Notes under the pieces: generated by a model
What the model was told of the DNA's origin: nothing
Seen by the model: the letters and a program-made list of their open reading frames with translations, nothing else
Databases searched by the model: none
Made by a program: the position numbers and the translations under genes
Shown: positions 1 through 64,000 of the stretch, one piece after another
Numbering within the stretch: the stretch's first letter is position 1
How the letters are laid out: the number at the start of each line of letters is the position of its first letter
Source of the DNA: Mesorhizobium sp.
Lineage (GTDB): Bacteria > Pseudomonadota > Alphaproteobacteria > Rhizobiales > Rhizobiaceae
Length of the DNA: 64,000 nucleotides
NCBI GenBank assembly: GCA_004020545.1
Contig: SAQE01000017.1
Coordinates: 32,029-96,028, forward strand
Direction of reading: 5' to 3'

Positions 1-258
1 CACCAGGTAACGCCCGCCGGCGTCGACCACCTTGGTCCCCTGCCCGATCGCATGGCCGGCATTCGGCCCGCAATAAGCAAAACGGCCGGCGGCGATCGCG
101 ATATCGGTGCCGGCAATGATCTCGCCCGAATGGACATTCACCCAGCGGCCGTTGCGGATGACCAGATCGGCGGGCTTGCGGCCCATCGCAACATCGACCA
201 GATGCGTCGCCACCTCGGTCCAGGGCTTGGGTTTCATCTTGTTCGCGCTTCCCGCCAT
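1..258 (-). CDS. ade: adenine deaminase, N-terminal 86 codons (runs off the window)
   Basis: Only the first 86 residues are present; the gene continues beyond position 1. The protein begins with a short polar leader and then reads RKPADLVIRNGRWVNVHSG followed by a GTDIAIAAGRFAYCGP stretch. This is the N-terminal beta-sandwich typical of amidohydrolase-superfamily adenine deaminases, which convert adenine to hypoxanthine in purine salvage. The metal-binding HxH motif would lie outside the window. The start at 258 could also be the internal Met at 237, because neither has a clear Shine-Dalgarno sequence. Dihydroorotase or another amidohydrolase is the main alternative. Confidence 0.75.
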   Translation of the reverse strand, partial: MAGSANKMKPKPWTEVATHLVDVAMGRKPADLVIRNGRWVNVHSGEIIAGTDIAIAAGRFAYCGPNAGHAIGQGTKVVDAGGRYLV

Positions 259-303
259 GACGGACTCCTGTTTGCCCGACTGTGCCAAGCGGGCGCGGTT
301 TTG

Positions 304-322
304 ACCAGTTGGCAAAACTGGT
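304..322. promoter_or_regulatory. perfect inverted repeat upstream of ade
   Basis: Arms ACCAGTT and AACTGGT are separated by GGCAA, 46 bases upstream of the ade start. On the plus strand the repeat is followed by TTGTTTTT. It could be an operator for ade or a terminator-like hairpin; no plus-strand gene ends before it, which favours the operator reading. Confidence 0.35.
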
Positions 323-415
323 TTGTTTTTAAGGCAACAGCAGTTTTGGCGGATATCTCCTCCGGCAAGGCGAAATTGCTTAGACTGACGGCCCATTCTG
401 TCGTCCGGATAAAAG

Positions 416-628
416 ATGGCACAGACGCTTCGGTTCGCAATTTTCGTGTTGTCGGCATGTTGCGCCGGCCTGGCCTTCTTCACCTTTCATTCGTTCTGGG
501 CATGGGCCGCGCCGATCGCCATCCTCATCGCCGGCTCGTTGTTTGCCGAATACGCTTTCAGCCGGCTGGCCTCGCCCGAGGAGAAACAGCGCGATCTGGA
601 AGACCGCGTGCGCAACCCGCCGACGTAA
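416..628 (+). CDS. small inner-membrane protein of unknown function (70 aa)
   Basis: A 70-residue protein with one long or two closely spaced hydrophobic segments over residues 6-45, followed by a charged tail rich in Glu/Arg (residues 52-66). It fits a small integral membrane protein with a cytoplasmic tail. No family is recognised. It starts at an ATG about 90 bases downstream of the hairpin at 304-322 and is followed, 91 bases later, by the outer-membrane protein gene on the same strand. Codon use is GC3-rich like its neighbours, which supports it as a real gene. Confidence 0.6.
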   Translation: MAQTLRFAIFVLSACCAGLAFFTFHSFWAWAAPIAILIAGSLFAEYAFSRLASPEEKQRDLEDRVRNPPT

Positions 629-719
629 ACCACTGTTGCAGAAATACAATTCCGTTTTGCGGCGAATAACGCTAGGTTGTGCTAAGGAGTCTTTCGAAAC
701 CGCCATTTCGGAGCGCTCG

Positions 720-1385
720 ATGCGTCGCCTGACGCTCGCCAGTGCCGGCTTTTTCGCCCTGCTGTCCGGGTCTGCCCTGGCCGCGGACATAGGCGCCGAT
801 TTACCCATGACCGCGCCCGGCTTCGACTGGACGGGCTACTATGCCGGCCTCCAGGCCGGTTACGGTTGGGGCCGCTCCGACATCGCCGGCACGGAAGGCG
901 AGCCTTTCGCCGCTTCACTCGATCTCGACGGCGGCTTTGTCGGCGGCCATGTCGCCGGCCTGTGGCAGTTCAACCAGGCGGTGATCGGTGCCCGAGCCGA
1001 GCTCAACTATTCCGCGGTGGACGGTTCGGCTCAGCTAAGTCCCGGAAATTCTGTCGGCATCGACATCAAGTGGCTGGGATCGGTCAATGCCGAGGCCGGC
1101 TTGGCGGCGGATCGCTGGCTGGTCTACGGCGTCGGCGGCGTCGCTTTCGCCGGCATCGAGACCTCGCAAAATGCCGGCACCGGCTTTGCCGAGACACGCA
1201 CCGGCACGGGCTGGACGATCGGCGCCGGCGTCGACTATGCGTTGAGCAACAACATCGTCGTCGGCGCGCAGTACCGCTACTACGATTTCGGCAAGGAGCA
1301 TTTCGACGTCCCCGACGACTTCTCCGATCGCGACCAGGACGTGAAGCTGCACACGCTGGGCGTGAACTTCAGCTACAAGTTCTGA
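720..1385 (+). CDS. outer membrane beta-barrel protein (Omp25/Omp31-like)
   Basis: A 221-residue secreted protein. The ATG at 720 opens a classic signal peptide (MRRLTLASAGFFALLSGSALA, cleavage expected after ALA-A near residue 22). The mature part has the FDWTGYYAGLQAGYGWG opening shared by rhizobial and Brucella Omp25/Omp31 barrels, alternating beta strands with Gly/Tyr-rich turns, and a C-terminal LHTLGVNFSYKF strand ending in Phe, the outer-membrane insertion signal. It is probably a structural surface protein of the outer membrane. The reading frame stays open upstream to 543, but the signal peptide fixes the start at 720. Confidence 0.85.
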   Translation: MRRLTLASAGFFALLSGSALAADIGADLPMTAPGFDWTGYYAGLQAGYGWGRSDIAGTEGEPFAASLDLDGGFVGGHVAGLWQFNQAVIGARAELNYSAVDGSAQLSPGNSVGIDIKWLGSVNAEAGLAADRWLVYGVGGVAFAGIETSQNAGTGFAETRTGTGWTIGAGVDYALSNNIVVGAQYRYYDFGKEHFDVPDDFSDRDQDVKLHTLGVNFSYKF

Positions 1386-1548
1386 ATTGCGGAGCAGCAA
1401 CGGAACGAAGGTGGCCGGCGCCCGCAGGGGGCGGGGGGAATGGGTAGGGCCTGAAAGACGCCGGCCGCAGCGGATCAAGTCCACCGCGAGGACGACCGTA
1501 GCGAACGCCTCCGGAGGCGTAATTGCGCGATCACGCCACTATCCAGGA

Positions 1549-1782
1549 TCAAGCCGAAGTCGTCTTCCCGGCCGGCATGGCGGCCAGGCACTCCTCCAGC
1601 CGCTCCAGGCGCGCCTTTTGCCATCGCAAGCTGTGCGCAATGTCGTGGAGCTTTCCCTTGCCCCCCGAGTTGGCGGCCTCGATAAAGTCGAGCTCAAGCT
1701 GGGCAATCTCGCGCCGCAACTCCTGCGCCTCGGCTTCCCGCAGTCCTTTGATCCACCCGGCCCCGCGCATGGCTGCACGCAT
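1549..1782 (-). CDS. small coiled-coil hypothetical protein (77 aa)
   Basis: A 77-residue, highly charged, helix-forming protein. Two heptad-like amphipathic stretches (residues 15-37 and 50-67, rich in Glu, Arg and Leu) suggest a helical hairpin. There is no signal peptide or membrane segment, and no family is recognised. Codon use is strongly GC3-biased in this frame. The start may be the Met at residue 5 instead. It is convergent with the barrel protein gene. Confidence 0.5.
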   Translation of the reverse strand: MRAAMRGAGWIKGLREAEAQELRREIAQLELDFIEAANSGGKGKLHDIAHSLRWQKARLERLEECLAAMPAGKTTSA

Positions 1783-1971
1783 TCTGCCATCAACGTAGGC
1801 TCGATGTTGGCAAGGAAATGCTAACGATATCGGCTAGGACAATCTCGAATTTTAAACATAGCTAATATATTCGCACCGTGGTGCCGTTTTGCCTGTCGCG
1901 GTTCCCGCAACGGCGCTTGCCCCAAACAAGCCTTGACGGCTACAGGCTGACATCTGAAAAGGGCTTCGCCA

Positions 1972-2011
1972 GCGGACGTGGCGGAATTGGTAGACGCAAG
2001 GGACTTAAAAT
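1972..2011 (+). pseudogene. 5' half of a split tRNA-Leu(UAA)
   Basis: Forty bases give the acceptor 5' strand GCGGACG, the D arm (GGCGGAATTGGTAGACGC) and the anticodon arm as far as loop sequence CTTAAAA with anticodon TAA. The sequence then diverges, with no variable arm, T arm or acceptor 3' strand. The missing 3' half lies about 1 kb downstream at 2995-3040, and its CGTCCGC pairs perfectly with GCGGACG, so both halves once formed one gene. An insertion broke it in the anticodon loop. Confidence 0.92.
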
Positions 2012-2026
2012 ATCCCTTGCGTCTAC
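1993..2026. repeat. 14-bp-arm palindrome at the left tRNA/element junction
   Basis: The tRNA sequence TAGACGCAAGGGA and its preceding G are followed, after CTTAAAATA, by the exact reverse complement TCCCTTGCGTCTA plus C. Half of the palindrome is host tRNA and half is element. This is the layout of paired core-binding sites of a tyrosine recombinase flanking the crossover. Confidence 0.7.
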
Positions 2027-2201
2027 AGCAATGTTTTCAATGGCTTACCTCGGCACCCCACCCTGCCTCTGCACGCTCCTGAGTTGCGACGGTTTTCAAC
2101 CTCTGATTTTGCCATGCCAACTTATTGAAATCGCGCCGCTATATTTCCTCCATTGAAGCGATCTTCCCACTCCCGATACCGATGCCCACGAAAAGAGAAA
2201 A

Positions 2202-2222
2202 TGTGGGAAATCTTGTGGGAAC
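2202..2222 (+). repeat. GTGGGAA direct repeats at left end of the element
   Basis: Two tandem TGTGGGAA motifs (TGTGGGAAATC then TTGTGGGAA) just downstream of the element's gene. They match the motif cluster at the other end of the element and are candidate arm-type integrase or directionality-factor sites. Confidence 0.5.
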
Positions 2223-2226
2223 ACGC

Positions 2227-2670
2227 TTAGTCAGTACTGCCGCTCTCGGCCGCTTCATTTTCGATGGCCACGCGCTGAACCACGTCGGGGGACACATGCA
2301 TGATGGTAATATCGAAAGCCCGATAAGCCTCATCTGGCGTAGTGCCGCGTTCGATTTCCGCCTTCGTCATGCCGTCCTTCAGTTGCTCGTTGCGCAGTTT
2401 GGTCAGGATTGATCCAAGTCCATGGTGATGGCCGAAACTTGGCGCGACGTATTCGCCTGAGGGCGTCCAGCCGCCGAAGTGCATCGCAATATGCACGTCT
2501 TGGAGTTCCTCTGGGTCAGACGCGCTGATCCTGGCTAGCTCTTTGATGAGTTCCTCAATTGCAGCTTTGGTCATGTATGCGGTTACGCCCATGACATCCA
2601 ATCGCAGCGCCAAGCTGTGCGGTCCAGCCGACATCTTTTTCGCAGGTTTTTTCGTTGGTCGCCTAGCCAT
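2227..2670 (-). CDS. unknown cargo protein of the tRNA-Leu element (147 aa)
   Basis: A 147-residue soluble protein with a very basic N-terminus (ARRPTKKPAKK), a predicted helical stretch with conserved-looking TKAAIEELIKELARI (residues 33-47), a Gly/His-rich loop (GHHHGLGS near residue 80) and an acidic C-terminus. I recognise no family. The frame is open upstream across the tRNA gene, but coding through a tRNA is unlikely, so I start at the ATG at 2670. The gene lies 48 bases downstream of the tRNA-Leu on the same strand and may share its transcript. The lower GC3 and its location mark it as acquired. A function in immunity or maintenance is possible but cannot be read from the sequence. Confidence 0.65.
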   Translation of the reverse strand: MARRPTKKPAKKMSAGPHSLALRLDVMGVTAYMTKAAIEELIKELARISASDPEELQDVHIAMHFGGWTPSGEYVAPSFGHHHGLGSILTKLRNEQLKDGMTKAEIERGTTPDEAYRAFDITIMHVSPDVVQRVAIENEAAESGSTD

Positions 2671-2717
2671 GCTTAAATTGCCTCCGTGCCGTGATGCGTT
2701 CGATCCTATGGGAAGCA

Positions 2718-2802
2718 TGGTGCGGGCGGCGGGACTTGAACCCGCATGGCCGAAGCCTCCGGATTTTAAGTCCGGTGTGTATACCAATTTCACCACGCCC
2801 GC
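2718..2802 (-). tRNA. tRNA-Leu(UAA), complete, carried inside the element
   Basis: Reading the minus strand, the acceptor pair GCGGGCG/CGCCCGC, D arm with AAATTGGTA, anticodon stem ACCGGA around loop CTTAAAA (anticodon TAA), long class II variable arm AGGCTTCGGCCAT, T arm GCGGGTTCAAGTCCCGC, discriminator A and encoded CCA are all present. The body differs strongly from the interrupted host tRNA, so it is not a local duplicate. It would supply the UAA-anticodon leucine tRNA lost by the insertion. Confidence 0.95.
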
Positions 2803-2871
2803 AGTGCCCGCACATGTACGCGTGGTGTGGGATTTTGCAAAGAGCAAGAGATTAGGCTCGCACACTTGATT

Positions 2872-2910
2872 GCGTGGGAAATATCGTGGGGATTTCCCAC
2901 GCATGTGGGA
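2872..2910. repeat. palindrome and GTGGGA repeats at right end of the element
   Basis: A perfect inverted repeat with 11-bp arms (GCGTGGGAAAT at 2872-2882, ATTTCCCACGC at 2892-2902) is followed by another TGTGGGA. It shares its motif with the repeats at 2202-2222. This probably marks protein-binding sites for excision or integration. Confidence 0.55.
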
Positions 2911-2980
2911 GAAAACCGGCCTTCACCATCAGCTCGAAGTCCCCGTTTTCCAGGCTGTTGAGCGGGAAGCACCGTAGAAA

Positions 2981-3040
2981 AAGGGACTTAAAATCCCTCG
3001 ATCTCTGATCGTACGGGTTCGATTCCCGTCGTCCGCACCA
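2981..3040 (+). pseudogene. 3' half of the split tRNA-Leu(UAA)
   Basis: It contains the anticodon loop repeat, anticodon 3' stem, variable arm (CTCGATCTCTGATCGT), T arm ACGGGTTCGATTCCCGT, acceptor 3' strand CGTCCGC, discriminator A and CCA. The bases before it (GGGAAGCACCGTAGAAA) cannot form an acceptor 5' strand or D arm, so this copy is not functional. Joined to 1972-2011 it gives an 86-nt tRNA with perfect acceptor pairing. Confidence 0.92.
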
Positions 3041-3295
3041 CATTGAAATTGCTTGCTTACTCTAATTCTGTCTTTGGGGTCGGCTACGAGAGGATTTCCG
3101 CTCCGATCCGCGAAGGGCGATAATGCAATTTGGGCTCGAAGCCTCGCTACAACGCGGGGTCATGCGCTGCATTGCAGCGTTCGCTGTCATCTTGGCAGGA
3201 TTTCTCGTCTGGATCGCCATCCGTCACTGACAGCCCTGCCACCGAAGCAGCCGGGCCAACTTGTCACTTGGTAGCCGGCTTGTGTGATTGGCTGC

Positions 3296-3499
3296 CTACC
3301 ACCCCAAGTGAATTATCTGGGAAAGATCGGCGATATCGCCATAGATCATCGAACCTTTGACGAGGGAACACTTGCCATCCAGGACCTCGAAGAGCCGACT
3401 CGACGCCGTGCAAACCGGCGGAACGTTCCGGCCCTTGGCTTCGGCATAGCCGACGCTGATCGCGAGGATAGCGATAGCAATGAGAGTGGTCTTGCTCAT
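3296..3499 (-). CDS. small secreted hypothetical protein (67 aa)
   Basis: A 67-residue protein starting at 3499 behind an AGGGG Shine-Dalgarno sequence. Residues 1-21 form a signal peptide (MSKTTLIAIAILAISVGYAEA). The mature part is about 45 residues with two cysteines (C30 and C44) that could form one disulfide. It ends in a hydrophobic SQIIHLGW. It is probably periplasmic. No family is recognised. An in-frame upstream Met at 3550 would bury the signal peptide and is rejected. Confidence 0.6.
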   Translation of the reverse strand: MSKTTLIAIAILAISVGYAEAKGRNVPPVCTASSRLFEVLDGKCSLVKGSMIYGDIADLSQIIHLGW

Positions 3500-3744
3500 A
3501 TCTAACCCCTGAAGCCAACTGGCTCTTGGGCCGCAAAACCGGGTTGCCACCCCTCAAGTAGCATCGGGCAATGATGGGCTTCATCATCGATTGGAATGAC
3601 GAGGCAGCCATTGAGGCCGCGCGAACAAAAAGCCCCGGAAGCCGAAGCCGTCGGGCCACCGGCAACGACTGCTGAGAAGGCAAGGTTACCCGATCGAAAG
3701 CTTTTCCGTGCATCAATGGCTGACGCGCATGGGAAGGGCTCGGG

Positions 3745-5577
3745 ATGTCGACAATCGGGGCGATCTACCGCCGCACCCCTGCCTCGGTCGCGATCGTCTG
3801 GCTGGCGCTCAGCGCCGTTCTGAGCCTGCTGCTGTTGCAAGGCAAAATGCCCAACGGCGACGTCGACGACCTGATGAAGCTGCATGAAATCAGGCATCTG
3901 CTGCAAACAGGCAATCCGTTCGACAGGACGCTGACGGGCATTGCTCAGCCCGAACCCATGGTCTCGCACTGGCCATGGATCGTCGACGCGCCCTATGCGC
4001 TGGTGGCGGCCGCGATTGCGCCGTTTGTCGGGATGGAGGCTGCGGTCGCAGTCGCGGCATTCACCGTGCCGTTGCTGCTGCTGCTGGTCGCAATGACCTT
4101 GCTTTTCCTGCTGATCAGGGAATTCGAGTTCGAACATCCCGGCGCGGTGCTGGCTGTCGCCGCCTTCGCCGGGCTGCCCGCATTTTCGGAATTTCAACCC
4201 TGGCGTATCGACTACCACAATCTGCAGATGCTTATCCTTCTCGGCGCGGCGCTGCTGACGATCCGTGGCGGACGGGTTGCCGCCGGGCTGAACGGTGCCT
4301 TGATGGCGCTGTCCACGGCGATCAGCGCCGAAATGGCGCCGTTCCTTGTTCTGCCGGTCGGCTTCTATGCCTTGGCGTTCGTCGCCGGGAAGAGCGACGC
4401 AGGGAAAGATCTCAGGGCTTACGGTCTCGCACTGGCGGCTGCCGGTATTGTAATGTTCTTTCTGGTCGTAGGGCCTCGGACTTATACAAGTGCCGCTTGC
4501 GACCGCTATTCGCTTTTGCACCTTACCGCGCTTGCGGTCACCGGTGTCACGCTTGCGGGAATCTCCACCGCGGGGACGGTTGGAAGCTGGCGGATAAGGG
4601 CCGCCTGTCTTTTGGTCGCCGCCTGTGCGACCGCCGCGTTGCTTGTTTTCTTCTTTCCCCAGTGCGCGGGTGGACCGCTTGTCGGCATGAGCGACTACGT
4701 GCGCGACAACTGGCTTTTGCGCATCGACCAAGAACGCAGCATCTTCTACAGCGCGGACTTTATAAGCTCCGACCGTTTCACCCGGTTCTTCCTCGCCATT
4801 CTGGGCACTGCCGCGACAAGCATCCTGGCCATCTCCGGCACGACAAGAAAGCGAGCCTGGGTGGTTCTTGCGGTCTTCTCGACAGCAGGCCTCCTGCTAG
4901 GACTGCTCTATCTGCGATATCTCCGTTTCTTCCCGCTTTTCGTCGGTCCCGGGACAGCCCTGCTTATCCACCAGGGCCTTCCTGCCTGGCTGCCGCTAAG
5001 GCGCTGTTTCGGCACAAGGTCGGACAACGGGTTGCCCGGCGTTTGGCTTCTTGCCGCTCCTGGAGCGGCGATTGTCGCTGCCCTTTTTGCGGGCCATCTG
5101 GTTTGGCCGCCCCAGCTAACGAAACTGATAGGCATCGACATCGCCGATGCTTGCGAGAAAGCCGATGCCGGTCCGCATTTCGTTTGGCCGGAAGGCGCTC
5201 GGCTATTCGCGCCTGCCGGGATCGAAGTGGCCGCATTGGGGTCGCCTGCCGATCTCGAAGTCGTGGCGGTCCCATTCCACACATCGGTCAAGGGCATTGA
5301 GCGCGTCCTGCGATTTTTCGATCCGGCTACGCCCGATCCGGCGCGGCTGCTTGATGAAACCAAGGCCACCCATGTTGCGGTCTGCCGTGTGGAGGAAGAG
5401 ACCCTCAAGCCGGTCGAAGCCCAGTTCCCGCTGGCCAGCCGTTTGGCGACGGGAAGGCCACCGGACTGGCTGACGGAGTGTCCCGTTGCGGGCCGGCTGC
5501 GCATCTATCGATATCCGGCGGCAGGCGGTCCTTCCGGCCAGTGTCCTGTCACGGGCCAGGGAGCCCTGGCGCCGTGA
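3745..5577 (+). CDS. polytopic membrane protein, GT-C glycosyltransferase-like (610 aa)
   Basis: A 610-residue protein with about 11-12 hydrophobic segments up to residue ~465 and a soluble C-terminal region of ~145 residues. After the first transmembrane helix it reads NGDVDDLMKLHEIRHLLQTG, an acidic DxDD loop placed like the first-loop catalytic/metal motif of GT-C fold glycosyltransferases. HWPWIVDAPYA follows. I infer a lipid-linked sugar or mannosyl-type transferase acting at the outer face of the inner membrane; the substrate is unknown. A GGAAGGGCTCGGG stretch precedes the ATG. It stands alone between a small secreted protein and nudK, with no polysaccharide cluster beside it. Confidence 0.7.
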   Translation: MSTIGAIYRRTPASVAIVWLALSAVLSLLLLQGKMPNGDVDDLMKLHEIRHLLQTGNPFDRTLTGIAQPEPMVSHWPWIVDAPYALVAAAIAPFVGMEAAVAVAAFTVPLLLLLVAMTLLFLLIREFEFEHPGAVLAVAAFAGLPAFSEFQPWRIDYHNLQMLILLGAALLTIRGGRVAAGLNGALMALSTAISAEMAPFLVLPVGFYALAFVAGKSDAGKDLRAYGLALAAAGIVMFFLVVGPRTYTSAACDRYSLLHLTALAVTGVTLAGISTAGTVGSWRIRAACLLVAACATAALLVFFFPQCAGGPLVGMSDYVRDNWLLRIDQERSIFYSADFISSDRFTRFFLAILGTAATSILAISGTTRKRAWVVLAVFSTAGLLLGLLYLRYLRFFPLFVGPGTALLIHQGLPAWLPLRRCFGTRSDNGLPGVWLLAAPGAAIVAALFAGHLVWPPQLTKLIGIDIADACEKADAGPHFVWPEGARLFAPAGIEVAALGSPADLEVVAVPFHTSVKGIERVLRFFDPATPDPARLLDETKATHVAVCRVEEETLKPVEAQFPLASRLATGRPPDWLTECPVAGRLRIYRYPAAGGPSGQCPVTGQGALAP

Positions 5578-5583
5578 CGTCCG

Positions 5584-6162
5584 TCAAGGGGCGATCGGGT
5601 TCAACTTCAGATGCTGGATCAGGATGATGGTCTTGGCGTCGACGATGCGGCCGTCGGCAATGCCGGCCAGCGCCTCGTCGAGCGGCATCTCCAGAACCTC
5701 GATGTCCTCGCCCTCTTCCGGCGCCCCGCCGCCGTCGGAGATGCGGTCGGCCGGCGAATAGCGCGCAATGAAGAACCAGAGCCTTTCCGTCACGCTGCCG
5801 GGGCTCATATAGGGCGCGAACAGCCGCTGCACGTCCTTCAGCCGATAGCCGAGTTCTTCCTCCGCTTCCTTGCGGATGCAGGTTTCCGGATCGTTTTCAT
5901 CAAGCAATCCGGCGCAGGCCTCGATCAGCGGCTCGCGATGGCCGGTGACATAGGCCGGATAGCGGAACTGCCGCACCAGGAGCACCGTGGAGCGCTCCGG
6001 GTCGAAGGGCAGGATGACCGCGCCGTCGCCCCGGTCGTAGGTCTGGCGCGTCTGCGTTTCCCAGCGCCCGTCGCGGCGGCGGTAGTCGAGCACCGTCTTC
6101 TTCAGCACCGCCCAGTCGTCGGACAGGACTTCTTCGGAGCGGATGCGGACGCGATCTTCCAT
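5584..6162 (-). CDS. nudK: GDP-mannose pyrophosphatase NudK-type NUDIX hydrolase
   Basis: A 192-residue protein, the same length as E. coli NudK (191). The NUDIX region reads AGLLDENDPETCIRKEAEEELGY, followed by YMSPGSVTERLWFFIARY and EDIEVLEMPLDEAL, all diagnostic of the NudK branch. These enzymes hydrolyse GDP-mannose and related nucleotide sugars, using Mg2+ bound by the NUDIX glutamates. I place the start at 6162 (MEDRVRIRSEEV); an upstream in-frame Met at 6201 adds a non-conserved proline-rich stretch. It is convergent with the membrane protein gene, 6 bases away. Confidence 0.88.
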   Translation of the reverse strand: MEDRVRIRSEEVLSDDWAVLKKTVLDYRRRDGRWETQTRQTYDRGDGAVILPFDPERSTVLLVRQFRYPAYVTGHREPLIEACAGLLDENDPETCIRKEAEEELGYRLKDVQRLFAPYMSPGSVTERLWFFIARYSPADRISDGGGAPEEGEDIEVLEMPLDEALAGIADGRIVDAKTIILIQHLKLNPIAP

Positions 6163-6195
6163 GGGTGGTCTCCGTGCTGCCGGCGGCAAGGGTTG

Positions 6196-6320
6196 GAGCA
6201 ATTCCAGGAAAAGTGGAAACGGTTAGGCTCGGCGCCTTCGCCGTAGCCTCCGTCCGGAATTGCGTCAAAACGAAAGAGATAGAGCGGTCCTCTGTTCCCA
6301 CGAAACGGAGGACCGCTCTA
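6196..6320 (+). repeat. dispersed palindromic intergenic repeat, copy A (with hairpin insert)
   Basis: The modular repeat starts GAGCAATTCCAGGAAAAGT, continues through an internal hairpin GGCTCGGCGCCTTCGCCGTAGCC-like insert, CCGTCCGGAATTGCGT, and ends in a second perfect hairpin with 13-bp arms TAGAGCGGTCCTC/GAGGACCGCTCTA. Related copies are at 7903-8000, 13412-13540, 25829-25906 and, inverted, 46326-46397. Confidence 0.85.
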
Positions 6321-6444
6321 GCCGCGAACCGGCGCCTGCGCAATCCTGGAAACCGACTGGTCCAGCGGGACTTTCACCGGCTCGTGTCTGGCGCAAAGTG
6401 CTGCCGCTGCCTAGATAGCGATATCTCTCCCAGGAGCCCGTTTC

Positions 6445-7548
6445 ATGACATCATCGCTTTTCCAGCCGATCACCCTCGGCGGCCTCACCTTCCCCAACCG
6501 CATCGCGGTGGCGCCGATGTGCCAGTATTCGGCCGAGGACGGCTCCGCCAGCGACTGGCACCTCCACCACTGGATGAACCTCGCCATGTCCGGCGCCGGC
6601 ATGGTGACCGTCGAGATGACCGACGTCGAGCGGCGGGGCCGCATCTCGCATGGCTGCCTCGGCCTCTACTCCGACGACAACGAGGCGGCGGCCAAGCGCA
6701 CGCTCGACGCCGCCAGGCGCGTCGCAGCACCCGGCACCAAATTCGGCGTCCAACTCGCCCATGCCGGCCGCAAAGCCTCCAACAGGAAGCCCTGGGAAGG
6801 CGGCGGCCCCCTGCAGCCAGGCGAGGATCCCTGGCAGACCGTTTCGGCTTCGGCCGTCGCCTACGACACAGGGTGGAATGTGCCCCACGCACTGGACGAA
6901 GAAGAGATCCAGCAAGTCATCCAGCGTTTCGCCGAGGCGGCCAAGCGGGCAGAGCGTGCCGGCTTCGACTTCATCGAATTGCACGCCGCTCACGGCTATC
7001 TGATCTTCCAGTTCCTGTCGCCGCTCTCCAACCAGCGCACGGACCGCTGGGGCGGCTCATTGGAAAACCGCATGCGCTTCGCCATCGAGATCGCCAGGGC
7101 GGTGAAGAAGGTCGCACCGGACCTGATGCTCGGCGCGCGCCTTTCGGTGAAGGAATGGGTCGATGGCGGCTTCGATGTCGAAGAGGCGATCGAAGTGGCC
7201 AGGGCGCTGAAGGCGGAGGGCGTTGCCTATCTCTGCTGTTCCAGCGGCGGCAATTCGCCTCTGCAGAAGCTGCCCAGCGGTCCCGGCTACCAGGTGCATC
7301 TGGCGGAAGCGATCCGCAAGGGCGCCGGCATCGCGACGCGCGCGGTGGGACTGATCGACGATCCGAAGCAGGCCGAAGCGATTGTCGCCGATGGCCGTGC
7401 CGACATGGTGGCGCTGGCGCGCGCCTTCCTCGCCGACCCGCGCTGGGGCTGGCGCGCGGCGGCGACGTTCGGCGAGGAAATCCGCCCGGCGCCGCAGTTG
7501 GCGCGTTCGGTGACGACCATGCAGCACTGGATGAAGGCGGCCGGTTGA
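6445..7548 (+). CDS. NADH:flavin oxidoreductase, YqjM/NamA-type old yellow enzyme
   Basis: A 367-residue TIM-barrel FMN enzyme, about the usual length of the 'thermophilic-like' class of old yellow enzymes. Residues APMCQYSA put the redox-tuning cysteine at position 26, as in YqjM. FGVQLAHAGRK, ELHAAHGYLIFQFLSP (active-site His pair near residue 179), SNQRTDRWGGSLENRMRF and a C-terminal ALARAFLADPRW phosphate-binding region follow. Such enzymes reduce activated C=C bonds with NAD(P)H; the natural substrate is unknown. A CAGGAG Shine-Dalgarno sequence precedes the ATG. Confidence 0.9.
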   Translation: MTSSLFQPITLGGLTFPNRIAVAPMCQYSAEDGSASDWHLHHWMNLAMSGAGMVTVEMTDVERRGRISHGCLGLYSDDNEAAAKRTLDAARRVAAPGTKFGVQLAHAGRKASNRKPWEGGGPLQPGEDPWQTVSASAVAYDTGWNVPHALDEEEIQQVIQRFAEAAKRAERAGFDFIELHAAHGYLIFQFLSPLSNQRTDRWGGSLENRMRFAIEIARAVKKVAPDLMLGARLSVKEWVDGGFDVEEAIEVARALKAEGVAYLCCSSGGNSPLQKLPSGPGYQVHLAEAIRKGAGIATRAVGLIDDPKQAEAIVADGRADMVALARAFLADPRWGWRAAATFGEEIRPAPQLARSVTTMQHWMKAAG

Positions 7549-7625
7549 CGCGGCGGAACTGAGACCATTGGGCGCAGGGGTCCCGTCACGATTGCAACCA
7601 AATTGGCCGCTTTGCGTTGGCGGCC

Positions 7626-7904
7626 ATGACAGACAACAAGCCATTTGAAAAGCCGGTGGTGGTCGAACTCGGCCATGTCGGCAAATACCGCCAGATAAGC
7701 AGCACGCGCGAAGCCGCCGAGTGCCTGATGACCGTTTGGCCGCTCAATCGCGGTCAGCGGCATCGTGATGCTCTCGACACTTGCCTCAAGGCGCTGGAAG
7801 GTTATCGTTCGACGGCGGACGCACGCCGCGCGTTGATCGAGGCAGCCGAGGAATCCGAAGTGCTGGTCCCCGAAGACACGTTGCCTGACGAAAAGCTGCA
7901 TTGA
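7626..7904 (+). CDS. DUF982 domain protein
   Basis: A 92-residue protein with the DUF982 pattern: KYRQISSTREAAECLMTVWPLNRGQRHRDALDTCLKALEGYRSTADARRALIEAAEESEVLV. DUF982 proteins are very numerous in rhizobia and of unknown function. The ATG at 7626 is preferred over an upstream TTG. The stop codon overlaps the first bases of a dispersed palindromic repeat, which may end the transcript. Confidence 0.82.
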   Translation: MTDNKPFEKPVVVELGHVGKYRQISSTREAAECLMTVWPLNRGQRHRDALDTCLKALEGYRSTADARRALIEAAEESEVLVPEDTLPDEKLH

Positions 7905-8000
7905 GCAATTCCAGGAGAAGTGCGAAGCGGTTCTCCGTCCGGAATTGCGTGAAAACAATTAGAGCAGGTCGGCGATTCCGACAGACGCCGAACTGCTCTG
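7903..8000 (+). repeat. dispersed palindromic intergenic repeat, copy B (no hairpin insert)
   Basis: The same backbone as copy A: GAGCAATTCCAGGAGAAGT, CCGTCCGGAATTGCGT and a terminal hairpin with arms AGAGCAGGTCGGCG and CGCCGAACTGCTCT. The internal GGCTCGGCG... hairpin insert is absent, which shows that it is a separable module. Confidence 0.85.
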
Positions 8001-8031
8001 GCAAGCAAGGGTTTCTCGACCGGAGGATTCC

Positions 8032-8271
8032 ATGGCGAAACTGACTTACAAGATCGTCGAGCATGACGGCGGTTGGGCCTACAAGGTAGGCTCGACTTAT
8101 TCAGAAACATTTCCCACCCACCAGGACGCGCTGCGCGCCGCCGAGATTGCTTCGGCCGAGCAGCAGGTCGCCGGCAACACGGACGGAATCCAGTATGAAG
8201 ATTCCGAGGGCGTCTGGCATGACGAGCTGGCCGACGGTCGCGACAGACCGCAGACCGAAGTTTCGGACTAA
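8032..8271 (+). CDS. DUF2188 domain protein (79 aa)
   Basis: A 79-residue soluble protein. The opening LTYKIVEHDGGWAYKVGSTYSETFPTHQDALRAAEIASAEQQ is the DUF2188 layout (a beta hairpin with a Trp, then an amphipathic helix with an AA-E pattern). The function of this family is unknown. A GGAGGA Shine-Dalgarno sequence precedes the ATG. It follows the repeat copy B and is convergent with the next small secreted protein gene. Confidence 0.75.
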   Translation: MAKLTYKIVEHDGGWAYKVGSTYSETFPTHQDALRAAEIASAEQQVAGNTDGIQYEDSEGVWHDELADGRDRPQTEVSD

Positions 8272-8341
8272 CTCTGCCGCTTCATTGCCGCGCGACCGAC
8301 ATGGCCCCAACCGTCACGTCGGCCCCTTGCTGGCGCATGAA

Positions 8342-8620
8342 TCACTTGCCGCAATACTGGTCGTTGATGTTCTGCCCGGCATTGGCATCGGGTCCTGCCG
8401 TATTCGAGGCGCATGGTCCGGCGGGGCCGGGATTGCCCAGGGTGTTCAACCCAGAGGCGTCACCGATGCTGCCTGTGGTTGTGCGATCGATCGGCACGTC
8501 CCGCTCGCTCGACACCGGACGATCATGATGCCACCATGACCACATGTCCGAGGACTGCGCCATTGCCGAGGTTGCCATGCCCAGCACCAGCGCGGAGGTT
8601 GCAAAAGCTTTTATAAGCAT
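8342..8620 (-). CDS. small secreted hypothetical protein (92 aa)
   Basis: About 92 residues. Residues 1-21 (MLIKAFATSALVLGMATSAMA, cleavage before QSSD) form a signal peptide. The mature part is polar, with an aromatic WSWWHHD segment, Gly/Asn-rich sequence and two C-terminal cysteines (PCASN and DQYCGK) that could be disulfide-bonded. It is likely periplasmic, and resembles short rhizobial secreted proteins with no known role. An ATG 12 bases upstream (8632) is possible, but the signal peptide fits the start at 8620 better. Confidence 0.6.
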   Translation of the reverse strand: MLIKAFATSALVLGMATSAMAQSSDMWSWWHHDRPVSSERDVPIDRTTTGSIGDASGLNTLGNPGPAGPCASNTAGPDANAGQNINDQYCGK

Positions 8621-8781
8621 TGGATACTCCATTCAGTTGGCCGCCGCGACGTTGACGGCGACGCGAATGAAACCCTGGGTTGGACGTGAAGGTTCCAAAA
8701 GAAAACCCGGCTGAAGCAAAGTCACCCGACACGTTTGTGTGACGAGGCCGTGAGCGCCGAAGCATTCGACTTGGCTGAATT

Positions 8782-9756
8782 TCAGGTGACGCCCGCGAAT
8801 GCACGCGCAGCGATGCGCTGAATGAAGGCGACCACGCGTTCGGGCTCCGCGAATTGCGGCATGTGGCCAAGCCCGTCGATCCGTTCGAAGTCGAGCCCCT
8901 TGATCTTGTCCAGCATAGGCTCGCCATGAGTGGCAATGCCGAAAACGCGATCCTCCGTGCCGAACAGTATGCCGGCCGGCACGGCGATCTCGCCATAGTG
9001 CCGCTCCAAGCGGCCGAGATCTTCTTCCACCGCCACCACATCGGTCGAAGTCGCGTGGAAATGAGTAGGCCGCAGCCCAAGCCATCCACCTCCGGCGATC
9101 ATATAGTCCTCGGGAACGGTTTGCGGCGCGAAGATGAATTTCATCGTCGGTTCGGCGTATTTCAGACTGGCTGGTATCGCCACCGTATAGGCTATCACCC
9201 GACGCCACAGGCGTGAGGGAATATAGAGCAGGTCGAATTTCTGGCGCACCCGTTCTTCCAGATGCGTGAGCGGTGCGAGCAGCGCGATACCGGAAATCGC
9301 TGCCGGATGCCCGACAGCAAGTGCAAGCGCGATGGCGCCGCCAAGCGAGTGGCCGACGATCAGGGGCCGTTCCAGCCCAAGTTCTCCGATGAAGCGCCGC
9401 ACCATTTCGGCTTGCTCAGGCAGACGGCCGGACGCCCCACCGGCCCGAACCGAATATCCCGAACCCGGCCGGTCGAGCGCGATCAGCCGGTAGCCGGCAT
9501 CGAAATGTCCGAACAGGGTATGGCGGAAATGGTGAAGCTGCGCGCCGAGGCCGTGCAGGAAGACGATTGGCCTGCCCTCGCCTTCTTCGACATAGTGGAT
9601 GCGGTTGCCGTCGAACTCGACGAACTTCCCGCAAGCCGGCACCAGCCTTTCGGCCCGGGCCGCGATCCGCCATGTTGCAAGCATCAGGCCGAGCACGACG
9701 ACAGCCGCCGCAACGAGCACGCCGCCGATCAGCCACGACAAAATAGATATCAGCAT
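8782..9756 (-). CDS. membrane-anchored alpha/beta hydrolase
   Basis: A 324-residue protein with an N-terminal transmembrane anchor (residues 4-30) and then an alpha/beta-hydrolase domain: VFLHGLGAQLHHFR oxyanion region, nucleophile elbow VGHSLGGA (Ser near 136), acid FGTEDRVFG (near 269) and His in GLGHMPQFAEP (near 297), so the triad is complete. Substrates of such esterase/epoxide-hydrolase-like enzymes vary and cannot be read here. The start at 9756 is supported by the membrane anchor. It is divergent from the CinA-like gene. Confidence 0.85.
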   Translation of the reverse strand: MLISILSWLIGGVLVAAAVVVLGLMLATWRIAARAERLVPACGKFVEFDGNRIHYVEEGEGRPIVFLHGLGAQLHHFRHTLFGHFDAGYRLIALDRPGSGYSVRAGGASGRLPEQAEMVRRFIGELGLERPLIVGHSLGGAIALALAVGHPAAISGIALLAPLTHLEERVRQKFDLLYIPSRLWRRVIAYTVAIPASLKYAEPTMKFIFAPQTVPEDYMIAGGGWLGLRPTHFHATSTDVVAVEEDLGRLERHYGEIAVPAGILFGTEDRVFGIATHGEPMLDKIKGLDFERIDGLGHMPQFAEPERVVAFIQRIAARAFAGVT

Positions 9757-9884
9757 CTTCCACCCGAGCCGGACCGGCGCACCTTACCCGCAACCTGCTC
9801 TGCCACAAGAGCACTACCTTGCCTGCGCATTGCGGCCGGCCGCCGGCCGCGTTATCTCAGGCGAACCTGTTGCCGGAGTGAGCC

Positions 9885-10625
9885 ATGCCTGAAATCGTCA
9901 CCGCCGCCATGCTTGTCATCGGCGACGAAATCCTCTCCGGCCGCACCAAGGACAAGAACATCGGCCATCTCGCCGACATCATGACGGCGATCGGCATCGA
10001 CCTGAAGGAAGTGCGGATTGTTCCCGACGAGGAGGACGAGATCGTCTCCGCCGTAAACGCGCTCCGCGCCCGCTACACCTACGTCTTCACCACCGGCGGC
10101 ATCGGGCCCACGCATGACGACATCACCGCCGACTCCGTCGCCAAGGCCTTCGGCGTGCCCTGCGAGTACGATGTCAAGGCCTATGCCATGCTCGAAGCAA
10201 GCTATGCGCAACGCGGCATCGAATTCACCGAGGCGCGCAAGCGCATGGCGCGCATGCCGCGCGCCGCCGACCACATCGATAATCCGGTCTCGATCGCGCC
10301 CGGCTTCCGCATCGGCAACGTTCACGTGATGGCCGGCGTGCCGTCGATCTTCCAGGCGATGCTCGACAATGTCGTGCCGACGCTGAAGACGGGCACCAAG
10401 ATGCTGTCGGCCACGGTGCCCTGCCCGTTCGGCGAAGGCCTGATCGGCGGGCCGCTGGCCGACATCCAGAAGGCGCACCCCGACACCATCATCGGCTCCT
10501 ACCCGAAATACGGCGACGGCAAGTTCTGGACCGAGCTTGTTGTACGCGCCCGCAATGAACCGGCGCTGGAGGCCGCGCGCAGGGACGTCGAGGCCATGGT
10601 GGCGGGCTTGTCGGCTGCAAGCTGA
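9885..10625 (+). CDS. CinA-like molybdopterin-binding domain protein
   Basis: A 246-residue protein with the MoCF/MoeA-type fold found at the N-terminus of competence/damage-inducible protein CinA: AAMLVIGDEILSGRTKDKN, FTTGGIGPTHDDITADSVAKAFG and the MPRAADHIDNPVSIAPGFRIGNVHVMAGVP segment. The C-terminal nicotinamide-nucleotide deamidase domain of full CinA is missing, which is the normal short form in alphaproteobacteria. The biochemical role of the short form is unsettled (CoA/ADP-ribose-type pyrophosphatase or cofactor binding). A terminator hairpin follows at 10651. Confidence 0.85.
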   Translation: MPEIVTAAMLVIGDEILSGRTKDKNIGHLADIMTAIGIDLKEVRIVPDEEDEIVSAVNALRARYTYVFTTGGIGPTHDDITADSVAKAFGVPCEYDVKAYAMLEASYAQRGIEFTEARKRMARMPRAADHIDNPVSIAPGFRIGNVHVMAGVPSIFQAMLDNVVPTLKTGTKMLSATVPCPFGEGLIGGPLADIQKAHPDTIIGSYPKYGDGKFWTELVVRARNEPALEAARRDVEAMVAGLSAAS

Positions 10626-10650
10626 CGCCATCGTCGGACCGGAACCAAGG

Positions 10651-10672
10651 ACGCCGTAACGGCGTTTGTTTT
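10651..10672 (+). terminator. Rho-independent terminator after the CinA-like gene
   Basis: Stem ACGCCG/CGGCGT with a TAA loop, followed by TTGTTTT. A second 7-bp hairpin (CCGGCGC/GCGCCGG) follows at once. Confidence 0.75.
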
Positions 10673-10742
10673 CCGGCGCGTTTGCGCCGGCATTTGAGGG
10701 CCGGACGCACATCTCGCGCCGACTCTTTTTTTGGGGGATGTC

Positions 10743-11576
10743 ATGCGCTTCAAGACAATCGTCGCCATTCTGCAGAACGAGCAGGACGCGGAGCGCGTGC
10801 TCGACTGCGCCATTCCGCTCGCCGAGCGGTTCGAAAGCCACCTCGTCGGCATCCACGCGGAAGCGCTTCCGGTGCCCTATACGTCGGCCACCGGTTTTCC
10901 CGATACCGAATTTCTGCAGGTTTCGGCCGAGATGAACAAGGAGCGCGCCGACAAGCTGCAGGCGGTGTTCCTCGGGCGCGTTGAGGATTCTGGTCTCTCC
11001 TTCGAGTGGCGCAGCCTGGAAAGCTTCTCCGGCGACAGCGCGCTGACCGGCATATCGAGCGTGCGGGCGGCGGATCTGATCATCGCCGCTCAGCGCGATA
11101 CGGGAGGCGATCCGGGTGCCGACGTCGACACGCTGGTCTATGACGCTGGCCGGCCAGTGCTGGTCGTGCCGCATGCCGGGCCGCTGGTCACCACCTTCAG
11201 GCGCGTGCTGCTCGCCTGGAACGGCAGCAAGGAGGCGGCTCGCGCCGCATTCGATGCCCTGCCCTTCATCAGCGAGGCCGACAAGACCGACATTCTCGTC
11301 ATCGACCCGCCGGAGACACTGGATGAGGCTCCCGAGGCAGCGGGCGCCGAGATAGCGGCCGCGTTATCGCGCCATGGCGCCAATGTCAGCGTTTGCGTGC
11401 AGAAATCGAGCGGCGCTTCGGTCGACGATATCATCCAGGAGAGGATTGCCGAATCCGGCGCCGACCTGCTGGTGCTGGGCGCCTACAGCCACTCCTGGCT
11501 GCGCCAGCTTCTGTTCGGCGGCGTCACCCGCACCGTGCTACACACGGCAAACGTTGCGGCCTTCCTGTCGAGATAA
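10743..11576 (+). CDS. universal stress protein, tandem UspA domains
   Basis: A 277-residue protein made of two UspA-like halves. The first (residues 1-140) starts MRFKTIVAILQNEQDAERVLDCAIPLAERF. The second (from ~150) has RVLLAWNGSKEAARAAFDALPF and ends with the nucleotide-binding signature ADLLVLGAYSHSWLRQLLFGGVTRTVLHTANVA, close to the ATP-binding G-2x-G-9x-G(S/T) motif. It probably senses or buffers stress states in the cytoplasm. The ATG at 10743 is used; a TTG 12 bases upstream is possible. A dispersed palindromic repeat begins directly at the stop codon. Confidence 0.85.
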   Translation: MRFKTIVAILQNEQDAERVLDCAIPLAERFESHLVGIHAEALPVPYTSATGFPDTEFLQVSAEMNKERADKLQAVFLGRVEDSGLSFEWRSLESFSGDSALTGISSVRAADLIIAAQRDTGGDPGADVDTLVYDAGRPVLVVPHAGPLVTTFRRVLLAWNGSKEAARAAFDALPFISEADKTDILVIDPPETLDEAPEAAGAEIAAALSRHGANVSVCVQKSSGASVDDIIQERIAESGADLLVLGAYSHSWLRQLLFGGVTRTVLHTANVAAFLSR

Positions 11577-11652
11577 GCATGTCTCCCGAAAGTGGTAACC
11601 GGTTTCGGGACAAAGACATGCTGAACGCGTTTCGGCGCGACGCGCTGTAAGT
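11577..11652 (+). repeat. second type of dispersed palindromic repeat
   Basis: Nested arms GCATGTC...GACATGC and CCGAAA...TTTCGG form a hairpin (11577-11621) directly after the usp stop codon. It is followed by CGCGTTTCGGCGCGACGCGCTGTAAG, which resembles half of the hairpin at 49804-49848. It may act as the transcription terminator. Confidence 0.7.
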
Positions 11653-11761
11653 CCACAGCCATCGCGAACTCCCACCTTGCCAAGCCTGGCGCTTTCCGGC
11701 TAATTCCGCCTGCATTCCATAGTATTTGCGCGCCGCGGCGCGCTTGCGGAGTGTGCGAACC

Positions 11762-12262
11762 ATGTCCCTTCCCGAAAAAGCCTTTCCCGTCTCCTGGGAC
11801 CAGTTCCACCGTGACGCCCGCGCGCTCTCCTGGCGGCTTTCCGGCGCCAACAAGGGACAGTGGAAGGCGATTGTCTGCATAACCCGAGGCGGCCTGGTGC
11901 CTGCGGCTATCATCGCGCGCGAGCTCGGTATCCGGGTCATCGAGACCGTCTGCGTGGCCTCTTACCATGACTACACGAGCCAGGGTCAGTTGCAGGTCCT
12001 GAAGGAGATCTCGCCTCCGCTGCTTGCCGACGACGGCGTCGGCGTGTTGATCATCGATGACCTCACCGATACCGGCAAGACGGCGGGCATCGTGCGCGCG
12101 ATGATGCCGAAGGCGCATTTCGCGACAGTCTATGCCAAGCCGAAGGGCCGGCCTCTGGTCGATACATTCGTCACCGAGGTCAGCCAGGACACCTGGATCT
12201 ACTTTCCATGGGACATGGGCTTCACCTACCAGAAGCCGATCGCCGACGATCACGCCGGCTGA
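11762..12262 (+). CDS. gpt: xanthine(-guanine) phosphoribosyltransferase
   Basis: A 166-residue purine salvage enzyme that joins xanthine or guanine to PRPP. The PRPP-binding loop [15 protein letters not shown] lies at residues 95-109. The early [18 protein letters not shown] segment and the C-terminal [10 protein letters not shown] base-pocket strand are typical of the Gpt branch. The start at 11762 ([18 protein letters not shown]) matches the family N-terminus better than an upstream Met at 11726. The gene stands alone; a hairpin at 12291-12315 follows. Confidence 0.92.
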
Positions 12263-12290
12263 GCACCGAGAAATTTTCAAAGAATCCGAC

Positions 12291-12315
12291 TTTGAGGCAC
12301 GTTTGTGCCCTCAAA
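12291..12315 (+). terminator. hairpin downstream of gpt
   Basis: TTTGAGG-CAC and GTG-CCCTCAAA form a stem with a GTTT loop, 28 bases after the gpt stop. There is no T-run directly after it, but the AT-rich 12316-12420 stretch contains several. The rest of 12316-12467 holds no recognisable feature. Confidence 0.5.
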
Positions 12316-12467
12316 TCCTACCGGATGAGCACAATTGCTTTTGGGACATTGACTTTTTCTGGTGGGATTTTCTCGAACGAGTGAAGTTTTTTACTTTTAA
12401 AGCTCATAATTCGCCGTAAGATTCATAAGATGGCAAACGATTCCGGAGGCTGGGGGCAGCTTCTCCA

Positions 12468-12971
12468 ATGTTGACGAGGCCGACGACGCACAACCAGATG
12501 GCCGAAAGAGTCAGGCGACTCTTCGGCACCGCGCCGTGCCGCCTGCAGGTTGCCGCCTTGCCCTGGCGCGAGGGTGAACACGGCATCGAGATCATGCTGA
12601 TCACCAGCCGCGACACCGGACGCTGGGTTCTGCCCAAAGGCTGGCCGGAGGCCAGGGAGCCGCTTTGCGAGGCCGCCGCTCGGGAAGCGGGCGAAGAGGC
12701 CGGATTGCGCGGCACCATCTCGCATCTCGAAGCCGGCCGTTACTTTTACGCCAAGGTCCTGGCTTCAGGCGAGGAAGCGCCTTGCGAGGTCCTGGTATTC
12801 CCGCTCAAGGTCGACCGCGTTGCCGACCGCTGGAAGGAAAAGCGCGCCCGCATCCGCAAATGGGTCGGCTCCGCCGAGGCCGTCAGCATGGTCAATGAGC
12901 CCGATCTTTGCCAGATCATCACCTATTTCTGCGCCGATCCGCATAGATTCGCCAAGTCATCGATCACATAA
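12468..12971 (+). CDS. NUDIX hydrolase (diphosphoinositol-polyphosphate/Ap4A-type)
   Basis: A 167-residue protein with a canonical NUDIX box beginning at GWPEAREPLCEAAAREAGEEAGL (G-x5-E-x7-REU-x-EE-x-GU all present). The preceding SRDTGRWVLPKGWPE segment places it near the DIPP/Ap4A group of phosphohydrolases that remove diphosphates from nucleoside or inositol polyphosphates. The substrate is not predictable from sequence alone. The start could also be the Met at 12498 (MAERVRRLFG), because no strong Shine-Dalgarno sequence is seen before either. Confidence 0.82.
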   Translation: MLTRPTTHNQMAERVRRLFGTAPCRLQVAALPWREGEHGIEIMLITSRDTGRWVLPKGWPEAREPLCEAAAREAGEEAGLRGTISHLEAGRYFYAKVLASGEEAPCEVLVFPLKVDRVADRWKEKRARIRKWVGSAEAVSMVNEPDLCQIITYFCADPHRFAKSSIT

Positions 12972-13071
12972 CCACATATGCAGTGCGGCGAGCATGCCGC
13001 GCATTGCGGCGCGCGGGCATCGGTGCTTTGTTTGCCGCTGCAAGAGCCGATTCGGCTAACGGCGTCGATCG

Positions 13072-13383
13072 ATGATGAACCCCGCGCAACCACTCGAAGA
13101 AACCTCCGGCGAACACCGGCGCGAGCATCGCCAGCGCGTGCTCAAGGGCGGGACGATCATCACCGGCATCCAGAATTCCGAGGTCAGTTGCACGCTGCGC
13201 AATCAGAATCCCGGCGGCGCTGAGCTGAAAGTCGCACCGGAATCGCGTGTCCCCGATCATTTCCTGCTCTATGTTCCGGTCGATGGGGTGGCCTATCGGG
13301 CGGAAGTCCGCTGGCGCCGCAACGACCGCGTCGGTGTCAAGTTCACCGGTATTGAGCCCAAGCCCAGGCTGCATTACGGTTGA
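13072..13383 (+). CDS. PilZ domain protein (103 aa)
   Basis: A 103-residue protein. RREHRQRVLKGGTI (RxxxR at residues 16-20) and, after a short loop, NPGGAELKV plus RWRRNDRVGVKF give the minimal single PilZ domain that binds c-di-GMP. The second motif, usually D/NxSxxG, reads NQNPGGAEL, so binding should be tested. It is probably an output protein for the c-di-GMP pool made by the two diguanylate cyclases in this window. The start may be either of the two adjacent Met codons. Confidence 0.8.
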   Translation: MMNPAQPLEETSGEHRREHRQRVLKGGTIITGIQNSEVSCTLRNQNPGGAELKVAPESRVPDHFLLYVPVDGVAYRAEVRWRRNDRVGVKFTGIEPKPRLHYG

Positions 13384-13411
13384 CGGTCCGCAAGGCAGGA
13401 AGGCACCCGGC

Positions 13412-13540
13412 TAGAGCAACTCCAGGAAAAGTGTGTAACGTTTAGGCTCGGCGACTTCGCCGTAGCCCACCGTCCGGAATTGCGTAAAAACAAATAGTTA
13501 GAGCGGTTCGGCGATTCCGCCAAACGCTGAACCGCTCTAA
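13412..13540 (+). repeat. dispersed palindromic intergenic repeat, copy C (with hairpin insert)
   Basis: The full-length form: GAGCAACTCCAGGAAAAGT, insert hairpin GGCTCGGCGACTTCGCCGTAGCC-like, CCGTCCGGAATTGCGT, terminal hairpin with arms AGAGCGGTTCGGCG and CGCTGAACCGCTCT. It sits between the convergent PilZ and ABC transporter genes. Confidence 0.85.
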
Positions 13541-13558
13541 ACCCGGATGCCGTCCGTT

Positions 13559-15364
13559 TCACGCGACGAGCCCTTTGGTCAGTTCGAGCGCCTGGCGCTC
13601 GAACAGCCGCCGGTAGATGCCGCCATTGAGCCGGATCAGCTCGTCATGCGAGCCTTCTTCCACGACGCGGCCGCGGTCGAAAACCAGCAGCCGGTCGAGC
13701 GCCCGCACGGTCGAAAGCCGGTGCGCGATGACCAATGTCGTGCGCCCGACCATCAGCCGCTCCATCGCCTTCTGGATGAGGACCTCCGATTCGGAATCAA
13801 GGCTCGATGTCGCCTCGTCGAGGATCAGGATGCGCGCATCGGCCAGGAAGGCGCGCGCGATCGCCACACGCTGGCGCTCGCCGCCAGACAGCTTCACGCC
13901 CCTTTCGCCGACCAGGGTTCCGTAGCCCTTGGGCAGATTGGCGATGAAATCATGAGCGCTCGCGAGCTTCGCCGCATGCTCGATCTCGACCTGTGTGGCG
14001 CCCGGCCTTGCGTAGGCGATGTTTTCGGCCAGCGAGCGGTGGAACAGGATCGGCTCCTGCTGCACGATGGCGATCTGGCTGCGCAGCGATGCCTGCGCCA
14101 CCTGCGAGATATCCTGGCCGTCGATCCGGATCCTGCCCGCGTTCACGTCATAGAGGCGCTGGATCAGCTTGACGAAGGTCGTCTTGCCCGATCCCGAATG
14201 CCCGACCAGTCCGATGCGTTCGCCCGCCGCGACTTCGACTGAAAAGTCGCGATAGAGCGGCAGCCGATGATTGCCGTAGTGGAACGTCACCTTGTCGAAC
14301 GTGATGCGGCCATCGGTGATCCGGATCGGCGGCGCACCGGGCCGGTCCTCGATGCCGAGCGGCTCCGACCGGAAGTCGACCAGTTCCTCCATGTCGTTGA
14401 TCGAGCGCTGCAGATTGCGGATATGCGTGCCGATGTCGCGCAGATAGCCTTGCAGGACGAAGAACGACGTCAGCACGAAGGCGACATCGCCGGCGCTCGC
14501 CTGCCCCCATGCCCAGAGCATCAGCGCAAGGCCGATCACCGCGGCCCGCATCAGAAGCAGCATCGTACCTTGCGTGGTGCCGTTGAGCGTGCCGCGAACC
14601 CAGGTGCGGCCCGTGCGCAGCCGCCATTTAGCCACGACCCTGGCAAGGCGCGTCTCCTCGCGGGCCTCGGCGCCGAAGCCCTTGACCACCGCGTTGCAGC
14701 TCACCGCATCGGCCAGCGAACCGCCGACGCGCGTGTCCCAACTGTTGGCAAGGCGTGCCGCCGGCGCGACATAGCCGAGCGACAGCATCGCGGTGACGGC
14801 AATGAACAGCACCGAGCCGATGGCGACCACCAATCCCATCATCGGCCAGAACCAGCCGAGCAGCAGCGTCGATCCGACGAGCATGACCACCGACGGCAGC
14901 AGCGCGATCAGGATCGTGTCGTTGAGCAGGTCGAGCGCCCACATGCCGCGAGTGATCTTGCGCACAGTCGATCCGGCGAAGCTGTTGGCGTGCCAATCGG
15001 TCGAGAAGCGCTGCACGCGGTGGAAGGCGTCGGCGGCAATATCCGACATCATCTTGAGCGTGAGTTCGACAATGCCCATGAAGGCGGCGTTGCGCAGCAC
15101 GACGCCGGCAAGCGCGAGCGCCATCAGGATCGAGAACGCCGTCATTGCGGCGTGCCACGCAACCTCATCGGCGCCGGCGCTGCTGGCGACCGCATCGACC
15201 AGCCGTCCGGAATAGAGCGGCGTCAGCACATCGGCGAGCGTCGAGAGCAAGAACGCGCCCATGATGAGCGACAGCCGCCACGGCTGGCGGCGCCAGTGGC
15301 CGAACGTGAAGCCAAGCACGCTGCGAAAGGCGCTGGCGCGCAGATCTATCTTGAAACGAGCCAT
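13559..15364 (-). CDS. ABC exporter, fused permease/ATPase
   Basis: A 601-residue half-transporter. Six transmembrane helices occupy residues ~30-320 (ABC_membrane), followed by an ATPase domain with Walker A GHSGSGKTT (near 386), Q-loop QQEP, signature LSGGERQRVAIARAF (near 491), Walker B ILILDEATSS (near 512) and the H-loop in VIAHRLST. It should work as a homodimer exporting lipids, peptides or drugs across the inner membrane. The ATG at 15364 matches the family start (MARFKIDLRAS). A promoter, a 13-codon leader ORF and a hairpin precede it. Confidence 0.9.
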   Translation of the reverse strand: MARFKIDLRASAFRSVLGFTFGHWRRQPWRLSLIMGAFLLSTLADVLTPLYSGRLVDAVASSAGADEVAWHAAMTAFSILMALALAGVVLRNAAFMGIVELTLKMMSDIAADAFHRVQRFSTDWHANSFAGSTVRKITRGMWALDLLNDTILIALLPSVVMLVGSTLLLGWFWPMMGLVVAIGSVLFIAVTAMLSLGYVAPAARLANSWDTRVGGSLADAVSCNAVVKGFGAEAREETRLARVVAKWRLRTGRTWVRGTLNGTTQGTMLLLMRAAVIGLALMLWAWGQASAGDVAFVLTSFFVLQGYLRDIGTHIRNLQRSINDMEELVDFRSEPLGIEDRPGAPPIRITDGRITFDKVTFHYGNHRLPLYRDFSVEVAAGERIGLVGHSGSGKTTFVKLIQRLYDVNAGRIRIDGQDISQVAQASLRSQIAIVQQEPILFHRSLAENIAYARPGATQVEIEHAAKLASAHDFIANLPKGYGTLVGERGVKLSGGERQRVAIARAFLADARILILDEATSSLDSESEVLIQKAMERLMVGRTTLVIAHRLSTVRALDRLLVFDRGRVVEEGSHDELIRLNGGIYRRLFERQALELTKGLVA

Positions 15365-15522
15365 GATATTATCCGGGCGCAAACGTGCCCGGTCCCGGTA
15401 AAGTCGAATTGGAAAACCCGCGGCGGCGCCTGGGCGCCTGCAATGCGGAGGTTCAATATGGCTGGCCGCTCGCCCTGGGGCGGCGACCGGCAACGGCAAA
15501 AGCCTCTCCCAAGTCCTGCCTT

Positions 15523-15543
15523 GCTCCGAAAGCCCTTCGGAGC
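15523..15543 (-). promoter_or_regulatory. leader hairpin upstream of the ABC exporter
   Basis: Perfect 8-bp arms GCTCCGAA/TTCGGAGC with a 5-base loop lie between the leader ORF stop (15553) and the exporter start (15364). No T-run follows, so it is more likely a translational or RNA-stability element than a strong terminator. Confidence 0.5.
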
Positions 15544-15552
15544 GGCGCGGAC

Positions 15553-15594
15553 CTAGGCCTCGCGGCCTCGCATAACGATGTCAAATCCTGCCAT
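15553..15594 (-). CDS. possible 13-codon leader ORF (MAGFDIVMRGREA)
   Basis: On the minus strand, a GGGAGG Shine-Dalgarno sequence sits 5 bases before an ATG that opens a 13-residue ORF ending in TAG. The order promoter, strong Shine-Dalgarno, mini-ORF, hairpin, exporter gene is that of a ribosome-sensing leader. No run of one amino acid is present, so classic amino-acid attenuation is unlikely. It could also be a free-standing microprotein or chance. Confidence 0.4.
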   Translation of the reverse strand: MAGFDIVMRGREA

Positions 15595-15627
15595 ACGGTC
15601 CTCCCGGAAGGGAATCGCGGAAGGGTT

Positions 15628-15657
15628 TTTATAGAGACGCCTTCCCGCCCCGCCAAG
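15628..15657 (-). promoter_or_regulatory. sigma70-type promoter for the leader/ABC exporter
   Basis: On the minus strand, CTTGGC (15657-15652) and TATAAA (15633-15628) are spaced by 18 bases, close to the alphaproteobacterial CTTGAC-N17-CTATAT pattern. It lies about 30 bases ahead of the mini-ORF start. Confidence 0.5.
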
Positions 15658-15736
15658 GCAGGCGATCGCCAAAACAGCATCTGGTCCAAGCACTGGTACC
15701 ATTTTGCAACAACGACGGGTTGTGGCGGCCCTGCGA

Positions 15737-16183
15737 TCAGGCGGCGGGCTTGCGCTCCAGCCTCATATAGCGGCCATCGGTCTCGAATCCGAACTTCTGA
15801 TAGAGGCTCTGGGCGTCGGTGGTTGTGAGGCTCCAGTGACACACGGTCTTCACGTCGGAGTGGTCGATAAGCGCCCGTACGAGCCGCTTGCCTATGCCTT
15901 GTCCGCGATGCTCTGGCCAGATGATGACGTCGGCCAGATAGGCAAAGACCGTATAGTCGGTAATCGCGCGGGCGAAGCCGACCTGCTTGCCGTCGATATA
16001 GGCGCCGACGCAAAGCGAGTTGGCGAAGGCCCGATGATGCGCCTCATCGCTGCGCGCGCTCCCCCAATAGCTCGCCATCAACTGGTCCGAGGTCGCCCGG
16101 AAATCGATCCGCGACGGGTCGAAGCTGATTTCAACGTCAGGCATGGGCTGGGCCGACATACTGGGAGATACGCTAGCCGCCAT
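15737..16183 (-). CDS. GNAT family N-acetyltransferase
   Basis: About 135-148 residues. GFARAITDYTVFAYLADVIIWPEHRGQGIGKRLVRALI contains the acetyl-CoA-binding R/Q-x-x-G-x-G/A loop (RGQGIGK), and DAQSLYQKFGF is the usual C-terminal GNAT strand. The acceptor substrate is unknown. The start is uncertain: 16183 overlaps the end of nadE by 11 bases and suggests translational coupling, while the Met at 16144 (MPDVEISF) gives the more typical N-terminus. Confidence 0.82.
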   Translation of the reverse strand: MAASVSPSMSAQPMPDVEISFDPSRIDFRATSDQLMASYWGSARSDEAHHRAFANSLCVGAYIDGKQVGFARAITDYTVFAYLADVIIWPEHRGQGIGKRLVRALIDHSDVKTVCHWSLTTTDAQSLYQKFGFETDGRYMRLERKPAA

Positions 16184-17885
16184 CGCGGAACCGGTTGGTG
16201 ATCGGGTAGCGGCGGTCGCGACCGAAATTCTTCCTTGTGATCTTCACCCCCGGCGCTGCCTGCCGGCGCTTGTATTCGGCGATGTAGAGCAGGTGCTCGA
16301 CGCGCGTCACAGTCGCCCGGTCATGGCCGCGCGCGACGATGTCGTCCACGCCCATCTCATTCTCGACCAGGCATTCGAGGATATCGTCCAGCACCGGATA
16401 GGGCGGCAGCGAATCCTGGTCGGTCTGGTTTTCGCGCAACTCGGCCGACGGCGCCTTATCGATGATGTTCTTCGGAATCACCTCGCCCGATGGGCCGAGC
16501 GCGCCCGGCGGCACATGGCTGTTACGCCAGCGAGACAGCGCATAGACCTGCATCTTGTAGAGGTCCTTGATCGGGTTGAAGCCGCCATTCATGTCGCCAT
16601 AGAGCGTGGCGTAACCGACCGACATCTCGCTCTTGTTGCCTGTGGTGACGACCATCGAACCGAATTTGTTCGAGATCGCCATCAGGATCGTGCCGCGCGC
16701 CCGGCTTTGCAGGTTCTCCTCGGTGATGCCTTCCTGAGTGCCTTCGAAAAGCTGGGTGAGCGCATGGCGAAAACCTTCGACAGGCTCGAAGATCGGCACG
16801 ATGTCGTAGCGGCAGCCGAGCGCGCGAGCGCAATCCTCGGCGTCCTTCAGCGAGTCCTTGGACGTGTAGCGATAGGGCATCATGACGGTGCGCAGCCGCT
16901 CCTCGCCGAGCGCGTCGACGGCCAGCGCGGCGCAGATCGCGGAGTCGATGCCGCCGGAGAGGCCGAGCACCACATTCTTGAAGCCGTTCTTGTTGACGTA
17001 GTCGCGCAGGCCGAGCATGCACGCCCGGTAGTCGGCCTCTTCCCGCTCGGGAATCTTCGACATCGGCCCTTCCGAGCAGACCCAATGGTCGGAATAATTT
17101 GCATTTTGCGCGCCTGCGGCGACGCGGCTTCGCTTCCAGGTGGTGACGGCGACCGCTTCCTCGAACTGGCTCATCTGGAAGGCGAGCGTCTTGTCGGCGC
17201 CGATGGCAAACGAGGCGCCATCGAAGATCAGCTCGTCCTGGCCGCCGAGCTGGTTGGCATAGATCATCGGTAGGCCGGTTTCGATGACCTGGCGGATGAC
17301 GACCTGGTGACGGACGTCGATCTTGGCGCGGTAGTAGGGCGAGCCATTCGGCACCAAAAGGATCTCGGCGCCGCTTTCGGCCAGCGTCTCGCAGACGGCG
17401 ATATCGCCCCAGATGTCCTCGCAGATCGGAACGCCGATGCGCACGCCGCGGAAATTGACCGGCCCCTGCAGTTCCGGCCCGGCCTGGAAGACACGCTTCT
17501 CGTCGAACTCGCCATAGTTCGGCAGGTCGAGCTTGTAGCGTTCGGCAATGATCCTTCCGCCGTCGGCGAAGACGATCGAATTGTGCGTGCCGCTCTTGCG
17601 CTTGAGCGGCGTGCCGATGATGACGCCCGGACCACCGTCGGCGGTGTCCTTGGCGAAATCCTGCGCTGCCTTTTCGCAAGCTTTCAGGAAGGCCGGCTTC
17701 AGCACCAGGTCTTCCGGCGGGTAGCCGGCGAGAAAGAGCTCGGTGTAGAGCACGAGGTCTGCGCCCTGGCGGGCGGCATCCGCCCTCGCCTCGCGCGCCT
17801 TGGCGAGGTTGCCGGCGACGTCGCCGACGGTCGGATTGAGCTGGGCGACGGCGATGCGCAGGATGTCGGGAGCGGCCTGGGTCAT
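16173..17885 (-). CDS. nadE: glutamine-dependent NAD+ synthetase
   Basis: A 570-residue two-domain enzyme. The N-terminal nitrilase-type glutaminase domain has the triad Glu49 (TELF), Lys118 (RYKLDLPNYGEF) and Cys155 (PICEDIW). The C-terminal ATP-pyrophosphatase domain has SGGIDSA at 310-316 and the MNGGFNPIKDLYKMQVYALS stretch. It converts deamido-NAD+ to NAD+ with ammonia tunnelled from glutamine, the last step of NAD synthesis. The start at 17885 is the only reasonable one. Confidence 0.95.
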   Translation of the reverse strand: MTQAAPDILRIAVAQLNPTVGDVAGNLAKAREARADAARQGADLVLYTELFLAGYPPEDLVLKPAFLKACEKAAQDFAKDTADGGPGVIIGTPLKRKSGTHNSIVFADGGRIIAERYKLDLPNYGEFDEKRVFQAGPELQGPVNFRGVRIGVPICEDIWGDIAVCETLAESGAEILLVPNGSPYYRAKIDVRHQVVIRQVIETGLPMIYANQLGGQDELIFDGASFAIGADKTLAFQMSQFEEAVAVTTWKRSRVAAGAQNANYSDHWVCSEGPMSKIPEREEADYRACMLGLRDYVNKNGFKNVVLGLSGGIDSAICAALAVDALGEERLRTVMMPYRYTSKDSLKDAEDCARALGCRYDIVPIFEPVEGFRHALTQLFEGTQEGITEENLQSRARGTILMAISNKFGSMVVTTGNKSEMSVGYATLYGDMNGGFNPIKDLYKMQVYALSRWRNSHVPPGALGPSGEVIPKNIIDKAPSAELRENQTDQDSLPPYPVLDDILECLVENEMGVDDIVARGHDRATVTRVEHLLYIAEYKRRQAAPGVKITRKNFGRDRRYPITNRFRDGG

Positions 17886-18010
17886 AAAGTGGGTTTAGCG
17901 TGGCCGAATTCTCCGGGCAATGCCGATTGCTTGTACCAAATCCGCAGTGCCGGGGGATGCGATCGGAGTCCGTTTCGAAACTCGCTCCTGCGCGCGGTGA
18001 CTCATGAGTG

Positions 18011-18035
18011 CTTCGGCCGGCGAAGGCCGGAAGCG
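18011..18035 (-). terminator. hairpin after the Tag-like glycosylase gene
   Basis: GCTTC-GGCC and GGCC-GGAAGC arms with a GGCGAA loop lie 55 bases past the stop of the minus-strand gene ending at 18090. No strong T-run follows. Confidence 0.4.
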
Positions 18036-18089
18036 CAGGTGACGCCTTCAGATGGCCGCAGGAGGAGAGTTTCCAAACGGCTCTCAGGC

Positions 18090-18803
18090 CTACTCGCCCA
18101 TATATTCGCGCAATGCTTCCGGCGAATGGTTCTCGCCGATCGACATCGCCAGGATGCGCGAGATGTGCCGCCGCGGCAGCCCGGTCTCAGCCGACCATTG
18201 GTTGAGCTGGGCCTGGATCTTGTCGAGGTCCCGCTTCGAGGTCGGGTTTTCGGCGATGTCGAGGCCGGCATCGCGGAGCGCCGCCGCCATATCGGACGAA
18301 ACGATGAAGGTGTCCCACTCCAGCCAGCGCAGGAAATACTGGCCGGTGTTGCCGCCGAGCCGGCTGCCGTGCTTGCCGAGATAGGCGGTCAGCCCGACCT
18401 GGTCGTCGGCCGGCCATTCGGCCAGGAATTTGCCGAAGCCGCCATGCTCCCTGGAGACGCGGTCGACAAAGGCGGCGTTGTCGCGCACGGATTTGATCTT
18501 CTGCGGGTTGCGCACGATGCGCTTGTCGGATGCAAGCTCGTGCCAGAAATCGTCCGGCTGGAACAGCAGCCGCTTCGGCTCGAAGCCAAGGAAGGCCTCC
18601 TCGAAACCGGGCCATTTCTGCTCGATGACACGCCAGACGAAGCCGGCGGCGAAGATGCGCTCGGCCATGGTGGAGAGGATGCGATCGTCGGGGATCTTCG
18701 CCACTGCCGCGTTGTCGGGCATCGGTCCGAGCAGCGACGCCAATGTGGCCTCTCCGCCCTTGCGCTTTGCCGCCCGGGCTCGAATCTTCTGGAAATCAAG
18801 CAT
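18090..18803 (-). CDS. DNA-3-methyladenine glycosylase I family protein
   Basis: A 237-residue protein of the Tag superfamily: FAAGFVWRVIEQKWPGFEEAFLGFEP is the conserved substrate-pocket region (N/W-R-x-I and F-x-F pattern). NPQKIKSVRDNAAFV and FLRWLEWDTFIVSSDM follow. It is longer than E. coli Tag (187 aa). I do not see the full zinc-binding CxxH...HxxxC set of true Tag. It probably removes alkylated bases from DNA, but may be a diverged paralog. Confidence 0.75.
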   Translation of the reverse strand: MLDFQKIRARAAKRKGGEATLASLLGPMPDNAAVAKIPDDRILSTMAERIFAAGFVWRVIEQKWPGFEEAFLGFEPKRLLFQPDDFWHELASDKRIVRNPQKIKSVRDNAAFVDRVSREHGGFGKFLAEWPADDQVGLTAYLGKHGSRLGGNTGQYFLRWLEWDTFIVSSDMAAALRDAGLDIAENPTSKRDLDKIQAQLNQWSAETGLPRRHISRILAMSIGENHSPEALREYMGE

Positions 18804-18894
18804 CTGCGTCCTCGCCTGTGTCGATCAATCTATCACTTCCTGTTGGCGCCGGTAGCTTCTACGTCTATCGAGACTCAGGTGATGGAGAGGGACG

Positions 18895-19455
18895 ATGAAC
18901 AAGACGGTCGAGGATCTGGCGAACCGCTGGCTGAAGCGAAGGCCGGATGGCTTGAGCCCGCTTGAGAGCCGCGTGTTGCGATCGACGCTCGAACGCACCA
19001 CCATCACCAAGGATACCAACAAGGCGGTCGCCTTTCACCAGACCTTTGGCGATCGCGTCGCCGACACCATCGCCCGGATCGGCGGCTCATGGTCCTTCAT
19101 CCTCGGCTTCATCGCCTTCCTCATCTTTTGGACTTTCGGCAATGTCTGGCTGCTGACGCGCAATGCCTTCGACCCCTACCCCTTCATCTTCCTCAACCTC
19201 GTGCTCTCCATGGTGGCCGCGCTCCAGGCGCCGGTGATCATGATGTCGCAGAACCGCCAGACCGAGCGCGACCGTATCGACGCCGCCCACGACTATGAGG
19301 TCAACCTGAAGGCCGAGATCGAAATCATGGCGCTGCATGAAAAGCTCGACGAGCTGCGCCACAGCGAAATCATCGGCATGCGCGACGAGATCCTGCGCAT
19401 GGCCGAGCAGATCAGACGGATCGACGAGAAGCTGTCGGCGCGGTCGGCAAGCTGA
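18895..19455 (+). CDS. DUF1003 membrane protein
   Basis: A 186-residue protein. Two transmembrane helices (residues ~64-85 and ~98-118) carry the DUF1003 signature WSFILGFIAFLIFWTFGNVWLL...DPYPFIFLNLVLSMVAALQAPVIMMSQNRQ, followed by a long charged coiled coil (residues 125-180). The family is of unknown function; some members are linked to metal or stress responses. The stop codon overlaps the ATG of the DedA gene (ATGA), so the two are translationally coupled. Confidence 0.88.
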   Translation: MNKTVEDLANRWLKRRPDGLSPLESRVLRSTLERTTITKDTNKAVAFHQTFGDRVADTIARIGGSWSFILGFIAFLIFWTFGNVWLLTRNAFDPYPFIFLNLVLSMVAALQAPVIMMSQNRQTERDRIDAAHDYEVNLKAEIEIMALHEKLDELRHSEIIGMRDEILRMAEQIRRIDEKLSARSAS

Positions 19456-20063
19456 TGACCGAGGCCATCCACCGTCTCATCGAGCAGTACGGGCTGGTCG
19501 CGGTCTTCCTGGGTTGCGTCGCCGAGGGCGAAAGCGCCGCGATCCTTGGCGGCTTCTTCGCGCATCAGCAGGTTTTCGTGCTCTGGCAGGCTTTCGTGGC
19601 CGCATTTCTCGGCGCCTTTGCCGGCGACACCTTCTTCTTCACCCTCGGCCGCAGCTTTGCCGATCATCCCTATGTCGTCAGGCTGCGCAGGCGGCCCGGG
19701 TTCCGCCGCGCTTACCGCCTGCTCAACACCCATCCCAACATCTTCGTGCTGACCAACCGCTACGTCTACGGGATGCGCCTTGTCGGCGGCATCGCCGCCG
19801 GGCTGTCGACCGTGTCGGTGCCGCGCTTCGTCATCCTGAACGCCATCTCGTCGGCGGTCTGGGCTGCCCTGTTCGGCACTGTCGGCTACGTCTTCGGATT
19901 GGGAGCGGAACGCATGGTCGGCCAGGGGTTCGCCCGTCACGAGCGCCTGCTGATCGCGCTGGCGGTCGGTCTGGGGGTGGCGATCCTTGCCTGGCTGGCC
20001 GCTCACCATTTTGCCGGAAAGGAGCGCGTCAAGGACGCACGGGACGACCGGGCAAATCGTTGA
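19455..20063 (+). CDS. DedA family (SNARE-associated/VTT) membrane protein
   Basis: A 202-residue polytopic protein with the VTT/DedA fold: FLGCVAEGESAAILGGFFAHQ and FLGAFAGDTFFFTLGRSF (re-entrant helix region), then TNRYVYGMRLVGGIAAGLSTVSVPRFVILNAISSAVWAALFGTVGYVFG. Some DedA proteins work as lipid flippases or scramblases and support envelope integrity. The first codon overlaps the stop of the DUF1003 gene, so the pair is one operon. Confidence 0.88.
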   Translation: MTEAIHRLIEQYGLVAVFLGCVAEGESAAILGGFFAHQQVFVLWQAFVAAFLGAFAGDTFFFTLGRSFADHPYVVRLRRRPGFRRAYRLLNTHPNIFVLTNRYVYGMRLVGGIAAGLSTVSVPRFVILNAISSAVWAALFGTVGYVFGLGAERMVGQGFARHERLLIALAVGLGVAILAWLAAHHFAGKERVKDARDDRANR

Positions 20064-20087
20064 TCCCTAAGGTCAGTGCCGGAGGGT

Positions 20088-20447
20088 TCAGATCGGCACC
20101 CCGGCGATGCGCTCGATAAGGGCGATGCACCACACCCCGGCGACGATGACGATGGAGATCAACACTGCCAGCGAGCCGCAATCCTTGGCGAGTTGGATAT
20201 CGACGTTGAACTCGCGGCTGAAGGCATCGCAGGCCGCCTCGATGCCGGTGTTGAGCACCTCGACCATGATGAGAAGCAAGACCGCGCCGACCAGCAAGGC
20301 ATAGCCGCGCCAGGATACCGAGATGAACCAGCCGGCCGGCAGGGCAAGGGCGAGCAGCAACAACTCCTGCTGGAATGCCTTTTCATGGGCAGCCAGCTTG
20401 CGGAAAGCCCGCACCGAATTGATGAAAGCGTCGATCAGCCGCTGCAT
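20088..20447 (-). CDS. dgkA: diacylglycerol kinase
   Basis: A 119-residue, three-helix membrane enzyme, the normal length of prokaryotic DgkA. The signature VEVLNTGIEAACDAFSREFNVDIQLAKDCGSLAV contains the catalytic Glu/Asn and KD...S residues. It phosphorylates diacylglycerol to phosphatidic acid and recycles lipid from membrane-derived oligosaccharide synthesis. It is convergent with dedA. Confidence 0.92.
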   Translation of the reverse strand: MQRLIDAFINSVRAFRKLAAHEKAFQQELLLLALALPAGWFISVSWRGYALLVGAVLLLIMVEVLNTGIEAACDAFSREFNVDIQLAKDCGSLAVLISIVIVAGVWCIALIERIAGVPI

Positions 20448-20523
20448 GCCCAGCCTCGTTTCGAGTTACAGGCAGGGGATTATCGCAACGGCCGGATCAA
20501 GGGAATAAGGCAGCCGCCCAAAA

Positions 20524-20943
20524 TCATTCGTCCGCAACCTTGATCGCCGGCGTCGACCTCTCGAACTGCGGCAGCCCGTCGTCGATTGCGTAATAGTCTC
20601 CCTTGTCGCCGACGAAGATGTGGCTTTCGGCCGAAAGGCCGGTCGGCCTGTCGAACGAGCCGGCCATGATCGAGATGGTGTCCAGTTCGTTGTGCTTCCA
20701 GAACAGCACCGAGCCGCAGCCGCGGCAGAAGCCGCGTTTCGCGACGTCGGAAGCGCCGTACCATGTGAGCGCCTCGGCGCCCTCTATGTCGATATCGGCA
20801 TCTTTCGAGGCGGTCGCGGCAACGAAATGGCCGGTTTGCTTGCGGCACTGCGAGCAATGGCAATAGACCACCCCGCGCAACGGCCCCCTCGTCCTGAAGC
20901 GCACCGCCCCGCACAGGCACGATCCACTGTGATTGTCGTCCAT
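20524..20943 (-). CDS. GFA family (glutathione-dependent formaldehyde-activating-like) zinc protein
   Basis: A 139-residue protein with the zinc-binding cysteine pattern of the GFA fold: GSCLCG (C9, C11), CHCSQC (C28, C30, C33) and FCRGCGS (C73, C76). True Gfa condenses formaldehyde with glutathione, but most small family members have no tested activity. The formaldehyde dehydrogenase gene at the far right end is over 40 kb away, so no link is implied. The 279-base stretch upstream holds no gene I can support. Confidence 0.85.
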   Translation of the reverse strand: MDDNHSGSCLCGAVRFRTRGPLRGVVYCHCSQCRKQTGHFVAATASKDADIDIEGAEALTWYGASDVAKRGFCRGCGSVLFWKHNELDTISIMAGSFDRPTGLSAESHIFVGDKGDYYAIDDGLPQFERSTPAIKVADE

Positions 20944-21264
20944 CCCGGCCTCCTTCGATATCGTTCGCCTCGATCGTCGCCGGACAGAATTTCAGCTTTA
21001 TGGTTGCTGGGCATGGACAAATGCGACACCGAAGCGGCGCTATTCGAAAGCCGTTTCTGCACCGAATTGCACCCTGTGGCAGCGACAATGATGAGGAAAT
21101 GCAGGCAATTAAGGAAACTTTAGCGCGGCTGCATTTATGATTCCTGCAAGCGATGGTCGTGTTGGGGACGCGCCATCGCATCGCAATTCTGATTCAAATC
21201 CCCGTGTGGGCGACTCCCGGCGGTGGCAAGGTCTCCGGTCGCACTGAAGGGTGATGAACAGAAT

Positions 21265-22335
21265 ATGCAACCGGCAGCGGTCCCGACCGACAGGAATAGC
21301 GACATCGCCAGCACCGTTGTGGCGACCATGCGTCAGCTTGGCGTGCTCGGCCTGCCGCGCAACTACGAGATCTTCTACGAAGCGCTCAGCGGCAGCAATC
21401 ACGAGCTCAGCCTTGCCGTCGTCTCGTTGAGCAGCCGGCCAACGCAGGAGGATCTCGACGGCATCGGGCGCTCCTTCTTCCCGCAGCACCATGGCCCCGC
21501 CATTGTCGAGCACGCCCGCGAGATGGTCGCCAAGGAGCTCGAGGACATCGCCTCGTTGTTGCGGAGCGAGCGCACGCATATCGAAAAATACGGCCGCATC
21601 CTCGACGAGACGTCGAGCGGCCTGAGCAATCGAAGCCTGCTCTCGCAGGAACTGCTGCAGAAGATTGCCGGCGCCATGTCGACCGCCACCAGTTCGACGC
21701 TGGACCACAACCGCCAGATCTCGAGCACGCTCAGCGAAAAGACCGCCGAACTCGAGAGCGTCAAATCGAAGCTCGAGGAATACAAGCGGCTCGCCGATAC
21801 CGATCCGTTGACGCATATCTGGAATCGCCGCGCCTTCGACAAGGAAATCACCCGCATCTACAACAGCAATCGCGGCATTCTGTTCAATGCGCTGATCCTT
21901 GCCGATATCGATCGCTTCAAGGACATCAACGACCGTTACGGCCACCCGGTCGGCGACAAGATCATCCAGATCGTCGCCGAGATTCTCCGATCCAGCGTCC
22001 GCGCCGACATGTTCGTGGCCCGCACCGGCGGCGAGGAGTTCGCGCTTATCGTCGAAGGCGCCAGCGAGGACACCACCTACGAGATCGCCGAGCGCATCCG
22101 CGTGCTGATCGAACAGACGCCGTTCACCAGCAGCCAGACCGGCATGAACTATGGCACCGTGACCGTGTCCATGGGCATCTGCATGGCTTCGGAGGCCGAC
22201 AACCCGGAAGACCTCTACACCAAGGCCGACCGTGCGCTCTACCGCTCCAAGGTCAGCGGCCGCAACCGCGTGACCAGGCATTCCACCATGGCCGGCCGTG
22301 CCGGCAAAGGTTGGCTGCTCTACAAGAAAGATTGA
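21265..22335 (+). CDS. diguanylate cyclase with helical sensor-like N-terminus
   Basis: A 356-residue protein. Residues 1-170 form an all-helical region of rhizobial type (TMRQLGVLGLPRNYEIFYEAL, then a coiled coil through residue ~185). This leads into a GGDEF domain starting at DTDPLTHIWNRRAF with ADIDRFKDINDRYGHPVGDK and an intact ARTGGEEF active site. The inhibitory I-site RxxD expected five residues before GGEEF is replaced by RADM, so product inhibition may be absent. No transmembrane segment is seen, so it is cytoplasmic. The ATG at 21265 is chosen over an in-frame GTG at 21223. Confidence 0.88.
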   Translation: MQPAAVPTDRNSDIASTVVATMRQLGVLGLPRNYEIFYEALSGSNHELSLAVVSLSSRPTQEDLDGIGRSFFPQHHGPAIVEHAREMVAKELEDIASLLRSERTHIEKYGRILDETSSGLSNRSLLSQELLQKIAGAMSTATSSTLDHNRQISSTLSEKTAELESVKSKLEEYKRLADTDPLTHIWNRRAFDKEITRIYNSNRGILFNALILADIDRFKDINDRYGHPVGDKIIQIVAEILRSSVRADMFVARTGGEEFALIVEGASEDTTYEIAERIRVLIEQTPFTSSQTGMNYGTVTVSMGICMASEADNPEDLYTKADRALYRSKVSGRNRVTRHSTMAGRAGKGWLLYKKD

Positions 22336-22385
22336 GTTCAGCGAACGCATTCTCCGTCGAGGCAGCCCCTTTCCAAATGAATTTT

Positions 22386-22405
22386 TGTGGATTATATTTT
22401 CCACA
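22386..22405. promoter_or_regulatory. inverted repeat operator before the Xre/RES toxin-antitoxin genes
   Basis: Arms TGTGGA and TCCACA flank an AT-only 8-base spacer (TTATATTT), 8 bases ahead of the antitoxin ATG. This is the layout expected for autorepression by the HTH antitoxin. Confidence 0.5.
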
Positions 22406-22412
22406 GAAATGA

Positions 22413-22802
22413 ATGGGTGCGCTCATGCCACGTCCAGTCGCTGCCGCTACGGCGACGGAGAATGCCGTCATCACCAAGGCCACGCTGCGCGCGGCCGACC
22501 TGCTCGATATCACCGCGAGAACGCTGGCGCTGGTCATCGGCGTCTCGGAAGCGACGGTCTCGCGCATGCGCAAGCAGGAATTCCTGCTCGAGCGCGGCAC
22601 CAAGCCGTTCGAGCTTGCGGTGCTGTTCGTCCGGCTGTTCCGCTCGCTCGACGCCATCGTCGGCGGCGACGAGACCGTCGCCCGGGCATGGCTGAAGAAC
22701 CCGAACACGGCGCTCGACGGCACGCCGATTGAAAAAATCCTCACCATTGCCGGACTTGTCGATGTCATCGCCTACCTGGACTCCCGACGCGCTCTCGTCT
22801 GA
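22413..22802 (+). CDS. Xre/MbcA/ParS-type antitoxin
   Basis: A 129-residue protein. Residues ~22-60 form an Xre-like helix-turn-helix (LLDITARTLALVIGVSEATVSRMRKQ). Residues ~65-129 form the DUF2384/MbcA-ParS toxin-binding domain (FELAVLFVRLFRSLDAIVGGDETVARAWLKNPNTALDGTPIEKI). It neutralises the RES toxin encoded by the overlapping downstream gene and probably represses the operon through the palindrome at 22386. A second start at 22425 is possible. Confidence 0.88.
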   Translation: MGALMPRPVAAATATENAVITKATLRAADLLDITARTLALVIGVSEATVSRMRKQEFLLERGTKPFELAVLFVRLFRSLDAIVGGDETVARAWLKNPNTALDGTPIEKILTIAGLVDVIAYLDSRRALV

Positions 22803-23529
22803 GGCCGTCAGGCTCGAAGGCAAGTATTGGCGGATGGTCGAGGCGCAGCACCGCGTCTCGACGCTCAAGCTCGTCGACACGCTCGACGAACAGGGCCTGC
22901 TCGAGGATCTCATCGAGGAGACCAAGCCGCGGATCCCGCTCGAATGCCGCCATCTTCATTATCTTCTGGCGACACCCTTCCGCTACGGTTCGATCTATCC
23001 GTATGGCTCGCGCTTCCGCCGCGCGGGCAAGACCAAAGGCGTCTACTACGCCGCCGAAACCATGCTGACGGCCGTGGCGGAAATGGCCTTCTACCGCTTG
23101 CTGTTCTTCGCTGAATCGCCGCAGACGCAATGGCCGAACGACGCGGCCGAATACACCGCCTTTGCCGCGGCGATCAAATGCGAGCGGGCTATCGACTTCA
23201 CCCGGCCGCCGCTCGACCGCGACGAGAAGGCCTGGACGCATCCGACCGACTATGCCGCTTGTCAGGCCATCGCCGACGTCGCGCGCGAGGCCGAGATGCA
23301 GGCGATCCGCTATCGTTCGGCGCGCGATCCGAAGGGCGCCAACATCGCGCTGCTGACGTGCAAGGGCTTTGCCAAGGCCAAGCCTCTCGAACCTCACACG
23401 TGGCGCATCCGCATCGGCTCGCTCGGCGTCCAGGCGATCTGCGAATTCCCCGACAAGCGGCTCGAATTCTCGCGCACAGCCTTTGCCGATCCAAGACTGG
23501 CGAACATGCGCTGGGAGCGCTCCCGCTGA
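22762..23529 (+). CDS. RES domain NAD+-degrading toxin
   Basis: A 255-residue protein with the RES residues in order: R in FRRAGKTKGVYYAAE, E in TAVAEMAFYR, and S in AIRYRSARDPKGANIAL. RES toxins resemble ADP-ribosyltransferases and deplete NAD+. The start at ATG 22762 overlaps the antitoxin gene by 41 bases in another frame, a usual TA arrangement. A TTG at 22729 would extend it by 11 residues. All three key residues are present, so the toxin looks intact. Confidence 0.87.
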   Translation: MSSPTWTPDALSSEAVRLEGKYWRMVEAQHRVSTLKLVDTLDEQGLLEDLIEETKPRIPLECRHLHYLLATPFRYGSIYPYGSRFRRAGKTKGVYYAAETMLTAVAEMAFYRLLFFAESPQTQWPNDAAEYTAFAAAIKCERAIDFTRPPLDRDEKAWTHPTDYAACQAIADVAREAEMQAIRYRSARDPKGANIALLTCKGFAKAKPLEPHTWRIRIGSLGVQAICEFPDKRLEFSRTAFADPRLANMRWERSR

Positions 23530-23538
23530 CGTTTCGAC

Positions 23539-24243
23539 CTAAGCAAGGATGTTCACGGCACGCGCGGCCACCAGCGCGATCGTCAACAGCGAGATCATCG
23601 CCTCGGCCATCATCAGGAGCTTGGCGCGTTGGGTGAGCGGCAAGGTGTCGGTCGGCGAAAACGCCGTCGCGTTGGTGAACGCAAGAAACACGTAATCGAC
23701 AAAGCCGGGCACCCAGTCGCGGGTTTCGCGGTCTGGCAGCGTCATCTGCGGGAACAGGAAATCGGCATGCGCGCGCTTGACCAGGCCGCAGGTCGGCGGG
23801 CCGCCGCGATCGGTGCTCCAGAACCACAGCGCGAAGACGATGACGTTGGTGACCCAGATGTTGAGCGCGTCGACCAGCAGCGTCGTGCCGGCGCCGGCAT
23901 GGCCTTCGAGCAGCGCCCTGACCAGGAAGACCAGCGAGCCGCAATTCATGATGCTGATGACGCCGGTCATGACCAAGGCGGTGCGGCGGATGAAGACGCG
24001 GAACCGGCCGATCGCGTACCAATGTTCATGGTCGACGGCCTTCTGCGTCGCCATTTGCGTCCAGGCCGTCGCGATCGACAGCGGCACCAGCAGCGCCGCC
24101 TCGATTGCGGGCGCGAGCCAGCGCGGACCGAACGACAGGTCGTTGATGACCAGAAGCTGCAGGCAGATGACGACAAGCACCGCCGCGCGCGCCGACCAGA
24201 AGTCGATCGCGCGGTGATGGACGATGGCATGCTCGTGACGCAT
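23539..24243 (-). CDS. polytopic inner-membrane protein, ion-channel-like C-terminus
   Basis: A 234-residue protein with about six hydrophobic segments. The last two flank FVDYVFLAFTNATAFSPTDTLPL, which has the spacing of a two-helix potassium-channel pore but without the TVGYG selectivity filter. The family is recognisable in rhizobia as a conserved membrane protein, but its function is unknown. The ATG at 24243 (MRHEHAIVHHRAIDFW) fits better than an upstream codon at 24297. It is convergent with the RES toxin gene. Confidence 0.7.
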   Translation of the reverse strand: MRHEHAIVHHRAIDFWSARAAVLVVICLQLLVINDLSFGPRWLAPAIEAALLVPLSIATAWTQMATQKAVDHEHWYAIGRFRVFIRRTALVMTGVISIMNCGSLVFLVRALLEGHAGAGTTLLVDALNIWVTNVIVFALWFWSTDRGGPPTCGLVKRAHADFLFPQMTLPDRETRDWVPGFVDYVFLAFTNATAFSPTDTLPLTQRAKLLMMAEAMISLLTIALVAARAVNILA

Positions 24244-24431
24244 GGCGGAACCTGTGCCGTGTGCGCGGTTTCTCGGCCGCGGCGGCGACACCTCCACCTC
24301 AATCTTGGTCTTGCGATGGTCGCGTAACTATAAATTTTCGTAAGGTTTGACCGGACGCCTTGCCGCGCCGGTCCCACACGAAAAGAGCGCCGGATTTGCT
24401 CCGGCGCAGGGTTCGATCGCCAGCAGTTGGC

Positions 24432-25805
24432 TCAGGCGCTGGCGGCCTGCTTGTGCTGGACCGGATGGCTCTTCTTCAAGAGGTCCGAGACCAGGAAGGC
24501 GAGTTCGATCGCCTGGTCGGCGTTAAGGCGCGGATCGCAATGCGTGTGGTAGCGATCCTGCAGATTCTCGGCGGTGATGGCGCGGGCGCCGCCCGTGCAT
24601 TCGGTGACGTTCTTGCCGGTCATCTCGACATGGATGCCGCCCGGATGCGTGCCTTCCGCGCGATGCACCTCGAAGAAGGTCTGCACTTCCTTGAGAATGC
24701 GGTCGAAGGGCCGCGTCTTGTAGCCGGCCGCCTCGATGGTGTTGCCATGCATAGGGTCGGACGACCACACCACGTTGCGGCCTTCCTTTTTGACCGCCCG
24801 CACCAGCTTCGGCAGATGCTCGGCGACCTTGTCGGATCCAAAGCGCGCGATCAGCGTCAGCCGCCCCGGCTCGTTCTCGGGGTTGAGCAGGTCGATCAGT
24901 TCCAAGAGGCCGTCCGGCGACAGCGACGGGCCGCATTTCAGGCCGAGCGGGTTCTTGATGCCGCGGCAATACTCGACATGCGCATGGTCGGGCTGGCGGG
25001 TGCGGTCGCCGATCCAGATCATGTGGCCCGAGGTCGCATACCAGTCGCCCGAGGTCGAGTCGACGCGGGTCAACGCTTCTTCATAACCCAGCAGCAGCGC
25101 CTCGTGGCTGGTGTAGAAGTCGGTCTCGCGCAGCGCGAAATTGGTCTCCGAGGTGATACCGACCGCGCGCATGAAATCCATCGTCTCGGTGATGCGGTTG
25201 GCGAGCGACTCGTACTTCTCGCCTTGCGGGCTGTCGGCCACGAAGCCCAGCATCCAGCGGTGCACGTTCTCGAGACTGGCGTAGCCGCCCTGCGCGAAGG
25301 CACGCAGAAGATTGAGCGTCGCCGCCGACTGGCGGTAGGCCATCTCCTGCCTGGCCGGATCGGGGATGCGCGACTTGGCGTCGAACTCGATGCCATTGAT
25401 GATGTCGCCGCGATAGCTTGGCAGCGTCACGCCGGCCTTGGTCTCGCTGTCGGAGGAGCGCGGCTTGGCGAACTGACCGGCGACGCGGCCGACCTTCACC
25501 ACCGGCTGCGCGCCGGCGAAGGTGAGCACCACCGACATCTGCAGGAAGACGCGGAAGAAGTCGCGGATGTTGTCCGCGCCATGCTCGGCAAAGCTCTCGG
25601 CGCAGTCGCCACCCTGGAGCAGGAAAGCTTCGCCGGCAGCGACCGCCGCCAGTTGCTTCTTCAGCTTGCGCGCCTCACCGGCAAAAACGAGCGGCGGGTA
25701 GGTGGCAAGCCGCGCTTCCGTGACCTCCAGCGCCGCAAGGTCCGGATAGGTCGGAACCTGCTTGATCGGCTTTGCTCTCCACGAATTCGGCGACCATTTC
25801 GTCAT
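24432..25805 (-). CDS. aroG: 3-deoxy-7-phosphoheptulonate (DAHP) synthase, class II
   Basis: A 457-residue plant/actinobacterial-type DAHP synthase, which condenses PEP and erythrose-4-phosphate in the first step of the shikimate pathway. Recognisable pieces are [57 protein letters not shown] and [12 protein letters not shown] near the C-terminus. The class II fold is usual in rhizobia. The start at 25805 is chosen over a Met four codons upstream. Copy D of the dispersed repeat lies just upstream. Confidence 0.93.
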
Positions 25806-25828
25806 CGCTGCACCCAAACGCCCTTTCA

Positions 25829-25906
25829 GAGCAATTCCCGGAAAAGTGTGAAACGTTTAGGCTCGGCGACTTCGCCGTGTCCATCGTCCGGAATTGCGTC
25901 AATCGA
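25829..25906 (+). repeat. dispersed palindromic intergenic repeat, copy D (3' hairpin missing)
   Basis: GAGCAATTCCCGGAAAAGT, the GGCTCGGCGACTTCGCCG insert hairpin and CGTCCGGAATTGCGT are present, but the terminal AGAGCGG... hairpin module is absent. Confidence 0.8.
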
Positions 25907-26039
25907 ACAAGCAGGCGCCCTCGCCCGCAAAACCCTGTCACCAGGATCGCGGCTCCTTACACGAAGCCGATTTCCTATTCTAGACGGGAATTTCAGCAGT
26001 GGCGAATGCCTTCGCCTGCCAGGGCGCGCGGCGAAGCCG

Positions 26040-29000
26040 TTAGGCGGCTTTGTCGACCAACCGCGCCAATTGCGTCATCACCACTGCCGATCCGGCCAAG
26101 CGTTTCTCTGCGTTCGGCCAGTCGCGGATGAAGACGACGCTGTGATCGGCCCTGATCTTGGCCAGAGAGCCCTGCTCGCCGATGAACTTGACCAGCCCGA
26201 CGGGATTGGGGAATTCGCGCTTGCGGAAATGGATGACGACGCCCTTGGGTCCGGCGTCGAGCTTCTCGACATTGGCCTTGCGGCAGAGCGCCTTGATGAA
26301 GACGATCTTCAAGAGGTGCGTCACCTCCTCCGGCAGCGGCCCGAAACGGTCGATCAGCTCGGCGCCGAAGCCATCGATCTCCTCGGTGGTTTCGAGTTCG
26401 CCGAGGCGGCGGTAGAGCGCCATCCTGAGCTGCAAATCGGGCACGTAGCTTTCCGGGATCATCACGGCCGTGCCGACCGCGATCTGCGGCGACCAGCCGC
26501 CATCCTGCACTTCGCCCGAATCCTTCACCTCGGCCACCGCCTCCTCCAGCATCTGCTGGTAAAGCTCGAAACCGACCTCCTTGATGTGGCCGGACTGCTC
26601 TTCGCCGAGAAGATTGCCGGCGCCCCGGATGTCGAGGTCATGGCTGGCAAGCTGGAAGCCGGCGCCGAGCGTGTCGAGCGACTGCAGCACCTTCAGCCGG
26701 CGCTCGGCCGTGTCGGTGAGCTTGCGGTTCGCCGGCAGCGTGAACAGCGCGTAGGCGCGCACCTTCGAGCGGCCGACGCGGCCGCGCAACTGATAGAGTT
26801 GGGCCAGGCCGAACATGTCGGCGCGATGGATGATCAGCGTGTTGGCGGTCGGGATGTCGAGGCCGGATTCGACGATTGTCGTCGACAGGAGCACGTCGTA
26901 CTGGCCGTCGTAAAAGGCATTCATGATGTCGTCGAGTTCGCCGGCCGGCATCTGCCCGTGGGCGACCGCCACCTTCAGCTCCGGCACGGATTCCTTCAGG
27001 AAATCATGGATTTCGGCAAGATCGCTGATGCGCGGCACGACATAGAAGGAATGGCCGCCGCGATAGCGCTCGCGCAGCAGCGTCTCGCGGATGACCAGCG
27101 GATCGAATGGCGAGATGAAGGTGCGCACCGCCATGCGGTCGACCGGAGGTGTGGCGATCAGCGACAGTTCGCGCACACCGGTCAGCGCCAGTTGCAGCGT
27201 GCGCGGGATCGGCGTCGCCGACAGCGTCAGCACATGCACGTCGTTCTTGAGCTCCTTCAGCCGCTCCTTGTGCTTGACGCCGAAATGCTGCTCCTCGTCG
27301 ATGATCAGCAGGCCGAGATTCTTGAAAGAGATCGAGCTGCCGAGCAGCGCATGGGTGCCGACGACGATGTCGACCGTGCCTTCGGCGATGCCTTTCTTGG
27401 TCTCGGCCAGTTCCTTTGAGCCGACCAGGCGCGACGCCTGCGCGATGCGGATCGGCAGGCCGGAGAAGCGCTGCGAGAAGGTCTTGAAGTGCTGGCGCGA
27501 CAGCAATGTCGTTGGCACCACCACCGCGACCTGGAATCCTTCCATCGCCGCGATGAAAGCGGCGCGCAGCGCCACTTCCGTCTTGCCGAAGCCGACGTCG
27601 CCGCAGACCAGCCGATCCATCGGCTTGCCGGCGCCGAGATCGTCCATGACGGAATCGATCGCCGTCTGCTGGTCGTCGGTTTCCTCATAGGAAAAGCGGG
27701 CGGCGAACTCGCCATAGAGGCCTTCAGCCGGGATCATGGCCGGCGCGGCGCGCATCTGCCGCTCCGCGGCGATGCGGATCAACTGCCCGGCCATGTCGAG
27801 CAGGCGCCGCTTCAGCCGCGCCTTGCGCGCCTGCCAGGCGCCGCCGCCGAGCTTGTCGAGCGGGGCCTCGGCCGAATCCGAGCCGTAGCGTGACAGAAGC
27901 TCGATGTTTTCCACCGGCAGAAACAGGCGGTCGTCGCCGGCATAATGGATTTCGAGACAATCATGCGGCGCGCCGACCGCCTCGATGGTGCGCAAGCCGA
28001 CGAAGCGGCCGATGCCATGATCGGCATGGACGACGATGTCGCCGGAAGACAGCGACGTGGCCTCCGCGATGAAGTCGGAGGCGCGCTTCTTGCGCTTCGA
28101 GCGGCGGATCAGCCTGTCGCCAAGAATGTCCTGCTCGGCGACGACGACCATGTCGTCGGTCTCGAAGCCCGATTCGAGCGGCATCACGGCGAGCCCCGCC
28201 TGCCCCGGCTCGAGCTTTTCAACCTCGGCAAGCGTGGCGACGGGCTTCAGGTTGCCGAGATGGTGTTCGGCGAGGATCTGGCTGAGACGGTCGAGCGAGC
28301 CCTCTGTCCAGCCGGCGACGATGACGCGGCGGCGCGCCGCACGCTCGTCGGCAATATGCTTTACGACAACGTCGAAGACATTGATGTTGGGGTCGGCGCG
28401 CTCCTCGGCGAAACTGCGGCCATGCCGCGAGCCGGCATGGAAGACTTTCCTGCCGCCGACATCGGGCGCATCGAAGACGGTGAAGTCGATGTCCTCGCGC
28501 GGCCCGAGCGAAGCTTTGAGGTTCTCCGGCGAGAGATAGAGCAGGTCCGGCGCCACTGGCTTATAGGGTACTGCATCCTTCAGCGCGCCGTCGGCCTGCT
28601 TGCGGCGAGCCTCATAGTGGTCGAGGATCAGCGTGTGGCGCTCGGCCAGCGCCTCATGCGCCAGATGGTCAAAGACAACCGGCGCATCCGGCAGATAGTC
28701 GAACACCGTCTCCAGCCGTTCGTAGAAGAAGGGCAGCCAGTGCTCCATGCCGGCGAAGCGGCGCCCTTCACTGACCGCGGCATAGAGCGCGTCGTCGCGC
28801 GAGGGAGCGCCGAAGGCCTCGATATAGGAGCGGCGGAAGCGGCTGATCGTCTCGGGCGTCAGCGCCACCTCGCTCATCGCCTGCAGCGCCATCGACTTGC
28901 GCTGTCCGGTGGTGCGCTGGGTCGCCACGTCGAAAATGCGGATCGATTCCAGCGTGTCGCCGAAAAAGTCGAGCCTCAGCGCCTCGCTCCAGCCGGGCGC

Positions 29001-29537
29001 GAAGAGGTCGAGGATGCCGCCGCGCACCGCGAACTCGCCGACGTCGCGCACGGTCGGCACGCGCTCGAAGCCAGAGGTCTCCAGCCGCGCGATCAACACG
29101 TTCATGTCGATCTGGTTGCCGGGCTTGGCATGGAAGGTCTGCGCTTCGATCAGCCCGGCCGGCGGAATGCGCTGCAGCAGCGCATTGGCGGTGGTGAGGA
29201 TCACGGCGCGATGCGGCTTCCTGGCGAGCGCAATGATGGCGGAAAGCGCATCGAGCCGCCGCGCCGCGGCATCCGCGCCGGGCGAAACACGGTCGTAGGG
29301 CAGACAGTCCCAGGCGGGCAGTTCCAGCACCGGCAGGCCGGGCGCCGCGAAAGCCAGCGCATCGATGATCGCCGGCAGCCGCTGGCCGTCACGCGCGACG
29401 AACAGCACCGGCTTGTCGGGCGCGATCTCTTGTGCCGTCCGCACCAGCGCGAAGGCTTCGTAGCCGTCGGCGACGCCGTCGACGACGAACTGGCCGGCGC
29501 GGCCCTTGGGCAGGCCGATGGAAGGGATGAGGCTCAT
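26040..29537 (-). CDS. mfd: transcription-repair coupling factor
   Basis: 1165 residues, the standard length for Mfd. Order: a UvrB-like N-terminal region (residues 1-~350, with LFVARDGQRLPAIIDALAFAAP), a CarD-like RNA-polymerase-interaction domain (GDIVVHADHGIGRFVGL, near 500), a superfamily 2 translocase with Walker A CGDVGFGKTEVALRAAF (near 645) and DEEQHFGV (near 746), helicase motif VI RGRVGRSKVRAYAL, and the C-terminal TRCF domain. It pushes stalled RNA polymerase off lesions and recruits UvrA. sdhE and then recG lie on its upstream side. Confidence 0.97.
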   Translation of the reverse strand: MSLIPSIGLPKGRAGQFVVDGVADGYEAFALVRTAQEIAPDKPVLFVARDGQRLPAIIDALAFAAPGLPVLELPAWDCLPYDRVSPGADAAARRLDALSAIIALARKPHRAVILTTANALLQRIPPAGLIEAQTFHAKPGNQIDMNVLIARLETSGFERVPTVRDVGEFAVRGGILDLFAPGWSEALRLDFFGDTLESIRIFDVATQRTTGQRKSMALQAMSEVALTPETISRFRRSYIEAFGAPSRDDALYAAVSEGRRFAGMEHWLPFFYERLETVFDYLPDAPVVFDHLAHEALAERHTLILDHYEARRKQADGALKDAVPYKPVAPDLLYLSPENLKASLGPREDIDFTVFDAPDVGGRKVFHAGSRHGRSFAEERADPNINVFDVVVKHIADERAARRRVIVAGWTEGSLDRLSQILAEHHLGNLKPVATLAEVEKLEPGQAGLAVMPLESGFETDDMVVVAEQDILGDRLIRRSKRKKRASDFIAEATSLSSGDIVVHADHGIGRFVGLRTIEAVGAPHDCLEIHYAGDDRLFLPVENIELLSRYGSDSAEAPLDKLGGGAWQARKARLKRRLLDMAGQLIRIAAERQMRAAPAMIPAEGLYGEFAARFSYEETDDQQTAIDSVMDDLGAGKPMDRLVCGDVGFGKTEVALRAAFIAAMEGFQVAVVVPTTLLSRQHFKTFSQRFSGLPIRIAQASRLVGSKELAETKKGIAEGTVDIVVGTHALLGSSISFKNLGLLIIDEEQHFGVKHKERLKELKNDVHVLTLSATPIPRTLQLALTGVRELSLIATPPVDRMAVRTFISPFDPLVIRETLLRERYRGGHSFYVVPRISDLAEIHDFLKESVPELKVAVAHGQMPAGELDDIMNAFYDGQYDVLLSTTIVESGLDIPTANTLIIHRADMFGLAQLYQLRGRVGRSKVRAYALFTLPANRKLTDTAERRLKVLQSLDTLGAGFQLASHDLDIRGAGNLLGEEQSGHIKEVGFELYQQMLEEAVAEVKDSGEVQDGGWSPQIAVGTAVMIPESYVPDLQLRMALYRRLGELETTEEIDGFGAELIDRFGPLPEEVTHLLKIVFIKALCRKANVEKLDAGPKGVVIHFRKREFPNPVGLVKFIGEQGSLAKIRADHSVVFIRDWPNAEKRLAGSAVVMTQLARLVDKAA

Positions 29538-29551
29538 GGGTTATGCGTTTT

Positions 29552-29839
29552 TCAAAATGTCAGGGTCCGGCGCGACGCCAGGATCTTGTGCAGCACCGCG
29601 CAATCGATATCGGGCGGAACCGGGCGTTCGCCGGTGATCATCGGCAGGAATTCGGTGTCGGGGATTTCGAGGAGCTTTTCATATTGGTCGATTTCGTCGC
29701 CGGTCAAGGCGCCGATCTCGGCATCGGCGAAGGAACCGAGGATGAGGTCCATCTCGCGCATGCCGCGGTGCCAGGAGCGGAACAGGAGCTTGCGCCGGCG
29801 GGCGTCGAGCCCCTCGCTTGATCGTTGTGTTCCGGTCAC
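29552..29839 (-). CDS. sdhE: succinate dehydrogenase assembly factor SdhE
   Basis: A 95-residue protein, typical SdhE/Sdh5 length. RRRKLLFRSWHRGMREMDLILGSFAD carries the RGxxE-type motif (RGMREMD) that contacts the flavoprotein SdhA, and ALTGDEIDQYEKLLEIPDTEF follows. SdhE promotes covalent FAD attachment to succinate dehydrogenase. It lies 14 bases upstream of mfd on the same strand, the usual Rhizobiales arrangement. Confidence 0.92.
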   Translation of the reverse strand: MTGTQRSSEGLDARRRKLLFRSWHRGMREMDLILGSFADAEIGALTGDEIDQYEKLLEIPDTEFLPMITGERPVPPDIDCAVLHKILASRRTLTF

Positions 29840-29945
29840 TGCGCAGCATCCCTGTTCGAGCGGCGCATATAGCGTGGATAGCGACCGGTGTCAGCCTTGC
29901 AAGGCAAAGTAAGACACCCGACAATCAACCTGAAATGATTGCATT

Positions 29946-30113
29946 CCTTCGCGCCCCTCTCTGTCCTGCCGGACATCTCCCCCACTTGGGGGGAGATCGG
30001 ACGGCACCTCCGCTTTCGCCAATCTTCAAGGTTGCAGAACGGACGCGGCGCCGAAGCTGCCAATCTCCCCCCTTGTGGGGGAGATGTCCTCCAGGACAGA
30101 GGGGGGCGCGAAG
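29946..30113. repeat. large inverted repeat between sdhE and recG
   Basis: About 54 bp at 29946-29999 (CCTTCGCGCCCCTC... to GGGGGGAGATCG) reappears as the near-exact reverse complement at 30060-30113, separated by about 60 bases. Each arm holds its own palindrome, ATCTCCCCCA...GGGGGGAGAT. The repeat belongs to a class of rhizobial intergenic palindromes. It ends 39 bases before the recG start and fills most of the 313-base gap. Confidence 0.88.
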
Positions 30114-30152
30114 GAACTCGGGCTATCCAGATTCTCAACGGGCGCAGCGCTA

Positions 30153-32261
30153 ATGCGTCCTTCCATCCTCGATCCTCTGTTCGTCCCGATTACCTCGCTT
30201 GCCGGCATTGGTCCGAAAGTCGGAACCATGATCGAACGGGTCGTGCCGGCTGATCTCAGCGATCGTCCCGCGCGTGCCGCCGACCTCTTGTTCGTGCTGC
30301 CGAACACGGTGATCGACCGCCGCAACCGGCCCGGCATCGCGCTTTCGGCCGAGGGCCAGATCGTCACGCTCGAGGTGCGGGTCGACCGCCATCAGCCGCC
30401 GCCGCGCGGCAACAGGTCCGTGCCCTACCGGGTCTACGCCCATGACGACACCGGCGAGATCGCGCTGACCTTCTTCCATGCGCATGCCGCCTATCTGCAG
30501 AAAATGCTGCCGGAAGGCGAGCATGTCGTGATCTCCGGCCGCATGGAATGGTTCAACGGCCGCCCGACCATGGTCCATCCCGATCATATCGCGCCGATCG
30601 ACGAGGCCGAGGGCCTGCCGCTGGTCGAGCCGGTCTATCCGCTTACCGCCGGCCTGTCGGCAAAAGTGCTGCGCCGCGCCATCGGGCAGGCGCTCGGTCG
30701 CCTGCCCGAACTGCCGGAGTGGCAGGACGACGCCTTCATGCGCCGCCACACCTTTCCGTCCTTCGGCGACGCGCTCACCCGCATTCACAATCCGAAGGAC
30801 CCGATCGATGTCGCGGTCGAGGCGCCGGCCTGGCGGCGTCTGGCTTATGACGAATTTCTCGCCGGACAAGTGTCGCTGGCGCTGGTGCGGGCAAAAATCC
30901 GCCGCCTCTCGGGCCGGCCGCTCATCGGCGACGGCCGCATCGTCGAGCGGCTGCGCGCGGCCCTGCCTTACAAGCTCACGCCCAGCCAGGAATTCGCGCT
31001 CGGCGAGATCAATGCCGACCTCGCCGACCCCGAACGCATGCTGCGCCTGCTGCAGGGCGATGTCGGCTCCGGCAAGACGGTGGTCGCCCTGCTCGCCATG
31101 GGGCGAGCGGTCGAGGCAGGCGGCCAGGCCGCGCTGATGGCGCCGACCGAGATCCTGGCGCGGCAGCATCTGGCGACCATCGCGCCGCTGGCGGAAAAAG
31201 CCGGGCTGCGCGTTGCCATCCTCACCGGGCGCGAAAAAGGCCGCGAGCGCACCGAGACACTGGAAGGTCTTGCCGGCGGCACGATCGACATCGTCGTCGG
31301 CACCCACGCGCTGTTCCAGGAAACGGTCGCGTTCCACGACCTCGTGCTTGCCGTCGTCGACGAGCAGCACCGCTTCGGCGTCCACCAGCGGCTGGCGATC
31401 ACCGCCAAGGGCGACGCGCCCGACATGCTGGTGATGACGGCGACCCCCATTCCGCGCACGCTGGTGCTCACCGCTTTCGGCGACATGGACGTCTCGAAGC
31501 TGACCGAAAAACCCGCCGGCCGGCAGCCGATCCGCACGGTCACCTTGCCGCTGGAGCGGCTGGACGAACTGGTCGGGCGCATGCGCGACGCCGTTGCCGA
31601 AGGCCAGAAGATCTATTGGATCTGCCCGCTGGTCGAGGAATCCGAAGAGATTAAGCTGATGTCGGCTGAGGACCGTTTCGCTTCGCTGAAGCCGCTGTTC
31701 GGCGACCTGGTCGGCCTGGTGCACGGCCGAATGAAGGGTGCCGAGAAGGACGAGGCGATGCGCGCTTTCAAGCAGGGCGAGACGCGCATCCTGATCGCAA
31801 CCACTGTGATCGAGGTCGGCGTGGACGTGCCGGACGCCACCATCATCGTCATCGAGCATGCCGAGCGCTTCGGCCTTGCGCAACTGCACCAGTTGCGCGG
31901 CCGCGTCGGGCGAGGCGACCGGGCTTCCTCCTGCGTGCTGCTCTACAAGGACCCGCTCGGCGAGACGGCGAAGCGCCGGCTTTCCGTGATGCGCGAAACC
32001 GAAGACGGCTTCCGCATCGCCGAGGAGGATCTGAAGCTGCGCGGTGAAGGCGAGTTGCTGGGCACCCGCCAGTCCGGCACACCCGGCTTCCAGGTGGCGC
32101 GCATCGAATCCCATGCCGACCTGCTCGAAGCCGCGCGCGACGACGCGCGGCTGATCCTGTCGCGCGATCCGGAGCTGCAGTCCGAGCGCGGCGAGGCGCT
32201 TCGGCTGCTGCTCTACCTGTTCGGTCGCGACGAGGCGGTGCGCTTGCTGCGGGCCGGCTGA
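30153..32261 (+). CDS. recG: ATP-dependent DNA helicase RecG
   Basis: A 702-residue helicase. The N-terminal wedge domain includes an OB fold (residues ~70-160, VIDRRNRPGIALSAEGQIVTLEVRV). Helicase motifs follow: Walker A GDVGSGKTVVALLAMG (near 302), DEQHRFGVHQR (near 402), TATPIPRT and the C-terminal LRGRVGRGDRASSCVLLYKDPL with a TRG-like tail. It remodels stalled forks and Holliday junctions. The start at 30153 (MRPSILDPLFVPITSL) follows the large inverted repeat; further upstream in-frame codons run through the repeat and are rejected. Confidence 0.95.
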   Translation: MRPSILDPLFVPITSLAGIGPKVGTMIERVVPADLSDRPARAADLLFVLPNTVIDRRNRPGIALSAEGQIVTLEVRVDRHQPPPRGNRSVPYRVYAHDDTGEIALTFFHAHAAYLQKMLPEGEHVVISGRMEWFNGRPTMVHPDHIAPIDEAEGLPLVEPVYPLTAGLSAKVLRRAIGQALGRLPELPEWQDDAFMRRHTFPSFGDALTRIHNPKDPIDVAVEAPAWRRLAYDEFLAGQVSLALVRAKIRRLSGRPLIGDGRIVERLRAALPYKLTPSQEFALGEINADLADPERMLRLLQGDVGSGKTVVALLAMGRAVEAGGQAALMAPTEILARQHLATIAPLAEKAGLRVAILTGREKGRERTETLEGLAGGTIDIVVGTHALFQETVAFHDLVLAVVDEQHRFGVHQRLAITAKGDAPDMLVMTATPIPRTLVLTAFGDMDVSKLTEKPAGRQPIRTVTLPLERLDELVGRMRDAVAEGQKIYWICPLVEESEEIKLMSAEDRFASLKPLFGDLVGLVHGRMKGAEKDEAMRAFKQGETRILIATTVIEVGVDVPDATIIVIEHAERFGLAQLHQLRGRVGRGDRASSCVLLYKDPLGETAKRRLSVMRETEDGFRIAEEDLKLRGEGELLGTRQSGTPGFQVARIESHADLLEAARDDARLILSRDPELQSERGEALRLLLYLFGRDEAVRLLRAG

Positions 32262-32971
32262 GGCCCGGCGCCGAGCGGCGGATTGGCAAGCGGACCCTCG
32301 ACCCTTTCGCCGTTCAGCGTCACCAGCTTGGTCTTGACCTCCGGCGCCACAAGGCCGGCCGAAACGATCAGCTTGGCGCCGTCCTCGATGCTCATGTCGA
32401 GCAGCACGATCTCGGATTTCAGCACATACATCAGGAACCCCGTGGTCGGGTTCGGCGTGCAGGGCATGAACACCGCGATCAGCGGATCGCCTTCCTGGTC
32501 GAGCTTCTGGTTGATCTCGGTTTCCTTCTCGCTGGCCACGAAGACCAGCGACCAGACCCCTTTTCGCGGATATTCGACCAGCCCGACCTGGCGGAACATG
32601 TCGCCCTTGTTCGACAGCACCGTCTCGAAAATCTGCTTCAGCGAGCTATAGATGCCGCGCACCAGCGGCATGCGGCCGAGCAGCCGCTCGCCGAAATTGA
32701 CGATGGCGCGGCCGACGATGTTTGCCGTCATGAAGCCGATGAACGTGATGAGCACCAGCGCGACGATCAGCCCGAAGCCGGGAACCGGAAACGGCAGATA
32801 GGTGTCGGGATTGTAGCGGGCCGGAATGTAGGGCTTCACCCAGGAATCGACCCATCCGATGAGGGACCAGGCGATATAGGCGGTGATCGCCAGCGGCGCG
32901 CAGACGACGAAGCCGGTCAGGAAATAATTCCTGAGCCGGGTCATGCCAGAGGTCTTCAGGGCGTCGGACAT
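32213..32971 (-). CDS. DUF502 family membrane protein
   Basis: A 252-residue protein with two N-terminal transmembrane helices (residues ~15-45 and ~65-92) and the DUF502 signature PLVRGIYSSLKQIFETVLSNK, then YPRKGVWSLVFVAS and FMPCTPNPTTGFLMYV. Function unknown; the family is widespread and often lies near recG/mfd in Rhizobiales. Its 3' end overlaps the 3' end of convergent recG by 49 bases. Confidence 0.9.
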   Translation of the reverse strand: MSDALKTSGMTRLRNYFLTGFVVCAPLAITAYIAWSLIGWVDSWVKPYIPARYNPDTYLPFPVPGFGLIVALVLITFIGFMTANIVGRAIVNFGERLLGRMPLVRGIYSSLKQIFETVLSNKGDMFRQVGLVEYPRKGVWSLVFVASEKETEINQKLDQEGDPLIAVFMPCTPNPTTGFLMYVLKSEIVLLDMSIEDGAKLIVSAGLVAPEVKTKLVTLNGERVEGPLANPPLGAGPQPARSKRTASSRPNR

Positions 32972-33116
32972 GGGATCACCGCAGCGCAGGTTGCAGCGCT
33001 GAGATTAGTGAACCGCGAGCCGGTTTGGAACTGCGAAGTTTTTAAAGAGGTTGGCTAAGGCGCGGCTTTCAGCGGTCCAGATGGAAGCTGCTTCCGCTCG
33101 GGACTAGCCGAAACAT

Positions 33117-33191
33117 CCTTCCCTTCGTCATCCACGGGCGGAGCAAGGAGCGAAGCGACGCAGCGCAGACCCGAGAATCCATTCCGTGACG
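33117..33191 (-). repeat. left inverted repeat of the GIY-YIG unit
   Basis: Reads inward from CCTTCCCTTCGTCATCCACG to ATTCCGTGACG. It also contains internal short palindromic stretches (GGAGCGAAGCGACGCAGCGC). It is the partner of 33575-33646. Confidence 0.8.
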
Positions 33192-33253
33192 CCAGCCAAA
33201 GAATGCCACCCGACAGAATAGTCGCCTGATCGTGCATCCGTTATCCTTCCTGC

Positions 33254-33541
33254 ATGACGGGCCATGTCTATATGACCGCGAGCAAGAAACGCGGCACGAT
33301 CTACATTGGTGTCACGAACGATCTCGGCCGTCGGATGCCGGAGCACAGGTCCGGCGAAGGCTCGCGCTTCACCGGGCGCTACGGCGTGCAACGCCTGGTC
33401 TGGTACGAAGAACATTTCGACATCCGTGAAGCCATCCAGCGGGAGAAGTCGCTGAAACGCTGGCCGCGCCAATGGAAGATCGAACTGATCGAGAACGCCA
33501 ATCCGGAGTGGTTCGAGCTTTTCTGTGGCACTGGGTGGTAG
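33254..33541 (+). CDS. GIY-YIG nuclease family protein (95 aa)
   Basis: A 95-residue single-domain nuclease of the UPF0213/YhbQ type. The GIY element reads VYM (5-7), YIG is exact (17-19), the catalytic Arg is in NDLGRRMPEH (26-27), the metal-binding Glu is E64 in QREKSLK, and HRSGEGSRFTGRYGVQRLVWYE is the usual middle. All catalytic positions are filled, so it should cut DNA. It has no DNA-binding partner domain. Inverted repeats on both sides suggest the protein acts on, or is carried by, that repeat family. Confidence 0.9.
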   Translation: MTGHVYMTASKKRGTIYIGVTNDLGRRMPEHRSGEGSRFTGRYGVQRLVWYEEHFDIREAIQREKSLKRWPRQWKIELIENANPEWFELFCGTGW

Positions 33542-33574
33542 CGCTTAATTCTGCACCGCTTTGATCCGCCCAAA

Positions 33575-33646
33575 CGTCACGGAATGGATCCTCGGGTCTG
33601 CGCAGGAGCTTCGCCCCTGCTCCGCCCGTGGATGACGAAAGAAGGG
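33575..33646 (+). repeat. right inverted repeat of the GIY-YIG unit
   Basis: Starts CGTCACGGAATGGATCCTCG and ends GTGGATGACGAAAGAAGG. It matches the reverse complement of 33117-33191 except for a cluster of differences in the middle (CAGGAGCTTCGCCCC against CTGCGTCGCTTCGCTCCT). Confidence 0.8.
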
Positions 33647-33697
33647 ATCATCGGCGCTGACTACGACTACTGTGTGCGAAGCAAGTAGCTACGGCGC

Positions 33698-35521
33698 TTA
33701 TTCCACCGTCACCGATTTCGCCAGATTGCGCGGCTGGTCGACGTCCGTGCCCATGAACACGGCCGTGAAATAGGCGAGCATCTGGATCGGCAGCGCGTAG
33801 ATGATCGGCGCAATGATCTCCGGCACATCGGGCAGGATGATCGTCTCCATCGTCTTGATGCCCGCCTGGGCGGCGCCCCTGGCATCGGTGATGAGGATGA
33901 TCTTGCCGCCGCGCGCCGCCACTTCCTGCATGTTCGACACCGTCTTTTCGAAGATGCGGTCATGCGGCGCGATCACGATCACCGGCATGTTCTCGTCGAT
34001 CAGCGCGATCGGTCCATGCTTCAGCTCGCCGCCTGCATAGCCTTCGGCATGGATGTAGGAGATTTCCTTGAGCTTCAGCGCCCCTTCCATGGCTAAAGGG
34101 AAATTGGTGTCACGGCCGAGATAGAGCACGTCCTTGTAGCGCGAGAGCTCGCGCGAGATGCGTTCGATCTGCTCGTCGAGCTTGAGCACTTGGGTGGCGT
34201 AGCGGGGCGCCTCGGAAAGTTCGCGCACGAGCTGCCTTTCCTGGTCGCGCGAGATCGTTCCGCGCGCGACGCCTGCCCGCACGGCGAGCGAAGCCAGCAC
34301 CGACAGTTGGCAGGTGAAAGCCTTGGTCGAGGCGACGCCGATTTCGGGCCCGGCAAGCGTCGGCAGCACGACGTCGGATTCGCGCGCCATGGTCGATTCC
34401 CGCACATTGACGACCGCGCCGATCTTCATGCCGGCCTTGCGGCAATAGCGCAGCGAGGCCAGCGTATCGGCGGTCTCACCCGACTGCGAGATGAAGAAGG
34501 CCGCATCGTTGGCCGACAGCGGCATCTCGCGGTAGCGGAATTCCGAGGCGACATCGATGTCGACCGGCAGCCGCGCATAGCGCTCGAACCAGTATTTGCT
34601 GATCAACCCGGCCAGATAGGCTGTGCCGCAGGCCGAGAGCGCCAGCCGGCCGATCTTGGCGAAGTCGAACGGCAGCGCGAGCGGCCTCGAGACACCGGAG
34701 ACGAAATCGACGTAATGCGCCAGCGTGTGCGAGATCACCTCCGGCTGCTCATGGATCTCCTTTTCCATGAAATGGCGGCGGTTGCCCTTGTCGACCATGA
34801 AGCTGGTCGACAGCGACTGCTGGCGCTTGCGGTCGACTTTGTTGCCGTCGATGTCGTAGATTTCGACGCTGTTGCGGCGCACCACCGCCCAATCGCCGTC
34901 CTCCAGATAGGTGACCTCGTTGGTGAAGGGCGCCAGCGCGATGGCGTCCGAGCCCAAAAACATCTCGCCTTCGCCATGGCCGACGGCTAAAGGCGGACCG
35001 TTGCGGGCGCCGACGATCAGGTCCTCGTCGCCCTTGAACATGATTGCCAGCGCGAAGGCGCCCGAGAGCCGTTTCAGCGCCTGATGCGCTGCCTCCACCG
35101 GCTTCCGCCCCTTGGTGAGTTCCCGTGCCACCAGATGCGCGACGACCTCGGTGTCGGTCTGCGAGGTGAATGTGTAGCCGTCGCGGACCAGTTCATCGCG
35201 CAGCTCGGCGAAATTCTCGATGATGCCGTTGTGGACGATGGCGACGCCATCGGAAAAATGCGGATGCGCGTTGGTCTCGTTCGGCACGCCATGCGTCGCC
35301 CAGCGGGTGTGGCCGATGCCGATGGTGCCGTCGAGCGGTTCTTCCTTCAACCGGCGTTCGAGGTTGATCAGCTTGCCTTCGGCACGACGGCGGCCGAGTT
35401 CGCCATTCTCGATGGTGGCGACGCCGGCCGAGTCATAGCCGCGATATTCAAGCCGCTTCAGTGCGTCGACGATGAGCGGCGCGACCTGCGAATGGCCGAC
35501 AATTCCAACGATACCGCACAT
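33698..35521 (-). CDS. glmS: glutamine--fructose-6-phosphate aminotransferase (isomerizing)
   Basis: A 607-residue enzyme. Cys2 after the initiator Met (MCGIVGIVGHS) is the N-terminal glutaminase nucleophile, followed by the glutaminase domain (residues 1-~240, TRWATHGVPNETNAHPH). Two SIS isomerase domains follow (ALSACGTAYLAG, SQSGETADTLASLRYCRK) and the C-terminus is QPRNLAKSVTVE. It makes glucosamine-6-phosphate, the entry point to peptidoglycan and lipopolysaccharide amino sugars. It follows glmU on the same strand, 231 bases downstream. I see no glmS ribozyme in that gap. Confidence 0.97.
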   Translation of the reverse strand: MCGIVGIVGHSQVAPLIVDALKRLEYRGYDSAGVATIENGELGRRRAEGKLINLERRLKEEPLDGTIGIGHTRWATHGVPNETNAHPHFSDGVAIVHNGIIENFAELRDELVRDGYTFTSQTDTEVVAHLVARELTKGRKPVEAAHQALKRLSGAFALAIMFKGDEDLIVGARNGPPLAVGHGEGEMFLGSDAIALAPFTNEVTYLEDGDWAVVRRNSVEIYDIDGNKVDRKRQQSLSTSFMVDKGNRRHFMEKEIHEQPEVISHTLAHYVDFVSGVSRPLALPFDFAKIGRLALSACGTAYLAGLISKYWFERYARLPVDIDVASEFRYREMPLSANDAAFFISQSGETADTLASLRYCRKAGMKIGAVVNVRESTMARESDVVLPTLAGPEIGVASTKAFTCQLSVLASLAVRAGVARGTISRDQERQLVRELSEAPRYATQVLKLDEQIERISRELSRYKDVLYLGRDTNFPLAMEGALKLKEISYIHAEGYAGGELKHGPIALIDENMPVIVIAPHDRIFEKTVSNMQEVAARGGKIILITDARGAAQAGIKTMETIILPDVPEIIAPIIYALPIQMLAYFTAVFMGTDVDQPRNLAKSVTVE

Positions 35522-35752
35522 GCGCTGCCCCCGATTCCCTGCGGAAACCCAGCGTTATCTAGGGATTGCCGGCCTGCCGCGAAAGTCACTTTGCGTTTCG
35601 TTCCGTGTCACCGGAACGGTTTTTGCTGCATGCACCATGACGGACCGCTCTTGCAATCCTGTTACTGCAATTGCTCGGCTTTTCGCGACACCGCTTCCCG
35701 ATTGTTCATCGTTGGCGGCAGTTGCGTCGGCGCGGCAAACGCCCCGTGGCGA

Positions 35753-37120
35753 TCATTCCGCGGCTTTCTTCCTTGCCGCCGCAGCAGAGGCGAAGCGTTC
35801 CCGCAACTCCTTGCCCTTGCCGGGGATCGTCTTCTGGCGGGCGCGGCCGAAGGCCAGCGCATCGTCGGGCACGCTTTCGGTGATCACGCTGCCAGAGGCT
35901 ATGTAGCCGCCCTTGCCGATCGTGACCGGCGCCACCAGCGAGGAATTCGAGCCAATGAAGGCGCCCTCGCCGATGTCGGTGAAGAATTTCGAAAAGCCAT
36001 CATAGTTGCAGGTGATGGTGCCGGCGCCGATATTGGCCCCGGCTCCGACGCGCGCATCGCCGATATAGGTCAGGTGGTTGACCTTGGCGCCCTCCTCGAC
36101 CGTCGCCTGCTTGACCTCGCAGAAATTGCCAACCTTGGCCTTTTTTCTGAGATCGGCACCGGGACGCAACCGGGCGAACGGTCCGACCTCGCAGTTCGCG
36201 GCAATGGTGGTGCCTGCGAGATGGCTGAAGGCATGGATCGTGACGCCGGTGGAAATCTGGACGCCCGGACCGAACCAGACATTCGGCTCGACAATCGTAT
36301 CGGCGCCGATTTCGGTGTCGTGCGAGAAATAGACGGTTTCGGGCGCGATCAGCGTCACGCCCGCAAGCATCGCCTCGCGTCGCCGGCGCGCCTGCCAGAT
36401 GGCTTCCGCTTCGGCGAGTTCGGCCCGGTTGTTGATGCCGAGCGCATTTTCGAAACTTGCCTCCGTGGCGACCACGTCTAGACCCTCCGCGCCGGCGATC
36501 TCGACGATATCGGTGAGGTAGAACTCACCCTTGGCGTTGCTATTGCCGACCTTGTCGAGCAGCCGAAGCGCATGCTTGCCGGCCACCGCCATCATCCCGG
36601 CATTGCAGAAGCCGATCTTCTTTTCCGCCTCGGAGCAGTCCTTCTCCTCACGGATGGCGGCCAGTCGGCCGCCCTCTTCGATCAGCCGGCCATAGCCGGT
36701 CGGATTGGGCGGGCGGAAACCGACCACCGCCACGGCGGCGCCCGCCGCCAGCTTTTGCCGCGCGGTCGCCAGCGCCCCCGCATCGATCAGCGGGGTGTCG
36801 CCGAACATGACGAGAATATCGTCGTAACCCTTTGATATCGCTTCGCGAGCGGCGAGCACGGCATGCGCGGTGCCAAGCCGCGTCTCCTGTACGAAGGTCT
36901 CGGCCTTCGGCGCGAATTTCTGCGCGGCTTTGCGCATCTCCTCGGCGCCATGGCCGATCACCAGCGCCAGACCCGTCGCTCCGGCGGCCTCCGCCGCCTT
37001 CACCACATGAGCCACCATCGGTAGGCCGGCAACGGCGTGCAGCACCTTGGGCATCGCGCTTTTCATGCGCGTGCCTTCGCCGGCGGCGAGGATGACGGAC
37101 AGGCAGGATCTCTGGCTCAT
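35753..37120 (-). CDS. glmU: bifunctional GlmU (UDP-GlcNAc pyrophosphorylase / GlcN-1-P acetyltransferase)
   Basis: A 455-residue enzyme. The N-terminal uridyltransferase has [22 protein letters not shown] (G-x-GTR-M-x-S-x-x-PK). From residue ~250 a left-handed beta-helix of hexapeptide repeats (e.g. [20 protein letters not shown]) gives the acetyltransferase, with [24 protein letters not shown] as the CoA/active-site segment. It makes UDP-N-acetylglucosamine from the GlmS pathway. It is upstream of glmS on the same strand, so the pathway genes are paired. Confidence 0.97.
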
Positions 37121-37479
37121 GAAGGCAACCGTACGAAAAGCGTTTGAATCAGCATGCTAGCAGTGCTGCTCATGCAGCACCAATGCGGTTAAATTCCGGT
37201 GAGACGGAGCGAAGTCTCCAAGCGCGGACGTCTGGTGGGATGCCCGATACAAAAGCACCGCCGCGATGGCGTCAACCGGTTACACAGACAGGAGATATCT
37301 CCGGCCTTCTGGGAGTGATGTGTCAGCGTCCCCAGGGGCTGCGTGGGCGTGTCGTCGGTTGGCTGTCAGCATGGCGGCAGGAGCGCTCCACGCTCGCAAG
37401 CGGGATAACGAAATCTCGTGAAGGCAAGGTCAAGGCGCGTTCTCCGTTCCGCATCGGCGACGGGCGGAGACTGGGAGAG
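37121..37479 (+). ncRNA. structured non-coding region before the cyclase gene; possible group II intron 5' fragment
   Basis: The 359-base gap contains several strong local pairings: GTGCTGCTCATGCAGCAC, GAGAC-GGAGCGAA-GTCTC, and ACAC...GGAGATATCTCC...GTGATGTGT. Its order (a GTGC-hairpin, GGTTAAATTCCGG, GTGAGACGGAGCGAAGTCTCC) resembles the start of bacterial group II intron domain I. No reverse transcriptase/maturase follows. A coding frame runs through it, but the content does not look like protein. The assignment is tentative. Confidence 0.3.
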
Positions 37480-39312
37480 ATGAATACCATGCGCGTGGCG
37501 CGTCGGGAAGTTGGTAGGACATGGACGCGGGGCGGCCCGCGTGCAGGCGCTTGGCCGAGCGGTGCATTGACCACGCAGCGCCACCTCGCAGCGATCCTGG
37601 CTTGCGACGTGGTCGGCTATTCGCGCCTGACGGAGCGCGACGAGCGCGGCACGCTCGAACGGCTGAAGGTCTACCGCAAGGACCTCCTCGAACCGCTGGT
37701 CTCCGAGCACCGGGGTCGGATCGTCAAGCTCACCGGCGACGGCATGCTGTGCGAATTCGCGAGCGTCGTTAACGCGGTGACCTCGGCGATGGCGATCCAG
37801 CAGGCCGTGACAGAACACGAGGCGGAGACGCCCGAGGAACAGCGGATTCGCTTCCGCATAGGCGTCAATCTCGGCGACGTGGTCTGCGAGGAGGATGGCG
37901 ACCTCTACGGCGACGGGGTCAACATCGCCGCCCGCCTCGAAAGCGTCGCCGATCCCGGCGCCGTGGTCGTCTCGGGCACCGCCTACGACCACCTTCAGGG
38001 CAAGCTCGACTGCGGCTTCACGCCGCTCGGCAACCTGCGCCTGAGGAACATCGAGCGGCCTGTGCGCGCCTACCGCGTCGACACTGACGCCAGCGCCTCG
38101 GCGGCTGCGCCGCCTCCCCTGCCCGAGAAACCCTCGATCGCGGTTCTGCCTTTCACCAACATGAGCGGCGACCCCGACCAGGAATACTTCGCCGACGGGC
38201 TGGTGGAGGACATCATCACGGGATTGAGCCGGGTGGACTCCTTCTTCGTGATCGCCCGCAACTCGTCCTTCACCTACAAGGGCCGGGCGGTGGACCTGCG
38301 CCAGGTCGGGCGCGAGCTGGGCGTCCGCTACGTGCTCGAAGGCAGCATCCGCAGAGCTGGATCGCGGGTGCGCATCAGTGGGCAGTTAGTGGACGCGATC
38401 AGCGGACACCATGTCTGGACCGACCGCTTCGAGGGCGACGTGAGCGACATCTTCGACCTGCAGGACAAGGTGACCGAGAGCGTCGTCGGCGCTGTCGAGC
38501 CGAGCATCCGGCTGGAGGAGATCAAGCAGGCGCGCATGAAGCCGACCGACTACATCAGCGCCTACGACCTCTACCTTCGCGCGCTGCCGCGCTTCTACAG
38601 CATGACGCGCGAAGGCTTTGCCGACGTGCGCCGGCTCACCAACGAGGCGCTCAGCATCGACCCTGGCTTCAGCTTGGCGAAGGCACTCGGCGCCTATATC
38701 CGCAGCCTGTCCGTGAGCCAGTGCTGGCACGAGCCCGACGATACCAGAGTCGCCGCGCGCATGGCGCGCGAGGTCCTGGCGGAAGCGCGCGACGACCCCA
38801 CGAGCCTACGCTTCGCCGCGCAGGTGATCGCCTACAGCGCGAAGGAGTACGAGATGGCGCTGGGCACGATCGAGCGATCCCTGCTGCTCAACCCCAATTC
38901 GGCGCAGGGCCATACGGGCTGCGGCTGGGTGAACGCACATTCCAGCCGCCCGCTCGTCGCGATCGAGCACTTTCACAGGGCGATGCGACTGAGCCCGATC
39001 GATCCCGAGAAGGGCATCGCGCTCTCTGGCATCGGGATGAGCTACCTGATGCTCGAGCGCTACGAGGAAGCGCTGGCATGGGGAGAACGCGCGCTGCACG
39101 AGATGCCGAACTACGGCTCCTCGCACCGGGTGGTGATCATGGCGCTGGTCAAACTCAACCGGCTGGACGAGGCGCAGGCGGCGGCACGGCGGCTGATGGA
39201 GGCGTTCCCGACCTACACGCTCACCCTGCAGAGACAGATCAACCCATGGCTGGACAAGGTTTTTGCCGAGCGTTACGTCGAGGCGCTGGCTATCTCCGGC
39301 GTGCCGGAGTGA
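37480..39312 (+). CDS. class III adenylate/guanylate cyclase with TolB-like and TPR regions
   Basis: A 610-residue protein. The cyclase domain (residues ~35-205) has both metal aspartates (ACDVVGYSRL, D42; KLTGDGMLCEF, D87) and the transition-state Asn148 and Arg152 (GDGVNIAARL), so it should be active. Residues ~218-340 form the TolB-N-like region (SIAVLPFTNMSGDPDQEYFADGL), and residues ~360-600 contain TPR-type helices. No transmembrane segment is seen. This architecture is common in Mesorhizobium as a signal-sensing cyclase making cAMP. The start at 37480 follows a CTGGGAGAG Shine-Dalgarno sequence; upstream in-frame sequence is rejected. Confidence 0.87.
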   Translation: MNTMRVARREVGRTWTRGGPRAGAWPSGALTTQRHLAAILACDVVGYSRLTERDERGTLERLKVYRKDLLEPLVSEHRGRIVKLTGDGMLCEFASVVNAVTSAMAIQQAVTEHEAETPEEQRIRFRIGVNLGDVVCEEDGDLYGDGVNIAARLESVADPGAVVVSGTAYDHLQGKLDCGFTPLGNLRLRNIERPVRAYRVDTDASASAAAPPPLPEKPSIAVLPFTNMSGDPDQEYFADGLVEDIITGLSRVDSFFVIARNSSFTYKGRAVDLRQVGRELGVRYVLEGSIRRAGSRVRISGQLVDAISGHHVWTDRFEGDVSDIFDLQDKVTESVVGAVEPSIRLEEIKQARMKPTDYISAYDLYLRALPRFYSMTREGFADVRRLTNEALSIDPGFSLAKALGAYIRSLSVSQCWHEPDDTRVAARMAREVLAEARDDPTSLRFAAQVIAYSAKEYEMALGTIERSLLLNPNSAQGHTGCGWVNAHSSRPLVAIEHFHRAMRLSPIDPEKGIALSGIGMSYLMLERYEEALAWGERALHEMPNYGSSHRVVIMALVKLNRLDEAQAAARRLMEAFPTYTLTLQRQINPWLDKVFAERYVEALAISGVPE

Positions 39313-39379
39313 TCGTCGCGGTTGCAAAGACGTACCTCCTGCGCGTCACGTCCGGTCCTGCGACGTCCCTTGTGGCAAA

Positions 39380-40126
39380 TTATCCCAGCCGCCCCAGCAC
39401 CGGAAAATTCTCCAGCAGCCAGTAGGATGCGCTCTGCACCCCGCCGGTGAGGAAAAACACGCCGGCGACGACCAGCAGCGCGCCCATCGCTTTCTCGACG
39501 CGACCGAGATGGACGCGGAATTTGCCGAGGAAGCGCATGAAGGCGCCGGAAAACAGCGCCGCGATCAGGAAGGGAATGCCGAGGCCTAGCGAATAGGCGG
39601 CGAGCAGCATCGCGCCCTCGCCCACGGTTTCGCGGCCGCCGGCTAAAGTCAGGATCGGCCCGAGCACCGGACCGATGCAGGGCGTCCAGCCGAAAGCGAA
39701 GGCGAGCCCCATGACATAGGCCGCAACCATGTTGGCCGGCTTGCCCTGCGACTGGAAGCGCGCCTCGCGCGAGAGCAGCGGAATGCGCAGGATGCCGAGA
39801 AAATTCAGCCCCATGATGATGATCAGCGCGCCCGCCACCATCGCCAGTGGTTCCTGCCAGACGCGCAGCAGACGGCCGATGGTCGAGGCGCCGGCGCCGA
39901 GCGCGACGAAGACGGTGGAAAAGCCGAGCACGAAGGCTATAGAGGCATAGAGCAGGGCGCCGCGTGCGCCTTCTCGTGCCGTCACGCCCTGATTGCCGCG
40001 GAAATCGTCGACCGAGACGCCGGCCATGTAGCAAAGATACGGCGGCACCAGCGGCAGCACGCAAGGCGACAGGAACGAGATCGCACCTGCCCCGACTGCG
40101 CTGACATAGCCGATGTCCAATGCCAT
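39380..40126 (-). CDS. ccdA: cytochrome c biogenesis / thiol-disulfide transporter CcdA
   Basis: A 248-residue, six-helix membrane protein. The two redox cysteines that carry electrons from cytoplasmic thioredoxin to the periplasm are C22 (FLSPCVLPLVPPYLCYMAG) and C150 (FAFGWTPCIGPVLGPIL). The start at 40126 (MALDIGYVSAVGAG) is the family start; an upstream Met at 40183 would add a basic leader. It supports reduction of apocytochrome c cysteines. It is transcribed away from the small secreted protein at 40292. Confidence 0.92.
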   Translation of the reverse strand: MALDIGYVSAVGAGAISFLSPCVLPLVPPYLCYMAGVSVDDFRGNQGVTAREGARGALLYASIAFVLGFSTVFVALGAGASTIGRLLRVWQEPLAMVAGALIIIMGLNFLGILRIPLLSREARFQSQGKPANMVAAYVMGLAFAFGWTPCIGPVLGPILTLAGGRETVGEGAMLLAAYSLGLGIPFLIAALFSGAFMRFLGKFRVHLGRVEKAMGALLVVAGVFFLTGGVQSASYWLLENFPVLGRLG

Positions 40127-40291
40127 TTCGTCCGCCCTGATTGTACTGGCGCCGATATAGCGACGCGAGCGCCTCTTCGCCAATCACCATTGTGTGGCAC
40201 GTAGTCGCCCGGCCGAGGAAGAAACGGCGTTCCCTGTGCGTTGACTGGACAGCGCGCGGTTGCCGCGTGCTTGTTCGCAGGGAGATGTATC

Positions 40292-40669
40292 ATGAAATCG
40301 ATCGCACTCGGATTCGCGGCCCTTTTGCTCGGCGCCACCGCGTCCCACGCCGCCGAGGCATGGAAGGAAGCCGAAGTCGGCGGCAAGAAGATCTACACCG
40401 ATGCCATGGGCATGACGCTTTACACCTTTGACAAGGACGAGAAGGGCAAATCCAATTGCTACGACAAATGCGCCGCCAACTGGCCGCCGCTGAAGGCCGA
40501 GGCGGGCGCCAAGGCCGATGACGAATGGACGATCGTCGACCGCACCGACGGCACCAAGATGTGGGCCTATGACGGCAAGCCGGTCTACACTTTCGTCAAG
40601 GACAAGAAGGCCGGCGACATGACCGGCGAAGGCGTTGCCGGCGCCTGGCACGTCGTGGCGGCTGACTGA
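40292..40669 (+). CDS. secreted COG4315-type repeat protein
   Basis: A 125-residue secreted protein. Residues 1-21 are a signal peptide (MKSIALGFAALLLGATASHAA). The mature part has two copies of the COG4315 'secreted repeat' unit: GKKIYTDAMGMTLYTFDKDEKGKSNCYDKCAANWPPL and DGTKMWAYDGKPVYTFVKDKKAGDMTGEGV. The CYDKC pair is the conserved cysteine pair. It is probably periplasmic; some relatives are lipoproteins, but no lipobox is seen here. Function unknown. Confidence 0.85.
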   Translation: MKSIALGFAALLLGATASHAAEAWKEAEVGGKKIYTDAMGMTLYTFDKDEKGKSNCYDKCAANWPPLKAEAGAKADDEWTIVDRTDGTKMWAYDGKPVYTFVKDKKAGDMTGEGVAGAWHVVAAD

Positions 40670-40687
40670 GTTCGAAGGAGAACGGCA

Positions 40688-40715
40688 GGCTGCCGGATAT
40701 TTTCTGCCGGCAGCC
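40688..40715 (+). terminator. hairpin after the COG4315 gene
   Basis: Perfect 9-bp arms GGCTGCCGG/CCGGCAGCC around ATATTTTCTG, 19 bases past the stop. No T-run follows. Confidence 0.5.
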
Positions 40716-40839
40716 CGCCATATCGATCCTTCGATGGCATTCGATATCAGAGCTGTATCGACTCCCGGCTCGGAGTGAACCGGGGTCTTCCGGATTCGAG
40801 GCATCACCCTCTCCTTCCCGAAAAAATGTGATCTTCGCC

Positions 40840-40858
40840 ATACACTCTAAGAGTGTAT
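40840..40858. promoter_or_regulatory. perfect palindrome upstream of topA
   Basis: ATACACTCT-A-AGAGTGTAT, with 9-bp arms around a single central base, 138 bases before the topA ATG. The symmetry fits an operator for a dimeric regulator. The rest of 40716-40995 has no recognisable gene. Confidence 0.45.
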
Positions 40859-40995
40859 CGCTTGCGCCGGCTCCGCAAATTGGCTCCTTCCCCTTGACCG
40901 ATCGCAAAAGCACGGCCATGTGAGCGACGAAAAGAGTGGGATTTCGTCGTGCGCCGCGGAGTTCTTCCGCCGCCTCATAATTGATAAGAGACCTT

Positions 40996-43563
40996 ATGGA
41001 CGTCGTCGTCGTCGAATCGCCGGCCAAGGCGAAGACAATCAACAAATATCTGGGCAAGAACTATAAGGTCCTTGCCTCGTTCGGCCATGTCCGCGATCTG
41101 CCGGCCAAGGACGGCTCGGTGCGTCCCGACGAGGACTTCGCCATGTCCTGGTCGGTCGACACGGCCTCCGGCAAGCGGCTTGCCGACATCGCCAAGGCGG
41201 TCAAGGACGCCGACGGGCTCATCCTCGCCACCGACCCGGATCGCGAGGGCGAGGCGATTTCCTGGCATGTGCTGGAAGTGCTGAGGCAGAAGCGGGCGCT
41301 GAAGGACAAGCCGGTCAGCCGCGTCGTCTTCAACGCCATCACCAAGTCTTCCGTGCTCGAGGCCATGGCCAATCCGCGCCAGATCGACGCGCCGCTGGTC
41401 GACGCCTATCTCGCTCGCCGCGCGCTCGACTATCTCGTCGGCTTCACGCTGTCCCCCGTGCTTTGGCGCAAGCTGCCGGGCGCCCGTTCCGCCGGACGCG
41501 TGCAGTCGGTGGCGCTGCGCCTCGTCTGCGACCGCGAATCCGAGATCGAGCGCTTCATCCGCGAGGAATACTGGCAGATCGCCGCCATCCTCGACACGCC
41601 GCGCAACGACAGCTTCGAGGCGCGGCTGACCGCCTATGCCGGCAAGAAGCTGCAGAAGCTCGACATCGCCAACAAGGCGCAGGCCGACGACATCAAGGCG
41701 ATGCTGGAAGGCGCCGCCTTCAAGGCGCTGTCGGTGGAAGCCAAGCCCACCAGGCGCAATCCAGGCCCGCCCTTCACCACCTCGACGCTGCAGCAGGCCG
41801 CCTCCTCGCGGCTCGGCTTTTCGGCCAACCGCACCATGCAGGTAGCGCAGAAGCTCTATGAAGGCATGGATGTCGGCGGCGAGACCGCGGGCCTCATCAC
41901 CTATATGCGAACTGATGGCGTGCAGATGGCGCCGGAGGCGATCGAGGCCGCGCGCGACGCCATCGCGAGCGAGTTCGGCGCGAAGTACCTGCCGGAGAAG
42001 CCGCGCTACTACTCGGTCAAGGCCAAGAATGCCCAGGAAGCGCACGAGGCGATCCGCCCGACCGATTTCAAGCGCACGCCGGCGTCGGTCCGGCAATATC
42101 TCGATGCCGACCAGGCGCGGCTCTACGAACTGATCTGGAAGCGCGCCATCGCCAGCCAGATGCAGCCGGCCGAGATCGAGCGCACCACGGTCGAAATCGA
42201 GGCGATCAACGGCGCCCGCACCGCCGAGCTTCGCGCGATCGGCTCGGTCGTGCGCTTCGATGGCTTCATCGCCGCCTATACCGACCAGAAGGACGAGGAT
42301 GCGGAGGACGAGGAAAGCCGCCGCCTGCCCGAGATCCGCGCCGGGGAGCAGCTTGCCCGCCAGGCGATCAACGCCACCCAGCACACGACCGAGCCGCCGC
42401 CGCGTTATTCCGAGGCGTCGCTGATCAAGAAGCTGGAAGAGCTCGGCATCGGCCGGCCGTCGACCTACACGGCGATCCTGAAGACGCTGGAGGATCGCGA
42501 CTACGTCACCATCGACCGGCGCAAGCTGGTGCCGCAGGCCAAGGGCCGGCTGCTCTCGGCCTTTCTCGAAAGCTTCTTCGAACGCTATGTCGAGTACGAC
42601 TTCACCGCTTCGCTCGAGGAAAAGCTCGACGAGATCTCCGACGGCAAGCTCGCCTGGAAGGACGTGCTGCGCGACTTCTGGAAGGATTTTTCCGGCGCGG
42701 TGGACGACATCAAGGAACTGCGCGTCACCGACGTGCTCGACGCGCTGAACGACGAACTGGCGCCGCTGGTCTTCCCGCCGCGCGAGGATGGCTCGAACCC
42801 GCGCATCTGCCCGAAATGCGGCTCAGGCAACCTGTCGCTGAAGCTCGGCAAATTCGGCGCCTTCGTCGGCTGCTCGAACTATCCGGAATGCTCCTACACC
42901 CGCCAGCTTGGCGATGCCGCCAATCCCAATGGCGAGAACGGCAACGGCGAGGACGGCGTCAGGCTGCTCGGCAAGGATCCGTACACGGCCGAGGAGATCA
43001 CGCTGCGCAGTGGCCGTTTTGGTCCCTACATCCAGCGCGGCGAAGGCAAGGAAGCCAAGCGCTCCAGCCTGCCCAAGGGCTGGGCGGCCGACTCGATCGA
43101 CCATGAAAAGGCGATCGCGCTGCTGGCATTGCCGCGCGACGTCGGCAAGCACCCGGAAACCGGCAAGATGATCTCGGCCGGTCTTGGCCGTTACGGACCC
43201 TTCGTGCTGCATGACGGGACCTACGCCAACCTGGAAAGCATCGAGGACGTGTTCTCGATCGGTCTGAACCGCGCCGTCTCGGTGATCGCCGAGAAGCAGC
43301 AGAAGGGCAAGGGCGGCCGCAACGGTGCCACGCCCGCTGCGCTGAAGGAGCTTGGCGACCATCCCGACGGCGGCGGCAAGATCGTCGTGCGCGACGGCAA
43401 ATACGGCCCCTATGTCAACTACGGCAAGGTCAATGCGACGCTGCCGAAGGGCAAGGATCCGCAGTCGGTGACGATGGAAGAGGCGCTCGCTTTGATCGCC
43501 GAGAAGGAAGCCAAGGGCGGAGGCGGCAAGAAGCCGTTCCGCAGGGCGGCGAAGAAAGGGTAG
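40996..43563 (+). CDS. topA: DNA topoisomerase I
   Basis: An 855-residue type IA topoisomerase. The Toprim domain opens MDVVVVESPAKAKTINKYLG with the DPDREGEAISWH acidic triad. The active-site Tyr lies in TAGLITYMRTDG (near 306). The C-terminal part has a Cys4 zinc finger CPKCG...CSNYPEC (residues ~605-632) and three Gly-rich beta repeats (GRFGPYIQ, GRYGPFVL, GKYGPYVN), the usual alphaproteobacterial tail ending KKPFRRAAKKG. It relaxes negative supercoils. The ATG at 40996 is used. It is followed 6 bases later by rnr. Confidence 0.96.
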   Translation: MDVVVVESPAKAKTINKYLGKNYKVLASFGHVRDLPAKDGSVRPDEDFAMSWSVDTASGKRLADIAKAVKDADGLILATDPDREGEAISWHVLEVLRQKRALKDKPVSRVVFNAITKSSVLEAMANPRQIDAPLVDAYLARRALDYLVGFTLSPVLWRKLPGARSAGRVQSVALRLVCDRESEIERFIREEYWQIAAILDTPRNDSFEARLTAYAGKKLQKLDIANKAQADDIKAMLEGAAFKALSVEAKPTRRNPGPPFTTSTLQQAASSRLGFSANRTMQVAQKLYEGMDVGGETAGLITYMRTDGVQMAPEAIEAARDAIASEFGAKYLPEKPRYYSVKAKNAQEAHEAIRPTDFKRTPASVRQYLDADQARLYELIWKRAIASQMQPAEIERTTVEIEAINGARTAELRAIGSVVRFDGFIAAYTDQKDEDAEDEESRRLPEIRAGEQLARQAINATQHTTEPPPRYSEASLIKKLEELGIGRPSTYTAILKTLEDRDYVTIDRRKLVPQAKGRLLSAFLESFFERYVEYDFTASLEEKLDEISDGKLAWKDVLRDFWKDFSGAVDDIKELRVTDVLDALNDELAPLVFPPREDGSNPRICPKCGSGNLSLKLGKFGAFVGCSNYPECSYTRQLGDAANPNGENGNGEDGVRLLGKDPYTAEEITLRSGRFGPYIQRGEGKEAKRSSLPKGWAADSIDHEKAIALLALPRDVGKHPETGKMISAGLGRYGPFVLHDGTYANLESIEDVFSIGLNRAVSVIAEKQQKGKGGRNGATPAALKELGDHPDGGGKIVVRDGKYGPYVNYGKVNATLPKGKDPQSVTMEEALALIAEKEAKGGGGKKPFRRAAKKG

Positions 43564-43569
43564 CGGAAC

Positions 43570-45876
43570 GTGGCGCGCAGGATCTCCGGAAGAAGCCACG
43601 GCGATCCGCGCGGCGCCGATACCAGGGCCAGGGTCAAGGACGACTACCGGCCCTCGCGCGACGAAGTCCTGCGCTACATCGCCGAGAATCCCGACCGTTC
43701 CGGAAAACGCGAGATCGCCAAGGCTTTCGCGTTGCGCGGCGAGGACCGCATCTGGCTGAAGGACCTGCTGCGTGACCTTCAGGATGAAGGCCTGCTGACG
43801 AAGGAACGCAAGCGCCTCACCCGCGCGGGCGCCCTGCCCCATGTCGCCGTGCTCGACATTGTCGGCCGCGACGCCGATGGCGTCCTACTGGCCAATCCGA
43901 GCGAATACACCGGCCCCGGCTCGCCGCCCGTCATCGCCATCCGCATGTCCCGCGGCACCACGGGTCCTGTCCCCGGCATCGGCGACCGCGTGCTCGCCAA
44001 GACCTTCCCGACCGAGGATCCTACCGGCCCTGCCTATACCGGGCGGGTCATGAAGATCTTCGAGAAGCGCAGCGAAGCAGTGCTCGGCATTTTCCGCGTG
44101 CTGAAGGATGGCAGCTTCCGCATCGAGCCGGTGGAGCGGCGGCAGCCAGAACTGATCGTCGACAAGGAATTCCAGAACGGCGCCAAAAACGGCGATCTGG
44201 TCGAGGTCGAGCCCGCGCGGGCATCCCGCTACGGCCTGCCGCGCGCCAAGGTCCTGGCCGTCCTTGGGTCGCTGACTAGCGAGAAGGCGGTCTCGATGAT
44301 CGCCATCCACGCCCATGACATTCCGCATGTCTTTCCGGCCGACGTCATCGCTGAAGCCGGGGCCGCCAAGCCGGCGGCACTTGCCGGCCGCGAGGATTGG
44401 CGCGACCTGCCGCTGGTCACCATCGATCCAGCCGACGCCAAGGACCATGACGACGCAGTTTTCGCCATGCCCGACACCGACGGGAAGAATCCCGGCGGCG
44501 TTGTCGTCACCGTGGCGATCGCCGATGTCGCCGCCTATGTCCGCTACGGCACGCCGCTCGACCGCGAGGCGCTGAAGCGCGGCAACTCGGTCTATTTCCC
44601 GGACCGCGTCGTGCCTATGCTGCCTGAGCGCATCTCCAACGATCTCTGCTCGCTGCGCGAAGGCGAGGATCGCCCTGCGATTGCCGTTCGCATGACCTTC
44701 TCGGCGGAAGGCCGTAAGCTCAAACACTCCTTCCACCGCATCATGATGAAGTCGGCGGCCAAGCTTGCCTACCCGCAGGCGCAAGCAGCGATTGATGGTG
44801 CGCCCGACAAGAAGACACGGCCGATCCTCGACAGCGTTCTGAAGCCCCTGTGGGATGCCTATGCCGTGCTGAAGCGCGGTCGCGACGCGCGCCAGCCGCT
44901 GGAGCTCGAGCTGCCGGAGCGCAAGATCCTGCTCAAGCCGGACGGCACCGTCGACCGGGTCATCGTCCCGGAGCGCCTCGATGCCCACAAGCTGATCGAG
45001 GAGTTCATGATCCAGGCCAATGTCGCGGCCGCCGAGACGCTGGAAGGCAAGAAAGAGTCTCTCGTCTACCGCATTCACGACGCGCCTTCGCTTGCCAAGC
45101 AGGAATCGCTGCGCGAATTCCTGGCGACGCTTAGCCTGTCGCTGGCGCGCGGCGCGCAGATGCGGCCAAGCCAGTTCAACGGCATTCTGGAGCGCGTGCG
45201 TGGCGCCGACAACGAGGCGCTGGTCAACGAGGTGGTGCTGCGCTCGCAGAGTCAGGCCGAATACTCGCCGAAGAATATCGGCCATTTCGGCCTCAACCTG
45301 AAACGATATGCGCATTTCACCTCGCCGATCCGCCGCTATGCCGATCTGATCGTGCATCGCGGCCTGATCGCAGCGCTTGGCCTTGGGCCCGGTGGGCTGA
45401 CGCAGCCCGAAGCCGACCGGCTGGAAGAGGTGGCCGCGCTGATCTCGGCCACGGAACGCCGCGCCATGGCGGCCGAGCGCGATACCGTGGACCGACTGAT
45501 CGCCGCCTACCTCGCCGAGCGCATCAACGACACCTTCGACGCGCGTATCTCGGGCGTCACCAAGGCGGGACTCTTTGTCCAATTGCCGCAGTACGGCGCG
45601 GATGGTTTCATCCCGGTGTCAAGTTTGAACGGCGACTACTATATCTACGACGAAACCGCTCGATCGCTGTTCGGAGAGCGAACCGGCAAGGGCTACCAGC
45701 TTGCCGACCGCGTTGAGGTTCGGCTGCTCGAAGTCGCGCCGATGGCCGGCGCCATGCGTTTCGAGATGCTGACCGACCCGAAGCCGCTGCCAGGCTCGCG
45801 ACGGTCGTTTCACAAAGCCAAGGGCCGCGCCCGCGCGTCACAATCGCGCTTCGGGCCGCGCGGCAGGAGAAGATGA
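43570..45876 (+). CDS. rnr: ribonuclease R
   Basis: A 768-residue 3'-to-5' exoribonuclease starting at GTG. An N-terminal winged-helix-like region (SGKREIAKAFALRGEDRIWLKDLL) precedes cold-shock domains. The RNB catalytic domain (residues ~270-600) has DPADAKDHDDAVFAM with the metal aspartates and YAHFTSPIRRYADLIVHR. A C-terminal S1 domain (FDARISGVTKAGLFVQLPQYGADGFIPVSSL) and a basic tail RASQSRFGPRGRRR follow. It degrades structured RNA. It is in an operon with topA, and its stop overlaps the start of the DUF983 gene. Confidence 0.95.
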   Translation: MARRISGRSHGDPRGADTRARVKDDYRPSRDEVLRYIAENPDRSGKREIAKAFALRGEDRIWLKDLLRDLQDEGLLTKERKRLTRAGALPHVAVLDIVGRDADGVLLANPSEYTGPGSPPVIAIRMSRGTTGPVPGIGDRVLAKTFPTEDPTGPAYTGRVMKIFEKRSEAVLGIFRVLKDGSFRIEPVERRQPELIVDKEFQNGAKNGDLVEVEPARASRYGLPRAKVLAVLGSLTSEKAVSMIAIHAHDIPHVFPADVIAEAGAAKPAALAGREDWRDLPLVTIDPADAKDHDDAVFAMPDTDGKNPGGVVVTVAIADVAAYVRYGTPLDREALKRGNSVYFPDRVVPMLPERISNDLCSLREGEDRPAIAVRMTFSAEGRKLKHSFHRIMMKSAAKLAYPQAQAAIDGAPDKKTRPILDSVLKPLWDAYAVLKRGRDARQPLELELPERKILLKPDGTVDRVIVPERLDAHKLIEEFMIQANVAAAETLEGKKESLVYRIHDAPSLAKQESLREFLATLSLSLARGAQMRPSQFNGILERVRGADNEALVNEVVLRSQSQAEYSPKNIGHFGLNLKRYAHFTSPIRRYADLIVHRGLIAALGLGPGGLTQPEADRLEEVAALISATERRAMAAERDTVDRLIAAYLAERINDTFDARISGVTKAGLFVQLPQYGADGFIPVSSLNGDYYIYDETARSLFGERTGKGYQLADRVEVRLLEVAPMAGAMRFEMLTDPKPLPGSRRSFHKAKGRARASQSRFGPRGRRR

Positions 45877-46328
45877 TGCCAAAAGGACTTGGTGTGGAAG
45901 AGCAGGTTTTCGGCGGTGAGCATCATTCAGGCCGCGTCGCACGTCCGCTGTGGACGGCGATCAAGCGCGGTCTGCTCGGCCGCTGCCCGCATTGCGGCGA
46001 AGGCAAGCTGTTCTATGCCTTCACCAAGTCCGTCGACAAATGCAGCGTCTGCGGCGAGGAGCTCCATCATCATCGCGCCGACGACCTTCCCGCCTATCTG
46101 GTGATCGTCATCGTCGGCCACATCGTGGTTGGCGCCTTCATGGGTGTGGAGGCGACGTCGACGCTCACGCTGTGGCAGCACGCGCTGATCTGGGTGCCGC
46201 TGACCTTTGGTCTGGCCGTCGCGCTGCTGCAGCCGGTCAAGGGCGCCGTCATCGGCCTGCAATGGGCGCTCTATATGCACGGCTTCAGCGGCGAGAAGGA
46301 CGAGCTTGAGCCGCATTCCCAGGCTTAG
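45873..46328 (+). CDS. DUF983 membrane protein with zinc-ribbon cysteines
   Basis: A 151-residue protein. Two CxxC pairs near the N-terminus (RCPHCG, C38/C41; KCSVCG, C57/C60) form a likely zinc ribbon, followed by two transmembrane helices (residues ~74-92 and ~105-128). This is the DUF983 layout, with no assigned function. The ATG overlaps the rnr stop codon, so translation is coupled. An inverted, diverged copy of the dispersed repeat follows directly. Confidence 0.88.
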   Translation: MMPKGLGVEEQVFGGEHHSGRVARPLWTAIKRGLLGRCPHCGEGKLFYAFTKSVDKCSVCGEELHHHRADDLPAYLVIVIVGHIVVGAFMGVEATSTLTLWQHALIWVPLTFGLAVALLQPVKGAVIGLQWALYMHGFSGEKDELEPHSQA

Positions 46329-46397
46329 AGCGGCAAGTTTGTTTCCACGCAATTCCCGACGGAAAACCGCTGAGCTCTTTTCCAGGGATTGCCACAG
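46326..46397 (-). repeat. dispersed palindromic intergenic repeat, copy E (inverted, diverged)
   Basis: Read on the minus strand it gives GGCAATCCCTGGAAAAG, AGCGGTTTTCCGTCGGGAATTGCGT and GCCGCTCTAAG, the backbone of copies A-D with more mismatches and without the insert hairpin. Confidence 0.6.
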
Positions 46398-46481
46398 CAG
46401 CGACTTTTCGTCCGGGCTGGTGCAAAGATCCGAGCCCGCAAGCCACTTTCGCATTCGAGAAGTTTCCGCTAGGTCGAACGC

Positions 46482-47222
46482 ATGGAAGGAATGACCAAGG
46501 CGGATGTCGATAAACTCGATAAAGGCTTGGCCGTGCACGGCGGCCGGCCGCTTCGTCCGCGCGATGCCGCAACCTTGATCCTGCTCAACCGGAGCGGCGG
46601 CGACGTTCTGGTGCTGATGGGCCGGCGCCATGCCCGGCACGCCTTCATGCCCGGGAAGTTCGTCTTCCCCGGCGGCCGCACCGACCCTGCCGACAGCCGC
46701 ATTCCGGTGGCTGCCCCGCTGCACGCCAAGGAAGAAGCGAGGCTTGCCAGCGGTCCTGGCCGCGCGAGCGCTGTGCGGGCGCGCGCCATCGCCTTGTCGG
46801 CAATCCGCGAGACTTACGAGGAAGCCGGCCTGCTGATCGGCCGCAAGGGCCCGTTCGCGACCGCCAAGCGCGATTGGCAGGGTTTCGTCGAACACGGCGT
46901 GGCGCCATCGCTTGACGTCCTGCGCTTCATCGCCCGCGCCATCACCCCACCCAACCGCGTGCGCCGCTTCGACACGCGCTTCTTCAGCGCCTGGCGCGAT
47001 GACGTCGCCGTGGAATTGCCGGACGGCGGTCCGACTAACGAGTTGGAAGAACTCGTCTGGCTGCCGCTTGCCGAGGCCCGCAAGGCCGACATTCCCGACA
47101 TTACCCGCACGATCCTGGAAGAACTGGAAGAGCGGCTCGCCCACGATCCCTTGCTGCGTCCGGGCGGTGCCGTGCCGTTCTTCCGGCTCGTCCGAAACCG
47201 CTTCGTCCGCGAAGTCCTTTAG
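46482..47222 (+). CDS. NUDIX hydrolase (246 aa)
   Basis: A 246-residue NUDIX protein. The GKFVFPGGRTDPAD segment precedes an expanded loop, and then the helix of the box is SAIRETYEEAGLLIG (RE-x-x-EE-x-G conserved). The insertion between the glycine strand and the REUxEE helix matches NUDT7/NUDT19-like CoA or nucleotide diphosphatases, but the substrate is unproven. In other Rhizobiales this gene follows DUF983 in the topA-rnr cluster, as here. Confidence 0.85.
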   Translation: MEGMTKADVDKLDKGLAVHGGRPLRPRDAATLILLNRSGGDVLVLMGRRHARHAFMPGKFVFPGGRTDPADSRIPVAAPLHAKEEARLASGPGRASAVRARAIALSAIRETYEEAGLLIGRKGPFATAKRDWQGFVEHGVAPSLDVLRFIARAITPPNRVRRFDTRFFSAWRDDVAVELPDGGPTNELEELVWLPLAEARKADIPDITRTILEELEERLAHDPLLRPGGAVPFFRLVRNRFVREVL

Positions 47223-47242
47223 AAGCAGAGCATCCATATCCC

Positions 47243-48418
47243 ATGACGGTCGATACCCAGCAACAGGGCGACGAACGCGTACACTGGCTCCCGATGATCG
47301 CGGCGATCTCCTCGATCAGCGTGGTCGGCATCGCCATCGGCCTCGGCATGCCGCTGCTCAGCGTCATCCTGGAAACGCGCGGCCACTCGGCCTCGATGAT
47401 CGGCCTCAACACTGCGGTCGCCGGCCTCGCCTCCATCGCCGGCGCCCCGCTCGCCACGCCCCTTGCCGTGCGGCTCGGCGTCGCATGGACGATGCTTTTG
47501 ATGATTGCCGCCGGCGCGCTTGCCTTTGTCGGCTTCCATTTCGCGCCGGACTTCTGGATGTGGTTTCCGCTCCGTGTCGCGCTCCATATCTCGCTGACGG
47601 TGCTGTTCATCCTTTCGGAATTCTGGATCAGCACCTCGGCGCCGCCGCATCGCCGGGGCCTGGTGCTCGGCATCTACGCCACGGTGCTGTCGCTGGGCTT
47701 CGCCGCCGGTCCCTGGCTGTTCGCCCATCTGGGAAGTAGCGGCTTCCTGCCCTTCGGCGTCACCATAGCGCTGGTGACGCTCGCCGCCATTCCGGTGCTT
47801 GCGGCCCGCAACGAGAGCCCGGCGATCGTCGCCGACGGCGAAACCAGCCACTTCCTGCGCTATGTCTGGATGGTGCCGACCGCGACCTTCGCCGTGCTGG
47901 TGTTCGGCGCCGTCGAGACCGGAGGCTTCTCGCTGTTCCCGGTTTATGGCAGCCGTATCGGCTATTCGGAGGCCGACGCGGCGCTGCTTCTGACCATGAT
48001 CGGCCTCGGCAACGTGCTCTTGCAGATTCCGATCGGCATGATCAGCGACCGCGTCTCCGACCGCCGCCACTTGCTTCTGGCCTGCGCCACGGTCGGGCTC
48101 GCCGGCACCGCCTTCATGCCTCTCTTCGCCCAGAACTGGCACCTGATGGCGGCGCTGCTGTTCGTCTGGGGCGGCGTGGTCGCCGCCATGTACACGATCG
48201 GGCTTGCCCATCTCGGCTCGCAGCTCTCCGGTCACGAGCTCGCCTCCGCCAATGCCGCCTTCGTGCTCTGCTACGGCGTCGGCATGGTGCTCGGCCCTCA
48301 AGCGATCGGCATCGGCATGGACGCCTTCGGCCCTTCGGGCTTCGGCTGGTCGCTCGCGCTGTTCTTTGCCGCCTACATGCTCCTGGTCTGCGTCAGGCTG
48401 GTGCGGAAAATTCTGTAG
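47243..48418 (+). CDS. MFS transporter (YcaD-like)
   Basis: A 391-residue major facilitator with 12 predicted transmembrane helices. The loop between helices 2 and 3 (ATPLAVRLGVAW) and the second-half counterpart (MISDRVSDRRHLLLA) carry the MFS motif A remnants. HRRGLVLGIYATVLSLGFAAGPWLF is typical of the YcaD/sugar-drug branch. The substrate is unknown. It starts 20 bases after the NUDIX gene stop on the same strand, so it is likely in the same transcript. Confidence 0.87.
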   Translation: MTVDTQQQGDERVHWLPMIAAISSISVVGIAIGLGMPLLSVILETRGHSASMIGLNTAVAGLASIAGAPLATPLAVRLGVAWTMLLMIAAGALAFVGFHFAPDFWMWFPLRVALHISLTVLFILSEFWISTSAPPHRRGLVLGIYATVLSLGFAAGPWLFAHLGSSGFLPFGVTIALVTLAAIPVLAARNESPAIVADGETSHFLRYVWMVPTATFAVLVFGAVETGGFSLFPVYGSRIGYSEADAALLLTMIGLGNVLLQIPIGMISDRVSDRRHLLLACATVGLAGTAFMPLFAQNWHLMAALLFVWGGVVAAMYTIGLAHLGSQLSGHELASANAAFVLCYGVGMVLGPQAIGIGMDAFGPSGFGWSLALFFAAYMLLVCVRLVRKIL

Positions 48419-48518
48419 CCGGAAATGTCGCCAAGGCGCGGGCAATCCTGACATCACCATGTCAGCAGCACCCCTGCTATACCCTCGCTCCAACGCACGA
48501 AGAGCAAGGAGAGATCAG

Positions 48519-48977
48519 ATGATTGACAGCGGCTTTGAGACCAAATCGCTCAGGATGGAACTGCTTCTGCTCGTCACTTTCCAGGCGCCGGCGGCCGATG
48601 TCGAACGCATCATGGAGGCGGTCGTGACGATAACGCCGCTGCGCATGGGCAAATATGACGGCAATGCCTATCAGTCGGCGCAAGGCATCGAACGCTACCG
48701 GACGCTCGAAGGGGCTGCCGCGGGCGCCGAGATCGAGTTGCGCCGGCGGCCGGGCACCGTCGAGGTGTCGTTCGAACTGCCCGATGACCAGGCGCTTGCC
48801 GCCCGTGTCGTCGAGGCCATCTACCAGGCGCACAGCTATGAGGAACCGGTGATCCGCCTGCAGCCCCTGCTTGCCAGCCGTTCGAAAGGGCTGAACGACC
48901 GCGCCAATCCCAACCGCTGGTGGAACACGACGGGGGATTGGAAACAGTCTGCCTCGCCGGTCCGGGAGAACGCCTGA
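48519..48977 (+). CDS. stand-alone NIF3/YqfO-insert-like domain protein (152 aa)
   Basis: A 152-residue soluble protein starting after an AAGGAGAG Shine-Dalgarno sequence. LLLVTFQAPAADVERIMEAVVTITPLRMGKYD...GTVEVSFELPDDQALAARVVEAIYQAHSYEEPVI recalls the CutA/PII-like ferredoxin-fold domain inserted in NIF3/YqfO proteins, whose HPYEEPA motif appears here as HSYEEPV. The C-terminal NPNRWWNTTGDWK looks conserved. Function unknown. A longer overlapping frame starting at 48204 is rejected because it runs inside the MFS gene. Confidence 0.72.
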   Translation: MIDSGFETKSLRMELLLLVTFQAPAADVERIMEAVVTITPLRMGKYDGNAYQSAQGIERYRTLEGAAAGAEIELRRRPGTVEVSFELPDDQALAARVVEAIYQAHSYEEPVIRLQPLLASRSKGLNDRANPNRWWNTTGDWKQSASPVRENA

Positions 48978-49164
48978 AGCACCGCCAGCCTGCCGCCGGC
49001 CCCATCCGCCGTTACCGGCGGCAGGCGCATTGGGCCTCGTCGAAGCCCGCTCGGGCTTGACTTTCCGGGCGCGTTCTTTATGTGTCGCGCCAAGTTTCCC
49101 GCGTCCGGGTGTTTTCCCCGTGCTCCAGCGGCCAAAACTCCACGAACATTAACGGACGAACATC

Positions 49165-49332
49165 ATGGCCAAAGCCGCAAACATCAAGATCAAGCTTCTG
49201 TCGACCGCCGACACCGGTTTCTTCTACGTGACCAGCAAGAACAGCCGCACCAAGACGGACAAGCTGTCGTTCCGCAAGTACGACCCGGTCGCCAAGAAGC
49301 ACGTCGAATTCAAGGAAACCAAGATCAAGTAA
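49165..49332 (+). CDS. rpmG: 50S ribosomal protein L33
   Basis: A 55-residue protein: [20 protein letters not shown], then [31 protein letters not shown]. This is the cysteine-free L33 form that does not bind zinc, normal for alphaproteobacteria. It is a component of the large ribosomal subunit near the E site. A strong Rho-independent terminator follows 22 bases after the stop. Confidence 0.97.
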
Positions 49333-49354
49333 TCTGGTTATCCCGAAATGCCGA

Positions 49355-49386
49355 AACGCCGCCCCCTCGGGCGGCGTTTTTGTTTT
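49355..49386 (+). terminator. Rho-independent terminator of rpmG
   Basis: Perfect 10-bp arms AACGCCGCCC/GGGCGGCGTT with loop CCTC, followed by TTTGTTTT. Confidence 0.93.
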
Positions 49387-49803
49387 CGGCGGACGGATCC
49401 GCAAGCAGGAACGAGCACCGCTGTCTGGAGCGGGCCTTGACATCATGTCTTGGAAAAAGGGGGCCGGTCGGCGGTTGGCAGCGGTACGAGGAGGCCACTA
49501 TGTGCCAGCGCCGGCCGGCCGACCCCACGGACCCAGGAGATGCGGCGGACCTGAGCATCATGGGGTATTTTTCGGATCGAGCCGGGCAGTCTACCCTCGT
49601 GCCGGCTTCGTCTTCGGTCTATGCGAAGCAGATTTGCTCAAGAACGTATGAAAATCAACCATTTCTTAACCACGGCTCGCGAATCGCTTGGGTTAAGGTA
49701 AATTCGTAACCCTGTCGGATGGCCGGATATTGGCGGCGTCTACCAATGCATGTCGCTCAAAAGTGTGCGGCGGTTTCGAGAAATCGACATGCGCGAATAC
49801 AGA
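49387..49803. other. intergenic region without a supported gene
   Basis: The stretch lies between the rpmG terminator and the pleD 3' end. A 69-codon frame starts at 49500 behind an ACGAGGAGG ribosome-binding-like sequence, but its second half (49620-49709) is AT-rich with non-native codon use, so I do not call it. The AT-rich 49640-49740 stretch could hold a promoter, but no gene reads from it. Confidence 0.5.
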
Positions 49804-49848
49804 CTTAAAGCGCGTCGCCAAATCCGTTTCAGCGCGACTCGCTTTAAG
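49804..49848 (-). terminator. inverted repeat overlapping the pleD stop codon
   Basis: CTTAAAGCGCGTCGC and GCGACTCGCTTTAAG form an almost perfect 15-bp stem that includes the pleD stop codon. It probably terminates divK-pleD transcription and belongs to a repeat family, a half copy of which lies at 11622-11652. Confidence 0.6.
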
Positions 49849-51217
49849 CAGCCTTGGCGACAACCCGGTTGCGGCCGCCGCTCTTGGCCTCGTAGAGCGC
49901 AAGGTCGGCGCGCTTCATCAGTGACGCGACCGTATCCGTTCCCTTCAGCACCGACGACACGCCGACGCTGACCGTCACTTCGATGGTCTTCCCATCCGCC
50001 CCGATCGCAAACGGCACCTGTGCGATCTCGGCGCGGATGCGTTCGGCCACCTTCTCGGCAACAGCGCCTTCGGTGTCCGGCATGACCACGACGAACTCCT
50101 CGCCGCCAAACCGGCAGGCAAGGTCGATGCCGCGCACGTTCTTGCGCAGCCGCCTGGCGAACTCGCGCAGCACGTCGTCGCCCCCGTCATGGCCATGGGC
50201 GTCGTTGATGGACTTGAAGCGGTCGAGATCGGTGATCATCACCGACAGCGGCCGGCGACGCGCCACGGCGCGGTCGAACAGCGTCTCGAGATGGCTGTCG
50301 AGATAGCGGCGGTTATGCAGTCCGGTCAACCCGTCGGTCACTGCCATTTCGATGGTCTGGGTGACGCTGGCGCGCAACTGATCGTTGTAGCGCTTGCGCC
50401 GCACCTGTGTGCGCAGGCGTGCCGTCAATTCGTGCTGATCGATCGGCCGCGTCAGATAGTCGTTGATGCCGAGTTCGAGGCCGCGGATGATGCGACTCTC
50501 CTCGCCCTCATCGGCCAGGAGCATGATCGGCAGGAAGCGGGTGCGGTCGAGCGAGCGCAGTTGCGAGCAGAGCCTGAGCGCATCGAAATCGGCGAAGGCC
50601 GTCGAGATCAGCACGCACTCATAGGATGCCTCGGCGGCCTGGAAGAAGCCGGCATTCGGATCGGTAGCGACGTCGAGTTCGGCGCTGCCGCGCAGCATCT
50701 TCTGGATGCGCTCGATCGACGACTTGCGCTCGTCGATCAGAAGCACCTTGGGCTTGGTGTCTTCGGTCGCGAAGTTGCGGCTCAAAAGCTCCCCGATGCC
50801 GATATTGCGCGTGGTCGAGGCGCGCAGACGCAACTCGTCGGTCAGCGACTTCAGCCGGACAAGGCTCTTCACCCGGGTCATCAGTTGCAGATCATTGACC
50901 GGCTTGGTGAGGAAATCGTCGGCGCCGGCCTCGAGGCCGCGCACCCGGTCCGACACCTGGTCGAGCGCGGTGATCATGACCACCGGAATATGCGAGGTCG
51001 CCGGGTCGCTCTTCAGCCGTTTGCAGACCTCGAACCCGTCCATGCCCGGCATCATCACGTCGAGCAGCACCACGTCGACCTTGCCGTTCTCGCAGGTCTC
51101 GATCGCGTCGGGGCCGTTGCCGGCCGTCAGCACCTCGAAATATTCGGCGAGCAGCCGGACCTCCAGCAGCCTCACATTGGCGGGGATGTCATCGACGACG
51201 AGGATCCGCGCGGTCAT
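49844..51217 (-). CDS. pleD: response regulator PleD (diguanylate cyclase)
   Basis: A 457-residue protein with the PleD architecture: a receiver with phospho-acceptor D53 (VVLLDVMMPGMDG), a second degenerate receiver (residues ~155-270), and a GGDEF domain with GGEEF at 371-375. The c-di-GMP inhibitory site RGID sits five residues before it (362-365). It makes c-di-GMP at the cell pole when phosphorylated and controls motility and the cell cycle. It lies 21 bases downstream of divK, the conserved Caulobacter/Rhizobiales operon. Confidence 0.96.
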   Translation of the reverse strand: MTARILVVDDIPANVRLLEVRLLAEYFEVLTAGNGPDAIETCENGKVDVVLLDVMMPGMDGFEVCKRLKSDPATSHIPVVMITALDQVSDRVRGLEAGADDFLTKPVNDLQLMTRVKSLVRLKSLTDELRLRASTTRNIGIGELLSRNFATEDTKPKVLLIDERKSSIERIQKMLRGSAELDVATDPNAGFFQAAEASYECVLISTAFADFDALRLCSQLRSLDRTRFLPIMLLADEGEESRIIRGLELGINDYLTRPIDQHELTARLRTQVRRKRYNDQLRASVTQTIEMAVTDGLTGLHNRRYLDSHLETLFDRAVARRRPLSVMITDLDRFKSINDAHGHDGGDDVLREFARRLRKNVRGIDLACRFGGEEFVVVMPDTEGAVAEKVAERIRAEIAQVPFAIGADGKTIEVTVSVGVSSVLKGTDTVASLMKRADLALYEAKSGGRNRVVAKAA

Positions 51218-51238
51218 CTCAAAGGCTCCGGCTCGGCA

Positions 51239-51610
51239 TCAGGCATCGCCCAGATAGGATTTGATCGTCTCGATGAAGCGCGGCACCGAGATCGGCTTGG
51301 AAATATAGGCCTCGCAACCGCCCTGGCGGATGCGCTCCTCATCGCCCTTCATCGCGAAGGCGGTGACGGCGATGACCGGGATCGAATGCAATTCGTCGTC
51401 TTCCTTCAGCCATTTGGTCACTTCCAGGCCTGAAACCTCGGGCAGTTGGATGTCCATCAGGATCAGGTCCGGCCGGTGCTGGCGCGCCAGGTCCAGTGCT
51501 TCCAGGCCGTTGCGCGTGCGAACCGTCTCGTAACCGCTGGCTTCGATGAGGTCCCGAAAGAGCTTCATGTTGAGCTCATTGTCCTCGACGATCATGACCT
51601 TCTTAGCCAT
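51239..51610 (-). CDS. divK: cell-cycle response regulator DivK
   Basis: A 123-residue single receiver domain. D53 ([13 protein letters not shown]) is the phospho-acceptor, with acidic pocket ED at 9-10, [12 protein letters not shown] and K in SKPIS. It is the essential cell-polarity and division regulator of alphaproteobacteria (partners PleC, DivJ, DivL), upstream of CtrA. The ATG at 51610 gives the standard length; an upstream Met at 51679 is rejected. It is the first gene of the divK-pleD operon. Confidence 0.96.
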
Positions 51611-51843
51611 CAATTTCCCGTCCCGACTGTCTCCGGAGCCGAAGACCGCCGTTATGCGTCCCTTCCGGATCGCACCCAACCCTTTTTCACTCTACGCCAA
51701 TATCATTGACGAAACGGAAACCGGACGTTGGAAAAGCGCCAGGATTCCATCTGCAGGTGCAGGGCTGAAGCGGCTGAGACTTGCCGCAAGCGACGCTTGC
51801 CATTACTGCGGAGGAAAGACTCACATCCACACCGGCAAAAGTA

Positions 51844-52146
51844 ATGATGGCGAACGCAGCGTCAATGCACGAGGAGGCGGAAAACCTTGCTGTCAGGGCG
51901 CTTGGCTTCGTCGCCAGCGATCCGGAGCTTCTGCCCCGCTTCCTGGCGATAACCGGTATCGAGGCGCACTCGATCCGCAAGGCGGCGCAGGAGCCGGGCT
52001 TCCTCGCCGGCGTGCTGCAGTTCATCCTCGCTCATGAGCCGACGCTTTTGCGCTTTGCCGAGGAAACCGGCACGCCGCCGGCCGCCGTCGGCAAGGCCTT
52101 GCGGGCGCTGCCGCTCGGCAATGATGACCACGAGCGCTCGACATGA
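51844..52146 (+). CDS. DUF3572 protein
   Basis: About 100 residues. HEEAENLAVRALGFVASDPELLPRFLAITGIEAHSIRKAAQEPGFLAGVLQFILAHEPTLLRFAEETG is the helical DUF3572 domain, found next to divK in Rhizobiales. Function unknown. The start may be 51844, 51847 or the later Met at 51865; none has a clear Shine-Dalgarno sequence. It overlaps the HAD gene start by 4 bases (ATGA). Confidence 0.82.
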   Translation: MMANAASMHEEAENLAVRALGFVASDPELLPRFLAITGIEAHSIRKAAQEPGFLAGVLQFILAHEPTLLRFAEETGTPPAAVGKALRALPLGNDDHERST

Positions 52147-52796
52147 GCGACGATCCCGAGACCGCGCGTCAGATCGAGGAGCTTGCCGCCGACGACCGGC
52201 CGCTTCTGGTGCTGGACGTCGACGACGTCGTGCTCGAATTCGTCCGGCCCTTTCCGCATTACCTGAAAACGCGCGGCTTCCAGTTGACACTCGCCTCCTT
52301 CCGCCTCACAGGCAACATCGCCGAGACGGCATCCGGCCGGCTGATCGAGCAGGCCGAGGTCACGGCCCTTCTCGGCGATTTCTTCGACGCGCAGGCCGAT
52401 TGGCAAAGCATCACCGACGGCGCCGCGGAGGCGCTGGCGACGCTCGGTTACCGCGCCGAGATCGTCCTGCTGACCGCCATGCCGCACAAGCATCGCGCCG
52501 TGCGCCGGGCGCACCTCGACGCGCTCGGCCTGAACTACCCGCTGCTGACCACGGAAATGGCGAAAGGACCGGCCATCGCCAAGCTGCGCGGCGCCAAAGG
52601 CAGGCCCGTCGCCTTTGTCGACGACCAGCCTTCCAATCTGATGTCGGCGCGCAACTCAGTCGCCGATGCGCACCTCTTCCACCTGATGGCCGACAACACA
52701 CTGCGCGCCTTCCTGCCGCCGACGCCTGACGGCATCGTCTCGGTCGAGAACTGGCGAGAGGCGGCCCCGAAGATCGCGACCACGCTCGGCCTCTAG
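52143..52796 (+). CDS. HAD-superfamily hydrolase-like protein
   Basis: A 217-residue protein. LLVLDVDDVVLEF gives the HAD motif I (nucleophile D25, D27), IVLLTAMPHKHR is motif II (Thr), and AFVDDQPSNLMSARNS is the acidic motif IV. It should be a Mg2+-dependent phosphatase of unknown substrate. It is translationally coupled to the DUF3572 gene through a 4-base overlap, and is convergent with the secreted protein gene. Confidence 0.75.
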   Translation: MSDDPETARQIEELAADDRPLLVLDVDDVVLEFVRPFPHYLKTRGFQLTLASFRLTGNIAETASGRLIEQAEVTALLGDFFDAQADWQSITDGAAEALATLGYRAEIVLLTAMPHKHRAVRRAHLDALGLNYPLLTTEMAKGPAIAKLRGAKGRPVAFVDDQPSNLMSARNSVADAHLFHLMADNTLRAFLPPTPDGIVSVENWREAAPKIATTLGL

Positions 52797-52803
52797 ACGC
52801 GCT

Positions 52804-54366
52804 TCAAGGTTGCAGCTTCGCTCCGGCGCCACCGTTATCGTCCTGGCCCGAGCCGTCATCTTGGTCCGAGCCTTCGTCTTGGCCTGAGCCGCCATCCTGG
52901 CCGGCGCCGTCGTCTTGAACGGCATCGGCCGGCTTCAGTATGGCGCCATTGACCGTGACAGAACCGTCGGCCTTGGCGTTGATGATCCATTCCAGCCGGC
53001 CGTCCGGCAGCGTCTTGCCAAAACCTTTGACGGCGAGCGCGAAGGGGAAAGCCTGTGCCAGTTGCTCGTCGCTCTTGGCCCCCTCTTGGAGGGCCGCTAC
53101 GATCTTGTCGTATCCCGCGACATCGACGGTCATTGTCGCATCCGGCTTCTTGCCCGGAAACGTCATCTCGCCTTCCATCGCGACCTCGATATCGCCGTTC
53201 TTCACGGTGCTGTGCCCAAGGACGAATTTGGGCGTCTTGGCCAGGAAATCGGCGACCAGAGCGTCGCCGAACTCATCCGACAGCGGCGGATTCTTATTGA
53301 GATCAAAGGCTTCGATCGCCTTCTTCGCCATGGTGTCGAGATCAATGTTGGCGCCGCCGAAGTTCAGCTCGACATCCGTCGGCAGCAGCGCGACGCTCCA
53401 GCCAGGCAGCGTCTGCCGCGGGATCGTCAGGCCGGAAGCCTTGATCGCGTAGTCGACTTTGCCGTTCTGGGAGACGCCGTCCATGCCGAACGCGGCGCTG
53501 AACTGCGTCGCTCCGAACTTGCCGACAGGGCTCTCGACCTCGAAATCCTTGAAGCCATAGTTGCCGTCGATCCTTTCCCAGACGGGCAGCGCGGCCTGCA
53601 GAAGCGTCTTGAGCTCCGCCTGGTTGGCCTTGAGCTTGGCTTCGTCCTCATTGGCCACCGCAAAGGCAAGCAGGTCGAGAAGCGGCTTGGTCCGCACGCC
53701 CTTGCCCTTCGCATCCACCGACAATTCCGGTGCTCTCAGCGTCAGCGGAAAATTCATTCCGCTGTCGGGATCGTCGACCTTGATCGTCTCGACGAAGCTC
53801 GAGACTTTTTGCGTCGCGGTGAAGTCGACACCTCCATTGGCCGACTTGGTGGCGGCGATGGCCGCGGTGCCGGCGCCGGCGGTGACGTCCGCCTGCTGCT
53901 TGGCTTCCCGCGATGTCATGGTCATGCCGGCCATCGAGCTGGCGCCGCTGGTGAAGGCGGCGAGATTCGGATCGTAGATCGCGGTGCCCTTGCCGTCCTT
54001 GACCGCGAGTTGCATGCTTTGCGGACCGTCCGGTCCGTTGAATTCGAAAGACATGCTTTGCGAGAAATCCGAGGCGACGTCCCAGGAACCATCGCTGCGC
54101 GGCTTCACCGTCAAGGCATAGGGCGCCAGGTCGAATTTCAGCGGCTTCTGGTCCGGCAGGGCATTGACCAGCGCCTTGATGTCTACAACGACTTTGTAGG
54201 CATCGCCTTCCACCGAGACCTTGAGCACGCCACTGTCAAACGCCTGTTTGCCGAAATAGCGCGCCAGACTGTCGGAAAGCTGCTTCGCGCCCTGGCTGTC
54301 GACGGTCTGGGCAAGGGCCGGTGCACTGAAAGCAAGAACGAAAACAAGTGGCAAAACACGCTTCAC
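52804..54366 (-). CDS. large secreted/periplasmic protein of unknown function (520 aa)
   Basis: A 520-residue protein. Residues 1-19 form a signal peptide (MKRVLPLVFVLAFSAPALA). The body is a long beta-rich region with repeated paired strands (e.g. KPLKFDLAPYALTVKPRSDGSWDVAS, SGMNFPLTLRAPELSVDAKG), resembling DUF945/AsmA-like periplasmic lipid-handling folds but not clearly assigned. The C-terminus is an acidic hexapeptide repeat (DGAGQD, GGSGQD, EGSDQD, DGSGQD). It is probably periplasmic, with the tail a flexible linker. Confidence 0.75.
   Translation of the reverse strand: MKRVLPLVFVLAFSAPALAQTVDSQGAKQLSDSLARYFGKQAFDSGVLKVSVEGDAYKVVVDIKALVNALPDQKPLKFDLAPYALTVKPRSDGSWDVASDFSQSMSFEFNGPDGPQSMQLAVKDGKGTAIYDPNLAAFTSGASSMAGMTMTSREAKQQADVTAGAGTAAIAATKSANGGVDFTATQKVSSFVETIKVDDPDSGMNFPLTLRAPELSVDAKGKGVRTKPLLDLLAFAVANEDEAKLKANQAELKTLLQAALPVWERIDGNYGFKDFEVESPVGKFGATQFSAAFGMDGVSQNGKVDYAIKASGLTIPRQTLPGWSVALLPTDVELNFGGANIDLDTMAKKAIEAFDLNKNPPLSDEFGDALVADFLAKTPKFVLGHSTVKNGDIEVAMEGEMTFPGKKPDATMTVDVAGYDKIVAALQEGAKSDEQLAQAFPFALAVKGFGKTLPDGRLEWIINAKADGSVTVNGAILKPADAVQDDGAGQDGGSGQDEGSDQDDGSGQDDNGGAGAKLQP
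52840..52911 (-). repeat. 18-bp tandem repeat encoding a GxGQD tail
   Basis: Four in-frame units of 18 bases encode DGAGQD, GGSGQD, EGSDQD and DGSGQD near the C-terminus of the 520-residue secreted protein. Imperfect units suggest an old minisatellite that can change in copy number without breaking the frame. Confidence 0.7.
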
Positions 54367-54470
54367 GTCAGTTCTCCGTTGGTCTCGGAAGGCAAATCGA
54401 TTTCACGCTTCTGGTAGGAAAGAAGCGTTACAGCCGCAAGACGATGACTGTAAGCCAAAACCCCATGCCG

Positions 54471-55046
54471 CTAAAGCACAAGCCGCATCAGCGGCCTCCC
54501 GGGCTTGCGCTCCACAAGCCTTTCGAACCCGGCTTTCTCGAACACCCGTGACGAGCCGACGAACAGCCCGATCGAGCGCGAATCGCGCGACAGGTCGATC
54601 GGGCAGGCCTCCAGCAACCTGGCGCCATTGTCGCGGGCAAAGGCGATGCCGCCGTCGACGAGGCGATGGGTGATGCCCCTGCCCCGCGCCTTGACGCGGA
54701 TGAAGAAGCAGGAGATCGCCCAGACGCTCGCGTCGCCGGCGTCGGCAGGATCGACCGGCGCCGAGCCTCTGCCCTGATTGTTCCATTCGGGCACGTCGGC
54801 ACGCGGACCGATCTGCATCCAGCCGACCGCCTTGCCGTCCTCGAAGGCCAGAAGCCCCGGCGGCGGGCCGGCTTCGATGCGTGCCTTGATGTGATCCTTG
54901 TTGCGCTCACGGTCGCTGGCGCGGCGCTCCGCCGGCGTCAGCCGGAAATGCGTGCACCAGCAGCCGTAACAGGCGCCTTGCTTGCCGAACAGGTCCTCGA
55001 AGTCGACCCAACGCTCTGGTGTCAGCGGTACTATGGTCGTGCTCAT
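54471..55046 (-). CDS. GNAT family N-acetyltransferase (191 aa)
   Basis: A 191-residue protein. [31 protein letters not shown] contains the acetyl-CoA loop ARGRGIT, and the C-terminal [27 protein letters not shown] is the usual end. The early [18 protein letters not shown] block is a recognisable GNAT subgroup with unknown acceptor. It is divergent from dinB, with 77 bases between the starts. The LexA box lies in that gap, so SOS co-control is possible. Confidence 0.83.
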
Positions 55047-55102
55047 GCGTTCTCCCCAGGCCGAGCTTGTTGCTGGCCCTGCACTGTCGTACCATTGCGT
55101 TT

Positions 55103-55117
55103 GTTCTCTTTATGTTC
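55103..55117 (+). promoter_or_regulatory. LexA (SOS) box of alphaproteobacterial type before dinB
   Basis: GTTC-TCTTTAT-GTTC is an exact match to the alphaproteobacterial direct-repeat LexA site GTTC-N7-GTTC. It ends 6 bases before the dinB ATG, in the 77-base gap shared with the divergent GNAT gene. Confidence 0.75.
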
Positions 55118-55123
55118 GCAGCG

Positions 55124-56440
55124 ATGGCGGCTCCTGTCAACAATCCCGAACACGGTTTTTGCCGCGACTGCCTGGCGCTGCAGCGCAGCGAGGCGCGCCG
55201 TTGCGAGCGTTGCGGCAGCCCGCGCCTTGCCCGCCATCCGGAGCTCTACCGGCTGCACATCGCCCATATCGACTGCGACGCCTTCTACGCGGCGATCGAA
55301 AAACGCGACAATCCGGCGCTGAAGGACAAGCCGGTGATCGTCGGCGGCGGCAGGCGCGGCGTCGTCTCGACCGCTTGCTACATCGCCCGCATCCAGGGCG
55401 TGCGCTCGGCGATGCCGATGTTCAAGGCGCTCGAAGCCTGCCCCGACGCCGTGGTGATTCCCCCTAACATGGAAAAATATGTCAGCGTCGGCCGCCAGGT
55501 GCGCGCGCAGATGCAGGCGCTGACGCCGCTCGTCGAGCCGCTTTCGATCGACGAGGCGTTTCTCGACCTGGCGGGCACCGAGCGCCTGCACGGCATGCCG
55601 CCGGCGCTTGTGCTGGCGCGCTTCGCGCAGATCATCGAAAAGGAGCTCGGCATCACCGTTTCGGCCGGCCTCTCCTACTGCAAATTTTTGGCCAAAATCG
55701 CGTCCGACTTCCGCAAGCCGCGCGGCTTTTCGGTCATCGGCGAGGCTGAGGCGCCAAGTTTCCTCGCCGGGCAGCCGGTGACGTTGATCTGGGGCGTCGG
55801 CAAGGCGCTGGCCGCAACGCTCGAGCGCGACGGCATCCGCACCATCGCCCAACTGCAGCGCATGGATCGCGGCGAGCTGACGCGCCGTTACGGCGTCATG
55901 GGCGAGCGGCTCTACCGGCTTTCGCGCGGCGAGGACGATCGTCGCGTCGACCCCGACGGCGACGCCAAGAGCGTTTCGGCCGAAACCACCTTCGACACGG
56001 ATATCGCCTCCCTGGCGGAACTTGTACCAGTATTGCGCGGCCTGTCGGAAAAGGTCTCGGCGCGGCTGAAGAAATCCGGCATTGCCGGGCGCACCGTGGT
56101 GCTGAAGCTGAAGACGCAGGATTTCAAGCTCCGCACCCGCAACCGCCAGCTCGGCGATCCGACACGGCTGGCCGACCGCATCTTCCAGACCGGGCTCGAC
56201 CTGTTGCGCCGCGAGGCCGACGGCACGAAGTTCCGCCTGCTCGGCATCGGCGTCAGCGATCTCTCCGACGACGGGAAGGCCGATCCGCCCGATCTGGTCG
56301 ACGTCCAGTCCCGCAAGCGCGCGCTGGCCGAAACCGCCATCGACGAACTGCGCGACAAGTTCGGCAGGAAGGCCGTGGAGACCGGCTACACGTTCGGCAA
56401 GGGCCGCGGCGCCAGCCCGCCCGAGCCGATCGAGGAATGA
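55124..56440 (+). CDS. dinB: DNA polymerase IV with N-terminal zinc-ribbon-like motif
   Basis: A 438-residue Y-family polymerase. The first 35 residues carry CRDC (C13, C16) and CERC (C27, C30), a zinc-ribbon pattern absent from E. coli DinB. The catalytic core follows with [17 protein letters not shown] (D50), SIDEAFLDL (DE near 144) and [17 protein letters not shown]. The little-finger region ends the protein. It copies past lesions with low fidelity. The start at 55124 ([12 protein letters not shown]) is chosen because the LexA operator ends just before it; a Met at 55112 is inside the operator. Confidence 0.94.
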
Positions 56441-56488
56441 AACTGCTGCGGACGCGTCAGGCCGGCCCTGAATAGCGCCATACCTCGA

Positions 56489-56992
56489 TCAGGTCCGCCG
56501 CAAATCGATCCGGCTCGTCACCATGGTCTTGCCGGTCTTCGGATCGGTGTCGGTCACCGTTAGCCGCATGCCGTCCCTGCCGGTCTTTTCGACGGTCAAT
56601 TGCGCCTTGCGGTCGCCGTTGACCTCTTTTGCCCAACGGATGCCGAGGTTGAGCGCGTTGCCCTCGCGGCTGCCGTTCAACTGCGCAGGTCCTGTGCGCG
56701 AGCCGACATAGACGCCGGTGTAGCCGGCGCCGTTGGCCTTGAGGTCGGCGCTGATCGCCCGCGTCATCAGGATGAGGCCCCGGCACTGGCCATCCAGTGA
56801 CAGGGAGGTCGAGCTGGCGCCGGATTTAAAGGTGCAGGAGATGTTCACCGTCGGCGCACTGGCGCTCACCTTGAGGGTGCCGTTGCCGGCGAAGCTGCCC
56901 TGGAACGAGCGCAGGAAATCGGCATCGTCGGCACGGGCGGCCACTGCCGCTGTCAGACAGCCGGCGAGCGCAAACAGCATCATCGATTTCAT
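56489..56992 (-). CDS. small periplasmic hypothetical protein (167 aa)
   Basis: A 167-residue protein. A signal peptide covers residues 1-21 (MKSMMLFALAGCLTAAVAARA; the Cys12 is inside the hydrophobic core, so lipidation is unlikely). The mature domain is a beta-rich fold: DFLRSFQGSFAGNGTLKVS, VNISCTFKSGASSTSLSLDGQCRG and LTVTDTDPKTGKTMVTSRIDLRRT, with a cysteine pair likely to be disulfide-bonded. The family is common in rhizobia with no known function. Confidence 0.72.
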   Translation of the reverse strand: MKSMMLFALAGCLTAAVAARADDADFLRSFQGSFAGNGTLKVSASAPTVNISCTFKSGASSTSLSLDGQCRGLILMTRAISADLKANGAGYTGVYVGSRTGPAQLNGSREGNALNLGIRWAKEVNGDRKAQLTVEKTGRDGMRLTVTDTDPKTGKTMVTSRIDLRRT

Positions 56993-57164
56993 TGGAAGTC
57001 TCCCCCTGACATGCCAAAGCTTACGGACACAACGACTCGAACGCGTGCGGCCGCTGCAGGTTCCGCCTTCAACGTGACCGTTTTTTTACGCCTCATCGCG
57101 CTGGCCCAGTCGAATGCATCGACTAGCGGTTGCGGCAACGGTCCTGGCTTGCGAAATAGCGCCC

Positions 57165-58052
57165 ATGGCACCCGCTCCCTCGATCACCAAGGCCGCGTTC
57201 TGGATGGCGCTGTCGATCGCCTCGTTCCTGGCGATGTCGGTTGCCGGCCGCACCGCGACGGCCTCGCTCAATGTCTTCCAGGTGCTGGAGCTGCGCTCGG
57301 TGATCGGCTTTTTCATCCTGCTGCCGCTGGTACTGACGGGCGGCGGCTTCAAGGCGATGCGCACCGAGCGCCCGCTCGCCCACGTCGCGCGCAACGTCGT
57401 CCACTATGCCGGCCAGGCCGCCTGGCTCTATGCGCTGACGTTGATTCCGCTGGCCGTGCTGATCTCGATCGAGTTCACGACACCGATCTGGACCGCGATC
57501 CTGGCGGTGAGCTTTCTCGGCGAAAGGCTGTCGCGGCCAAGGCTGACGGCGATCATGCTGGGATTGATCGGGGTGGTGATCATCGTGCGTCCTGGCGTCG
57601 GCTCGGTCGATCCCGGTCATCTCGTCGTGCTGGGGGCCGCCATGTGCTTCGGCGTCTCGGTGGTCATGGTCAAGTCGCTGACGCGAACCGACAGCGTCGT
57701 GCGCATCATCTTCTGGATGCTGATCATCCAGTCCGTGGTCGGCCTCGTCCCGGCGCTCTATGTCTGGCGCTACCCGTCGGTCGAACTCTGGCCGTCGATA
57801 TTCCTGGTCGCCTTTACCGGCATGTCTTCGCATTTCTGCATGGCCCGCGCGCTCAGCCACGCCGACGCGACCGTCATTTCGCCGATGGACTTCCTGCGCG
57901 TGCCGCTGTCGGCACTGATCGGCTGGCTGCTCTACAGCGAGCAGATCGACGTCTTCACCGCCGGCGGCGCCTTGCTGATCCTGGCCGGCAATCTGCTCAA
58001 CCTGCAGCGGAAAGCCCCACCGACGGCGGAGGCGGAAGCCGCGGTTTCCTGA
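57165..58052 (+). CDS. DMT superfamily (EamA) permease
   Basis: A 295-residue protein with ten predicted transmembrane helices in two EamA repeats: first half VLELRSVIGFFILLPLVL and PLAVLISIEFTTPIWTAILAVSFLGERLS, second half FVAFTGMSSHFCMARALSHADATVISPMDFLRVPLSALIGWLLYSE. It is probably an exporter of amino acids or other small metabolites. I use the Met at 57165 (MAPAPSITKAAFWMAL) instead of 57114. It is convergent with dnaE, with 1 base between the stops. Confidence 0.87.
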   Translation: MAPAPSITKAAFWMALSIASFLAMSVAGRTATASLNVFQVLELRSVIGFFILLPLVLTGGGFKAMRTERPLAHVARNVVHYAGQAAWLYALTLIPLAVLISIEFTTPIWTAILAVSFLGERLSRPRLTAIMLGLIGVVIIVRPGVGSVDPGHLVVLGAAMCFGVSVVMVKSLTRTDSVVRIIFWMLIIQSVVGLVPALYVWRYPSVELWPSIFLVAFTGMSSHFCMARALSHADATVISPMDFLRVPLSALIGWLLYSEQIDVFTAGGALLILAGNLLNLQRKAPPTAEAEAAVS

Positions 58053-58053
58053 A

Positions 58054-61000
58054 CTAAACCAATTCCACTTCGACCACACCCGGCACCGCGCGCATCGCCG
58101 ACGCGACTTGCGGCGAGATGCGGTAGCGATTGGGGAGCTCGATCTCCACCTCGCCCTGACCCGCGTCCTTGATAAGGACGAAGCTAACCTGCCCCTCGCC
58201 CTTCACGGAAAGCTGGTTGGCCAGGATGTTGATCGGCTGGGCGTCGCGCACGAAGATGCGCAGCGCCTTCTGGATGCGGCTTGCCTCGTCCTCCAGCGAC
58301 TGCACCGTCTGGATGCGCAGATTGATGCCCTCCGGCCGGTCTTCCGCCGAAACCGTGATCACCACGGAACGGCCGGGCTCGAGCATGTCGCGATATTGCG
58401 CCAGGCCTTCGGAGAAAAGCACCGCCTCATACTGGCCCGTGGTGTCGGAAAACTGCACGACGCCCATCTTGTTGCCGGTGCGGGTCTTGCGCTCCTGCTT
58501 GGTGGTGACGGTGCCGGCGAGCCGGCCGGCGGCGGCGCCGCGTTTGACCGCAGCCGAGAATTCTCCCCAGTTCTGCACCCGCATCTTCTGCAGCGCGGCC
58601 TTGTACTCGTCGAGCGGATGCGCCGAGAGATAGAAGCCGACCACCTGGAATTCGCGATGCAGCCGGTCGGCGGCAAGCCAGGGATCGGTCGCAGGCAGGT
58701 TGAGCGCCTGCGACTGGGCGCCAAGCGAGGCGCCGAAAATATCGGCCTGGCCGGAGATTGCGTTCTGCTGCGCCAGCGAGGCGAGCCCCATCATCCGCTC
58801 GACACCGGCCATCATCTGGGCGCGGTCATGCCCGAAGCAGTCCAAGGCTCCCGCCATGATCAGGCTTTCGAAGACGCGCTTGCCGACGACCTTCGGATCG
58901 ACCCGCTCGCAGAAATCGGCAAGGCTCTTGAACGGCCTCTCGCCACGCTTCTCGACGATATGCTCGACCGCGGCGTCGCCGACGCCTTTGAGCGCCGCCA
59001 GCGAGTAGAAGATCTTGTTCTCGCCGACCTCGAACGGTCGGAAGCTGGTCATCACCGAAGGCGCCACCACCTCGATGCCGAGGCGCAGCGCATCCTGCCG
59101 GAAATCGGCCAATTTGTCGGTGTTGCCCATGTCGAGCGTCATCGACGCGGCCAGGAACTCGACCGGATAATGCGCCTTGAGATAGGCAGTCTGGTAGGAC
59201 ACCACTGCATAGGCGGCGGCGTGCGACTTGTTGAAGCCGTAGTCGGCGAATTTAGCCAGGAGGTCGAAGATGAAGTCGGCCTGCGGCTTGGCAACGCCGC
59301 GCTCGACCGCGCCCGAGACGAAGCGCTCGCGCTGCTTGTCCATCTCGGCGCGGATCTTCTTGCCCATGGCGCGGCGCAGAAGGTCCGCTTCGCCGAGCGA
59401 ATAGCCGGAAAGCTCCTGCGCGATCTGCATCACCTGTTCCTGGTAGACGATGACGCCTTGCGTCTCCTTCACCAGATGGTCGATCTTGGGGTGGATCGAG
59501 GCCATCTCCTCTTCGCCGTGCTTTCTGGCATTGTAGGTCGGGATGTTCTCCATCGGGCCTGGGCGGTAGAGCGCGACCAGCGCGATGATGTCCTCGATGC
59601 AGTCCGGCCGCATGCCGATCAGCGCCTTGCGCATGCCAGCACTTTCAACCTGGAACACGCCGACCACCTCTCCGCGCGACAGCATCGAATAGGTGTCCTT
59701 GTCGTCGAGCGGAATGCGGGCAAGATCGATGTCGACGCCGCGCCGGCGGATGAGCTTCACCGCCGTTTCCAGCACGGTCAGCGTCTTCAGGCCGAGGAAG
59801 TCGAACTTCACCAGCCCCGCCTGCTCGACATATTTCATGTTGAACTGGGTGACCGGCATGTCCGAGCGCGGGTCGCGGTACATCGGCACCAGTTCCGACA
59901 GCGGCCGGTCGCCGATGACGATGCCCGCGGCATGCGTCGAGGCGTGGCGGTAGAGGCCCTCGAGCTTCTGCGCCGTGTCGAGCAGCGTCTGGACGATCGG
60001 CTCCTTCTCCGCCTCCTCGGCGAAGCGTGGCTCGTTGGCGATGGCATCCGCCAGCTTGACCGGATTGGCCGGGTTCTGCGGCACCATCTTGGAGAGCTTA
60101 TCGACCTGGCCGTAGGGCATCTGCAGCACACGGCCGACGTCGCGCAGCACCGCGCGCGCCTGCAGCGTACCGAAGGTGATGATCTGGCCGACCTGGTCGC
60201 GGCCGTATTTCTGCTGGACGTAGCGGATGACCTCCTCTCGCCGGTCCTGGCAGAAGTCGATGTCGAAGTCGGGCATCGAGACGCGGTCGGGGTTGAGGAA
60301 GCGTTCGAACAGCAGCGAGAAGCGCAGCGGGTCGATGTCGGTGATGGTCGTCGAATAGGCGACCAGCGAGCCGGCGCCCGAACCGCGCCCCGGCCCGACC
60401 GGGATGCCTTGCGATTTGGCCCATTTGATGAAGTCGGCGACGATCAGGAAGTAGCCGGGGAACTTCATCTTCTCTATGATGCCGAGCTCGAATTCGAGCC
60501 GCTCGCGATATTGCTCGACCGTGTAGCCGGGCGTCGGCCCGTGCTTGGCAAGCCGCGCCGCCAGCCCCTCGCGCGCCTGGCGGGCAAGCTCGGCGGCCTC
60601 CGCCTTTTCGGCCGCGTCCTTGTCGGCGGCGTCGGCGCCGGTGAAGCGGGGCAGGATCGGGCTGCGGTTCTTCGGATAGTAAGCGCAGCGCATCGCGATC
60701 TCGACCGTATTGTCGATCGCTTCCGGCAGGTCCGAGAACAGCCGCGCCATCTCGGCCTGGCTGCGCAGGAAATTGTCCGGCGAGAGCCGGCGGCGGTTAT
60801 CGGCGGCGACCACCGAACCCTCGGCAATCGCAATCAGCGCATCATGCGCCTCGTAGTCGTCGCGCTTGGAGAAGAAGGCCTCGTTGGTGGCGACCAGCGG
60901 CAGTTCGTGGATGTAGGCGAGGTCGACCGTCGACTTCTCGACCATGCGGTCATAGCCCTGAACCCGCTCCAGCTCGACATAAAGCCTGTCGCCGAACAGC

Positions 61001-61581
61001 GCTTTCAACGTCAGCAGCCGCTGTTCGGCAAGGTCGCGGCGGTCGGCCTTGAGCGCGCTGCCGATCGGGCCGCGCGGGCCGCCCGTCAAGCAGATCAGGC
61101 CATCGCAATGGCCTTCCAGCATCGTGCTGGTCATATGCACCGGCTCGCCGGGCGGCGTCTCCAGATAGACCCGGCTGATCAGCCGGACCAGATTGGCATA
61201 GCCGCCCTCGCTCGCGGCGATCAGCACAACCGGTGACATCTCGGGCCCGTGCCGGCGGCGGTCGCGCTGGGCCTCGACCGCCTCGCCGGCAAAGGCGAGA
61301 TCGATCTGGCAGCCGATGATCGGCTGGATGCCGTCCTTGACCGCCTTCTGGGCGAATTCGAGCGCGCCGAACAGGTTGTTGGTGTCGGTGACCGCGATGG
61401 CCGGTGCCTGGTCCTTGGCCGCGTGGCCGACGATGGCGCCGAGCTGCAGGGCGCCCTCCAGCAGCGAATAGGCCGAGTGCACGCGCAGATGGATGAAAGT
61501 CCGCGCCGGCGCCTCCGGCTGCGCCGCCTTCACCGCTGCTTCGCGCTGCAACGGGTCGCGTGGAAGTCGTTCATCCGCCAT
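58054..61581 (-). CDS. dnaE: DNA polymerase III alpha subunit
   Basis: An 1175-residue replicative polymerase. The PHP domain opens FIHLRVHSAYSLLEGAL (residues ~29-45). The C-family palm has PDFDIDFCQDRREEVIRYV (aspartates near 432). GPGRGSGAGSLVAYST, FNKSHAAAYAVVSYQTAYLKAHYPVEF and a C-terminal OB/tau-binding region follow. The length is normal for alphaproteobacterial DnaE1. It is the main chromosome replicase. A second long open frame exists on the other strand (shadow of GC-rich coding). Confidence 0.96.
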   Translation of the reverse strand: MADERLPRDPLQREAAVKAAQPEAPARTFIHLRVHSAYSLLEGALQLGAIVGHAAKDQAPAIAVTDTNNLFGALEFAQKAVKDGIQPIIGCQIDLAFAGEAVEAQRDRRRHGPEMSPVVLIAASEGGYANLVRLISRVYLETPPGEPVHMTSTMLEGHCDGLICLTGGPRGPIGSALKADRRDLAEQRLLTLKALFGDRLYVELERVQGYDRMVEKSTVDLAYIHELPLVATNEAFFSKRDDYEAHDALIAIAEGSVVAADNRRRLSPDNFLRSQAEMARLFSDLPEAIDNTVEIAMRCAYYPKNRSPILPRFTGADAADKDAAEKAEAAELARQAREGLAARLAKHGPTPGYTVEQYRERLEFELGIIEKMKFPGYFLIVADFIKWAKSQGIPVGPGRGSGAGSLVAYSTTITDIDPLRFSLLFERFLNPDRVSMPDFDIDFCQDRREEVIRYVQQKYGRDQVGQIITFGTLQARAVLRDVGRVLQMPYGQVDKLSKMVPQNPANPVKLADAIANEPRFAEEAEKEPIVQTLLDTAQKLEGLYRHASTHAAGIVIGDRPLSELVPMYRDPRSDMPVTQFNMKYVEQAGLVKFDFLGLKTLTVLETAVKLIRRRGVDIDLARIPLDDKDTYSMLSRGEVVGVFQVESAGMRKALIGMRPDCIEDIIALVALYRPGPMENIPTYNARKHGEEEMASIHPKIDHLVKETQGVIVYQEQVMQIAQELSGYSLGEADLLRRAMGKKIRAEMDKQRERFVSGAVERGVAKPQADFIFDLLAKFADYGFNKSHAAAYAVVSYQTAYLKAHYPVEFLAASMTLDMGNTDKLADFRQDALRLGIEVVAPSVMTSFRPFEVGENKIFYSLAALKGVGDAAVEHIVEKRGERPFKSLADFCERVDPKVVGKRVFESLIMAGALDCFGHDRAQMMAGVERMMGLASLAQQNAISGQADIFGASLGAQSQALNLPATDPWLAADRLHREFQVVGFYLSAHPLDEYKAALQKMRVQNWGEFSAAVKRGAAAGRLAGTVTTKQERKTRTGNKMGVVQFSDTTGQYEAVLFSEGLAQYRDMLEPGRSVVITVSAEDRPEGINLRIQTVQSLEDEASRIQKALRIFVRDAQPINILANQLSVKGEGQVSFVLIKDAGQGEVEIELPNRYRISPQVASAMRAVPGVVEVELV

Positions 61582-61673
61582 GGGGCTCGTGTCGCTCGAA
61601 AGGACTCAACATTCGGGTGAGATGTATTGTCCGCAAGCGCGTGATGCGAGTCCAGCGATCACCTGTGCACAGC

Positions 61674-63686
61674 TCAGGCGAACTCCATGATCACCGCGTC
61701 GACCGCCAGGCTGTCGCCAGGCTTGGCGTTGAGCTTCGCCACGGTGAGGTCGCGCTCGGCGCGCAGCACGTTTTCCATCTTCATCGCCTCAACCACAGCC
61801 AGCGTCTCGCCGGCCTTGACCTCCTGGCCTTCCGCGACGGCGATCGAAACGACGAGGCCGGGCATCGGGCAGAGCAGCATTTTCGACGTGTCCGGCGGCA
61901 ACTTCTCCGGCATCAGCCTTTCAAGCTCCGCCGTAGGCGGCAGCATGGCTTGAGCCGTCACCGACATGCCTTTCCAGGCGATGCGAAGACCGTTCAGCAC
62001 CGGCCGGATCTGCGCCGCAATTCCTTTGCCATTGACCGAGCCATGCCAGATCGCGTCGCCCGGCCGCCAGTCGGAAACGACCGTCACGGGCTTGCCGCCA
62101 TCGATCGAGAGATCGACCTCCATCGGGATGGAGACCATGCCGTCGACAATGCTGACGGGAAGATAGCCCGTGCCGATCTTCACCACCCAGTCGCGCTTGA
62201 GATGGCCGGAATGCGGTGCCAGCCGCCCGCCGAGGCGATCGAGCCGGTCCCGGCGCAGCAGCTCGATCGCGGTGGCGATTACGGCAAACACCGCTTTTTC
62301 CTCGCTGTCCGGTTCGACCGGCGAAAAGCCGTTCGGATATTCCTCGGCGATGAAACCGGTCGACAGCCGTCCTTCGCGCCAGCGCGGGTGCTGCATCAGC
62401 GCCGCCAGGAACGGAATGTTGTGCTCGATGCCGTCGACGACGAAGCTGTCCAGCGCCTCGGACATCGCGTCGATGGCTGCCAACCTCGTCGGCGCCCAGG
62501 TGCAGAGCTTTGCCACCATCGGGTCGTAGAACATCGAGATCTCGGAGCCTTCGGCGACGCCCGTGTCGTTGCGGATCACGATATCGCCGGACGTGCCCTC
62601 TTGCGGTGGCCGGTAGCGCGTCAGCCGGCCGATCGACGGCAGGAAGTTGCGGAACGGATCCTCGGCATAGAGGCGGCTTTCCACCGCCCAGCCGTTGAGC
62701 TTCACGTCGCTTTGCCTGATGCCAAGCTTTTCTCCAGCGGCAATGCGGATCATCTGCTCGACCAAGTCGATGCCGGTGACGAGCTCGGTCACCGGATGCT
62801 CGACCTGCAATCTCGTATTCATTTCAAGGAAATAGAAGTTCTTGTCCTTGTCGACGATGAACTCGACCGTGCCGGCGCTCTGGTAGTCGACGGCCTTCGC
62901 CAGCGCCACCGCCTGCTCTCCCATCGCCTTGCGCGTCTTGGCGTCGAGGAACGGCGACGGCGCCTCCTCGACCACCTTTTGGTTGCGGCGTTGGACCGAA
63001 CACTCGCGCTCACCCAGATAGAGCGCGTTGCCGTGCGCGTCGGCCAGCACCTGAATCTCGATATGGCGCGGGTCGACGACGAATTTCTCGATGAAGACGC
63101 GGTCGTCGCCGAAGGAGCTTTTTGCTTCCGAGCGCGCGCGCTCGAAGCCGTCGCGGACTTCCGCCTCGCTCCAGGCGATGCGCATGCCCTTGCCGCCGCC
63201 ACCGGCCGAGGCCTTGATCATGACCGGATAACCAATCTCGCCGGCGATCCTTTCGGCATGGTCGGCATTTTCGATGACGCCCAGCCAGCCGGGAACGGTC
63301 GAGACCTTGGCCTGGCTGGCGAATTTCTTCGATTCGATCTTGTCGCCCATCGCGCGGATCGCCTTGGGCTTCGGCCCGATGAAGACGATGCCTTCCTTTT
63401 CCAGCACTTCGCAGAAGGAAGCGCGCTCCGACAGGAAGCCGTAGCCGGGATGCACCGCCTCGGCGCCGGTCTCCTTGCAGGCGGCGATGATCTTCTCAGG
63501 CAGGAGATAGCTCTGCGCGGCGGCCGGCGGGCCGATATGCACCGCTTCGTCGGCCATTTCGACATGCATCGCGTCGCGATCGGCGTCCGAATAGACCGCG
63601 ACCGTGGCAATCCCCATCTTGCGCGCCGTCTTGATCACGCGACAGGCGATCTCGCCACGATTGGCGATCAGGATCTTCTTGAACAT
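61674..63686 (-). CDS. pccA: propionyl/acetyl-CoA carboxylase biotin-containing alpha subunit
   Basis: A 670-residue protein. The biotin carboxylase domain (residues 1-~450) starts MFKKILIANRGEIACRVIKTA and has the ATP-grasp SAGGGGKGMR and EMNTRLQVEHPVTE. A linker domain follows, then a biotinyl domain with AMKM (biotinyl-Lys K636) near the C-terminus. It transfers CO2 to propionyl-CoA with a PccB partner, which is not in the window, feeding methylmalonyl-CoA. The start at 63686 matches the family; an upstream Met at 63812 runs into non-conserved sequence. Confidence 0.92.
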   Translation of the reverse strand: MFKKILIANRGEIACRVIKTARKMGIATVAVYSDADRDAMHVEMADEAVHIGPPAAAQSYLLPEKIIAACKETGAEAVHPGYGFLSERASFCEVLEKEGIVFIGPKPKAIRAMGDKIESKKFASQAKVSTVPGWLGVIENADHAERIAGEIGYPVMIKASAGGGGKGMRIAWSEAEVRDGFERARSEAKSSFGDDRVFIEKFVVDPRHIEIQVLADAHGNALYLGERECSVQRRNQKVVEEAPSPFLDAKTRKAMGEQAVALAKAVDYQSAGTVEFIVDKDKNFYFLEMNTRLQVEHPVTELVTGIDLVEQMIRIAAGEKLGIRQSDVKLNGWAVESRLYAEDPFRNFLPSIGRLTRYRPPQEGTSGDIVIRNDTGVAEGSEISMFYDPMVAKLCTWAPTRLAAIDAMSEALDSFVVDGIEHNIPFLAALMQHPRWREGRLSTGFIAEEYPNGFSPVEPDSEEKAVFAVIATAIELLRRDRLDRLGGRLAPHSGHLKRDWVVKIGTGYLPVSIVDGMVSIPMEVDLSIDGGKPVTVVSDWRPGDAIWHGSVNGKGIAAQIRPVLNGLRIAWKGMSVTAQAMLPPTAELERLMPEKLPPDTSKMLLCPMPGLVVSIAVAEGQEVKAGETLAVVEAMKMENVLRAERDLTVAKLNAKPGDSLAVDAVIMEFA

Positions 63687-63952
63687 TCGGATGTCGTCCC
63701 TCCGGCGAAGCCTTCCAGTTCTATGGACAATTCCGGCGCGTCTCAAGTGTCTGGACCTCCTGCCCTCGGCGTCTGATGCCGATTGCGGAAAGCACGCCGA
63801 AAAACGTCGCAACAGACGTTGGCCGGCACCCCTGAACCCGGTAGAGTGACGGCGGGCGCATGACGAATGGCGGGCAGATGCTCGCCTCGCCGGGCAGGCT
63901 CGGCAGCCTGTTGCAAACTGAAACTCTGGAAATTGTTTTGGGAGGATGCCTC

Positions 63953-64000
63953 ATGAAAACGCGTGCCGCAGTCGCTGTTGGTGCCGGAAAGCCGCTTGAG
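63953..64000 (+). CDS. adhC: S-(hydroxymethyl)glutathione dehydrogenase / class III alcohol dehydrogenase, first 16 codons
   Basis: Only MKTRAAVAVGAGKPLE is present before the window ends, behind an excellent GGGAGGATGCC Shine-Dalgarno sequence. This N-terminus closely matches FrmA-type class III alcohol dehydrogenases (E. coli: MKSRAAVAFAPGKPLE), which oxidise S-hydroxymethylglutathione in formaldehyde detoxification. It is divergent from pccA; the 266-base gap 63687-63952 holds no other supported gene and should contain both promoters. With 16 residues the call is limited to family level. Confidence 0.65.
   Translation, partial: MKTRAAVAVGAGKPLE

Follow-up and report, generated by a model that had tools for sequence, protein, structure and literature searches.

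A 983-bp element that splits the host tRNA-Leu(UAA) gene of a Mesorhizobium carries a complete foreign tRNA-Leu(UAA) and is one of a set of mini-elements

RESULTS AND DISCUSSION

The resident tRNA-Leu(UAA) gene of the Mesorhizobium genome studied here (G000, a 188-contig draft assembly with a stated completeness of 100%) is broken in its anticodon loop by a 983-bp insertion, and this insertion carries a complete foreign tRNA-Leu(UAA). It is probably a minimal integrative element that obeys the rule of tRNA-dependent integration. The element is no single oddity but one of a set of mini-elements. In what follows, the window is the whole 64-kb stretch of DNA that was analyzed, W is the copy of the element in it, and G and L numbers denote compared genomes and loci. 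The features of the locus, in window coordinates, are as follows.

1972 to 2011, plus strand: 5′ half of the host tRNA-Leu(UAA), cut in the anticodon loop; intact in the sister genome G011
1998 to 2011, plus strand: left copy of the 14-bp core repeat AAGGGACTTAAAAT; shared crossover region CTTAAAA (proposed) at 2004 to 2010
2012 to 2994, no strand: inserted element, 983 bp including one repeat copy, from the repeat spacing and the comparison with G011
2013 to 2026, plus strand: perfect inverted copy of host tRNA positions 1990 to 2003, spanning the left core, with 14-bp arms and 9 nt between them
2201 to 2220, plus strand: putative left arm-type sites ATGTGGGAAATCTTGTGGGA, in tandem with a 12-bp period
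2227 to 2670, minus strand: cargo ORF of 147 aa, no family found; dN/dS of 0.19 to 0.40 among five copies
2718 to 2802, minus strand: complete foreign tRNA-Leu(UAA), the replacement (ARAGORN; Rfam tRNA, 65.9 bits)
2874 to 2911, plus strand: putative right arm-type sites GTGGGAAAT..GTGGG..ATTTCCCAC..TGTGGGAG
2981 to 2994, plus strand: right copy of the core repeat AAGGGACTTAAAAT; CTTAAAA at 2987 to 2993
2995 to 3040, plus strand: 3′ half of the host tRNA-Leu(UAA), with CCA encoded; intact in G011

The split gene and its replacement

A sequence-only reading of this DNA had described 1972 to 2011 and 2995 to 3040 as two halves of one tRNA, separated by a 983-bp insertion with a 14-bp repeat and an opposite-strand tRNA-Leu(UAA) at 2718 to 2802. 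All of these coordinates were confirmed, and the tRNA is uninterrupted in G011. The host halves pair perfectly with each other in G000, and ARAGORN reports a single tRNA gene in the element, the Leu(UAA) on the minus strand. The element does not supply the missing half and neither junction forms a complete tRNA, which bears out the earlier statement that the host gene is not rebuilt. An inverted repeat spans 1990 to 2026, where the first bases of the element are the host D-arm reversed; among the left ends compared, this 14-bp inverted repeat is present only in W and in the element of G140.

All 47 Rfam tRNA matches in G000 were inspected with ARAGORN, and the sole Leu(UAA) among them in this draft assembly is that of the element; the remaining leucine tRNA genes have the anticodons CAA, TAG, CAG, and GAG, one each. 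A normal ARAGORN call is missing for two of the 47, one of which has an unreadable anticodon. The other, L078 (G000:C166:69339-69443), is a 105-base match of 54 bits for which ARAGORN reports no gene. The anticodon stem-loop GGACTTAAAATCC occurs exactly at only two places in G000, one in the element tRNA and one in the 3′ half of the broken gene; one mismatch adds two further sites, in tRNA-Phe and tRNA-Sec. The whole-genome count with Rfam and ARAGORN, to which the earlier reading had tied its proposal of replacement, therefore gives one Leu(UAA) gene, inside the element, and the 47 matches checked include no intact host-type copy elsewhere in the assembly.

The closest relative compared, G011, shares 94.5% identity over 9.6 kb of aligned flanks, and its tRNA is called uninterrupted by ARAGORN. 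In the alignment the G011 flanks are joined, as the earlier reading had envisaged for a relative with an intact gene: window positions 1 to 2011 and 2981 to 3053 match adjoining stretches of G011 that overlap by exactly the 14-bp repeat. Identity is 95.3% from position 1 to the left core; from the right core 73 bases are identical, and the next aligned piece starts at 3657. G018 also has an uninterrupted host-type tRNA, at the same locus and beside the same neighbor, and, among the matches listed, the two halves also overlap in many others of the 146 genus genomes. The uninterrupted gene of G011 indicates that the split gene is the resident and the element the newcomer, and the empty site indicates that the element arrived after the lineages of G000 and G011 had parted. 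Together, the sole Leu(UAA) gene, the empty sites, and the degeneration that the host halves show in some relatives support the earlier proposal that a heterologous tRNA replaces the lost one. In some species (loci L152, L171, L172, L174, and L175), the host tRNA-Leu(UAA) is reversed relative to the neighbor genes, as if the locus had been inverted.

Distribution in the genus

The search covered 146 Mesorhizobium genomes and used the left half with its flank, and the right half, as queries; the loci of 35 other genomes were examined, and the remaining genomes are known from the search matches listed. In at least 19 of the 146 genomes (G000 counted), the host tRNA is broken or partly lost and a complete foreign Leu(UAA) lies beside it. 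The earlier reading had proposed to look for the inserted sequence in other genomes; the same element was found again in G140, where it is 982 bp long. The swaps use several different replacement tRNAs. Among the matches listed, none of the 19 genomes has a second intact host-type copy, and the halves lie 573 to 2,628 bases apart in the 15 genomes with both. Neither half is among the matches listed for G075, G024, G014, and G150 (4 of 146).

Two arrangements were distinguished. The 10 class A elements (G000, G025, G066, G074, G029, G140, G007, G094, G100, and G102) have the foreign tRNA on the opposite strand, 163 to 187 bp inside the right core in the 9 of 10 that are measurable. Their tRNA is 98.8 to 100% identical to that of W in eight other genomes and 95.3% identical in G102. 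The nine class B elements (G065, G125, G103, G027, G144, G022, G149, G089, and G117) have a same-strand tRNA at the right end; at the class B loci examined, G149 gave no 3′ half, and G089 and G117 gave no 5′ half. A class A element is also present in Mesorhizobium huakuii NBRC 15243 (L063, from a different collection), where the 3′ half is mutated, no 5′ half was found within 10.4 kb, and the element tRNA equals that of W at 85 of 85 positions.

Elsewhere in the genus the tRNA is rebuilt, on the 3′ side at eight loci (G105, G107, G168, G147, G004, G123, G062, and G101) and on the 5′ side at six (G126, G108, G132, G020, G097, and G078), with 3′ remnants too in G097. The locus of G090 is rearranged.

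In G022, the left half beside the element is not that of the host but matches the tRNA brought by the G144 element. This tRNA scores 37 of 39 with the 5′ half and 51 of 56 with the 3′ half; the host type reaches 29 and 26 of 55, and the tRNA of another genus (L203) 35 and 33.5. The 3′ half comes after the class B tRNA, and outside it lies the mutated 3′ half of the host gene (L158). The scores of the two halves indicate that a tRNA acquired as a replacement was in turn disrupted and superseded when a second, nested element arrived.

Crossover site and arm-type repeats

The junctions of 16 elements were compared side by side. All 16 break the tRNA at the same loop, with a few decayed ends. The left junction GGGACTTAAAA is kept in 12 of 16, being altered in G025, G100, and G065, while in G022 another tRNA was hit; the right junction ACTTAAAATCCC is kept in 14 and absent in G094 and G022. 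The core measures 14 bp in W and from 9 to about 16 bp in the relatives compared. What the junctions have in common is CTTAAAA, the seven bases of the anticodon loop, with the inverted repeats of the stem on either side. Tyrosine recombinase sites are expected to have this form.

Repeats of arm type lie on both sides of the core, at a near-constant distance from it despite differing cargo, and are putatively integrase arm-type sites. The motif GTGGGAA occurs seven times in the 64-kb window on either strand, and five of these occurrences are inside the element. On the left arm, TGTGGG is present twice with a 12-base period in W, G140, G007, G102, G074, and G094 and in the class B element of G125. 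The stricter left-arm pattern ATGTGGGRAATNNTGTGGGA was found in 6 of the 146 genus genomes, always within a class A element, and its reversed-pattern control in none of the 146; among 397 genomes of the order the pattern was found in G000 alone. This strict form misses the deviating arm of G125 and might likewise pass over an autonomous partner with more diverged arms; the other four class A elements do not have it. The GTGGGAA pair is absent from 12 tRNA-rebuilding loci, a set that does not include G132 and G101.

Cargo genes

The 147-aa ORF has no accepted family in Pfam, PHROGs, PADLOC, or NCBIfam (two Pfam matches with E of about 0.2 fall below the cutoff), and its AlphaFold model is poor, with a mean pLDDT of 44. 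The dN/dS values of 0.19 to 0.40, obtained for the ten pairs of five copies, show purifying selection, and the ORF is therefore most likely a real gene.

Other elements carry different cargo: leucine-rich repeats in G025, a phage-type repressor in G029, a MarR-type phage regulator in G125, a DUF4145 protein with a weak PD-T7-4 match in G102 (a lead only), and in G103 a DUF2971 protein matching a defense candidate (likewise a lead only) together with a C-terminal integrase fragment. A second cargo gene, of 189 to 204 aa, is shared by G074, G094 and, by eye, G100. Searches with its alignment (A2) gave no relatives in viral contigs or phage records and two distant ones in plasmid records. A distant relative of the 189-aa gene lies directly downstream of an intact tRNA-Arg(CCU) in G313 (L256 1501-2162), and no split gene was seen beside that tRNA.

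Mobility of the element and alternative explanations

The elements of W and G140 are 983 and 982 bp long and identical at 924 of 981 aligned positions (94.2%); the left and right arm regions are 93.0 and 92.7% identical, and the tRNAs agree at 84 of 85 positions. Their flanks are only 85.9% identical over 15.3 kb of BLAST pieces, and close similarity is confined to window positions 1932 to 3041. The same relation was observed for G025 (element, 95.6% over 821 bases; flanks, 82.3% over 5.3 kb) and G066 (element, 93.2% over 585 bases; flanks, 78.7% over 1.0 kb). Since the element is more conserved than the flanks, it is younger in its present hosts than the divergence of these hosts. The finding of the same element in a species as distant as G140 further indicates that it travelled as a mini-element. 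Judged from this comparison, transfer of an element already in mini form is favored for the W-G140 pair over two separate deletions on site.

We consider it rather unlikely that the element is a relic formed in place, that is, that a full tRNA-dependent prophage or island integrated and lost on site everything except the essential tRNA and some cargo. Such a history would suit the decayed relatives, in which the left core is lost (G025 and G100) or the ORF has an internal deletion (G029), and also the integrase fragment kept in G103, the phage-type regulator kept in G125, and the existence of a full-length version in G053. W and G140, however, have the same ends and both arms, at 94.2% identity in flanks of 85.9%, and to account for this the relic would itself need an already mobile mini-element. 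Moreover, no integrase is present among the ORFs listed (at most five of at least 70 aa per element) for seven arm-aligned elements, the main ORFs of six of which were searched for families, and G182, from another genus, shows a similar layout in about 1.1 kb.

It is improbable that G000 acquired the element together with the tRNA region of another Mesorhizobium by homologous instead of site-specific recombination. The 40- and 46-bp host halves are nearly identical between species and would be usable as homology, but the tract ends would have to fall at, or within tens of bases of, these halves, given that identity between W and G011 runs up to the left core and close similarity between W and G140 is found only from 1932 to 3041.

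There is very little chance that the halves still yield a tRNA through an intron or trans-splicing: they are mutated or missing in several relatives that have the element tRNA, even though their perfect pairing in G000 and the perfect hairpin at the left junction would be in keeping with splicing. A group I intron in tRNA-Leu(UAA) was considered and rejected, with no Rfam intron match in the window at gathering thresholds. The converse polarity, raised in the sequence-only reading, of an ancestral element tRNA and imported halves deserves practically no credence, as nothing was found in its favor and the intact host-type tRNA at the same locus beside the same neighbor in G011 and G018 shows the split gene to be the resident.

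Relatives outside the genus

G182, which belongs to another genus of the family, has an insertion of about 1.1 kb in the same loop of a tRNA-Leu gene; measured between the CTTAAAA positions of the two cores, it is 1,109 bp long. The insertion holds a foreign Leu(UAA), encoded on the opposite strand. Its 189-aa cargo gene is 42% identical to that of G094 and, like it, adjoins the tRNA. Two TGTGCCA motifs like those of Rhizobium phage Pasto lie on the right arm of G182, and the tRNAs of G182 and Pasto share 90.6% identity.

The host tRNA-Leu(UAA) is split in the same way in G053, from another family of the order, by 14.5 kb (L249 2090-16604). This island has its own Leu(UAA), 92% identical to Mesorhizobium class B tRNAs (L053), with a gene for a PF00589 integrase adjoining it. 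It also encodes a resolvase, a GmrSD-type protein, and a type I restriction system. It looks like a complete version of a tRNA-replacing element.

Phage Pasto (MT708545, stretch 1-17577) encodes a tyrosine integrase and a complete tRNA-Leu(UAA) that is 83.5% identical to that of the W element. All five TGTGCCA motifs in its 17.6 kb fall within 271 bases (8644-8914) around a CTTAAAA at 8748, which is located about 175 bp from the phage's own Leu(UAA), in the same relative orientation as in the W element. We infer that this CTTAAAA is a candidate attP; we know of no experimental test of the integration site of Pasto. The two differ in size, a 42-kb phage versus about 1 kb, and in arm motif, TGTGCCA in Pasto versus TGTGGGAA in W.

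In phage LUZ100 (L213 2658-3925), ACTTAAAA is found at 3917, beyond the integrase, and a complete Leu(UAA) precedes the integrase. From this arrangement, tRNA-dependent integration of LUZ100 in Pseudomonas is possible; its authors suggested that the tRNA-Leu was recruited by imprecise excision (PMC10134795). The tRNA-Leu(UAA) of G187, of another genus (L208 14920-15003), is 98.8% identical to that of the element, and no split gene was seen within 20 kb around it; it may be a donor or another replacement.

Proposed mechanism and search for a helper integrase

As a minimal integrative element, W would enter its host through a tyrosine integrase that joins the attP of the element to the host tRNA-Leu(UAA) gene at its anticodon stem-loop, the loop CTTAAAA being the presumed crossover region. 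Neither end rebuilds the tRNA because attP shares only a short core (14 bp) with it. The integrase would act in trans and come from a phage or an island whose arm specificity matches. The element tRNA would then be expressed, take over the decoding of UUA, and be essential. Under established decoding rules, tRNA-Leu(UAA) is the sole reader of UUA; with the element tRNA decoding this codon, cells that lose it without regaining the old gene should not live. We infer from this the addiction-like character that had been suggested from the sequence alone. The conservation of the element tRNA in relatives whose host halves decay may be taken as comparative support for the need of this tRNA.

No integrase is encoded in the 983-bp element, in which the 147-aa ORF is the single supported one, and the enzyme is probably supplied in trans. 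The 22 PF00589 matches in G000 have no arm pair in the 1.8 to 3.6 kb around each, and the nearest lies 33.2 kb from the element. One G000 integrase (L226) is 37 to 40% identical over 222 to 251 residues to those of Pasto, LUZ100, and G053. Viral contigs gave no relatives for the class A tRNA pattern or the Pasto integrase, and the matches listed for a whole-element query of plasmid and phage records cover 7 to 11% of it, around the tRNA. The left-arm pattern was also found in three viral contigs, none of which has a Leu tRNA, and these matches looked fortuitous. In one of the three, the A+T-rich L221, a CTTAAAA about 180 bases from the motif is one of six such sites and was taken as chance. 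A consensus scan gave no sigma-70 promoter-like site, with a consensus that covers rhizobial promoters poorly.

We are evenly divided on the broader view that mobile elements of about 1 kb that depend on a helper form a class of their own. Each would consist of attP and its two arms, a single cargo gene, and a complete tRNA, with neither an integrase nor structural genes. Such elements would move by breaking and replacing an essential host tRNA, borrow the integrases of phages or islands whose arm sites match, become locked in through the dependence of the host on their tRNA, and replace each other serially. If this class is real, such elements would be, to our knowledge, among the smallest gene-carrying satellites.

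Relation to known systems

tRNA-dependent lysogeny is known for actinobacteriophages, Fionnbharth and others, and the authors who described it thought it plausible beyond these phages (PMC10865867). The W element resembles it in its short core (8 to 17 bp among the rows listed there, 14 bp here), in the host tRNA that is not rebuilt, in the complete tRNA of the same isotype on the element, and in the putative arm-type sites beside the core (PMC10865867). In G000, as far as the draft assembly goes, it is likewise the host's only tRNA of its kind that is broken. That report, however, describes whole temperate phages with an integrase, tested with mutants, whereas the W element is about 1 kb long with one cargo gene and no integrase and is known by comparison alone (PMC10865867). 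Because integrase and phage are absent, W was not filed under tRNA-dependent lysogeny.

Closer to the present host are the vTRX32-1-like Rhizobium phages (PMC8631192). They share with W a rhizobial host, a short tRNA-Leu core (12 bp), and a complete phage tRNA-Leu that their authors presumed to be the replacement, but their core CAGATTTAGGTT is read here as that of the UAG isoacceptor, and they are whole Autographiviridae (pro)phages of 42 to 45 kb (PMC8631192). For a Lo5R7ANS-like prophage of Sinorhizobium meliloti, two reports state that a foreign tRNA substitutes for that of the host and cite tRNA-dependent lysogeny (PMC11476347, PMC12429752). There, the prophage is intact and lies in tRNA-Leu(UAG), in contrast with the mini-element and Leu(UAA) of W (PMC11476347, PMC12429752). 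Islands that rebuild the tRNA (Islander, PMC4383910; seen here in G105, G107, G168, and others) use the same tRNA attachment region, but they bring a tRNA half with them so that the gene is intact after insertion, which is not so for the W element.

A search of the open-licence literature gave no earlier description of such 1-kb elements that lack an integrase. The principle is already published for phages; the form is new, with about 1 kb, both arms, one selected gene, one tRNA, and no integrase. tRNA-dependent integration, so far a matter of whole phages, is hereby extended to mini-elements and also, with G053, to an island that carries restriction genes. Within one genus, moreover, a tRNA that is essential and was supposed to be conserved is replaced repeatedly (at least 19 of 146 genomes). 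This makes it testable whether elements of 1 kb can subsist on integrases that they do not encode and how an 85-bp RNA gene makes a selfish element very hard to lose. Gene trees of tRNAs in these bacteria may reflect the history of phages and elements.

Elsewhere in the window, positions 49457 to 49568 match the EcpR1 small RNA (RF02500) of Rfam with 106.5 bits.
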